The notes under the pieces are model-generated. The model saw only the letters and a list, made by a program, of their open reading frames with translations. It was not told the origin of the DNA and searched no databases. 35,982 bases of DNA from Haloplanus sp. (GTDB lineage Archaea > Halobacteriota > Halobacteria > Halobacteriales > Haloferacaceae): the NCBI RefSeq assembly GCF_028275055.1, contig NZ_JAQCNJ010000062.1, positions 1 through 35,982 of the forward strand, in the 5' to 3' direction. The position numbers and the translations under genes are program-made. Positions 1 to 35,982 of the stretch are shown piece by piece; the first letter of the stretch is position 1, and each line of letters starts with the position of its first letter.

Positions 1-1
1 T

Positions 2-697
2 ATCGCCGCCCACCTCGCCCACGGCGAAACCCTGCCCTACGCCGTCGAGGCGGGGACGACGTTCATGGAGCGGGCCGTCCGCTACGGCCTCGATGTGGGC
101 GAGGGGCCGGGGTCGGTCCACCACCTCGCAGCGTTGCGCGAGGCCGCCGATCGCCACCGGACGATGACCGATGTTGCGGAGGTGGTCGAGGCGTTTGTCG
201 ACCGCGACGTCTCCCGGTTGGTCCCGGAGGTTGGGATGAACGTCGTCGGCGCGACGGAGTACGCCGAGGCGGTCGGCGAGACGGCCGCCGTCGAGGGCCG
301 GATCACGCGCACCTTCTCGGGTGTCGCGCCCAACCGTGGTGTCAGACTCGGCGCGGCGAGTCACCTCGCCCGCTTTCTGCTCGCGGCCCGAGAGTTCGAC
401 CCCGACCCCCGGTTCGCCGTCAACTGCCGGTTCGACGACGGGACGGAGGCGGCAACCGGGGAGTTGGACGGGCCGGTGACGGCGTCCGACCGCGACGCCG
501 AATCCGAGGACACGGGCGGGACGATGGGGTGGCGCGTCAAGCAGGCGTTCGACGCGGTCGATACCGACGCCCGGACGCCCGTCGCGGTGCTTGACCGCGG
601 CGCCGTGGGTCAGGAGGCGACGATCAAAATCGTCGCCGAGACGCCGGAACAACTGGGTGAGCGGGTGTTTGCGTTACTCGATGCCACCGAGACATAA
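2..697 (+). CDS. thiDN: ThiD-ThiN thiamine biosynthesis protein, C-terminal part (5' end outside window)
   Basis: The reading frame is open from the first bases, so the gene starts upstream; the ATG at 65 is internal. The first ~30 codons (LAHGETLPYAVEAGTTFM, then GLDVGEG and VHHL) match the C-terminal end of the hydroxymethylpyrimidine (phosphate) kinase ThiD. The rest, from about LREAADRH to the stop, resembles ThiN, the archaeal thiamine-phosphate synthase domain that replaces ThiE: it has the PEVGMNVVGA, GRITRTF and GVRLGAASHLARFL blocks and ends with ATIKIVAETPEQL. In this family the fused protein phosphorylates the pyrimidine and joins it to the thiazole phosphate in the cytoplasm. An acidic low-conservation stretch (about 480-520) lies inside the ThiN part. 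The domain call is from recognition of motifs, not a search. The only doubt is how much of ThiD lies upstream. Confidence 0.85.
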   Translation: MAAHLAHGETLPYAVEAGTTFMERAVRYGLDVGEGPGSVHHLAALREAADRHRTMTDVAEVVEAFVDRDVSRLVPEVGMNVVGATEYAEAVGETAAVEGRITRTFSGVAPNRGVRLGAASHLARFLLAAREFDPDPRFAVNCRFDDGTEAATGELDGPVTASDRDAESEDTGGTMGWRVKQAFDAVDTDARTPVAVLDRGAVGQEATIKIVAETPEQLGERVFALLDATET

Positions 698-710
698 GAG
701 ACCCACAGCG

Positions 711-716
711 TTTTAC
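711..716 (+). promoter_or_regulatory. TATA-like box of mutS
   Basis: TTTTAC is centred about 27 nt before the mutS ATG. That spacing would start the transcript at or within a few bases of the start codon, so mutS is probably leaderless. The GGAGG at 734-738 is too close to the ATG to act as a normal ribosome binding site. Confidence 0.5.
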
Positions 717-739
717 CCGACCACGGCCGGACTGGAGGT

Positions 740-3406
740 ATGACCGCGGACGGAATCGTCGGGGAGTTTCTCGATTTGAAAGCGGAGACGGATGCCGATC
801 TGCTGGCGATGCAGTGTGGCGATTTCTACGAGTTTTTCGCGGAGGACGCCGAGTTCGTCGGCGACGAACTCGACCTGAAGATCTCCGAAAAGTCCTCTCA
901 CGGGGCCACGTACCCCATGGCCGGCGTGCCGGTCGACGATCTCACACCCTATTTAAAGACGCTCGTCGAACGCGGCTACCGGGTCGCCGTCGCCGACCAG
1001 TACGAGACGTCGGACGGTCACGCCCGCGAGATACGCCGTGTCGTCACACCCGGAACCCTGCTGGAGACGACGGACCCGACGGCACAGTTTCTGACCACAA
1101 TCGCGGCCGTTGACGGTCGTTACGGTCTCGCCTTTGTCGACGTGACGACCGGCGCGTTCCGCGTCACGTCGACGCCGTCGGCGGCGACGGCGCGGGCCGA
1201 ACTCCACCGGTTCGACCCCGTCGAGGTTCTGCTGGGACCGACGCTCCGCGAGAACGAGAACGACGGTCACCTCCTGCGTGGCGTCCGGGAGGGGACCGAC
1301 GCCTCGGTGACAGACCACGATCCGGCCGCGTTCGCCCCCGGCCGGGCCGAGCGCCGACTGTGTGACCAGTTCGGCGACGCCGCTCTCGACAGCGTCGGGC
1401 TCGACGACCGCGCGGCCGTTGCCGCCGCGGGGGCCGCCCTCGCGTACGTCTCCGAGACGGGCATCGGTGTTCTCGACGCGCTGACCCGACTGCAAGCGTA
1501 CGACCCTGGCGACCACCTCAACCTCGACGCGACGACCCAGCGCAACCTCGAACTCGTCGAGACGATGCACGGCGACCGTGAGGGATCGCTGCTGGCGACG
1601 GTCGATCACACCGTCACGAGCGCCGGCCGGCGTCGGCTCGAAGAGTGGCTGACGCGTCCCCGTCGCGACCGGACGGTGATCGACCGCCGGTTGGACGGCG
1701 TGGCGGCGCTCGTTGAGGCGACGCTCGCCCGCGACCGTGTTCGGGAGGTTCTCGACGACGCCTACGACCTCGAACGTCTCGCGGCGAGGGCGACCAGTGG
1801 GAGCGCGGACGCGGACGACCTGCTCTCGGTCCGGGATACGCTGGCCGTCCTGCCGGCGCTCGCCGACGCAGTCGACGACTCCGGGCTCACCGACTCGCCG
1901 CTCCCCCGGATCGTCGACCGCCCCGACGGGGAGGCCGCCGAAACGCTCCGAGCCGAGTTGGACGACGCACTCGTCGAGGAGCCACCGGGGACGGTCACGG
2001 AGGGCGGTCTGTTCCGACGGGGGTACGACGCCGACCTCGACGACCTTCTCGATCGGTACGGGGACGCACACGAGTGGCTGGAGGGGCTGGCCGACCGACA
2101 AAAGGCCCGAACGGGGATCACACACCTACAGGTCGACCGCAACAAGACCGACGGCTACTACATCCAGGTCGGCAACTCCGAAACCGACGCGGTTCCCGAC
2201 GACTACCGCGAGATCAAGACGCTGAAAAACTCGAAGCGATACACCACCGACGAACTCGCCGAGCGCGAACGGGACCTGTTTCGACTGGAGGACGCCCGCG
2301 CCGAACTGGAGTACGACCTCTTCGTCGACCTTCGGGACCGGGTGGCGACCCACGCGGACCTCCTTCAGGACGTGGGACGAACGCTGGCGACGGTCGACGC
2401 CTTGAGGTCGCTTGCGACCCACGCCGCCGGTAACGACTGGTGTCGTCCGGAGGTGGTTGAACCGGGACCGCTCGGTATCGAGGCCGGCCGCCACCCGGTG
2501 GTCGAGCGGACGACGGAGTTCGTCCCGAACGACCTCGAACTCGACGAGGACCGGGGCTTTCTGCTCGTCACCGGCCCCAACATGTCCGGCAAGTCGACGT
2601 ACATGCGACAGGCGGCGCTGATCGTCCTGCTGGCACAGGCGGGGAGTTTCGTCCCCGCGCGATCCGCGACGGTCGGCGTCGTCGACGGCATCTACACCCG
2701 TGTGGGCGCCCTCGACGAACTTGCCGGCGGCCGATCGACGTTCATGGTCGAGATGGCGGAACTGAGCAACATCCTCCACTCGGCCATGGAGGAGTCACTG
2801 GTCGTTCTGGACGAGGTGGGACGCGGGACGGCCACCTACGACGGCATCTCCATCGCGTGGGCGACGACGGAGTACATCCACAACGAACTCGACTGTCACT
2901 GTTTGTTTGCTACCCATTACCACGAACTGACGGCGCTTGCCGACCATCTCCCTCGCGTTGAGAACGTCCACGTCGCCGTCGCCGGCGATGACGGCGGTGA
3001 CGAGGACATCACATTTCTCCGAACCGTCGAGGAGGGGCCCTCGGACCGGAGCTACGGCGTTCATGTCGCCGATCTGGCGGGTGTTCCCGCGCCCGTCGTC
3101 GATCGGTCCCGGGAGGTGCTCGACCGCCTCCGCGAGGATCGGGCCATCGAGGCTCGGGGTGGGGAACCCGGAACGGGAACGGAAACGACACAGGCGGTGT
3201 TCGATCTGGGCGCCGGCGAGTTCGGATCGGCGTCGGCCGGCGGCGACTCAGCGGCCGACGCCGACGGTGGCGGCATCGACCCGGAGACGGAGGCGGTGCT
3301 CTCGGAACTCGAGGCGCTGTCGGTCGCCGAGACGTCGCCGGTCGACCTCATGACGCGGGTCCGCGGGTGGCAGGAGCGACTCGACGACGAGGGAAGCGAG
3401 AACTGA
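740..3406 (+). CDS. mutS: DNA mismatch repair protein MutS
   Basis: An 888-aa MutS1-type protein. The N-terminal mismatch-recognition domain shows the Phe-x-Glu element as F29-Y30-E31 (DFYEFF). The connector, lever and clamp region includes HLNLDATTQRNLEL and the YYIQV segment. The ATPase domain has Walker A GPNMSGKST at residues 612-620, a LVVLDEVGRGT Walker B/signature near 687-697 and the FATHYHELT motif. Known role: it binds base mismatches and small loops and, with MutL, starts repair. No mutL is visible in the window, although haloarchaeal mutS and mutL are often neighbours. The C-terminal ~90 residues are an acidic Gly/Ala-rich linker followed by a short helical tail, common in halophile MutS. 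The start is chosen from the promoter spacing and the length. Confidence 0.95.
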   Translation: MTADGIVGEFLDLKAETDADLLAMQCGDFYEFFAEDAEFVGDELDLKISEKSSHGATYPMAGVPVDDLTPYLKTLVERGYRVAVADQYETSDGHAREIRRVVTPGTLLETTDPTAQFLTTIAAVDGRYGLAFVDVTTGAFRVTSTPSAATARAELHRFDPVEVLLGPTLRENENDGHLLRGVREGTDASVTDHDPAAFAPGRAERRLCDQFGDAALDSVGLDDRAAVAAAGAALAYVSETGIGVLDALTRLQAYDPGDHLNLDATTQRNLELVETMHGDREGSLLATVDHTVTSAGRRRLEEWLTRPRRDRTVIDRRLDGVAALVEATLARDRVREVLDDAYDLERLAARATSGSADADDLLSVRDTLAVLPALADAVDDSGLTDSPLPRIVDRPDGEAAETLRAELDDALVEEPPGTVTEGGLFRRGYDADLDDLLDRYGDAHEWLEGLADRQKARTGITHLQVDRNKTDGYYIQVGNSETDAVPDDYREIKTLKNSKRYTTDELAERERDLFRLEDARAELEYDLFVDLRDRVATHADLLQDVGRTLATVDALRSLATHAAGNDWCRPEVVEPGPLGIEAGRHPVVERTTEFVPNDLELDEDRGFLLVTGPNMSGKSTYMRQAALIVLLAQAGSFVPARSATVGVVDGIYTRVGALDELAGGRSTFMVEMAELSNILHSAMEESLVVLDEVGRGTATYDGISIAWATTEYIHNELDCHCLFATHYHELTALADHLPRVENVHVAVAGDDGGDEDITFLRTVEEGPSDRSYGVHVADLAGVPAPVVDRSREVLDRLREDRAIEARGGEPGTGTETTQAVFDLGAGEFGSASAGGDSAADADGGGIDPETEAVLSELEALSVAETSPVDLMTRVRGWQERLDDEGSEN

Positions 3407-3517
3407 AACGCGACAGCCGACGGATCCAGTTGCGACCGATTCTAGACGCCCTTTGTCCACATCCCCGACACATATTGAAAAATCTACTTTCGGTCCCCGG
3501 TCCCCGTCCCGGACGCG

Positions 3518-4432
3518 ATGTCAGACGATTCATCACGACGACGGTTCCTCGCGGTCGTGGGAAGCACGACCATCGCGGCGCTCGCCGGATGTAGCGGCGC
3601 CGACGGCGACGGAGACGGCGGCGGTGGGACCGGCACCGAGTCGGAGTCGATGGACACCGAGATGACCGAGACGGACGCGATGACCGAGCCGGAGCCGATG
3701 GACGACGGGATGACCGATACCGACACCATGGACGAGGAACTGGCGTCGGTTACGGTCACCGTCAGGGTAGAGAACGTCGCCCCGACCGACTTCTACGGCG
3801 CGGAGACGCCGACCGGCGGGGCGATCTGGCTCACACCGGGTGCGTTCGCGATTCACACCGACGAGAACCCGTTGTTCACCGAGGGCGAGGCGGCGTCGAC
3901 CGGCCTCGAAGCACTGGCGGAGGCCGGCACACCAACCGGCTTCGAGAACGAACCCGGACTGCTGGGTGAACTCCAACAACAAGCGGGGCGTATGGGCGTC
4001 GTCGCCGCGGGGGCGTACACCCCCGACGACACCGTCGCGGACCCCGCCGACCCGATGGGTGAGGTGCCCGGCGCGCCACCGATCGCACCCGGTGGTGCGC
4101 TCGAGTTCGACATCGAGGCCGCCCCCGGTCAGCGACTCTCGTTTGCGAGCATGTTCGTCCCCTCGAACGACGTGTTCGTCGCGCCGGCGTTGGGTGTCGA
4201 ACTGTGGCCCGACGGCGACGTGACAGAGCGCGTTGATCTCTGGGACGCGGGGACGGAGCCGAACACGCCGCCGGGGGAGGGCCCGGATCAGGCACCCGCA
4301 CAGGATACCCCGACGCAAGGAGCCGACGAGAACGGCGTCGTGCGCCGCCTCGCCGACGTCGACGACAGCTACGAGTACCCTGCCGCCAGCGACGTCGTGC
4401 GGGTGACGTTGACACCGGACGGCGGGGTGTAG
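3518..4432 (+). CDS. Tat-exported lipoprotein with spondin domain
   Basis: The 304-aa product starts with a twin-arginine signal (SRRRFLAVVG) and a lipobox ALAGC with the lipidation Cys at position 25, so it should be anchored on the outer face of the membrane. Residues ~26-75 are a Gly/Thr/Glu/Met-Asp rich linker with repeated EMTETDAM / EPMDDGM-like units. From about residue 78 (VTVTVRVENVAP, then GGAIWLTPGAFA, LEALAEAG, APGQRLSFASMFVPSNDVF and VELWD) it matches the spondin_N fold, an Ig/C2-like domain also found in secreted archaeal and bacterial proteins. Ligand and function are unknown. It stands alone, and a TATTGAAAAAT stretch about 40 nt upstream is the likely promoter. The domain call is by motif recognition. 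Confidence 0.8.
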   Translation: MSDDSSRRRFLAVVGSTTIAALAGCSGADGDGDGGGGTGTESESMDTEMTETDAMTEPEPMDDGMTDTDTMDEELASVTVTVRVENVAPTDFYGAETPTGGAIWLTPGAFAIHTDENPLFTEGEAASTGLEALAEAGTPTGFENEPGLLGELQQQAGRMGVVAAGAYTPDDTVADPADPMGEVPGAPPIAPGGALEFDIEAAPGQRLSFASMFVPSNDVFVAPALGVELWPDGDVTERVDLWDAGTEPNTPPGEGPDQAPAQDTPTQGADENGVVRRLADVDDSYEYPAASDVVRVTLTPDGGV

Positions 4433-4478
4433 CGTCGTCGCGTCCTACCCGCCCGGCGGCCACAGCCCCCCGGAGCCA

Positions 4479-4486
4479 CATATTTC
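4479..4486 (+). promoter_or_regulatory. TATA-like box of the small flavoprotein gene
   Basis: CATATTTC is centred 28 nt before the ATG at 4511, the spacing expected for a leaderless haloarchaeal transcript. There is no Shine-Dalgarno motif. Confidence 0.5.
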
Positions 4487-4510
4487 AGTCAGGCCGGCGC
4501 ATACGAAGGC

Positions 4511-5095
4511 ATGACATCTGTACTCGTCGTCGGCGGGGGTCCCGCCGGCCTGAGTGCGGCACTGTTTGCGGCCAAGAACGGACTCGACGTCACCGTTTTC
4601 GGCACCGACGAGACGTGGATGCACAAGGCACATCTGTTCAACTACCCGGGCATCGGCTCCATCGGCGGCACCGAGTTCATGGGTGTGACACGTCAGCAGG
4701 CCGATGACTTCGGCGCCGACCGTCGACAGGGCGAGGCGGTGGCGGACGTTGAGGACGGTGGCGACGGCTTCGCCGTGACGACCGACGACGGCGAGTACGA
4801 GGCGTCGTATCTGGTGTTGGCGACGGGTGCCGACCGGAGCCTCGCCGAGGACCTCGGCTGTGCGATGACCGACGACGGCGTCGTCGACGTGGGTGTCGAT
4901 ATGGAGACGAGCGTCGCGGACGCCTACGCGACGGGCGCGATGGTTCGCTTCGAGGAGTGGCAGGCGGTTATCGCCGCGGGCGACGGCGCGGCGGCCGCGC
5001 TGAACATCCTGAGCAAGGAGAAGGGCGACCACTTCCACGACTTCGACGTGCCCGCCGACGCAACCGAGGCGTTCGGCACGATGGCCGACGGATAG
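4511..5095 (+). CDS. minimal FAD-dependent oxidoreductase (thioredoxin reductase-like)
   Basis: A 194-aa protein with the Rossmann FAD-binding motif GGGPAGLSAALFAAKNG at residues 8-24, a YLVLATGAD motif near residue 100-110, and a C-terminal FAD-closing segment (DAYATGAM, then WQAVIAAGDGAAAALNIL) like the end of thioredoxin reductase. Typical thioredoxin reductases are ~310-340 aa. Here the NADPH-binding domain and the redox-active CxxC between the two halves of the FAD domain are absent. The usual GD of the FAD-closing motif is replaced by TG. I know similar ~190-200 aa proteins from other haloarchaea, so this is probably a real family rather than a local truncation. Electron donor and acceptor are unknown. 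Confidence 0.85.
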   Translation: MTSVLVVGGGPAGLSAALFAAKNGLDVTVFGTDETWMHKAHLFNYPGIGSIGGTEFMGVTRQQADDFGADRRQGEAVADVEDGGDGFAVTTDDGEYEASYLVLATGADRSLAEDLGCAMTDDGVVDVGVDMETSVADAYATGAMVRFEEWQAVIAAGDGAAAALNILSKEKGDHFHDFDVPADATEAFGTMADG

Positions 5096-5129
5096 AACGT
5101 CTCGTCTCACGCTCCGACCGATCCGCGCA

Positions 5130-5136
5130 CTTTTGA
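5130..5136 (+). promoter_or_regulatory. TATA-like box of the ATP-grasp ligase gene
   Basis: CTTTTGA is centred about 28 nt before the ATG at 5162, consistent with a leaderless transcript. Confidence 0.45.
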
Positions 5137-5161
5137 CGCCCCACCCCTCAGCGGGTGATGT

Positions 5162-6046
5162 ATGCTTCGTCTCGCGGTGACGACCCGGGCCGAAACGTTC
5201 GACCGCTTGCAGGATCCACTCGCCGAACGCGGTATCGAGGTGGCCCACCTCCCCGCCGAGGGCCGAACGATCGACCTCACCGCCCCGCCCGGGGACCACT
5301 TCGACGCTGGCTTTGTCTTTCCCTCGCGGACGCCGGAGGGGACGGCACTGTCGGCGTTGTACGACCTTCCGTGGGTGAACGACCGCACGGCGGTGCGCAC
5401 CTCGCGAAACAAGGGAGGCGTGATCGCCGCGCTGAGCGCGGCAGACCTCCCGGTGCCGAAGACGACGATGGTTTCCAACCCCGCCGACGAGGCCGCCGTC
5501 GCCGACGCGGTCGAGGGGTTCTCGTGGCCGGTCGTGATCAAGCCCAACTCGACGACGCGGGGGACCGGCGTTGCGAAGGCGGCGGATGTCGACTCCCTGC
5601 TCGGTATCGTCGACTACCTGAACCTGATCCACGACTACCGCGCGACGGGCGATAAGACGTTCCTGCTTCAGGAGTATCTCCCCGATGCCCGCGACTATCG
5701 GGTGATGATCGTCGACGGGACGTACGCCGGCGCGGTGGAGCGTCGCCTCCCCGAGGCCGACCGAGCGGCCGGCCGATGGAAACACAACGTCCACCGTGGG
5801 GCGGAGGCGCGTGGTGTCGACCTCCCGGCCGACCACCGTCGACTCGCGGAGCAAGCGGCCGAGACACTCGGTGTGCCGTATCTGGGTGTCGATCTTCTCG
5901 CGACCGACGGCCGGGTCGTCGTCGCCGAGACGAACGCGCGGCCGACGGTCGACGCCGCAACAAAGTACGTCCCCGAGTTTTACGACCGGTTGGCGGGGTT
6001 GATCCAGCGGACTGCGGGGTCGGACAACGGTGCCGAGGACGGGTAG
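5162..6046 (+). CDS. RimK-family ATP-grasp ligase
   Basis: A 294-aa ATP-grasp enzyme. After a pre-ATP-grasp N-terminal domain (residues 1-90, with FVFPSRTPEG and PWVNDRTAVRTSRNKG), the ATP-grasp core shows PVVIKPNSTTRGTGV (lysine and glycine-rich ATP loop, near 125-140), LLQEYLPDARDYRVMIVDG (near 170-190), RRLPE and KHNVHRG, GVDLLATDGRVVVAETNARPTVD with the metal-binding Glu/Asn pair. RimK-like enzymes form amide bonds between a carboxylate and an amine, classically adding glutamate to a protein or cofactor tail. The substrate here cannot be read from the sequence. The gene is followed at 4 bp by the convergent hsp20 gene. The family is certain enough; the exact activity is not. Confidence 0.85.
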   Translation: MLRLAVTTRAETFDRLQDPLAERGIEVAHLPAEGRTIDLTAPPGDHFDAGFVFPSRTPEGTALSALYDLPWVNDRTAVRTSRNKGGVIAALSAADLPVPKTTMVSNPADEAAVADAVEGFSWPVVIKPNSTTRGTGVAKAADVDSLLGIVDYLNLIHDYRATGDKTFLLQEYLPDARDYRVMIVDGTYAGAVERRLPEADRAAGRWKHNVHRGAEARGVDLPADHRRLAEQAAETLGVPYLGVDLLATDGRVVVAETNARPTVDAATKYVPEFYDRLAGLIQRTAGSDNGAEDG

Positions 6047-6049
6047 ACC

Positions 6050-6436
6050 CTATTCGAGATCGATGGCGGCGGAGTCCTCGACCGTCTCCATGGTTACCTG
6101 CAGGACGCCGTTGTTGAAACTGGCCGACGCGGAGTGTTCGTCGACGCGGGTCGGGAGGCGGATTCGCTCGTCGTACTCGCGACGGGAGGACGCGGCGCTG
6201 ATCGTGAGTGTCTCCCCGTCACATTTCAGTTCGATGCCATCCTTGTCGACGCCAGGCAGATCGGCGACGAGTCGGAGTTGGCCGTCCGCTTCGTAGACGT
6301 CGACGTGGGTTTCCGAACCGAACCCCGAGTCGGGGCTGACACCTGCACCAGCGCCGGTTCCGGTCATCTCGTTCATCATCCGTTCGATCTCGTCGAAGAT
6401 ATCGCCGAACGGGTCGTCGCGGTCGTCGCCTCTCAT
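6050..6436 (-). CDS. Hsp20/alpha-crystallin small heat-shock protein
   Basis: A 128-aa protein with an N-terminal Met/Asp-rich segment (FGDIFDEIERMMNEM) followed by an alpha-crystallin domain: THVDVYEADGQLRLVADLPG, the GETLTIS strand, RLPTRVDE and the closing NNGVLQVTM, equivalent to the GVL motif of the family. Small heat-shock proteins are ATP-independent chaperones that hold unfolding proteins in oligomers in the cytoplasm. There is no clear IxI/V C-terminal tail; the end is AAIDLE. On the minus strand, CTTTTTG at 6461-6467 lies 28 nt before the start, a good TATA position. The gene is divergent from pgk. Confidence 0.9.
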   Translation of the reverse strand: MRGDDRDDPFGDIFDEIERMMNEMTGTGAGAGVSPDSGFGSETHVDVYEADGQLRLVADLPGVDKDGIELKCDGETLTISAASSRREYDERIRLPTRVDEHSASASFNNGVLQVTMETVEDSAAIDLE

Positions 6437-6460
6437 GTAGTGTTGTTAGCCGTTCTCGTT

Positions 6461-6467
6461 CAAAAAG
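6461..6467 (-). promoter_or_regulatory. TATA-like box of hsp20
   Basis: Read on the minus strand this is CTTTTTG preceded by AGAAA, a purine-rich element where the BRE is expected. It is centred 28 nt before the hsp20 ATG at 6436. Confidence 0.45.
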
Positions 6468-6485
6468 TTTCTGTCCTTCATGTCA

Positions 6486-6504
6486 CGACGAGAGACACTC
6501 GTCG
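6486..6504. promoter_or_regulatory. inverted repeat between hsp20 and pgk
   Basis: A perfect 7-bp inverted repeat, CGACGAG-N5-CTCGTCG, sits in the 119-bp divergent hsp20/pgk intergenic region, about 18 bp before the likely pgk TATA element (GAAATAC, 6522-6528). Position and symmetry suit a dimeric regulator's operator. It does not match the TACT-N7/8-GAGTA site described for TrmB in Halobacterium. Function is inferred only. Confidence 0.35.
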
Positions 6505-6555
6505 GGCCGAATCGGCCGTTTGAAATACTCGACCAATCATCGGGGAGATGAGAAA

Positions 6556-7764
6556 ATGTTCGAGACGCTCGACGACATCGAGTCCGGGAACCGCGTTCTC
6601 GTCCGGGTGGATCTCAACTCGCCCATCGAGGACGGCATCGTCAAGGACAACCACCGGTTCTCCCGGCACGCCAGAACGATCCGGGAACTCGTCGACGCCG
6701 GGCACCGTATCGCCGTCCTGACCCATCAAGGCCGCCCCGGCCAGGAGTCGTTTATCTCCCTTTCTCAACACGCAGATATTTTGGCCGAACACGTCGGCGC
6801 ACCAATCCATTTCATCGACGATGTCTACGGCGAGTCGGCGGTCGAGGCGATCCGCGGACTCGACGCCGGCGAGGTGCTTCTCTTGGAAAACGTCCGGATG
6901 GCGACCGACGAACTCCCCGAGCGCGACCCGGAGGTCCACGCACGGAGTGATCTGGTCCAGGCGCTGGCCTCAGAGTTCGACTGTTATGTCAACGACGCTT
7001 ACTCCGCGGCCCACCGCGCCCACGCCTCGCTGGTCGGCTTCCCGCGCGTTCTCCCGGCCTACGGCGGACGTGTCATGGAAGCGGAGTACGAGGCCAACAC
7101 CAGCATCGCCAACCGTGAGTTCGACGGGTCCGTGACGATGGTGTTGGGTGGCGCGAAGGCGACCGACGTGATCGACGTGATGACCGCCCTTGACGAGGCC
7201 ATCGACCACTATCTGCTCGGCGGCATCGTCGGCGAACTCTTTCTCCGGGCCGCTGGTCACGAGGTCGGGTACGACGTCGACGGGACGGACCTGTACGACC
7301 ACCAGTGGGAGGCAAACGAGGACCGGATCCGTGAACTGCTCGCAGAACGTGGCGACCGCATCCTTCTCCCCACTGATCTGGCGGGCGAGCGTGACGGCGA
7401 GCGGACCGAGTTTCGCCTCGACGGCGTCCGGAAGGACCGCCCCTTTCTCGACATCGGATCGGACACAATCGACCGGTACGGCGCCGTTATCGAGGACTCG
7501 TCGGTCGTGTTCGTGAAAGGTGCCCTCGGCGTCTTCGAGGACGAACGGTTCGCCGATGGCACCGTCGGAATTCTGGAGACAATCGCCTCGACGGACTGTT
7601 TTTCGGTCGTCGGCGGGGGCGACACCTCCCGTGCGATCGAACTGTACGGCATCGACGAGGAGTACTTCTCGCACGTCTCCATCGCCGGCGGAGCGTACGT
7701 TCGGGCGCTCACCGGCGAGTCGCTCCCCGCGGTCGACGCGCTCCGCCGCGACCGGACCGGCTGA
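6556..7764 (+). CDS. pgk: phosphoglycerate kinase
   Basis: A 402-aa phosphoglycerate kinase, which transfers phosphate between 1,3-bisphosphoglycerate and ADP in glycolysis and runs in reverse in gluconeogenesis. Visible motifs are RVLVRVDLNSPI (substrate-binding Asp/Asn), HRFSRHARTIREL, LTHQGRPG, LLLENVRM, NDAYSAAHRAHASLVGFP, the hinge region with VLGGAKATDVIDVM, FVKGALGVFE and the nucleotide-binding VVGGGDTSRA. An in-frame ATG exists at 6520, but the one at 6556 begins directly with the conserved MFETLDDI region, follows the TATA-like GAAATAC at a suitable distance and gives the usual family length. It converges with gap with 4 bp between stop codons, so the two enzymes that act in sequence are adjacent but on opposite strands. 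Confidence 0.95.
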   Translation: MFETLDDIESGNRVLVRVDLNSPIEDGIVKDNHRFSRHARTIRELVDAGHRIAVLTHQGRPGQESFISLSQHADILAEHVGAPIHFIDDVYGESAVEAIRGLDAGEVLLLENVRMATDELPERDPEVHARSDLVQALASEFDCYVNDAYSAAHRAHASLVGFPRVLPAYGGRVMEAEYEANTSIANREFDGSVTMVLGGAKATDVIDVMTALDEAIDHYLLGGIVGELFLRAAGHEVGYDVDGTDLYDHQWEANEDRIRELLAERGDRILLPTDLAGERDGERTEFRLDGVRKDRPFLDIGSDTIDRYGAVIEDSSVVFVKGALGVFEDERFADGTVGILETIASTDCFSVVGGGDTSRAIELYGIDEEYFSHVSIAGGAYVRALTGESLPAVDALRRDRTG

Positions 7765-7768
7765 CGGA

Positions 7769-8794
7769 TCACCCCCGGTACCCGAAGCCCATTCCCATCG
7801 ACTCGTCGGTCGTCGTCATGCTCTCCTCGGCGTCGGCGTCGCCCCGAAGCGCCCGGACGGCGTCGATGTTTTCGGGCACCACGTCGCTCTCCTGATGGAT
7901 CGCTTGGAACAGATAACAGTCCCGGCCCTCGACCGTGATCGACGCCTCCCAGATGCAGTTTTCCCACAGGTCGCCCCGGGGTCGATCGGCGTCGTCGGCG
8001 AACTCCTTGAGTTTGCCCGCGCCGTCGATATCCGCGCTCGGCGGGATAACAAAGAGGCGGCGTTCGTTCTCGAACAGATCGACCACGTCGCTGGCGTCCG
8101 CCGCCGAGTCGAGGGTTACGTTGACGCTGTGGGTGTGCATCAGCGTCGCCGGAACCTTCATGCCCAGCGTATCGATGTCGATGCCGGGGAGCACCGTGTT
8201 CACGTCCGGGCCGTGGTGGGAGGGAATCGTCACCGGATCGGGAAGAATGTCGTCTATGGGGCCGCGCCCGGTCTGTCCGGGGTCGCCGCCGCGGCGGACC
8301 AGCGTGACGCGGGCCTTCTCGACGCCGTAGGTCTCGTCAAGCGGGGTGAGGATCCGGGAGAGTCCCGTCGTGTTACAGGAGACGACGCGTGCGGAGTCGG
8401 CTCCGACGGCCTCGGCGTAGTTGCCACGGGCGTTGAAACTCACGTCGGCCACGTCGGCGTTCTCGCCGCCCTGAAAGATCGCGGGGGTGTCGTGGTCGGC
8501 GTAGAGCGCGGCGTTTTCGGCCCCGACCCCGGAGGGCGTACAGTCGACGATCACGTCCGACGCGGCGACGAGGTCGTCGGCGGTCCCGGCGAGTTCGAGG
8601 CCGGCATCCGCAAAGCGGTCGGCGCGGTCGGTGACGGCGGCGTAGAGCGGATACCCCTTGCGCGTGGCCGTCTCCGCCTCGAAGTTCGGGCGCGTCTTTG
8701 CGACGCCGACGAGGTCCATATCCGGTTGTGCCGTCACCGCGTCAGCGACGCGTTTGCCGATCGTTCCGTACCCGTTGACGCCGACTCGTGTCAT
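7769..8794 (-). CDS. gap: type II (archaeal) glyceraldehyde-3-phosphate dehydrogenase
   Basis: A 341-aa archaeal-type NAD(P)-dependent GAPDH. The start at 8794 gives [20 protein letters not shown], the Rossmann dinucleotide site right at the N-terminus; the 93 codons upstream in frame look non-coding. The catalytic Cys is C140 in [11 protein letters not shown], the archaeal form of the active site, and [10 protein letters not shown] with HxH is also typical. Haloarchaea often carry a bacterial-like GAPDH for glycolysis and this archaeal type mainly for gluconeogenesis, so a gluconeogenic role is likely (inference from the family). On the minus strand TTTTCA around 8820-8825 lies ~27 nt before the start. 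The 3' end abuts pgk. Confidence 0.95.
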
Positions 8795-8948
8795 ATCGCG
8801 GAGTCGACGGCCGACGATGAAAACGGTTTCGAGCGACGTTCTCACCGCCCGCCCACGGGAGCCCGGTCCATGGACGGTCGGCGCTCGACGCCCGCGAGCT
8901 GTCTCCCGGTGTGCTCGCTTTTCGGCTCGTCCGAGCGAGACGGGGCAC

Positions 8949-10001
8949 TCAGGCGTTACAGAGCATGGTGAACAGCCGGTTGGTCCAGTCGGCCTCCGCG
9001 CGTGGCGTCGGCCCGTCGCCACCGCCACGGATGGCCGCGGCCTCGCGGCGGACGACCGGTGTATGTGTGTCATGAGGGTCGTACGATGTGACGAGGCGTT
9101 GTCTCACGGTCTCCTCGACCGCGCGTGCGGTCGCACGAACCCCGTTTCGGACGGCCCTGAGAGCCCCTCGCACCATCGGGTAATCAAACGGCGTGTTTGG
9201 GCCGTATCCGGCGCGGTGTGTGCGGACCGACTGTGTCCCGATATCCACGGCGACGTGGCCGTTCTCGGCAACGAACTCGACTCGCCGCCTGTCCGGGACC
9301 CCCGAGTGGTGTTGGATCGTGCAAGCGACGTCGTCGTCGGTGACATACGAGAGTGCGATCCCGTCGAACTCGATCGATTGATCGCCCATCGTATCGATCC
9401 GTTTCACCCCCACGGCCGACTCGTCGGCCGGATACCCGGCGGCACGCAACCCGATGTAGATGGGATGGACGATGCCCTCGCCGAACTCGCCGCCCGGAAG
9501 GTCGAGCACCCAGTCGCCACGATCCGGGCGACGCGGGTCGATGTCCTCGGCCCAGTGGACCGACACGCCGTGTAACTCGCCGAACTCGCCGCACTCGATA
9601 CGCCGGCACGCCTCCCGGAACGGACGGTAGTACGCTTGGTTGTGGACGACGGTGGCTCGCACACCCTCCCGGTCGGCGGCCTCGGTCAGTGCGTCGAACT
9701 CGTCGCGGGTCCGGACGAACGGTTTCTCGACGAGAACGTGTATCCCGCGGTCGATACAGTCCATGGCGAGGTCGTGATGCGTTTGCAGTGGCGTACAGAT
9801 GTGGACCCAGTCCACGTCGGCCGCTCGAAGCAGGGCGTCGAGGTCGGTGTGTGTCGAGACGCCCGCCCGGGTGGCGAACCGGTCGAGTCTCGATTCGTCA
9901 ACGTCGGCGATAGCGACGAGTTCGGTGCCTGCTGTTCCCTCGATAGCGGCGTCGTGCCACCGGGCCACCTCGCCGAGTCCGACGATTGCCGTCCGTAACA
10001 C
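8949..10001 (-). CDS. Gfo/Idh/MocA-family NAD(P)-dependent oxidoreductase
   Basis: The N-terminal Rossmann fold ([14 protein letters not shown], then [17 protein letters not shown]) is followed by the conserved [29 protein letters not shown]; the EKP lysine is a family hallmark. The C-terminal GFO_IDH_MocA domain shows [28 protein letters not shown] and a late [10 protein letters not shown]. Members oxidise sugars, inositols or sugar-nucleotide derivatives; the substrate here is unknown. Two GTG starts are possible, 10025 (358 aa) and 10001 (350 aa). The start at 10001 is preferred because a TATAAG on the minus strand (10025-10030) lies 26 nt upstream, and the Rossmann fold begins only a few residues in. 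The gene is separated by ~150 bp from the gap start. Confidence 0.85.
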
Positions 10002-10024
10002 GGTTCCACTACCGGTTCCGTCCA

Positions 10025-10030
10025 CTTATA
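10025..10030. promoter_or_regulatory. bidirectional TATA-like box
   Basis: TTATA on the plus strand reads TATAAG on the minus strand. On the minus strand it is 26 nt before the GTG at 10001 of the oxidoreductase. On the plus strand it is ~21 nt before the micro-ORF ATG at 10048, a little short of ideal. One element may drive both directions. Confidence 0.4.
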
Positions 10031-10047
10031 CTGGGTGCCGTGTCATC

Positions 10048-10107
10048 ATGACCGACGACACCGCCGCCGAGAGCGAGTGGGCCGAGGCGGCTAAGGGTAA
10101 GGGCTAA
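10048..10107 (+). CDS. possible 19-aa leader peptide before the aminopeptidase
   Basis: A short ORF encodes MTDDTAAESEWAEAAKGKG. It starts ~21 nt after a TATA-like box and stops 25 bp before the aminopeptidase ATG. The acidic composition fits halophile coding sequence and would be unusual for random sequence, but at 19 codons this is weak evidence. I do not recognise the peptide. It could be a leader peptide or simply 5' untranslated sequence of the aminopeptidase transcript. Confidence 0.25.
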   Translation: MTDDTAAESEWAEAAKGKG

Positions 10108-10132
10108 CCCCTGTGCGTCCCTACTGACGTTC

Positions 10133-11095
10133 ATGTCAGACACACTCCGTGAGGCCGCCGAGACGGCGATCCGCCAGTGTATGGCCATCGATACCGGGGA
10201 ATCCTGTGTCGTCGTTACCGACGACAAGCGCCGGCCCATCGGCGAGGCCCTCTACGACGCCGCGAGCGACGTGACCGACGACGCCGTGCTCCTGCGGTAC
10301 CCGCCGGGCGAACAACACGGCACCGAACCGCCCGAACCCGTGGCGTCGGCGATGGCCGCGGCCGACGTCGTTCTCGCGCCGACGACAAAGAGCCTGAGCC
10401 ACACTCGCGCCCGACAGGGAGCGACCGACGCCGGTGCGCGCGCCGCGACCCTCCCCGGAATCACCGAAGCCGTGATGACCGTCGGCCTCGACGCCGACTA
10501 CGCCGTTATCGAGCGTCACTGTCTGTCCATTCTCGAACAGGTCGCCGACGCAGACGAGGTGCGTGTAACGACCCCCGCTGGGACGGACTTCACGGTCGAA
10601 CCCGGCGACCGCGAGTGGCTGTCGGACACGGGGCTGGTTCACGACCGGGGCGACTTCTCGAACCTGCCGGCCGGCGAGACCTTCATCAGCCCTGAGACCG
10701 CGTCGGGGACGTACGTCGTCGACGGGACGATGATGCCCCATGGGCTTCTCGACGATCCGATCCGGTTCGAGGTCGAGGACGGCTACGTCACCCACATCTC
10801 CGACGACGCCGTTCGCGATCAGGTCGACCAGGCTCGCGACACCGTCGGCCGCGACGCCGCCAACCTCGCCGAACTCGGCATCGGGACGAACGTCGGGGTG
10901 ACCGAACTGATGGGATCGGTCCTGTTAGACGAGAAGGCCGCCGGGACGGTTCATATCGCCATCGGCGACGACGCGGGCATCGGCGGCGACGTCGAGGCAC
11001 CGCTTCATCTCGACGGCATTCTCCGCAACCCGACGGTATACGCCGACGGCGAGGTGATCGACCTCCCCGAGGCCGGCCCCGAGACGGTCGCGTAG
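10133..11095 (+). CDS. M29-like aminopeptidase (leucyl aminopeptidase / AmpS-PepS type)
   Basis: A 320-aa protein with the pattern of the short archaeal thermophilic-aminopeptidase-like family: AIRQCMAIDTGESCVVVTDDKRRPIGEALY at the N-terminus (spanning residues ~11-40), a central ADVVLAPTTKSLSHTRARQGATDAGARAATLPGIT segment, and a C-terminal part with FSNLPAGETFISPE, LAELGIGTN, GVTELMGSVLLDEKAAGTVHIAIGDD and HLDGIL. In M29 enzymes the Glu and His residues of these last blocks bind the metal ions that activate water for removal of N-terminal residues. It is a cytoplasmic enzyme with no signal peptide. Possible promoters are a weak CTAACC ~28 nt upstream or the TATA at 10025. Confidence 0.8.
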   Translation: MSDTLREAAETAIRQCMAIDTGESCVVVTDDKRRPIGEALYDAASDVTDDAVLLRYPPGEQHGTEPPEPVASAMAAADVVLAPTTKSLSHTRARQGATDAGARAATLPGITEAVMTVGLDADYAVIERHCLSILEQVADADEVRVTTPAGTDFTVEPGDREWLSDTGLVHDRGDFSNLPAGETFISPETASGTYVVDGTMMPHGLLDDPIRFEVEDGYVTHISDDAVRDQVDQARDTVGRDAANLAELGIGTNVGVTELMGSVLLDEKAAGTVHIAIGDDAGIGGDVEAPLHLDGILRNPTVYADGEVIDLPEAGPETVA

Positions 11096-11147
11096 CCACA
11101 ACGCCTGCCGCGTTCTTCGATGACGCGGCGCGTGCCGGAAGGGCGGA

Positions 11148-11155
11148 TTTTTACC
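11148..11155 (+). promoter_or_regulatory. TATA-like box of the zinc-finger / pcm operon
   Basis: TTTTTACC is centred about 26 nt before the ATG at 11177, consistent with a leaderless transcript that would also carry the downstream methyltransferase gene. Confidence 0.5.
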
Positions 11156-11176
11156 GCCTGACCGGCTACAGTCGGT

Positions 11177-11839
11177 ATGACACATCCCGGCCCCGACGCG
11201 GGCGACCGCGTCGCTCTCGCCTGTCCCTCGTGTTCGACCGACGGAACGACCGTCCACGAGGTACTGAAACCCGGTGGCCAGGTCACCGTCCGGTGTGCGG
11301 ACTGCGATCACGTCCACAAGGAACGCTACGAGCCACCACGGGAGACGACCGTCGACGTCGTCGTCTCGCAGGGCGAGGAGTCGGTGTCGACGACACTCGA
11401 CGTTCCCGCCGGAGAGACGGTCGCCGTCGGCGACGAGTTCGTTGTCGACACGCCCGAGGCGATCATGCAGGTTCGGCTCACCTCCATCGAGGTCGGCGAC
11501 GACAGCCGCGCCGAAGAGGCGGCCGTAGAAGAGGTCGAAACGCTGTGGAGTCGCGCCGTCGACAACGTTCGCGTCAACGTGACCGTCCATCCCAACGACG
11601 GCCGGGAGGACGCCTCCCGGAGCGTCGCGGTTGCGGTCCCAGGGGACTACGAGTTCGTCGTCGGCGAGACGGAGTCGTTCGCCGACGAGGAGTTCGAGGT
11701 CACGGGCGTGCAGGTCCGCGACGACGCCCCGGCGTACCGCTTCGGGAAACTCGACCACGAGGGCGACTCCGTTTTCGCAAAGGACACGAAACGGGTGTAC
11801 GCCCGCGACGCCACGCCGGCCGCCTGGTCGCCGTGGTAA
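11177..11839 (+). CDS. HVO_0476-family zinc-finger protein
   Basis: A 220-aa protein with an N-terminal zinc ribbon: CPSC at residues ~16-19 and CADC at ~39-42, with HVHKERYE after it. The rest is an acidic beta-rich domain (DVVVSQGEESVSTTLDVPAG, GDEFVVDTPEAIMQVRLTSIE, LWSRAVDNVRVNVTVH, YRFGKLDHEGDSVFAKD and a C-terminal RVYARD). I recognise it as the haloarchaeal family named after Haloferax HVO_0476, whose function is unknown. The stop codon is 10 bp before the ATG of pcm, so the two are almost certainly co-transcribed, which hints at a link with protein repair or RNA/protein handling; this is only inference from the order of the genes. Confidence 0.8.
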   Translation: MTHPGPDAGDRVALACPSCSTDGTTVHEVLKPGGQVTVRCADCDHVHKERYEPPRETTVDVVVSQGEESVSTTLDVPAGETVAVGDEFVVDTPEAIMQVRLTSIEVGDDSRAEEAAVEEVETLWSRAVDNVRVNVTVHPNDGREDASRSVAVAVPGDYEFVVGETESFADEEFEVTGVQVRDDAPAYRFGKLDHEGDSVFAKDTKRVYARDATPAAWSPW

Positions 11840-11849
11840 GGGTAAGAAT

Positions 11850-12482
11850 ATGGATTTCGACAGCGCCTGTGCCGACCTCGTCGACGGTTTGGTCGACGCC
11901 GGGCGGATCGACCGTCCGGCCACGGAGCGGGCGTTGCGTGCCGTCCCCCGTCACGAGTTCGTCCCTACGTCGTGTCGGGAGGCGGCCTACCAGGACCGTC
12001 CGCTCCCCATCGGCGAGGGACAAACGATCAGCGCCCCGCATATGGTGGCGATGATGAGCGATCTGTTCGCGCCCGACCCCGGCGACCGGATCCTCGAAAT
12101 CGGAACCGGCTGTGGCTACCACGCCGCCGTGACGGCCGAACTCGTCGACGACACGGTGTACAGCGTCGAGGTCGAACCCGCACTTGCCGACCGGGCACGC
12201 GACCGCTTCGACCGACTCGGCTACGACGTTCGCGTCCGGGTCGGCGACGGGTTCGACGGCTGGCCGGCCGAGGCCCCCTACGACGGCGCGTATCTCACCT
12301 GCGCCCCCGAGTCGACCCCCGGTCCGGTCGTCGAGCAGGTTCGTCCGGGAGCCCGGATCATCGCCCCCGTCGGCCGCGGCCGACAGGAACTCGTTCGCCT
12401 GACCCGCCGGGCCGATGGCGGGGTTGACCGCAGCCGTCACGGCGGTGTCCGGTTCGTCCCGATGCGCTCGCCCGACAGCTAA
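11850..12482 (+). CDS. pcm: protein-L-isoaspartate O-methyltransferase
   Basis: A 210-aa enzyme that methylates L-isoaspartyl residues formed by spontaneous damage, using S-adenosylmethionine, so that normal aspartate can be restored. The full set of PCMT motifs is present: RHEFVP, DRPLPIGEGQTISAPHMVAMM (the loop that holds the substrate carboxylate), the SAM site ILEIGTGCGYH at residues 81-91, YSVEVEPALADRAR, VGDGFDGWP and DGAYLTCAPE. The chosen ATG follows the zinc-finger gene by 10 bp; the ~70 codons open upstream in this frame overlap that gene and are not protein-like. It is followed after 41 bp by a paralogue. Confidence 0.92.
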   Translation: MDFDSACADLVDGLVDAGRIDRPATERALRAVPRHEFVPTSCREAAYQDRPLPIGEGQTISAPHMVAMMSDLFAPDPGDRILEIGTGCGYHAAVTAELVDDTVYSVEVEPALADRARDRFDRLGYDVRVRVGDGFDGWPAEAPYDGAYLTCAPESTPGPVVEQVRPGARIIAPVGRGRQELVRLTRRADGGVDRSRHGGVRFVPMRSPDS

Positions 12483-12493
12483 CGGAGCGTACG

Positions 12494-12502
12494 GTTGATA
12501 AG
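12494..12502 (+). promoter_or_regulatory. TATA-like box of the second pcm-family gene
   Basis: GGTTGATAA is centred ~26 nt before the ATG at 12524, between the two methyltransferase genes. It suggests the paralogue has its own leaderless promoter, perhaps besides read-through. Confidence 0.4.
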
Positions 12503-12523
12503 CGCTCGCCCCAAGCCGTCAGT

Positions 12524-13297
12524 ATGGACCCTGCGGTGTTGCGCGATGATATGGTCGACGGCGTCGCTCACGCCCTCGACGGCCTCGACGAACGGCTGGG
12601 GACGGCCATGCGAACGGTGCCACGCCAGTCGTTCGTTGAGGACCGGCCGTACGACAACCGTGCCGACGACCACGCCGGGAGCGACGTGTTGGCCCCCGAG
12701 ACGGTCGCTCGGCTGCTCGACGCCCTTGACGCCGGCAGCGAAGACGACGTGCTCGTCGTCGGCGTCGGTGTCGGCTACACGGCGGCGCTTCTGGCCGAAC
12801 TCGTCGGCGAGCGACGCGTTCACGCCGTCGACATCGTGCGCCGTCTCGTTCTCGACGCCCGGCACAACTTAGGCGAGGCGGGCTACGACGGCGTTCTCGT
12901 CGACCGCCGGGACGGCGCGGACGGTCTTCCGGAGTACGCACCGTTCGACCGTGTACTCGTCGAGGCGGCGGCGGTCCGACCGCCTCGTTCGCTTCTCGAT
13001 CAACTCGCTCCGGACGGCCGGCTGGTGATGCCGATGGGGCTGCCCGAAGCGGCGCTCGTCGCCGTTGAGGCAGACGACTCGCCGGATGGGTTCCGAATCG
13101 TCGAGGAGTTCGGTACTGCGACGTTCGCACCACTCCTCGTCGACGGCGAACAGCCCGGCGGCATGGCGCGCAACCGGACGGAACGCGAGGACCGCGAGTT
13201 CGAACAACAGGGCTACTTCGCTCCGACGGGCTGGGAACAGAACTGGATCGACTGGGACGACCGACTCGACGGCGGACGCGGCCACCGTCGCCGATGA
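12524..13297 (+). CDS. isoaspartyl methyltransferase-family paralogue
   Basis: A 257-aa protein related to the preceding pcm. It keeps RTVPRQSFVE, a SAM-binding VLVVGVGVGYTAALLAEL at residues 76-93, HAVDIVRRLVLDAR, DGLPEYAPFDRVLVEAAA and LVMPMG. The substrate-binding GQTISAPHM loop of true PCMT is replaced by DHAGSDVLAPETVARLL, so the active-site Ser and the following Pro-His are not in place. The C-terminus has ~50 extra residues (FAPLLVDGEQ, QQGYFAPTGWEQNWIDWDDRL). It is probably an AdoMet-dependent protein methyltransferase with altered or lost isoaspartate specificity. The tandem arrangement suggests old duplication. Confidence 0.8.
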   Translation: MDPAVLRDDMVDGVAHALDGLDERLGTAMRTVPRQSFVEDRPYDNRADDHAGSDVLAPETVARLLDALDAGSEDDVLVVGVGVGYTAALLAELVGERRVHAVDIVRRLVLDARHNLGEAGYDGVLVDRRDGADGLPEYAPFDRVLVEAAAVRPPRSLLDQLAPDGRLVMPMGLPEAALVAVEADDSPDGFRIVEEFGTATFAPLLVDGEQPGGMARNRTEREDREFEQQGYFAPTGWEQNWIDWDDRLDGGRGHRRR

Positions 13298-13586
13298 CAC
13301 GTCGCAAGCTCCCGTCGCCGTCGGCCCGCCCCGACCCGAGCGGCGTGACCGACGCCGCGACGACATCGCCCCCCGCCGAAGCCGTCCGGTCGACGATACA
13401 CCGGTCACGATCCGACAGCCGGACGCCGAGCGGGCTTCTCGGCGGTTCGAACGACCCGACGGCCTCCCGCAAAGCAACACGGCGGCAGAACGCACCGGTT
13501 GTCCCGACAACCGTCCCGGTACGAACGGATCGACGGCGGGTGCATACGGGCCCGCCACAGGCCCCGCCGGCGAGCGTCGCCGTCGC

Positions 13587-14030
13587 CTACCCCCGCACCA
13601 CCAGCACCTTCGTGTTCCCCCGTCGGTCGACGTAGCCGCTCCCGGCGGGCGGTTTCACCTCGATCAGCAGCGTCCCCTCGTCCTGATTCGGCCTGAGCGC
13701 TGGCGTCGCTGAGACGGTCGCGACCCCGTTCTCGCCGGTGGTCGCGGTCCGGACGCCGTCGAGGTCCGCGCTCCCGCTTTTTACGAGCACCGTCGCGTCC
13801 GCGACGGCCGTCCCGTCCGCGCCGACGACCGTGAGTTCGATCGACCGGTCGCCCGGTTCGACCACCTCCGGTTCGGGGCGTACGTCGAGTTCCGTCGTCG
13901 ACAGCCCTTGAATGCCGGTCAACATGTTCATCATCACGCTCAGGCTGGCGACGCCGATCACAAGCGCGATAACCAGTCTGATCGGTAGCCCCTCGATGGC
14001 TCGCCGGTCCGCTCGGAACGCGTCGAACAT
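13587..14030 (-). CDS. membrane-anchored Ig-like/carboxypeptidase-regulatory-like protein (probably DUF7382)
   Basis: A 147-aa protein. It has a short charged N-terminus (MFDAFRADRRAIEG), one hydrophobic segment at residues ~16-38 (LPIRLVIALVIGVASLSVMM), then a beta-sandwich-like domain: PEPEVVEPGDRSIELTVVG, DGTAVADATVLVKSG, TGENGVATV and a final NTKVLVVRG. This looks like the repeat unit of carboxypeptidase-regulatory or transthyretin-like domains exposed outside the cell on a membrane anchor. The short N-terminus before the hydrophobic stretch is also reminiscent of archaeal pilin-type signals, but I see no clear processing site. The start at 14030 is used because the codons upstream in frame enter the divergent promoter. 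It is divergent from a HerA-like ATPase gene, 76 bp apart. Confidence 0.75.
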   Translation of the reverse strand: MFDAFRADRRAIEGLPIRLVIALVIGVASLSVMMNMLTGIQGLSTTELDVRPEPEVVEPGDRSIELTVVGADGTAVADATVLVKSGSADLDGVRTATTGENGVATVSATPALRPNQDEGTLLIEVKPPAGSGYVDRRGNTKVLVVRG

Positions 14031-14075
14031 GGGCCGGGCTGGCCTCCGCCTCCCATTTGAATCTCCGTGTGCAGA

Positions 14076-14081
14076 TTTATA
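14076..14081 (+). promoter_or_regulatory. TATA box of the HerA-like ATPase gene
   Basis: TTTATA is a textbook haloarchaeal TATA box, centred 28 nt before the GTG start at 14107. It supports the GTG as the real start of a leaderless transcript. Confidence 0.6.
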
Positions 14082-14106
14082 CGTGATCGGGCGACCAGCC
14101 TGATCC

Positions 14107-15165
14107 GTGCATGTGCTCGGACGTAACGGCCGACGGGAGGGACCCGCCGCCCGCCTCGGCACGTACCGCGCCGCGGACGGGAGCGACGGCGCGGCGGTCG
14201 GACTGGATCTAGACGCCCCTCATGCGGCGCTCGTGGTGGGCAAGCGTGGCTACGGCAAATCATACACGCTGGGCGTTCTCGCGGAGGACGCGGCGCGCGC
14301 GCCGGGTGTCGCACCCGTGGTCGTCGATCCGATGGGCGGGTTCGACGGCCTCGCGGCCGGGTCGGCCGTTCCCGCACGCGTTGTCGACTCACCCGCGGTC
14401 CCCACGTCGACGCTCCCTCCGGCGGCGTGGCCGGAGCTGTTCGACCTTTCGCCGACGGGTTCCGTCGGGTCGGTGCTGTGGGAAGCCGCGGCCGCGGCCG
14501 ACACGCTCGATGGTATGTCGGCTCACATCGAGGCAGCCGGGGTCGACGCCGGCGTCCGGCGGGCCGCCCGAAACCATCTCGCGCTTGCCGACTCGTGGGA
14601 CGTTTTCGACGCCGACGCCCTCGACGCCGCGGCGTTGCTTTCCGGCGAGGCGACCGTTCTTGACTGCTCGTCACTCGACGACCGCGCCGCGTCGGTCCTG
14701 ATCCACGCCGTCGCGTCGGGGCTGTACGCGGCCTGTGTCGACGGTCGTCCGTCCCGGCTCCCGTGGGTGTTTCTCGACGAGTCGCACACCGCCTTCGACG
14801 GCGTCGCGTCGGCGGCGTTGGAGACGTTGCTGACCCGCGGTCGGACGCCGGGCGTCTCGCTCGTCGCCGCCACACAGCGCCCCGACGCACTGCCGGCGAC
14901 GGCCGTTTCGCAGGCGGACCTTCTGATCGCACACAGACTGACCGCAGCCGACGACGTTGCCGCACTGTCCGCGGCCGCCCCGACGTATCTGGAGGGACGG
15001 CTCCGCGACCGACTGCCGGCCACCCCCGGCGAGGCCGTCGTCGTCGACGACACCACCGAGTCGGTCCACGGCGTTCGAATCCGGGACCGGGAGACACCCC
15101 ACGGCGGGACGGACCCGCGAGCAAGCGAGCGCGCCGGTGGGACCGACTCCGGCGACGCGTTATAG
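14107..15165 (+). CDS. HerA/DUF87-like ATPase
   Basis: A 352-aa P-loop ATPase of the HerA/FtsK class. Walker A is GKRGYGKS at residues 45-52, with PVVVDPMGGFDGLA after it. Walker B is VFLDES with D224-E225, followed by a sensor-like LTRGRTPGVSLVAATQRPDALP; the ATQRP is typical of HerA-like proteins. The family includes DNA translocases and pumps acting on DNA or proteins, often as hexamers. Length is shorter than full HerA and there is no clear N-terminal HAS-barrel beyond ~35 residues, so its job may differ. The start is a GTG backed by a well-placed TATA box. It is divergent from a small membrane protein, a pairing I believe recurs in haloarchaea. Confidence 0.85.
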   Translation: MHVLGRNGRREGPAARLGTYRAADGSDGAAVGLDLDAPHAALVVGKRGYGKSYTLGVLAEDAARAPGVAPVVVDPMGGFDGLAAGSAVPARVVDSPAVPTSTLPPAAWPELFDLSPTGSVGSVLWEAAAAADTLDGMSAHIEAAGVDAGVRRAARNHLALADSWDVFDADALDAAALLSGEATVLDCSSLDDRAASVLIHAVASGLYAACVDGRPSRLPWVFLDESHTAFDGVASAALETLLTRGRTPGVSLVAATQRPDALPATAVSQADLLIAHRLTAADDVAALSAAAPTYLEGRLRDRLPATPGEAVVVDDTTESVHGVRIRDRETPHGGTDPRASERAGGTDSGDAL

Positions 15166-15320
15166 TCCGGCCACTCCCCCCGACGACCGGAGGTCGAGCC
15201 GAACGGCCGGAACAGCACTCCGTGTAGGGTTCGACCGCTCGTGGGCGCACGTAGACGCCGGCGTTAGATCGAGGCCCGACGCCACCCGGTGCCTGCCCCG
15301 AACAGACCGCCTCCTCACCC

Positions 15321-15335
15321 CCGGCTTCGAGCCGG
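15321..15335 (+). terminator. small GC-rich hairpin
   Basis: CCGGCT-TCG-AGCCGG is a perfect 6-bp stem with a 3-nt loop, located in the ~210-bp gap after the HerA-like ATPase and ~45 bp before a 34-aa gene. There is no T-run after it, so a terminator role is a guess. The rest of the gap (15166-15378) shows nothing else I recognise. Confidence 0.25.
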
Positions 15336-15378
15336 TAACCCCAGTCTACTTAGGTGATAGCTCGGCTTACGGAGTGGT

Positions 15379-15483
15379 ATGGACTGGCTCACAGAGCGCG
15401 ATCGGCAACGCATCTCCGAGTTCGTGTCGACACCGAAATACGAGCGGCGGCCGGAAATGCTGATCCCCGAGCCGGACGAGTGA
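15379..15483 (+). CDS. 34-aa conserved-looking microprotein
   Basis: The ORF encodes MDWLTERDRQRISEFVST followed by a basic PKYERRPEML and an acidic end IPEPDE. The composition is coding-like: charged, with an amphipathic first half and no run of Arg/Pro/Ser as in out-of-frame sequence. A TACTTAGG stretch is centred ~29 nt before the ATG and may be a weak TATA box. It ends 13 bp before the stop of the convergent winged-helix gene. I believe similar short proteins occur in other haloarchaea, but cannot name a family. Confidence 0.55.
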   Translation: MDWLTERDRQRISEFVSTPKYERRPEMLIPEPDE

Positions 15484-15496
15484 CGCCGGCCGGTTC

Positions 15497-15772
15497 TCAC
15501 AGGAGGTTCTGCGCCTCGATGATCTTCCAGATCTCCCGTCCTTGATCGGTGATACCGTAGATACGGCCCTTCTTCCGAGATTCGGGGACGAGCAGGTCGA
15601 CCAGTTCCCGCTCGCGGAGGTCGTTGAGCGCCCGGGAGACATGCGACGCGGCACAGTCGGTGTCGGCAGCGATTTTCGACGGCGGCGCCGGCGAATCGGC
15701 CAACCGTCGGAGCACCTCAACGCGATAGGTGGAGCTGATGACGTATCCGATCTCGTCCCAGTCGGTACTCAT
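15497..15772 (-). CDS. winged helix-turn-helix transcriptional regulator
   Basis: A 91-aa protein made almost wholly of one winged-helix domain: IGYVISSTYRVEVLRRLAD, PPSKIAADTDCAASHVSRALNDL (helix-turn-helix, residues ~30-55), RELVDLLVPESRKKGRIYGITDQGREI (wing). This is the ArsR/MarR-like haloarchaeal type that reads like a small DNA-binding repressor with no ligand domain. On the minus strand GGTTATCAC (15813-15820) would be its TATA box with a ~15-nt leader. Between it and the start lies an 11-bp palindrome, CTCGT-G-ACGAG (15799-15809), a candidate for autoregulation. Confidence 0.85.
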   Translation of the reverse strand: MSTDWDEIGYVISSTYRVEVLRRLADSPAPPSKIAADTDCAASHVSRALNDLRERELVDLLVPESRKKGRIYGITDQGREIWKIIEAQNLL

Positions 15773-15822
15773 CGCCGATCCGTCTCGGCGTGTCGTCTCT
15801 CGTGACGAGCGTGATAACCGTT

Positions 15823-16172
15823 CATGGAGTCAGTTCCGCTCGGCCGCAGTCGTTCGATCCGGCCCGCCGTGGTTGTGGGGTCCGAACACTGTGTACCGTA
15901 CGTCCCCGCCGCACTCAGGTATATGTATCCTACCGGTGGTAAGCGCCGACCGCCCGTTCGCACCGATCTCTCGCCGTCACGATCAAGCGAGATACGGCGC
16001 GATCCGCCGCCCGCATCGGGCCATACGGTCGGGGGGCCTCCACCGACCGTGCGGCCGGCATCGCCCGCTAAGCGATTCCTACCGCTCCCGGTAGGATGGC
16101 CTTTTTCCATCGGTGGGCAGCCGAACGCGACCCGCACCCATCCGGTAGCGACACCGTACCGACCCTGTCAGA
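15823..16172. other. 350-bp spacer with hairpins, no recognised gene
   Basis: No frame here reads like a halophile protein; the open frames are rich in Arg, Pro and Ser. Two hairpins are visible: ACGGTCGG-N10-CCGACCGT (16025-16050) and CCTACCG-N4-CGGTAGG (16078-16095), the latter followed by TTTTT at 16102-16106 like an intrinsic terminator on the plus strand. A TATATG at 15920-15925 could be a promoter, but no start codon follows at a suitable distance. A small RNA between this promoter and the terminator-like hairpin is possible, but unproven. Confidence 0.3.
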
Positions 16173-16179
16173 ACAGTTA
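16173..16179 (+). promoter_or_regulatory. TATA-like box before a short upstream ORF
   Basis: AGTTATC is centred ~28-29 nt before the ATG at 16205. This places the transcript start at the upstream micro-ORF rather than at the 71-aa gene that follows at 16285. Confidence 0.4.
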
Positions 16180-16204
16180 TCCCCCGTAGCCGGTACCTAC
16201 GTGT

Positions 16205-16288
16205 ATGCAGACCAACTGCGCGGTCGTCGACCACGACCCGCGCCTAGGGCGGCAGACGTGGGGGGGCTTGGCGGTGGATCGAGCATGA
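16205..16288 (+). CDS. possible 27-aa leader peptide overlapping the next gene
   Basis: The ORF runs MQTNCAVVDHDPRLGRQ and ends ...LAVDRA. Its TGA overlaps the ATG of the 71-aa gene in the sequence ATGA, so a ribosome ending here could restart on the next gene. The ATG has a TATA-like box at the leaderless distance. I do not recognise the peptide; it is listed because of the promoter position and the exact overlap. Confidence 0.3.
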   Translation: MQTNCAVVDHDPRLGRQTWGGLAVDRA

Positions 16289-16500
16289 GCGACTCCTCTG
16301 ACGGGGCTTGGGAAAACGCCGCGGCCGATCCGGACCCGGCCGACGATCTGGGGTATGAACACGACCCCTTGACCGCCATCCACGTTGACGAGGACCGCGA
16401 GCAGTACATCTTTCTCCCCGCCGAGGAGGCCCACCTCACCGACGCCGAGTTCATCATCGTCCCGCCGGACGATGTCCACCGGCTGGCGGACTGGCGCTGA
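16285..16500 (+). CDS. small acidic haloarchaeal protein of unknown function
   Basis: A 71-aa protein that reads like a compact acidic domain: WENAAADPDPADDLGYEHD, then AIHVDEDREQYIFLP, EEAHLTDAEFIIVPPDDVHRLADW. I recognise the overall pattern (an N-terminal AAADPxPxxDLGYE, then a beta strand ending in FLP and a DAFIxxxP motif) from short haloarchaeal proteins of unknown function but cannot give a family number. The ATG at 16285 is preferred over the in-frame ATG at 16096 because the upstream residues are not conserved-looking. It converges with a DUF7344 gene, with stops 2 bp apart. Confidence 0.75.
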   Translation: MSDSSDGAWENAAADPDPADDLGYEHDPLTAIHVDEDREQYIFLPAEEAHLTDAEFIIVPPDDVHRLADWR

Positions 16501-16502
16501 CC

Positions 16503-17057
16503 CTACAGGTCATCGGGAACCAGTTCCGCCCGGATCTCCTCCCGTTGTTTCCGGTGGTGCCAGTACTCGACGCCGGCCGTCACCACGTACCCGGCGATGA
16601 GCCCGCCGGCCAACCAGAGCAACAACGTCGATCCAACGAACGGTGCCGCGAACACACCGAGAGCGACCACCGCACCGCCAACGAGCAGCAGGGCGAGATA
16701 ATGGCGTCGCCACGGATAGGTCGACGTTCCCTTCGGCGTGAGAAACGCGTCCATGTCGGTGGCTTGATCGGTCAGCCGGACGGTCCCCTCGTTGACGTCG
16801 TAGTCGACCATCCCCGTCTCCGCGAGCCTCGGCAGGTGGATCTGGTAGAGCGAGACGTACACCCGTTTGCGTTGTTGGCTGGTCAGCTCCTCGATTTCGA
16901 TCTCGTTTTCCCACGCCGCGATCTGTTCGGCGAGTCCATTCATCGTGGCCCCGCCGTCGTTCCGTCGGAGGTAGTACAACACCATCCGTCGGCGTTGACT
17001 GCTGAGTATCTCGAAGATCTGATCCGAGTCCAACGATGTCGGGGTGGAGGAACTCAT
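16503..17057 (-). CDS. DUF7344 winged-helix membrane protein (first of two)
   Basis: A 184-aa protein with an N-terminal winged-helix of the haloarchaeal DUF7344 type: QIFEILSSQRRRMVLYYLRR, GLAEQIAAWENEIEIEELTSQQRKRVYVSLYQIHLPRLAETGMVDYD, then a short wing. Residues ~115-165 hold two hydrophobic segments (YLALLLVGGAVVALGVFAAP and LLLWLAGGLIAGYVVTAG), followed by a charged EYWHHRKQREEI tail. This suggests a DNA-binding regulator tethered to the membrane, sensing an unknown signal. Regulation is not visible in the sequence. It is 124 bp from a second gene of the same family on the same strand. Confidence 0.85.
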   Translation of the reverse strand: MSSSTPTSLDSDQIFEILSSQRRRMVLYYLRRNDGGATMNGLAEQIAAWENEIEIEELTSQQRKRVYVSLYQIHLPRLAETGMVDYDVNEGTVRLTDQATDMDAFLTPKGTSTYPWRRHYLALLLVGGAVVALGVFAAPFVGSTLLLWLAGGLIAGYVVTAGVEYWHHRKQREEIRAELVPDDL

Positions 17058-17181
17058 CGTCAGCAGTTACCCTGTGGACAAGCCCTTGCAAACGAGTTCA
17101 TACCTCACGTTTCTACGGTACGAGTATTGTTATGGTTCGGATTCTCCGGGTAGTTTCAACATACAGGCCGTCTCCGCACGG

Positions 17182-17868
17182 TCACTCCGACGGTGCTGGC
17201 GTGACCCACGGGACCGCCGGTCGGTCGGTTCCGGACTCGGAGCCATGTTGGGGGAGATGCCACACCGCACCGCCCACGACGACCGCCACGACCGCCATCG
17301 CAACCAACGACACGAGCGGTGTCATCTGCAGGTAGACCGCGACCGGGAGGAGGCTGGTTCCGAGAATCGACAGCCCGACGAAACGGTTGTTCCACCTCAG
17401 ACCGCCGGCCGCGTCGTCGGGTTGGAGATACGACCTGAAACAGTCGATGTGTTCGCCACGCTCGATCGTTCCCCGCGGTTTGTCGAAGTCCACGATGCCC
17501 ATCCCATCCATCTTCGGCAGATGACACTGGTACAGCCCGACGTAAACCCGTTTTCGCTCGCTCGACGTGATCTGTCTGATCTCCTTGTCGTTTTCCCACG
17601 CCGCGATCCGTTCGGCGAGTTCGCTCAGCGACACCTGCCCGTCGACGGTGTATAGATATTCGAGGACGTGTCGCCGCCGCTGATTTTTGAGTATCTCGAA
17701 CGTCTGATCGAGCGGGAGCGCACGCTCGGAGCTTCCCGGTTCCGTTCCATCCCGTTCTGTCGTCGCCTGACCGTCGTTCTCGATACCATCGCTCGATCCT
17801 TGGTCTCGAGACTCGTCGACGCTCGATGCGAACTCCTGTTCCGCCGTGGTTCCGGTGTACTCTGGCAT
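17182..17868 (-). CDS. DUF7344 winged-helix membrane protein (second of two)
   Basis: A 228-aa paralogue of the adjacent gene. The first ~55 residues are a disordered acidic tail, then DQTFEILKNQRRRHVLEYL, SLSELAERIAAWENDKEIRQITSSERKRVYVGLYQCHLPKMDGMGIVDFD. Two hydrophobic segments follow at ~165-205 (FVGLSILGTSLLPVAVYL and LVSLVAMAVVAVVVGGAVWHL). The ATG at 17868 gives MPEYTGTTAEQEF; further in-frame starts reach 17955 but the extra residues are not domain-like. The pair shares the RKRVYV-LYQ-HLP core almost exactly, so it came from duplication with divergence of the tails and membrane parts. Confidence 0.85.
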   Translation of the reverse strand: MPEYTGTTAEQEFASSVDESRDQGSSDGIENDGQATTERDGTEPGSSERALPLDQTFEILKNQRRRHVLEYLYTVDGQVSLSELAERIAAWENDKEIRQITSSERKRVYVGLYQCHLPKMDGMGIVDFDKPRGTIERGEHIDCFRSYLQPDDAAGGLRWNNRFVGLSILGTSLLPVAVYLQMTPLVSLVAMAVVAVVVGGAVWHLPQHGSESGTDRPAVPWVTPAPSE

Positions 17869-18363
17869 TGTTACTCGTGGTGGGCGCTCGGACAGAACGG
17901 AGACTAACCCGGTCCGTGTGCCCATGGTTCCGATTACAGTACCTCGACACATCATGTAAAACAGGCAGTAATTTGACTCACGAACGGGTTGTGAGAAAGC
18001 GAGTGACCGACGGGTGCGTCGAGCTGCCCGATGTTACGGGGACCATGGTCGACGCTCCCGTCCGGCCGACGGTGTCCGGCCGCCGTCCCGGATACGGCGT
18101 GTCCACGACCCGATCCGACCCGGCTCACCGGGCGCCGTCGACCCGGGTCGGGTATAGACCGGTTACTCGACGGTGACTGTGACACTCTGTTCATAACAAA
18201 GCCCGAGACGCGCCTTCCCGGTAGTATCGAGGTCGATCGAACGGATGACAGTCATCACCACGGCAGGCCGAGCGGCGATAACGCGAACCGAACCGACGAA
18301 CGACACGGTGATTGGGCGCCCCACGCGGGTGGGACCCGGCTCCGACACCCAGGGGTGCCCCTG
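17869..18363. other. 495-bp spacer before glmS
   Basis: No convincing gene is visible on either strand. It contains a 10-bp palindrome GACCATGGTC near 18043 and a 12-bp perfect palindrome CGACCCGGGTCG at 18139-18150 directly before GGTATAGA (18151-18158), which looks like an operator next to a TATA box. A promoter there would give the following glmS gene a leader of ~180 nt. A 39-codon ORF (18245-18364) ends on the glmS start codon, but its promoter spacing is poor. Confidence 0.35.
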
Positions 18364-19782
18364 ATGTGTGGGATCACCGCCTGCATCGGCGGCTCCGACA
18401 CGGCCGAGCGGGTGGTTACCAGTCTGGAGAACCTAGAGTACCGTGGCTACGATTCCGCGGGCATCTCACTCGCTGACAGCGCCGGCGTCACGGTGGAAAA
18501 GAGTCAGGGCGACGTCGCCGCGCTCCGAAACGGGCTCTCGACGGAGCGCCTCGACGGCCGCGTCGCTATCGGGCACACGCGGTGGAGTACACACGGCGCC
18601 CCCTCCGACGCGAACGCACACCCACACACGAACTGTTCGGGGACCGTCGCCGTTGTCCACAACGGAATCATCGAGAACCACGACGGCCTCCGGGCCGACC
18701 TTCGGGACCGAGGCCACGAGTTCACCAGCGACACCGACTCGGAGGTCGTCCCTCACCTCGTCGGCGAGCGACTCGCGGCGGGCGACGACACGCTGACGGT
18801 GTTTCGTGGCGCCGTCGCCGAACTCGAGGGGAGCTATGCCATCGCGATGACCGTTGCCGGCGAGGAGCGCGTCTACGCGACCCGAAACGGGTCGCCGCTC
18901 GTTCTCGGCGCCGGCGACGGGGCGAACTACCTCGCAAGCGACGTGCCGGCCTTTCTCGAGTTTACCGACCGGGTCGTCTACCTCAAGGACGGCGACATCG
19001 CCGTCATCGGCCCCGACACCTACCGGATCACCGACGGCGCGACCCGTCCCGTCGACCGACCCGTCGAAACGGTCGACTGGGCGGCCGAATCCGCCGAGAA
19101 ATCCGGGTACGACCACTTCATGCTCAAAGAGATTCAGGAGCAACCGGTGGCCCTCCGCCAGACCATCGAGGGCCGGGTCGACGACGGCGAGGCCGTGCTC
19201 GATGACTTTCCACCCGGCGCGTTCGAAAACGTTTCGAGCGTCCAACTCGTCGCCTGTGGCACGTCATACCACGCCGCCATGTACTGCGAGCGCCTGCTCT
19301 CGGAGTGGGGGGTTCCGTCGTCGTCGTTTTTGGCGAGCGAGTACGCCGTCTACCCACCGGCCATCGACGAGGAGACGCTTGTCGTCTGTGTGACCCAGAG
19401 CGGCGAGACGGCCGACACGCTCGAGGCGATGCGTGTCGCTCAGCAGGCGGGTGCGAGAACGCTCGCGGTGACGAACGTTGTCGGGTCGACGGCCGCGAGG
19501 GGGTGTGCCGACTCGCTTTTCATCCGGGCAGGCCCCGAAATCGGCGTCGCCGCCACAAAGACCTTCTCCTCGCAGGTGGTGACTCTCTTTCTTCTCGGCC
19601 TGCGTCTGGCGGCCGACGTCACCGGTACGCCGGTCGACGCCGTCGTGGTCGTCACGCCACACGACGAGTTCACGACCCTCGACTGGGATCGGTTCGACGC
19701 CCCAATTCTCGACGGCCGGGGATCGATCGACCGGACGGCGGTCGACGCCCCGGTCTACACCATCGGCGGGCGGTGGCCCTGA
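18364..19782 (+). CDS. glmS: chimeric glmS: GlmS N-terminus and SIS1 joined to a dehydrogenase-like tail
   Basis: The 472-aa product starts as a normal glutamine:fructose-6-phosphate aminotransferase, the enzyme that makes glucosamine-6-phosphate for UDP-GlcNAc. It has the Cys2 nucleophile in MCGITACIGG, LEYRGYDSAG, GHTRWSTHGAPS, HNGIIENH, and a first SIS domain (VACGTSYHAAMYCERLL, VCVTQSGETADTLEAM, GVAATKTFSSQVV). After LAADVTGTPVDA (residue ~425) it departs from the family: the second SIS domain (~160 aa with catalytic residues and the C-terminal tail) is missing. Instead come ~48 residues, VVVVTPHDEFTTLDWDRFD, LDGRGSID and VYTIGGRWP, which match the C-terminal UDP-binding end of UDP-glucose/UDP-ManNAc dehydrogenases. 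The frame is open throughout. It is probably inactive as a synthase. The next gene begins 2 bp later. Confidence 0.8.
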   Translation: MCGITACIGGSDTAERVVTSLENLEYRGYDSAGISLADSAGVTVEKSQGDVAALRNGLSTERLDGRVAIGHTRWSTHGAPSDANAHPHTNCSGTVAVVHNGIIENHDGLRADLRDRGHEFTSDTDSEVVPHLVGERLAAGDDTLTVFRGAVAELEGSYAIAMTVAGEERVYATRNGSPLVLGAGDGANYLASDVPAFLEFTDRVVYLKDGDIAVIGPDTYRITDGATRPVDRPVETVDWAAESAEKSGYDHFMLKEIQEQPVALRQTIEGRVDDGEAVLDDFPPGAFENVSSVQLVACGTSYHAAMYCERLLSEWGVPSSSFLASEYAVYPPAIDEETLVVCVTQSGETADTLEAMRVAQQAGARTLAVTNVVGSTAARGCADSLFIRAGPEIGVAATKTFSSQVVTLFLLGLRLAADVTGTPVDAVVVVTPHDEFTTLDWDRFDAPILDGRGSIDRTAVDAPVYTIGGRWP

Positions 19783-19784
19783 CG

Positions 19785-20912
19785 ATGCTCGAGAGCCTCG
19801 CGAGTCGACCGGCCGGCGACGTACCGACCCGGTCAGCGACGGACGACGGCGTCCGGGTGTTGTTCGATGTCGGCCACCCGGCACAGGTCCACCTGTTCCG
19901 TAACGCGATCACCGGACTCGAATCGCTGGGCCACGAGACGTACGTTACGTCCCGGGAGAAGGAGGTGACCGTCGACCTTCTCGACGCGTACGGCATCGCC
20001 CACACGACGCTCACGACGCGGGGGGACTCGCTTCCGGCGTTGTTGTCCGAACAACTGCTCCACGAGACCAGACTCTTCTCCGTCGCCCGCCGGTTCGACC
20101 CCGATGTCGTCGTCAGCCGGCTCAGTCCCGTGCCGGCCCACGTCTCGCGGCTGGTCGGGTGCCGGAGCGTGGCGGTCAGCGACACCCACATCGACAAGCG
20201 GCTGGTGCGCCTGCTCTACCACGGGGTCACTCTCCCCTTCGTCGACACGCTCTGTGTGCCCGAAAGTTTCGAACTCTCGATAGACGACGCGAAACGCCGC
20301 CCGATGGATTTTCAGGAACTCGCATACCTCCACCCGGCGTATTTCGATCCGGATCCGGATATCCTGTGGAACCACGGCCTCACCCCCGATGAGACGTTTT
20401 TCGTCGTCCGCGTCGCGGGGTGGGACGCGTACCACGACGCCGGCTACGCCGGCCTGTCGCCGCCGGCGATCCGTCGGCTGGTGGATATGCTCTCCGAGGA
20501 GGGAGCGGTGTTCGTCTCGGCGGAGGACACGCTCCCGACGGATCTCGAGGCCCACCGGCTCCCGACCGATCCGGAGAACATCCACCACGTGCTCCACTAC
20601 GCCGACCTCTACGTCGGCGACTCCGGAACGATGTCGACGGAGGCGGCGCTGCTGGGCACGCCGGCAATCAGAACCAACACGATGGTCGGTGACGACGACG
20701 AGAACGTCTTCCAGCAACTCGAAGACCGGTACGAACTCCTCCGTTCGTTCGCCGATGAGGACCAGGCTCTTCGGGCGGTTCAGCAGTTGCTCGCCCGAGG
20801 TATCGACCGCATCGACTGGGACGAGCGCCGCGACCGGTTGCTGGCCGAACAGCCCGACGTGACCCGACTGATCGTCGAGACGATACTCGAAAGCGAAGCA
20901 GACGCCACATAA
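19785..20912 (+). CDS. DUF354 glycosyltransferase-like protein
   Basis: A 375-aa protein that begins, after ~20 residues, with VLFDVGHPAQVHLFRNAI, followed by GHETYVTSREKEV and later VVSRLSPVPAHVSRL, SVAVSDTHIDKRL and a C-terminal LYVGDSGTMSTEAALLGTPAI. The last block is the MurG/GT-B-like sugar-nucleotide site, as in UDP-GlcNAc 2-epimerase-type enzymes. DUF354 proteins occur in haloarchaeal surface-polysaccharide clusters and are thought to transfer or modify sugars; the exact reaction is not known. The ATG at 19785 lies 2 bp after the chimeric glmS stop, so they share a transcript. This position also supports the idea that the dehydrogenase tail was once its natural neighbour. Confidence 0.85.
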   Translation: MLESLASRPAGDVPTRSATDDGVRVLFDVGHPAQVHLFRNAITGLESLGHETYVTSREKEVTVDLLDAYGIAHTTLTTRGDSLPALLSEQLLHETRLFSVARRFDPDVVVSRLSPVPAHVSRLVGCRSVAVSDTHIDKRLVRLLYHGVTLPFVDTLCVPESFELSIDDAKRRPMDFQELAYLHPAYFDPDPDILWNHGLTPDETFFVVRVAGWDAYHDAGYAGLSPPAIRRLVDMLSEEGAVFVSAEDTLPTDLEAHRLPTDPENIHHVLHYADLYVGDSGTMSTEAALLGTPAIRTNTMVGDDDENVFQQLEDRYELLRSFADEDQALRAVQQLLARGIDRIDWDERRDRLLAEQPDVTRLIVETILESEADAT

Positions 20913-20921
20913 CACAGTCCG

Positions 20922-21185
20922 ATGACAACGACCGACCTACCGAACGATCAGACACAAACCGTCGAGATTCCCGAACGGACCGCCGACGCCGTTGCCGACC
21001 GACTCTCCGGCACGGAGTTCGACTCGATCGACGACTACGTCGCGTTCGCCCTCGAGCGGTTGCTCGGCGAACTCGACCGGACGGATTCCACAAGCGACCG
21101 GCCCCCTGTTCCCGACGGCTCGGACGACGACAGCCCCGCCGACGAGGCGGTTGCCGACCGCCTCGAATCGCTTGGCTACCTGTGA
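20922..21185 (+). CDS. ribbon-helix-helix-like small protein
   Basis: An 87-aa protein whose first half fits a ribbon-helix-helix (CopG-like) domain: a short strand TVEIPER, helix TADAVADRLSG, turn TEFDSID and helix DYVAFALERLLGEL. The second half is a disordered acidic linker ending in EAVADRLESLGYL. The LGYL end is a motif I associate with the tails of haloarchaeal sulfatases and small proteins next to sulfate-activation or surface-sugar genes. It follows the DUF354 gene by 9 bp and is probably in the same operon. Whether it binds DNA is unknown. Confidence 0.7.
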   Translation: MTTTDLPNDQTQTVEIPERTADAVADRLSGTEFDSIDDYVAFALERLLGELDRTDSTSDRPPVPDGSDDDSPADEAVADRLESLGYL

Positions 21186-21450
21186 TCGACCGGCCGCCGC
21201 TTCTCGCTACCCACTGAGACCCAGACCTGCGCACCAGACGGCGACGCGTCGGCGACCACAAGCCGGTCTCCCGATTAATCACAACCCACTGATTCTCGAA
21301 AATGTAACGGAGCTATGGACGTTCCGTTCCGCTCCCCGGGTGCCGCTTCCACCGGCCGGAGGTCATATGCCACGAACCACCCCCACCACACGCCGTCGGA
21401 GCGCGCACAGTCTCGTCACAACCGACCGACTCGCCGGGGGCACCTGACCC

Positions 21451-21597
21451 GTGCCCGAGTGCAACCGGTGTGGGGCGTTCGTCACCATCCGTTTCACCCG
21501 TGTCTTCGGGAACAACGAGGATGCCGTGTACGGTTGTCGCGACTGCCTGCCGGTTTCGGCGCTCGTTGACGGTGCCGCGTCGCGAGACGGCTCCTGA
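21451..21597 (+). CDS. DUF7563-type zinc-finger microprotein
   Basis: A 48-aa ORF beginning with GTG at 21451 reads (M)PECNRCGAFVTIRFTRVF, then AVYGCRDC and a short tail. Two CxxC knuckles (CNRC and CRDC, ~27 residues apart) would bind one zinc ion. The N-terminus, PxCxxCGxFVTxxxxRVF, is the signature of the small haloarchaeal DUF7563 family, of unknown function. It is too short for most gene finders. The 265 bp before it (21186-21450) contain no gene I can support. Confidence 0.65.
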   Translation: MPECNRCGAFVTIRFTRVFGNNEDAVYGCRDCLPVSALVDGAASRDGS

Positions 21598-21886
21598 ACG
21601 GTTCTCGGTCACCGAACACCCCCACTTTGTTGCCGACCACCGGCCCCACGCCGCCCCTCTTACCCCAGGCCACACACCCGCACAGATTGGTCAGATACCT
21701 CCTCTTACCTCACACCCATCACACCGTACCGCATGACTCCGGTCGGGTCAGTGCAGCGCCGACAGGCGCTTCTCCCGGCTGCTTATGTGCGATAAGCCGG
21801 GCGAACGGAACCGTCGGTTGAATAAGCCGATCGAACCGAAATCCAACCAACGCATAACAAAACCCGGAGCGGCCGGTGGGGGATAC

Positions 21887-22816
21887 GTGGTACGATCCAA
21901 TGCGGACGACGGTGACACAGCCGAACAGGATTCGAACGACAGCACACGACGGCAGTTCGCCGTCGGATCGGCCGGTGTCCTCGGGGGACTCGCGGTCGGT
22001 GGCGCGCTCAGTGAGTCCGCGATGGCCCAAGTGGACGACGGAAGCGGCGACGGCGGGGACGGCGACACGTCCGAGGAACCGGCGTTCGAGGACGACGTCG
22101 CCGTTCTCAACTACGCGCTGACGCTTGAGTATCTCGAGGCTCGCTTCTACCAGCGAGGACTGGACAACATCGGCGAGGAGGACCTTTGTAACTGCAAGGC
22201 GCTCGCCGAGGACAGCTACCTGCGCGACCGTGTGTTCGACGAACTTCGGACGATCCAGGCACACGAGGAGACACACATCGAGACGCTCGTCGCGACCATC
22301 GAGGACCTCGGCGGCGACCCCATCGACGAACCGGCGTTCGACTTCGGTGTCCGCGTGGAGTACCCGATGGCCTTTCTCGGCACGGCTGTCCAACTCGAAG
22401 ATGCCGGCGTGTCGGCGTACGCCGGCGCGGCACCCGCCATCGAGAACGAGGACCTGATCCCCCCGGCGCTCAGCATCCACAGCGTCGAGGCGCGCCACGC
22501 ATCGTTCCTGCGGACGGTCTCCGACCAGACGGGCTTCCCGAACGCCTTCGACGAGGCGCGCTCGAAGGCCGAGGTTCTCGACGTCGCCAGCACGTTCATC
22601 GTCGACCCGGAGGCGTCCGATACCGACTCCGATACCGACTCCGAGACGGAGACGGAGACGGAGACGGAAACCGGGACGGAGAACGGCACCGAGACCGGAA
22701 CGGGGACAGGGAACGAAACCGACTCCGGCACCGAGACGGAGACGGGGACGGAAACGGGGACCGGGACCGACTCCGGGACAGGAAACGAAACCGACCCCGG
22801 CACCGAGACAGCGTAG
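21887..22816 (+). CDS. Tat-exported ferritin-like protein with Thr/Glu/Gly-rich tail
   Basis: A 309-aa protein from the GTG at 21887. A Tat signal (STRRQFAVGSAGVLGGLAVGGA) follows an acidic 26-residue start; AMAQ is the likely cleavage area. The ferritin-like domain (about residues 75-230) shows FEDDVAVLNYALTLEYLEARFYQ, IQAHEETHIETL and VEARHASFLRTV, helices with Glu and His residues that could bind a di-iron site. The end is a long TETETGTE-type linker. The start is preferred over ATG 21785 because CATAACA (~21853-21859) lies ~30 nt before the GTG and the preceding codons do not look like a signal peptide. It is probably a cell-surface protein; the iron or redox role is inferred. Confidence 0.85.
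   Translation: MVRSNADDGDTAEQDSNDSTRRQFAVGSAGVLGGLAVGGALSESAMAQVDDGSGDGGDGDTSEEPAFEDDVAVLNYALTLEYLEARFYQRGLDNIGEEDLCNCKALAEDSYLRDRVFDELRTIQAHEETHIETLVATIEDLGGDPIDEPAFDFGVRVEYPMAFLGTAVQLEDAGVSAYAGAAPAIENEDLIPPALSIHSVEARHASFLRTVSDQTGFPNAFDEARSKAEVLDVASTFIVDPEASDTDSDTDSETETETETETGTENGTETGTGTGNETDSGTETETGTETGTGTDSGTGNETDPGTETA
22618..22812 (+). repeat. low-complexity Thr/Glu/Gly/Asp codon repeats in the ferritin-like gene
   Basis: Tandem GAGACG-type and GGGACC-type units encode an alternating acidic-Thr tail (SDTDSDTDSETETE, then TETETGTENGTETG and similar). It is a coding minisatellite, likely to vary in length between strains and to be a flexible surface linker, not a CRISPR or structural RNA. 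Confidence 0.8.
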
Positions 22817-22972
22817 CGAGCATCAACTGGCGCGCGACCCCGTTCTTTCGAGACGCACTTTCGAGTTGATCCCGATCCACAACTGATCACGATGATAACA
22901 TCATCCTACCGGTCCCGAGCGTCGACTACCGGCTTCATAACGAAACGTCCAGGGGTGGTACGCCGGACCGGA

Positions 22973-23215
22973 ATGGCACGAACCGTAACCGACGCCGACG
23001 ACGGCAAGCCCGTGGTCGATTCGGACGGCGAACAGATCGGACAGGTTTCGAGAATTCAGGACGGGACGGCGTACGTGGCCCCCGAGGAGGGACTCACAGA
23101 CACCATCCGATCCGCGCTCGGGTGGGACGACGGAGTCCAAGACGACTACGCGTTGCACGCGGGCCGCATCGATCAGGTGACCGACGTCGAAATCCGGCTG
23201 AACGACAACGGCTAA
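22973..23215 (+). CDS. PRC-barrel-like small protein
   Basis: An 80-aa protein: MARTVTDADDGKPVVDSDGE, QIGQVSRIQDGTAYVAPEEGL, TDTIRSALGWDD, then a HAGRIDQVTDVEIRL end. The VxDxxGExIGxVxxIxDGTxYVxP pattern and the closing helix-strand are typical of short PRC-barrel-like or stress-related haloarchaeal proteins. CTTCATAAC (22933-22941) is a probable TATA box with a short leader. The start at 22973 is chosen over ATG 22892 because the upstream residues are basic and unlike the rest. The function is unknown. Confidence 0.7.
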   Translation: MARTVTDADDGKPVVDSDGEQIGQVSRIQDGTAYVAPEEGLTDTIRSALGWDDGVQDDYALHAGRIDQVTDVEIRLNDNG

Positions 23216-23308
23216 TCCGTTCGGTCCCGGGCCACCACGGCGCGTAACACTCGCGGTCTCCGATAGGACGCGCATAACTACCTTTCCGATCCCCGTTTGA
23301 ACCGACGA

Positions 23309-23380
23309 ATGCGGAACGTTCCAATCGAATCGCATCCGATCACCGTCCCGGGCCATCGACCCCCCGTCAGTCTCCCATGA
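23309..23380 (+). CDS. possible 23-aa leader peptide overlapping DUF4129 gene
   Basis: The ORF MRNVPIESHPITVPGHRP...P stops in the ATGA that starts the DUF4129 gene. A CATAACTA (23273-23280) lies ~32 nt before its ATG. It may allow translation by coupling from a near-leaderless transcript. There is no evidence for a functional peptide; chance is possible. Confidence 0.2.
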   Translation: MRNVPIESHPITVPGHRPPVSLP

Positions 23381-24147
23381 GTCGGTCGCGCACCGTTCCG
23401 GTCGTTCTCGCCTTGTTGGCCGTCTCGACGCTCGGTGTCGCGGCGACGTCGCTGGAGACGACGCTGACGACCGACCCCGGCGACGCCATCGACCCGAGTT
23501 GGGAGCATCTGCCCATCGGTGAGGACGACGCCGCCACGATCCGTGACGAGATGGACGGCGACGCCGACACCGGCGAGACGCGGCCGACGGGTGCCAACGA
23601 GGGGACCGACGGCCCCGAGCACCGCCCCGGAAACGACGGGACCGGTGACCGGACCGCTCCGGCCGACCGTGCCGACAAAGGCGACGGGAACGCGCCCGGC
23701 ACCCTCGGCTTCGGGTCCGGCGGCGGTGTCGGGTCGTCCGCGACCCCGCCGTTGCCCTTTCTGTGGTTGTCGTTGCTGGTTTGTTGTGTCGTGACCGCCA
23801 CCGTCGCGTACCGCTACCGCGCGAGGCTTCGCTCCCTGTTCGGCCTCGCGCCGACGCCGACGGACGCGCCTGACCCCTCCTCGGAGGGTGCCCGGCCCGG
23901 GGCGTCCCCCTCGAACGTCGTCGAGCGCGCGTGGGTCACGATGGTCACACGACTGAACCCCGACCGCCCCGAGTCGACGACGCCGGCGGAGTGCCGGGCG
24001 CTCGCACGCGACCGTGACGCGGACGCCATGGCCGTCGACGCCATCGCCACGTCGTTCGAGCGGGTTCGGTACGGCGGCATCCCCGTCGACGAGGAGGCCG
24101 ACCGGGCGCGGGCGGCGCTCGAACGCCTCGACCGGGGAGCGAAATGA
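23377..24147 (+). CDS. DUF4129 membrane protein
   Basis: A 256-aa protein. An N-terminal signal-like segment (VPVVLALLAVSTLGVAA) precedes a disordered acidic Gly/Thr/Asp-rich region (residues ~45-120), then a transmembrane segment (PLPFLWLSLLVCCVVTATVA) at ~125-145 and a cytoplasmic DUF4129 domain with VVERAWVTMVTRL, TPAECRALARDRD and FERVRYGG. DUF4129 normally forms the C-terminal part of transglutaminase TgpA-like proteins encoded beside DUF58 and MoxR; here it is a free-standing gene and no transglutaminase is present in the window. It overlaps the next gene by 4 bp (ATGA). Confidence 0.8.
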   Translation: MSRSRTVPVVLALLAVSTLGVAATSLETTLTTDPGDAIDPSWEHLPIGEDDAATIRDEMDGDADTGETRPTGANEGTDGPEHRPGNDGTGDRTAPADRADKGDGNAPGTLGFGSGGGVGSSATPPLPFLWLSLLVCCVVTATVAYRYRARLRSLFGLAPTPTDAPDPSSEGARPGASPSNVVERAWVTMVTRLNPDRPESTTPAECRALARDRDADAMAVDAIATSFERVRYGGIPVDEEADRARAALERLDRGAK

Positions 24148-24749
24148 CCGTCCCAGCGACCCTCCAACCCCTCGCCACGCGGTCGATCCGAGGCGCAGTT
24201 CTGGCGCTCGGTGTCGCGGTGTCCGGCGTCGGACTCATACTCGCTTTTGTTCCCGGGGCGACCCAGCCGGTGCCGGTCGAGGCGGTGATCACGGCGCTCG
24301 GGAGCGACTATGTGGTCGTGGCGGTTCTCGGACTGTTGGCGGTCGGCCTCTCGGGACTCATCGTCGTGTCACGTCAGGTCCGCGGCGTCGACGAGGTGAC
24401 GCCACCGGTCGTCGAAGGCGTCCAGTCGGCCGACTACCCCGGACACTCGGTCGACAACGCCGCCGAGACCGGGTGGGGGTTCCGTCGGACCACCGCCCCG
24501 GACCCCCGGCCACGACTCGACGCGGCGGCTGTTCGAGCGACGATGCGCGCCGACGGCTGTTCGCGCGCCGCCGCGGAACGACAGGTTGCGGAGGGGTCAT
24601 GGACCGACGACGCCGTCGCCGCTCGGTATCTCCTCGACTCGGGCCACGACGGCGGCCGGGCGAGCGCCACACGACACGACCGGCCTCGACTCCGCCGGAC
24701 CGTCGACGCCATCGTGCGGCGCTCGGACGGAACGGAGGACGGCCGGTGA
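24144..24749 (+). CDS. DUF7269 membrane protein
   Basis: A 201-aa protein with two N-terminal transmembrane segments (GAVLALGVAVSGVGLILAF and VVVAVLGLLAVGLSGLIVV), then a soluble region with DEVTPPVVEGVQSADYPGHSVD, RAAVRATMRADG-like helix and ERQVAEGSWTDDAVAARYL. I recognise it as the DUF7269 family that lies between DUF4129 and DUF58 genes in haloarchaea. The function is unknown. It overlaps both neighbours by 4 bp, so translational coupling is almost certain. Confidence 0.75.
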   Translation: MTVPATLQPLATRSIRGAVLALGVAVSGVGLILAFVPGATQPVPVEAVITALGSDYVVVAVLGLLAVGLSGLIVVSRQVRGVDEVTPPVVEGVQSADYPGHSVDNAAETGWGFRRTTAPDPRPRLDAAAVRATMRADGCSRAAAERQVAEGSWTDDAVAARYLLDSGHDGGRASATRHDRPRLRRTVDAIVRRSDGTEDGR

Positions 24750-26152
24750 CGCGACTTCGCGACCTACGGCACGCGGTCGGCGGCGGCGACCCTGTCGGGT
24801 CCGTCGACCGGGCGGACGACAACGGAGACGGGGACTCGCAGACTCCGGCGGTCCGGCCGACGGGCCGGTGGCGCGGTGTCGTCGGCGTCGTTTTTCTCGC
24901 GGTGGCCGTCGGCATCCTCGCCAAGCGACCTGCGGTCCTGTTGATGGCGGCGGTGGGCGTCGTTTTCGCCGTCTACCCGCTTGTCACCACCGTCCCCGAC
25001 CCGACGCTCTCCGTCGACCGGCGGATCGACCCCGAATCGCCGGCCGACGGCGACGCCGTCGCCGTGCGGACCACGATCCGAAACGAGGGTGACGTCCCGT
25101 TGTTCGACCTCCGGATCGTCGACGGGCCGCCGCCGACCCTCTCGGTCGCGGGCGGGTCGCCCCGAGGTGGGGCGACGATCGGGCCGGGCGAGTCTGTGAC
25201 GCTCACCTACGACCTTCGGGCCCGCCCGGGCCGTCACCGGTTCGGACCCACAACGCTTCTGTGTCGCGACGCCAGCGGCGCGGTGGAGGTCGAGCGCCGA
25301 ATCGACGCCCCGGATCGGATCGACTGTTCGGCGACACTCCCCACGGTCCCGTTGCGCGGCCGGAGCGGTCACCGGACCGGACCGCTCGTCACCGACGACG
25401 GTGGGAGCGGCCTCGAGTTCCACTCGGTCACCGAGTACGAACGCGGCGACCCGGCCAACCGGATCGACTGGCGACGGTTCGCCCGGACAGGCGAACTCAA
25501 CTCGGTGACCTTCCGAACGGAGCGCCTCGCCGATGTGGTGGTGTGTATCGACGCCCGCCCGGACGCATACCGCGCCCGAAGCGATGACGACCCACACGCC
25601 GTTGCCCACGCTGTCGACGCCGCCGGACGGATCGGCGATGCGCTGCTTGACGCCAACCACCGCGCCGGTTTGGCGGCGTTCGGACGCGAAAGCTTTCTGC
25701 TCGCGCCGGGAAGCGGGGACGACCACGCCCACCGATTCCACCGGCGACTGGCGACGGCCCCGGCGCTCACACCATCCCCGCCGGAGTCGGTCGGCGCAAC
25801 GCGGGCGGTGGCGGACGAATCCACCCCTCGCTCCGACCCCGCCGCCCCCCTCGACCACCAACTCTCCGCGATCCGCGAACGCCTCGGATCGACCTGTCAG
25901 GTGGTTCTACTGACGCCGCTTTGTGACGGCGATGCACTCGACGTCGCCCGGCGATTCGAGAGCGATAACGCTCATGTAACAGTCGTCAGCCCCGACGTGA
26001 CGTCGGCGGACACGCCCGGCGGTCGGCTGGCCCGACTGGAGCGTGACAGCAGACTGGCCGCGTTGCGGAACGCAAACATTCCGGCCGCAGACTGCGACCC
26101 GGCCACGCCGCTCGGGTCGGCGCTCGAACACGTCGAACGGAGCCGGCGATGA
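24746..26152 (+). CDS. DUF58 protein (vWA-like, MoxR partner)
   Basis: A 468-aa protein starting with GTG that overlaps the previous stop (GTGA). Two transmembrane segments (VVGVVFLAVAVGILA and VLLMAAVGVVFAVYPLV) near residues 40-80 are followed by a beta-sandwich with DPTLSVDRRIDPESPADG, GDVPLFDLRI and RPGRHRFGPTTL, then the DUF58 core motif EYERGDPANRIDWRRFARTGEL near 231-251, and a vWA-like C-terminus (VVVCIDARPD, DALLDANHRAGLAAFG, CQVVLLTPLCDGDAL). DUF58 proteins work with MoxR AAA+ ATPases, in several known cases as a chaperone-like pair for secreted or membrane proteins. The moxR gene here is convergent, not in the same operon. Confidence 0.85.
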   Translation: MTRLRDLRHAVGGGDPVGSVDRADDNGDGDSQTPAVRPTGRWRGVVGVVFLAVAVGILAKRPAVLLMAAVGVVFAVYPLVTTVPDPTLSVDRRIDPESPADGDAVAVRTTIRNEGDVPLFDLRIVDGPPPTLSVAGGSPRGGATIGPGESVTLTYDLRARPGRHRFGPTTLLCRDASGAVEVERRIDAPDRIDCSATLPTVPLRGRSGHRTGPLVTDDGGSGLEFHSVTEYERGDPANRIDWRRFARTGELNSVTFRTERLADVVVCIDARPDAYRARSDDDPHAVAHAVDAAGRIGDALLDANHRAGLAAFGRESFLLAPGSGDDHAHRFHRRLATAPALTPSPPESVGATRAVADESTPRSDPAAPLDHQLSAIRERLGSTCQVVLLTPLCDGDALDVARRFESDNAHVTVVSPDVTSADTPGGRLARLERDSRLAALRNANIPAADCDPATPLGSALEHVERSRR

Positions 26153-26853
26153 CCGTTACCGAACCGTCGGCGTTCGATCACAGGCCGACGCCCACGAGCG
26201 GCGTTCTCGGCCTCGCCGCCGGCACGTTCGCCGTTGGCCTCGTCGCCGGGACAACGGTACAACGCCTGCTCTTGACGGTGGCCGTCGGCGGGGCCGCCGC
26301 GTTCGCGCTCGGTGGTCGATTGTGGCGTCGTCGTCGGACGGCCGGCGGTCTGTTGGGGGTGTGTGGCTCTCTCGCTGTCGTCGCCGCCGCGGGCTATGCG
26401 GCCACTCGACCGGAACGGGTCGTCCACCGTCTCGAACTGCTTCCCGGCCTGCTGGGGCTGTGGGTGCTCGCCGCGGGCCTTCTGCCGCTTCGTGTCCGGC
26501 GGGGGCGACTCCTGATCGACATCGGAGCCGGACTGGTGTTTATCACGGTACTCACGGGCGGTGTCGTCCGCGGGGCGTCCACCGCGGCGCTCGTGGTCGC
26601 GGCGGCGGCGACGATACTCGCGTGGGACGCCGCCGAGAACGCGGTGTCGATGGGCGGACAGGTCGGCTCCTGTGGGGCGACCGACTCCAGACGGGCGGAA
26701 CTCGTTCACGCGGGGTTCAGCGGCTGTGTCGCCGTTGTAGCCGTCGTCGCCACTCTCGGTGTGGCTCGCGTCGGCGTCGACGGCCTCCCTTTCGCGGCGC
26801 TGGTCGTGTTGCTTCTCGCCGCCGTCGTAACGATTCTCGTCGCCCACAGGTGA
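26149..26853 (+). CDS. DUF7519 polytopic membrane protein
   Basis: A 234-aa hydrophobic protein with about seven transmembrane segments (e.g. GVLGLAAGTFAVGLVAG, LLLTVAVGGAAAFALGG, ELLPGLLGLWVLAAGLLPL, GLVFITVLTGGVV, VAVVAVVATLGVARV, LVVLLLAAVVTILVA). The conserved loop ILAWDAAENAVSMGGQVG is the hallmark of the haloarchaeal DUF7519 family that follows DUF58. It overlaps DUF58 by 4 bp and ends the operon. The function is unknown; as a multispan protein it may be the membrane core of the cassette. Confidence 0.8.
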   Translation: MTVTEPSAFDHRPTPTSGVLGLAAGTFAVGLVAGTTVQRLLLTVAVGGAAAFALGGRLWRRRRTAGGLLGVCGSLAVVAAAGYAATRPERVVHRLELLPGLLGLWVLAAGLLPLRVRRGRLLIDIGAGLVFITVLTGGVVRGASTAALVVAAAATILAWDAAENAVSMGGQVGSCGATDSRRAELVHAGFSGCVAVVAVVATLGVARVGVDGLPFAALVVLLLAAVVTILVAHR

Positions 26854-26897
26854 GCCGTGACCGGTCGACTCGCCCCCGCCGGCGGTCAAAACGCCGG

Positions 26898-27851
26898 TCA
26901 GGCATCCACCTGTGACACCCGCGTCTCCGACAGGAGTTCGTCGACGACGCGCCGTTGCTCGACGCCGCTAATCCGGGCGTCGGCCGTCAACACCAGTCGG
27001 TGTGACAACACCGACGGCGCCATCGCTTTCACGTCGTCCGGCGTCGCGTAGAATCGACCCTCGACCGCCGCCCGCGTTCGGACGGCCTCGAAAAACCGTT
27101 GGACGCCCCGCGGCGACACGCCCGTACTCACCCGCTCGTCGGCCCGCGTCGCACGGGCGATGTCGACCAGATACTCACGGACCGCCGACTCGACCCGGAT
27201 CGACTCCGGGGCCTCCCGCAGTCGGTCGACGACGTCGGGAGTACAGACCCGTTCGACCGACGGTGTTTTCGACGCCCGCGACGCCCGACGATCGAGCAGT
27301 TCGAGTTCGCCCTCCCGGTCCGGGTAGCCCAGACTGGTCTTGATGATAAAACAGTCGTTTTGAGCCGCCGGGAGTTCGAACGTCCCGTCCATCTCGACGG
27401 GGTTCTGTGTCGCGATAACGACAAAGGGATCGGGAAGCGGGTGGGTTTCGCCGTCGACGGTCACCTGCCGTTCGGCCATCGCCTCCAGCAGCGCGGCCTG
27501 TGTCTTCGGGGGCGCGCGGTTGATCTCGTCGGCCAACACCACGTTCGCAAAAACGGGGCCGGGTTGGAACTCGAACTCCCGGGTCGCCTCGTCGAAGACG
27601 TTCGAGCCGATGATGTCAGCCGGCAGCAGGTCGGGGGTGAACTGCACGCGTGCAAACGACAGACCGACCACCTCGGCGAACGACGCCGCGGTCAGCGTCT
27701 TTCCGGTGCCCGGGACGTCCTCGAGAAGGACGTGTCCGTCCGAGAGCACACCGACGAGAACCGTCTCGAGAACGTCTCGGTCGGTCACGACCGCACGGGC
27801 GAGTTGCTCGATAACCTCGTCACACCGCGATTGAACGGTCTCCGGGTCCAT
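26898..27851 (-). CDS. MoxR-family AAA+ ATPase
   Basis: A 317-aa MoxR ATPase. Walker A is VPGTGKT at residues 46-52, FTPDLLPADIIGSNVF follows, Walker B is VVLADEINRAPPKTQAALLEAM near 108-129, then FVVIATQNPVEMDGTFELPAAQNDCFIIK (sensor I region) and the MoxR lid domain with GVSPRGVQRFFEAVRTRA and DDVKAMAPSVLSHRLVL. It should form a hexamer that remodels partner proteins with the nearby DUF58 product. The start at 27851 gives MDPETVQSRCDEV; codons open further upstream overlap a separate small gene. It is convergent with the DUF4129-DUF7519 operon (44 bp between stops). Confidence 0.92.
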   Translation of the reverse strand: MDPETVQSRCDEVIEQLARAVVTDRDVLETVLVGVLSDGHVLLEDVPGTGKTLTAASFAEVVGLSFARVQFTPDLLPADIIGSNVFDEATREFEFQPGPVFANVVLADEINRAPPKTQAALLEAMAERQVTVDGETHPLPDPFVVIATQNPVEMDGTFELPAAQNDCFIIKTSLGYPDREGELELLDRRASRASKTPSVERVCTPDVVDRLREAPESIRVESAVREYLVDIARATRADERVSTGVSPRGVQRFFEAVRTRAAVEGRFYATPDDVKAMAPSVLSHRLVLTADARISGVEQRRVVDELLSETRVSQVDA

Positions 27852-27925
27852 AGCGGCATCCGGCCCGCCACGGGGATCGTTATGCTCCGGGTATGCAGGC
27901 CGGGATCCGTCGCTCGTCGCCCGGC

Positions 27926-28102
27926 CTACCGCCGATTCTCGACCGAACAGAACGACCCTGCCGCGGCCGTGATCCAGGTCGTCGTCCGTAGACCCTCGGC
28001 CACGTCCGTCGGGTAGATCGTACACTCGTCGGGCGCGTCGGCGTACTCAACAACCGCCGCGGTGAACGAGTCGAAGGTGGGGACCGCTCCGGATGAATCC
28101 AT
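27926..28102 (-). CDS. DUF7511-type microprotein
   Basis: A 58-aa ORF upstream of moxR on the same strand (74-bp gap): MDSSGAVPTFDSFTAAVVEY, then DAPDECTIYPTDV, TTTWITAAAGSFCSVENRR. The PDECTIYP and TTWITA blocks are the recognisable signature of the haloarchaeal DUF7511 family, a small protein of unknown function. It is below the length used by many gene finders. GTAACAAT on the minus strand (28131-28138) is centred ~32 nt before the start. It may be co-transcribed with moxR. Confidence 0.65.
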   Translation of the reverse strand: MDSSGAVPTFDSFTAAVVEYADAPDECTIYPTDVAEGLRTTTWITAAAGSFCSVENRR

Positions 28103-28165
28103 TTACGCTCGTACCATGGCGCAGTACGGCATTGTTACGATCCGACTACCCGCAGGGTGTGGACC

Positions 28166-28621
28166 TCACTCCGCCGTGGAACCGGTCTTTGCGAGCAGGT
28201 GTCTGACCTGCGGGAGGGTCCCCGCTGGCGGCCGGTCGGGCGCGACCCACCTCGCCGCGAGAATCCCCTCGCCTTTCACTGGCCGGACGGCACCGGGGAC
28301 GGAACACCGAAACACGGTGTAATGTGAGACCACGTCTCGTGGTCGGTGGTGTGCGTACCAGAACGTCGACGTCGGCCGTCCGACGACGGGGACACAGCAC
28401 AGTTCCTCGACCAACTCCCGGCGAAGCCCCTCGATAAGCGATTCCTCGGGGTGAACGCCGCCGCCGGGAAGCGTCCAGAACGGCCGCCCGTCGGAGTGGC
28501 GCTCCCGAACCAGCAACACCCGCGACGACGACGAGACGACAGCCTTCGCGCCGCGTCTGAGTCGCGGCCCGGGCCGCGTCTCCGCGACATCCCGTTTCGG
28601 CGGCGAGCGAAAGTCCGACAT
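28166..28621 (-). CDS. NUDIX hydrolase
   Basis: A 151-aa NUDIX-fold protein. The NUDIX box spans residues 54-76: GGVHPEESLIEGLRREL then VEELCC. All acidic and arginine positions of GX5EX7REUXEEXGU are present, but the final Gly and hydrophobic residue are both Cys (C75, C76). Family members hydrolyse nucleoside diphosphates linked to another group (dNTPs, ADP-ribose, sugar nucleotides); the substrate is unknown. The divergent neighbour is glmM, which suggests but does not prove a sugar-nucleotide substrate. A TATA-like CTTATCC on the minus strand lies 27 nt before the ATG, inside a palindrome. Confidence 0.85.
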   Translation of the reverse strand: MSDFRSPPKRDVAETRPGPRLRRGAKAVVSSSSRVLLVRERHSDGRPFWTLPGGGVHPEESLIEGLRRELVEELCCVPVVGRPTSTFWYAHHRPRDVVSHYTVFRCSVPGAVRPVKGEGILAARWVAPDRPPAGTLPQVRHLLAKTGSTAE

Positions 28622-28628
28622 GAACGTA

Positions 28629-28650
28629 TTATCCGGTTACGGCCGGATAA
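28629..28650. promoter_or_regulatory. 8-bp inverted repeat in the NUDIX/glmM divergent promoter
   Basis: TTATCCGG-N6-CCGGATAA is a perfect 22-bp inverted repeat. It overlaps the likely TATA box of the NUDIX gene (minus strand, centred ~27 nt before ATG 28621) and lies upstream of glmM (ATG 28738). Symmetry and position suit the operator of a dimeric regulator, but the TA-rich ends may simply be two facing TATA elements. Confidence 0.4.
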
Positions 28651-28737
28651 GTACACCCGTCGTACCGGATGCGCCGCCGGCCCGTTGGCCCGGTAAGCGA
28701 CGAATACTCAACCCCCAGTCCCCCGACCATCCGGACG

Positions 28738-30069
28738 ATGTTCGGAACGAGTGGGGTTCGTGGGCCGGTCGGCGAGACGGTGACGGGAACGCTGGCGCTT
28801 GACCTCGGCAGAGCGCTCGGGTCGATGACCGACACCGTCGTGGTCGGTCGCGACGCACGCGAGAGCGGGGATGCCCTCGCCCGTGCGGCCGTCGCCGGTG
28901 TACAGGAGGCCGGCAGCGACGTTGTGGACCTCGGCGTCGAGTCGACGCCGACCGTCGCGCGGGCCGTCGAGTGGTACGATGCCGACGCCGGTCTCGTCGT
29001 GACGGCGTCGCACAATCCACCCGAGGACAACGGGTTCAAGTTCTGGACGCCCACCGGACGCGCGTTCGACTCCGAGGCGACCGGGACGCTGGAACGTCGC
29101 GTCGCCGACGCCGCAGCGGCGACCGTCGCGCCGGCCGAGATGGGGTCGGTTCGGCGCGCCCACGACGCGAGCCGACGCCATCTCGACCGACTACCCGACG
29201 GTGACATCGGCGCGCTCTCGGCCGTGGTCGATGTCGGTAACGGCACCGGCCAACTCACCGCCGACGCCCTCATCGACCGTGGCTGTGACGTGACGACGAT
29301 CGACGCACAGCGCGACGGCTCCTTTCCCGGACGGCCGAGCGAACCGACCGTGGAACACTGCGATGTACTCTCCCAGGTCGTCGCGGCGACGGACGCGGCC
29401 GTCGGCATCGCCCACGATGGCGACGCCGACCGGGCGATGGCGGTCGACGAAACGGGGCGGTTCGTCTCCGGCGACGAACTGCTTGCCTTGTTTGCCATCG
29501 AGGCGATTTCGGACGGCGACGGCTCCGCGGTGGCCGCCCCGGTCAACGCGAGTACGCGTCTCGATACGGTCGTCGCCGAACGCGGTGGCTCCGTCGTCCG
29601 GACCGCCGTGGGCGACGGCAACGTCGCGGCCGCCTGTGCCGACCCGGGGGTCGTCTTCGGCGGTGAACCGAGCGGCGCGTGGATCTGGCCCGGCGAGACG
29701 CTCGCCCCCGACGGCCACTACGCCGCCGTCCGTCTCGCCGGCCTCGTCGCCGATACCGGCCCGCTCTCCGAACGGGTCGACGCGTTGCCGCGGTTCGTCA
29801 CGAATCGCGAATCGATCCGCTGTGCCGACGGCGCGGCCGCGATGGCGGCGGCCACCGACCGCGTCCGTAACCGGTACGACGCCGAACGTGTGACGGCCGT
29901 CGACGGCGTCCGTGTCGACGTGGCCGATGGCTGGTTCCTGCTCCGGGAGAGCGGGACCGAACCGCTCGTCAGGGTGACGGCCGAGGCCGACACCGACGAG
30001 CGGGCGGCGGATACGCTCGCCGAGGCGACGGCGCTTGCACGCGACGCCATCGCCTCGACCGACTCCTGA
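28738..30069 (+). CDS. glmM: phosphoglucosamine mutase GlmM
   Basis: A 443-aa alpha-D-phosphohexomutase. FGTSGVRGPVG starts the protein; the phosphoserine loop TASHNPPEDNG has Ser91; the metal-binding loop is HDGDADR at residues 226-232; the sugar loop is GGEPSGAWIW and the phosphate-binding loop is ESGTEPLVRV near the end. GEPSGA fits a GlmM/phosphoglucosamine-type enzyme, converting glucosamine-6-phosphate to glucosamine-1-phosphate for UDP-GlcNAc. The related phosphoglucomutase/phosphomannomutase activities remain possible. The gene lies 61 bp before glmU. Unlike its two pathway partners in the window it shows no lesion. The ATG at 28738 is chosen since MFGTSG is the family's usual N-terminus. 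Confidence 0.9.
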   Translation: MFGTSGVRGPVGETVTGTLALDLGRALGSMTDTVVVGRDARESGDALARAAVAGVQEAGSDVVDLGVESTPTVARAVEWYDADAGLVVTASHNPPEDNGFKFWTPTGRAFDSEATGTLERRVADAAAATVAPAEMGSVRRAHDASRRHLDRLPDGDIGALSAVVDVGNGTGQLTADALIDRGCDVTTIDAQRDGSFPGRPSEPTVEHCDVLSQVVAATDAAVGIAHDGDADRAMAVDETGRFVSGDELLALFAIEAISDGDGSAVAAPVNASTRLDTVVAERGGSVVRTAVGDGNVAAACADPGVVFGGEPSGAWIWPGETLAPDGHYAAVRLAGLVADTGPLSERVDALPRFVTNRESIRCADGAAAMAAATDRVRNRYDAERVTAVDGVRVDVADGWFLLRESGTEPLVRVTAEADTDERAADTLAEATALARDAIASTDS

Positions 30070-30130
30070 CGCCGGATTCGAGCGGAGTACGCGGTGCATA
30101 CTAAACCGACTCCCTCCGCTCACCCATTCC

Positions 30131-31311
30131 ATGGACGCAATCATCCTCGCCGCCGGACGGGGGACGCGGATGCGGCCCCTTTCCGACACAGCCCCCAAAC
30201 CGATGCTCCCACTCGCAGACAGGCCCATCGCCGCCCACGTTGCCGACGCGGCGGTTGAGGCGGGTGCCGACCGACTCGTGTTCGTCGTCGGCTACCGGCC
30301 GGCGGTCGTCACCGACCACTTCGGCGACGAACACCGCGGCGTCCCGGTCGCGTACGCGACCCAGGAAACGCGTGCCGGGACCGCGGACGCCGTTGCGGCG
30401 GGGATCGACCACGTCGACGGTCCCTTTGCCGTTCTCAACGGCGACAACGTCTACGACGCGGCGACCCTCGCCGACCTGTTCGACAACGTCCCCGCGGTGG
30501 GGTATGCGCGGGTCGACTCCCCGGAGGAGTACGGCGTTATCTCGACGGACGGATCGGTTCTCACCGGCATCGTGGAAAAACCCGACGACCCGGAGTCGAA
30601 CCTCGCGAACACGGCGCCTACGCCTTTCCCGCGTCCGCCCGTGGCCTTCTCGACGTCCCCGAGAGCGAACGGGGCGAGCGCGAACTCACCGACGTGCTGT
30701 GTCGCCTGATCGACCGGGTCGAGGTGACCGGTGTCGAGTTCGGGAACTGGACCGACATCGGCTATCCGTGGGACCTGCTCGACGCCACCGAGCGGGTGTT
30801 GTCGACGCTCGAACGCGACGTCTCCGGGGTCGTCGATCGGAACGCCGTTCTCCGCGGGGCGGTCGTTGTCGAGGCGGGCGCATCGGTCGATTCCGGGGTC
30901 GTTATCGAGGGGCCCGTTCTCGTCCGAAGCGGGGCGACCGTCGGCCCGAACGCGCTGGTTCGCGGGCCGGCCGTCATCGGCGCGAACGCCTCGGTCGGTC
31001 ACGCCGTCGAAATCAAAAACAGTCTCCTCATGCGGAGCGCGAACGTCAACCACCTCTCGTATGTCGGCGACAGTATCGTCGGCCCGGGGGCGAACCTCGG
31101 CGCCGGTACCATGACCGCGAACCTCCGGCACGACGGCTCGCCGGTCATGGCGGGCGACGGTGGAGAACCGACCGGCCGTCGGAAGTTCGGCACCGTCATC
31201 GGCCCGGGGGCGAAAACGGGCGTCAACACCAGCGTCCAACCCGGTGTCGTTCTCGCGGCCGACTCGTGGACCGCCCCCGGCGACGTCGTCGACACCGACA
31301 GAGACCGGTAA
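30131..31311 (+). pseudogene. glmU: glmU-like bifunctional sugar nucleotidyltransferase, frameshifted
   Basis: The first frame (30131-30709) encodes a nucleotidyltransferase start: IILAAGRGTRMRPLSDTAPKPMLP, VVGYRP, LNGDNVY, EEYGVI, GIVEKPDDPESNLANT. At about 30613-30615 the protein match moves to another frame: after one missing base the DNA would continue GAYAFPASARGLLDVPE, and the second frame (GTG 30694 to 31311) carries the metal-site NWTDIGYPWDLLDATE and a left-handed beta-helix acyltransferase domain (NSLLMRSANVNHLSYVGDS, GTMTANLRHDG, FGTVIGPGAKTGVNTS). Restoring one G in the GG run of acGGcgcc gives ~393 aa, the usual length. The wild-type enzyme acetylates glucosamine-1-phosphate and joins it to UTP. 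It may be a true mutation or a base-calling error. Confidence 0.85.
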
Positions 31312-31375
31312 CGGGCTGCCCCCGTCATGACGCCGACGGACCGTCCTGTCGGTGACCCGAATCGTCACAACAGCA

Positions 31376-31383
31376 CTATAATT
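31376..31383 (+). promoter_or_regulatory. TATA box of the HalOD1 gene
   Basis: CTATAATT is centred 28 nt before the ATG at 31407, a strong leaderless-type promoter. Confidence 0.55.
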
Positions 31384-31406
31384 GCAGGGTCCATCCATGG
31401 TGTACG

Positions 31407-31694
31407 ATGGGCCGCTCCGACGCGCCGGATCGCGAGGGACCGGTCACCAGATCGCAGTACGAATGGTCGGCGACGCGGCCTTCGTCGGCGGTCGTTGAGA
31501 CGGTTGCCGAAGCGACCGACCGCGATCCGACCGCGTTCGGTCCGTTGAATACGGCCGTCGATCCGGACGCGCTCGACGCACTCGTTTTGGAGAGTGACCC
31601 TTCCGACCGGACGGTCGTCCCGTTTCCCTTCGACGGGTTCGAGATCACCGTGCGATGTTGCGGGGAGGTCGTCGTCCGCGCACCGTCTGACTGA
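31407..31694 (+). CDS. HalOD1 output-domain protein
   Basis: A 95-aa stand-alone HalOD1 domain: VVETVAEATDRDPTAFGPLNTAVDPDALDALVL then RTVVPFPFDGFEITVRCCGEVVV. HalOD1 is a haloarchaeal domain found at the end of two-component response regulators or alone; its molecular role is unknown. The PTAFGPLNTAVDPDALDAL and VxF.F.GF.ITV.. patterns are diagnostic. It has its own TATA box and no operon partner on the same strand. Confidence 0.85.
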   Translation: MGRSDAPDREGPVTRSQYEWSATRPSSAVVETVAEATDRDPTAFGPLNTAVDPDALDALVLESDPSDRTVVPFPFDGFEITVRCCGEVVVRAPSD

Positions 31695-31771
31695 CCGTAT
31701 GACCCGGTCGCCCCGGTCTCACCACCGCGACGGAACTACCGGTGCCGGTATGATCGTGACCGACCCCGTAC

Positions 31772-32023
31772 TCATGCCTCGATGAACAACGACCGGAGCG
31801 CCGCGTCGTCGATCCGGTATTTGAACGCCGGGCGACCGTCGACGACCACGTACGGGACGCGGTCGCCGTACTCCTCCCGGAGGTCCGGGTCCGTGTCGAC
31901 GTCGACCGCTTCGACGTCGACGGCGGTCCCCGTCTCGTCGGCGACGCGTCGGATGGTGGTCAGTGCCTCCTCACAGAGGTGACAGTCCTCGCGCGTATAG
32001 AGCGTGATGGAAACGTCGGACAT
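31772..32023 (-). CDS. glutaredoxin-family protein
   Basis: An 83-aa thioredoxin-fold protein: SITLYTREDCHLCEEALTTI with the redox motif C14-H-L-C17, VDVEAVDVDTDPDLREEYGDRVPYVVVDGR (cis-Pro in RVPYV) and a C-terminal DDAALRSLFIE helix. This is the DUF836/glutaredoxin-like type, probably reducing or exchanging disulfides in the cytoplasm. The ATG at 32023 is chosen because the fold begins at once; the frame is open for another ~130 codons upstream without protein-like content. No clear TATA box was seen. Confidence 0.85.
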   Translation of the reverse strand: MSDVSITLYTREDCHLCEEALTTIRRVADETGTAVDVEAVDVDTDPDLREEYGDRVPYVVVDGRPAFKYRIDDAALRSLFIEA

Positions 32024-32398
32024 GGCTGTGGACTTGGTTCGCTGGCTGGACCGGCGCGTAGACGGCGTGACATACGCGGATTCGGCCACAGGACGTGATC
32101 CGGCGGCCGTCCACACAGTCCTTTCGTTCCCGGACCCGGAGTTGTGCCCGAGCGCGAGCGTGGCCATCTCGATTCGACCGTGTGACGTGGGGACACTCTC
32201 CGGATCGGGGACAGCCACCCCTCGCCGCGGGTCCAGCGGTTTGTGGGCCGGACGCGTTGCCCGGTACCCCGGTTGTCGTCTCCCGATGAACTCCCAAAAG
32301 AAGTGTGTGTATATACGAACACATAGCCCCATTGATCGGGTTATTTCTACTAGCTCCGATTTTGGGTACGTGGCCGGTAAGCGGCCACCTGCGTTACC
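32024..32398. other. 375-bp spacer upstream of ppk
   Basis: No gene is supported on either strand. It contains TGTATATAC (around 32304-32312) and GGTTATTTC (around 32338-32346), both possible TATA boxes for ppk, then the hairpin GTGGCCG-GTAAG-CGGCCAC at 32370-32388. Confidence 0.4.
32370..32388 (+). promoter_or_regulatory. hairpin in the ppk leader
   Basis: A perfect 7-bp stem with a 5-nt loop (GTGGCCG-GTAAG-CGGCCAC). It lies 10 bp before a short ORF that overlaps the ppk start and after the likely promoter, so it would be within the ppk 5' leader. It may be an operator in DNA or an RNA stem; the sequence does not decide. Confidence 0.35.
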
Positions 32399-32473
32399 AT
32401 GATACTCATCCAGCACTCCGATCGGCCAAACGGCCTGCCCACGACGACCCCCGTACGGCGGGTGGTTCGGTGA
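32399..32473 (+). CDS. possible 24-aa leader peptide overlapping ppk
   Basis: The ORF MILIQHSDRPNGLPTTTPV... stops with the TGA of GTGA, the same bases as the ppk GTG start. It follows a hairpin by 10 bp. Composition is not clearly coding. It is listed for the exact overlap only; chance is possible. Confidence 0.2.
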   Translation: MILIQHSDRPNGLPTTTPVRRVVR

Positions 32474-34899
32474 GCGACCGCGACCCGGCGAGCCCCGAGT
32501 ACTATCTCAACCGGGAGCTCTCGGAACTCGCGTTTCAGGAGCGCGTGCTTCACGAGGGGATGGACGCCCGGAACCCTCCGCTCGAACGGCTTCGGTATCT
32601 CGCATTTTTCACGAAAAACACGGACGAGTTCTTTATGAAGCGTGTCGGTGGGCTCAAACAACAGATCGACGCCGGTGTGACCGAGACGACACCGGATGGT
32701 CGGACACCGAGAGAACAGTGGCGTGAGGTGCTCGACGCCGCCAGTCCGTTGTTTCAACAACAGTCCGACTACTGGCAGACGGTGCTGAAACCGGCCCTCG
32801 ATGAAAACGGGATCGAACTCCGCACGCCCGACGAGCTACCGGCCGACAGGCAGGCCGACCTGCGGAGACGGTTCGAAGAATCGATTCTGCCGACGCTGAC
32901 ACCGCTTGCGTTCGACCCGGCCCACCCCTTCCCTTTCATTTCGAATCTCTCGCTTTCGCTCGCCGTGCTCTCGTCCGACAACGGCGACGAACCGACGTTT
33001 ACCCGAATCAAGATCCCGTCGAACCAGCCCCGACTGGTAGCCGTTCCCGGGGAGGCCGACCGGTACGTCCTCATCGAGGATCTCATTGAGGCAAACCTCG
33101 ACCTTCTTCTCCCCGGTCTCGACATCCGCGACGTGTCGAATTTCAAGGTGACCCGGAACGCCGAGGTGCGGCGCGACGAGGAGGTCGCCGAAGACCTCAT
33201 TGATATGGTCGAGGAGGTGTTGGAACAACGCCGCTTCGCGACCATCGTCCGCCTCAAGGTGGACTCGGATATGCCGGACGAGTCGCTCTCGATCCTCAAA
33301 CGCCACCTCGACGTCGACGACCGAGAGGTGTTCCATCGGAACGGACCGATGGACTTCGAGGACTTTTTCGAACTCACCGAACTCGACCGCCCCGAACTCA
33401 GGTATCCGTCCTGGACGCCGAAACCACATCCTCGGTTGGGGACGACGAGTGACACACAGAACGGGCCGGTGGAGATCTTCCGCGAGATTCAAGACGGAGA
33501 CATCCTCGCCCACCACCCGTACCACTCCTTCGAGGGAACGGTCCAGCGTTTTCTCGACGCGGCGGCGAACGACCCCGACGTACTCGCGGTGAAGGCGGCC
33601 ATCTACCGGACGGCGAGCGATTCGAAGGTGATTCAGAGCCTCATCGACGCCGCCGACAACGGCAAGCAGGTGGCGGTGATGGTCGAACTCAAAGCCCGGT
33701 TCGACGAGAAGAACAACCTCGAGTGGGTTCAGCAACTCGAAGAGGAGGGAATCCACGTCGCGTACGGAACCGTCGGGCTGAAGACCCACACCAAAACGGC
33801 GCTCGTGGTGCGACAGGAAAACGACGGCGTCCAACTCTACTCACACGTCGGCACGGGAAACTATCACTCCGAGACGGCCAAAGGCTACTCCGACCTGGGA
33901 CTGCTGACCGCCGACCGAGACATCGGGCTCGACCTCACGAAGGTGTTCAACTTTTTCACCGGCCCGACGCTCGACGACCGCTTCCGGAAACTCCTGATCG
34001 CCCCCGTGACGATGCGGGAACGGTTCACGGAGATGGTCCGGCGAGAGGCCGACCACGCCCGCGCCGGGCGGCCGGCGCGGATCGTCGTGAAAGTGAACGG
34101 CCTCGAGGACCCGTCGATGGTCGAGGAACTCTACCGCGCTTCGATGGCCGGCGTCGAGATCGATCTGCTTGTCAGGGACATCTGTCGCCTTCGGCCCGGG
34201 ATCGAGGGGTTGAGCGAGACGATCACCGTTCACTCCATCGTCGGTCGGTTTCTCGAACACGCCCGGATCTTCTACTTCGAGAACGGCGGGGTGCCAGAGT
34301 GGTACATCGGGTCGGCCGACTGGATGACCCGCAATCTCGATCACCGGGTCGAAGCCGTCACGCCGGTCGAGTCCACCGTGCTTCGCGAACAACTCCGGTT
34401 CATTTTGGCGGTGTCGCTCTCCGACAACCGCCGCCGGTGGGTGATGCAACGCGACGGTAGCTACGAACAGCTCTCAGCCGACGGTGAACCGGTGCGGGAC
34501 ACCCAACGGATCCTGATGGACGCCACGGAGGCGGCGCTCAACGACGACGGATCGGGGATCGCGGTCGATACGGACCTCGCCGGGGACGGACTGCTCGTTG
34601 AGGCCCACCCCGAAGCCGAGGGCGGAGCCGGAACGGGGGCCGACCCCGAATCCGCGCCCGGGTCCGGGTCTGGGCGAGCGTCCGAAACAAACGATGACCC
34701 GGAGGCCGAGTCCGACGGATCGGACGCCGACGACGCCACCCGCTCGGACGGCGGCTCCGTGTTCGACACGCACGCCGAACACTGGTACCGCCCCGACAGC
34801 GAAACGTACGGCTGGGCCGTCCGAACGGCCGACGGCGAGCGTCGGTATTTCAAAACGCGTGACGGGGCGCGCAGCCGCCTCCGGTCCGAATATGAGTAG
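32470..34899 (+). CDS. ppk: polyphosphate kinase 1
   Basis: An 809-aa PPK1, which builds inorganic polyphosphate from ATP. The N-terminal domain (YYLNRELSELAFQERVL, FFTKNTDEFFMKRVGGLKQQ) is followed by FAFISN-like PFPFISNLSLSLAVL and the catalytic domains: the phospho-acceptor His is H440 in GLKTHTKTALV, followed by YSHVGTGNYHSETAKGYSDLGLLTA and ARIFYFENGG. After residue ~690 comes a ~75-residue acidic disordered linker and a small C-terminal domain (HAEHWYRPDSETYGWAVRT, YFKTRDGARSRLR). Start GTG at 32470 is chosen because SDRDPASPEYYLNREL follows; the frame stays open to 32305 but that stretch lacks conserved sequence. It converges with a metallophosphoesterase gene at 13 bp. Confidence 0.92.
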   Translation: MSDRDPASPEYYLNRELSELAFQERVLHEGMDARNPPLERLRYLAFFTKNTDEFFMKRVGGLKQQIDAGVTETTPDGRTPREQWREVLDAASPLFQQQSDYWQTVLKPALDENGIELRTPDELPADRQADLRRRFEESILPTLTPLAFDPAHPFPFISNLSLSLAVLSSDNGDEPTFTRIKIPSNQPRLVAVPGEADRYVLIEDLIEANLDLLLPGLDIRDVSNFKVTRNAEVRRDEEVAEDLIDMVEEVLEQRRFATIVRLKVDSDMPDESLSILKRHLDVDDREVFHRNGPMDFEDFFELTELDRPELRYPSWTPKPHPRLGTTSDTQNGPVEIFREIQDGDILAHHPYHSFEGTVQRFLDAAANDPDVLAVKAAIYRTASDSKVIQSLIDAADNGKQVAVMVELKARFDEKNNLEWVQQLEEEGIHVAYGTVGLKTHTKTALVVRQENDGVQLYSHVGTGNYHSETAKGYSDLGLLTADRDIGLDLTKVFNFFTGPTLDDRFRKLLIAPVTMRERFTEMVRREADHARAGRPARIVVKVNGLEDPSMVEELYRASMAGVEIDLLVRDICRLRPGIEGLSETITVHSIVGRFLEHARIFYFENGGVPEWYIGSADWMTRNLDHRVEAVTPVESTVLREQLRFILAVSLSDNRRRWVMQRDGSYEQLSADGEPVRDTQRILMDATEAALNDDGSGIAVDTDLAGDGLLVEAHPEAEGGAGTGADPESAPGSGSGRASETNDDPEAESDGSDADDATRSDGGSVFDTHAEHWYRPDSETYGWAVRTADGERRYFKTRDGARSRLRSEYE

Positions 34900-34912
34900 T
34901 GGTGGGGCCGAC

Positions 34913-35626
34913 TCAGACCGGGGTGACGACCTTCGAGTCGGCGCGTCGCTGGTGTGTCGTCGCCGGGTCCACGGTGACGAACTCGTCGTTCCGGTAATCG
35001 TACGCGGTGAGCGTCCCGCCGTAGACACAGCCGGTGTCGAGACCGATGGCGTGGTCCCGATCCACCGGCCGGTCGTGAACGGTGTGCCCGAAGCAGACCC
35101 GGTACGGTCCGTCGTACTCGTCGTACCAGAACGGGCCGTCGTACCCGTCGCCGTGGGGCGAACGCATCGTCAACAACTCGTCGACGGTGTGGGCTTCGAG
35201 CGGTCGGGCCGGACCCACACCGCCGTGGACGACGAGGACGTCGTCGAAGGAGACAGCGACGGGGAGCGATTCGAAGTACGCCCGGTCCCCGTCCCGGAGC
35301 CACCCGGGGTTCGTATCGCCTCGGACGATCTTTTGTTCGTTGTTTCCACGAACGCTCACGAGTCGGGGGTCCCCACGAACGAGGTCAACGACGCCGGGGC
35401 TGTCCGGCCCTTTTCGAACCAGGTCGCCGACGAAGACGACGAGGTCGTCGTCGTTCAACCCAAGTTCCGCTATGAGCGCCTCGAGCGTCTCCCGGCTTCC
35501 GTGGACATCCCCGACGACGTACACCGCGCCGTATCTGCTAGCGTCGAACCGAGTGTGGTGTGCTTCGACGTTGTCTGCGAACTGTGGCTGTGCGTACATT
35601 GTATCGGGCTGGCGAAAGACCGGCAT
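34913..35626 (-). CDS. calcineurin-like metallophosphoesterase
   Basis: A 237-aa phosphoesterase with the metal-binding series VVGDVHGSRETLEALI (DxH), VFVGDLVRKGPDS (GDxxxxG), VRGNNEQKI (GNxE, where many phosphatases have GNHE), LVVHGGV and CFGHTVHDRP, ending in GLDTGCVYGGTLTAYDY. This is the PrpA/diadenosine-tetraphosphatase-like type of protein phosphatase or small-molecule phosphatase. The substrate is unknown; its convergent position to ppk suggests a link with phosphate metabolism, but this is only inference. Two starts are possible, 35626 (MPVFRQ) and 35599 (MYAQPQ). The first is used because GATTAAC on the minus strand lies ~35 nt before it. Confidence 0.88.
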   Translation of the reverse strand: MPVFRQPDTMYAQPQFADNVEAHHTRFDASRYGAVYVVGDVHGSRETLEALIAELGLNDDDLVVFVGDLVRKGPDSPGVVDLVRGDPRLVSVRGNNEQKIVRGDTNPGWLRDGDRAYFESLPVAVSFDDVLVVHGGVGPARPLEAHTVDELLTMRSPHGDGYDGPFWYDEYDGPYRVCFGHTVHDRPVDRDHAIGLDTGCVYGGTLTAYDYRNDEFVTVDPATTHQRRADSKVVTPV

Positions 35627-35982
35627 CGGCCTTGCTTGTCGTTCTCTTGTCGTCCCGTTAATCAGTTTCTAGTTGCGGACCGTACGGCTATATACCGTTC
35701 CGTACGTTTCTCGTGAACGCTTCTCGGGAACTGACGCGTCGCTCCGGTGCTCCAAGTGGCCGTCTCCGACGCCGTCGGTCGGCGGCCGATACGGTCTCTG
35801 ACCACCTTCCTTTCTCACGGCCGCCTCGTCGGGAATCCGTTTCTCGCGTTCCGCTCCGGTCACGACCGCCGTGCCGTCCGACCCGACGGGCGTTCGCTCG
35901 GCGTCCACTCGACCGGCGGTGGTGGAAACGGCTCCACGACCGACGACGCCGGTTCGTGATGTGGGCCGGTCCGGACACCAAT
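35627..35982. other. ~355-bp end region, no recognised gene
   Basis: The window ends here with no protein-like frame; the open frames (for instance a 79-codon one on the minus strand) are basic and low in hydrophobic residues. A symmetrical ACGG-CTATATA-CCGT element (35686-35700) could be a promoter in either direction. A gene cut by the window end cannot be excluded. Confidence 0.3.

Follow-up and report, generated by a model that had tools for sequence, protein, structure and literature searches.

In Haloquadratum walsbyi, recombination and mobile elements make the cell-wall island GI1 variable, according to the passages of PMC4535781 devoted to it, and the sections of PMC3119063 on strain differences describe many deletions at short direct repeats as well as deletion-coupled insertions. 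The locus analyzed here is akin to GI1-type islands as portrayed in those passages (PMC4535781, PMC3119063), i.e. to variable surface-structure clusters altered by recombination, indels and deletion-coupled insertions, and fits the kind of island change seen in H. walsbyi (PMC3119063, sections on strain differences). It differs in two features absent from the H. walsbyi descriptions in those parts of PMC4535781 and PMC3119063: swapped gene blocks and a chimeric gene whose two parts are joined in frame at a seam.

The chimera combines pieces of two known protein families. Like GlmS (TIGR01135), it has a glutaminase and a first SIS domain (SIS1) and passes the curated cut-off of the family, but in place of the second SIS domain (SIS2) and the C-terminal end it carries a foreign tail. 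With dehydrogenases of the UDP-glucose/UDP-ManNAc type (UGDH; PF03721, PF03720) it shares the last 49 residues and the position of the stop codon, but the N-terminal and central parts are missing and, of the UDP-binding domain, only the final third remains. The observation is confirmed as real and is ordinary in kind, being most likely the scar of a rearrangement in a decaying surface-sugar island, with an anatomy richer than that of a plain deletion. Its interest lies in a surface-sugar island of a haloarchaeal genus whose shuffling and loss can be read gene by gene at the seam.

Anatomy of the chimeric reading frame

The stretch of DNA analyzed (35,982 nucleotides; hereafter the window) is the entire contig C56 of a draft genome from a haloarchaeon; this genome comprises 2,309,319 bases in 102 contigs and is 79.22% complete and 0.48% contaminated. 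The chimera (18364–19782, forward strand; 472 amino acids plus stop) occupies a single open frame that begins with MCGIT and matches Pfam profiles and TIGR01135. In its GlmS-derived part (18364–19632, forward strand), residues 2–418 correspond to positions 1–420 of the 607 in the TIGR01135 profile, scoring 512 bits against a cut-off of 418. The curated cut-off of NF001484 is likewise exceeded despite the missing SIS2. PF01380, the SIS domain, matches only once (residues 290–410), in agreement with the earlier note, which had reported the second domain as absent. The best PDB chain of GlmS aligns to residues 1–416, and GlmS of the related genome G073 is 73% identical across 422 residues. Residues C2, R73, W74, H77, H86, N100, G101 and D125 of the glutaminase, some of which are catalytic, are invariant in an alignment of 17 sequences (chimera included), as are G299–T300 and Q345–T349 of the first SIS domain.

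Downstream, the last 49 codons and the stop (19633–19782, forward strand) form the dehydrogenase tail. UDPG_MGDP_dh_C (PF03720) matches residues 423–456 with positions 64–102 of its 103, with an E-value of 0.0022 when the full protein is searched and 1.3e-4 when only its last 60 codons are, both below the family cut-off. What is a weak assignment by Pfam is clear, and indeed settled, by comparison with relatives. The 51-residue tail was matched in 20 of 59 other related genomes (top three at 80, 77 and 73%) and is 73–80% identical to the equivalent stretch in G022, G023, G038, G073, G108 and G305. In 13 loci inspected, the UGDH N-terminal part precedes such a tail (seen by translation in G022 and by tblastn in G326, G108, G073, G305, G250, G381, G156, G295, G391, G261, G301 and G329), and the chimera stops at the stop position of UGDH in G022 and G038. 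The NAD-binding N-terminal and central domains of UGDH (PF03721) are absent from the chimera.

By-eye comparison with the DNA of both genes in relatives placed the seam at 19627–19638 (forward strand), an interval that could be narrowed to the base only with the parent genes. The last GlmS-like codon is ~422–423 and the first UGDH-like codon 424 (19633), close to the switch at about residue 425 noticed earlier. At this point, GlmS relatives read ..DVTG-x-P.. and UGDH relatives ..VDAVVVVTPHDEF.. or near it, and all 26 relatives aligned around the seam carry on as GlmS.

GlmS needs SIS2 for its isomerase/synthase reaction; lacking it, the chimera should not be a working GlmS, even though it passes the cut-off of the glmS model. 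It should make no glucosamine-6-phosphate and oxidize no UDP-sugar, and at most hydrolyze glutamine. For annotation, this is a warning: with such a score attained in the absence of SIS2, a functional GlmS could be entered in pathway predictions where none exists.

The earlier note had also raised the prospect of a second, full-length glmS or of the missing gene parts elsewhere in the genome. Neither was found in the own assembly: the GlmS C-terminal half gave a best match of E 0.147, no piece of UGDH turned up beyond the tail (PF03721 gave five matches, all below cut-off), and no second GlmS was detected. At ~79% completeness, the absence of a locus from this assembly is weak evidence for true loss. 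The other TIGR01135 match, in contig C88, covers profile positions 1–197 only, as PurF-like glutaminases do, and was rejected as a second GlmS.

Nor does the chimera appear to represent a natural GlmS subfamily. No GlmS with this C-terminus occurred among the matches listed in the 59 other related genomes or among the best 80 of at least 587 loci in genome_contigs, where the two furthest-aligning, L140 and L152, proved to be GlmS with its own C-terminal half. Across 392 genomes of the order (own included), at least 11 matches span at least 25 residues on either side of the seam; those eleven, when fetched, were whole genes, for GlmS in G096, G358, G080 and G400 and for UGDH in G326, G156, G295, G391, G261, G301 and G329. 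A search of a plasmid collection gave no match, and no published title on such a GlmS/UGDH chimera was found in a literature search at the level of titles.

Gene order around the two halves

Each half of the chimera keeps its usual neighborhood, and the two neighborhoods meet at the seam. On the dehydrogenase side, the start codon of a DUF354 gene (19785–20912, forward strand) lies two bases past the chimera stop, followed by an ORF of 87 amino acids without Pfam match (20922–21185, forward strand). The same two genes follow UGDH in G023, G038, G073, G108, G305 and G250, bearing out the earlier suggestion of DUF354 as a plausible former neighbor of such a dehydrogenase; in G022, the 87-amino-acid ORF comes directly after UGDH, with no DUF354 between. 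On the other side, DUF7344 genes stand before glmS in the window, G038, G027, G056 and G073.

G073 has the closest intact island among the loci examined (L244). Along the UGDH strand, its order is UGDH, DUF354, the 87-amino-acid ORF, NUDIX, glmM, glmU and a HalOD1 ORF, after which a second block begins with a winged-helix gene, a small ORF and two DUF7344 genes and ends with glmS. In the window, this second block lies on the left: a winged-helix regulator (15497–15772, reverse strand; 85% over 91 residues in the G073 island), a small ORF without Pfam match (16096–16500, forward; 60% over 84 residues) and two DUF7344 genes (16503–17057 and 17182–17955, both reverse and matched in the G073 island, the latter divergent from glmS) lead to the chimera and, through it, to DUF354. 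There follow on the right the 87-amino-acid ORF, an extra stretch of ~7 kb, genes for a NUDIX protein (28166–28621, reverse) and a glmM-like phosphoglucomutase/phosphomannomutase (28669–30069, forward), both matched in G073, a glmU-like sugar-1-phosphate nucleotidyltransferase gene (30035–31355, forward) and, at the end of the block, the HalOD1 ORF (31356–31691, forward). In total, 12 window genes are matched in the G073 island, all in the same relative orientation; 11 of these matches are clear and that of HalOD1 is weak (33% over 84 residues, E 1.4e-5). Compared with G073, the blocks of the window are thus swapped with their orientations kept, a pattern resembling a circular permutation in which the chimera marks the seam, although two blocks allow so few arrangements that rotation alone is not strong evidence.

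The extra stretch (21785–28025), with genes for ferritin-like, DUF4129, DUF7269, DUF58, DUF7519 and MoxR-type AAA proteins, has no counterpart at the matching position in G073, where the flanking matches lie only 66 bases apart. Some parts of it have matches at other places in genomes of the same genus, and an ORF inside it (22892–23215) has a 36% match at a different place of the G073 island.

The sugar cluster of G073 extends past UGDH with Gfo/Idh, PylC-like and DegT genes, so UGDH is not its outermost sugar gene; past glmS stands a P-type ATPase gene. The window ORFs scanned included neither a PylC-like nor a DegT gene. A Gfo/Idh/MocA oxidoreductase gene does occur in the window (8952–10025), in a stretch absent from G004; its identity to genes that lie near UGDH in several relatives is 29–38%, and to the Gfo/Idh gene adjoining UGDH in G073 only 36% over 125 residues.

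We tabulated the closest glmS/UGDH pair for 35 genomes drawn from the matches listed, which are neither a complete nor a random sample (some genomes with the genes on separate contigs, e.g. G050, are omitted). In four genomes, the genes were unlinked. The 31 linked pairs comprised 12 with UGDH before glmS on one strand (G073 included), two with glmS before UGDH (G056, G175), 13 convergent and four divergent ones. The UDP-sugar genes here belong to a variable surface-sugar island, whose order and presence differ among relatives.

The island in same-genus genomes

In G004, a genome of the same genus, a single contig matches the window in order, namely at 2–15017 (83–88%, in pieces), 15025–15431 (74%), 31132–32057 (74%) and 32461–35587 (83%). 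The core flanks are common to both genomes: a HerA-like gene on the left (14107–15165, forward strand; 89% over 280 residues in G004) and a polyphosphate kinase gene on the right (32305–34899, forward strand), at the same place in G004. Between them, G004 keeps a damaged piece of DUF354 with stops, a region matching 21042–21590 at 76% and, of glmU, a match to the last 57 codons only. This layout implies that the right block really sits between the HerA and polyphosphate kinase genes. The chimera-bearing part has been lost from G004, so the seam itself cannot be confirmed there.

Among the matches listed, a PurF-like glutaminase is all that G004 offers to the chimera, the UGDH tail being unmatched; G008 and G010 look the same, and three of 11 same-genus genomes thus seem to live without GlmS. 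The island as a whole appears to be decaying, with glmU frameshifted in the window (near 30613–30631) and damaged in G001 and G004. In G073, glmU is one open frame, whereas the reading frame changes in both the window copy and that of G001; for the window, the split reflects either a pseudogene or a sequence error. In G001, only the end of glmM matches (L206, 7263–8779), beside a glmU with a frame change close to its end, ~380 kb away from the HerA gene of that genome. Given the frameshifted glmU close to the chimera, the copy of the UDP-GlcNAc branch encoded here probably no longer works.

The GlmS part of the chimera itself, to judge from its residues, is without visible decay. Against 96 columns conserved throughout 35 relatives it shows three departures, where the relatives themselves show 0 to 4. 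Counted from its divergence from the G073 sequence, it has gathered 29–38 amino-acid changes and the G073 side 28–31, depending on which of five outgroups is used, a slight excess that holds for four of the five. In the neighbors, the window side has no such surplus (DUF354, 17–27 in the window vs. 21–27 in G073; glmM, 19–20 vs. 26–35). The lack of visible decay may mean that the event was recent, that the protein is still selected or that the seam is an error. A recent event would be the simplest reading, and the chimera is most likely a recent relict.

Origin of the seam

Our tentative reading, to which we give slightly less than an even chance, is that the ORF marks the scar of a rearrangement in a variable UDP-amino-sugar/surface-polysaccharide island, in which a block closed on itself and reopened, leaving a relict product. 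A segment that begins in the 3′ end of UGDH, takes in DUF354, glmM, glmU and the regulators and ends with the first two-thirds of glmS would have been joined end to end, either as an excised circle or at the joint of a tandem duplication, and so placed glmS′ before ′UGDH in frame. The island would then have opened between glmU and the winged-helix gene, to lie where it now does between the HerA and polyphosphate kinase genes, with the 3′ end of glmS and the 5′ end of UGDH lost. The ORF would then be a young relict, through which translation may still be coupled to DUF354. This seam would arise in one step from a circle or from the joint of a tandem duplication; a block swap plus a deletion is a possible alternative route to the same layout. 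We infer both the route and the order of its events, and several findings count against a circle or duplication. No repeat beyond chance links the island edges or the seam (the longest direct match between the edges is 11 bases; shuffles reach 14), UGDH is not outermost in G073, the window has a Gfo/Idh gene of its own, and ORF 22892–23215 is matched elsewhere in the G073 island. That Gfo/Idh gene has only the low identity given above to the one in G073, but it lies in a stretch absent from G004. The scan for integrases, which covered part of the window ORFs, found none.

In addition, two genomes (G056, G175) already have an order sufficient for a plain deletion, the origin proposed in the earlier note. 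From an ancestor with glmS, other genes and UGDH on one strand, a single in-frame join would have yielded the relict product. This takes only one event, further loss at the same locus is plain in G004, and deletions at short direct repeats and deletion-coupled insertions separate H. walsbyi strains in the relevant sections of PMC3119063. The proposal stands as far as gene order in G056 and G175 goes; as a single deletion it fares worse, with only two of the 31 pairs so arranged and the blocks swapped in G073. UGDH comes before glmS in G073 and 11 other tabulated genomes, so that a block swap would have to precede the deletion. We regard a plain deletion as unlikely, though a rival to be reckoned with.

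Assembly error, the other possibility voiced in the earlier note, would mean a strain or strain mixture with intact genes in which sequence was skipped or misjoined at the seam. The draft state of the genome (102 contigs, 79.22% complete), the confinement of the chimera to the own assembly among the matches listed and its undecayed frame would all suit such an error. Against it, G004 has the outer flanks and the DUF354-to-glmU block at the same place, the own genome holds no second copy of the seam except a 50-base, 82% match in contig C92, and the two genes of relatives have no long word in common at the seam, by eye. A join of distant loci is made unlikely by the single G004 contig, with its same core flanks and the DUF354 and glmU remnants between them. 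The suspicion of misassembly is thereby weakened, a local error at the seam being what is left of it, and we consider an error quite improbable.

Least probable of the rivals is a working new protein under selection, be it a glutaminase, a regulatory SIS protein or a means of coupling translation to DUF354: the frame and conserved GlmS columns are kept and DUF354 is open and starts two bases past the stop, but SIS2 is absent, glmU is broken, the chimera is missing from the other genomes searched, among the matches listed, and the AlphaFold model, highly confident for most of the GlmS part, gives the tail a pLDDT of 28–41, a weak point that says little, as the alignment held no relatives of the tail.

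Returning to closure and reopening of a block, a broader claim would be that haloarchaeal UDP-sugar islands can move as circles or by way of tandem duplication, re-enter permuted and leave in-frame chimeras at the seam, whose protein may keep its glutaminase and couple translation to DUF354. We hold this to be a long shot.

As to the core flanks, HerA and DUF58 were tried as a pair; HerA helped and DUF58 did not. The fetched stretches of G006, G007 and G011 held no match to polyphosphate kinase beside HerA. In G004, the HerA-like gene is broken by ~1.1 kb relative to the window (L179, 79–1206), as by an inserted element.
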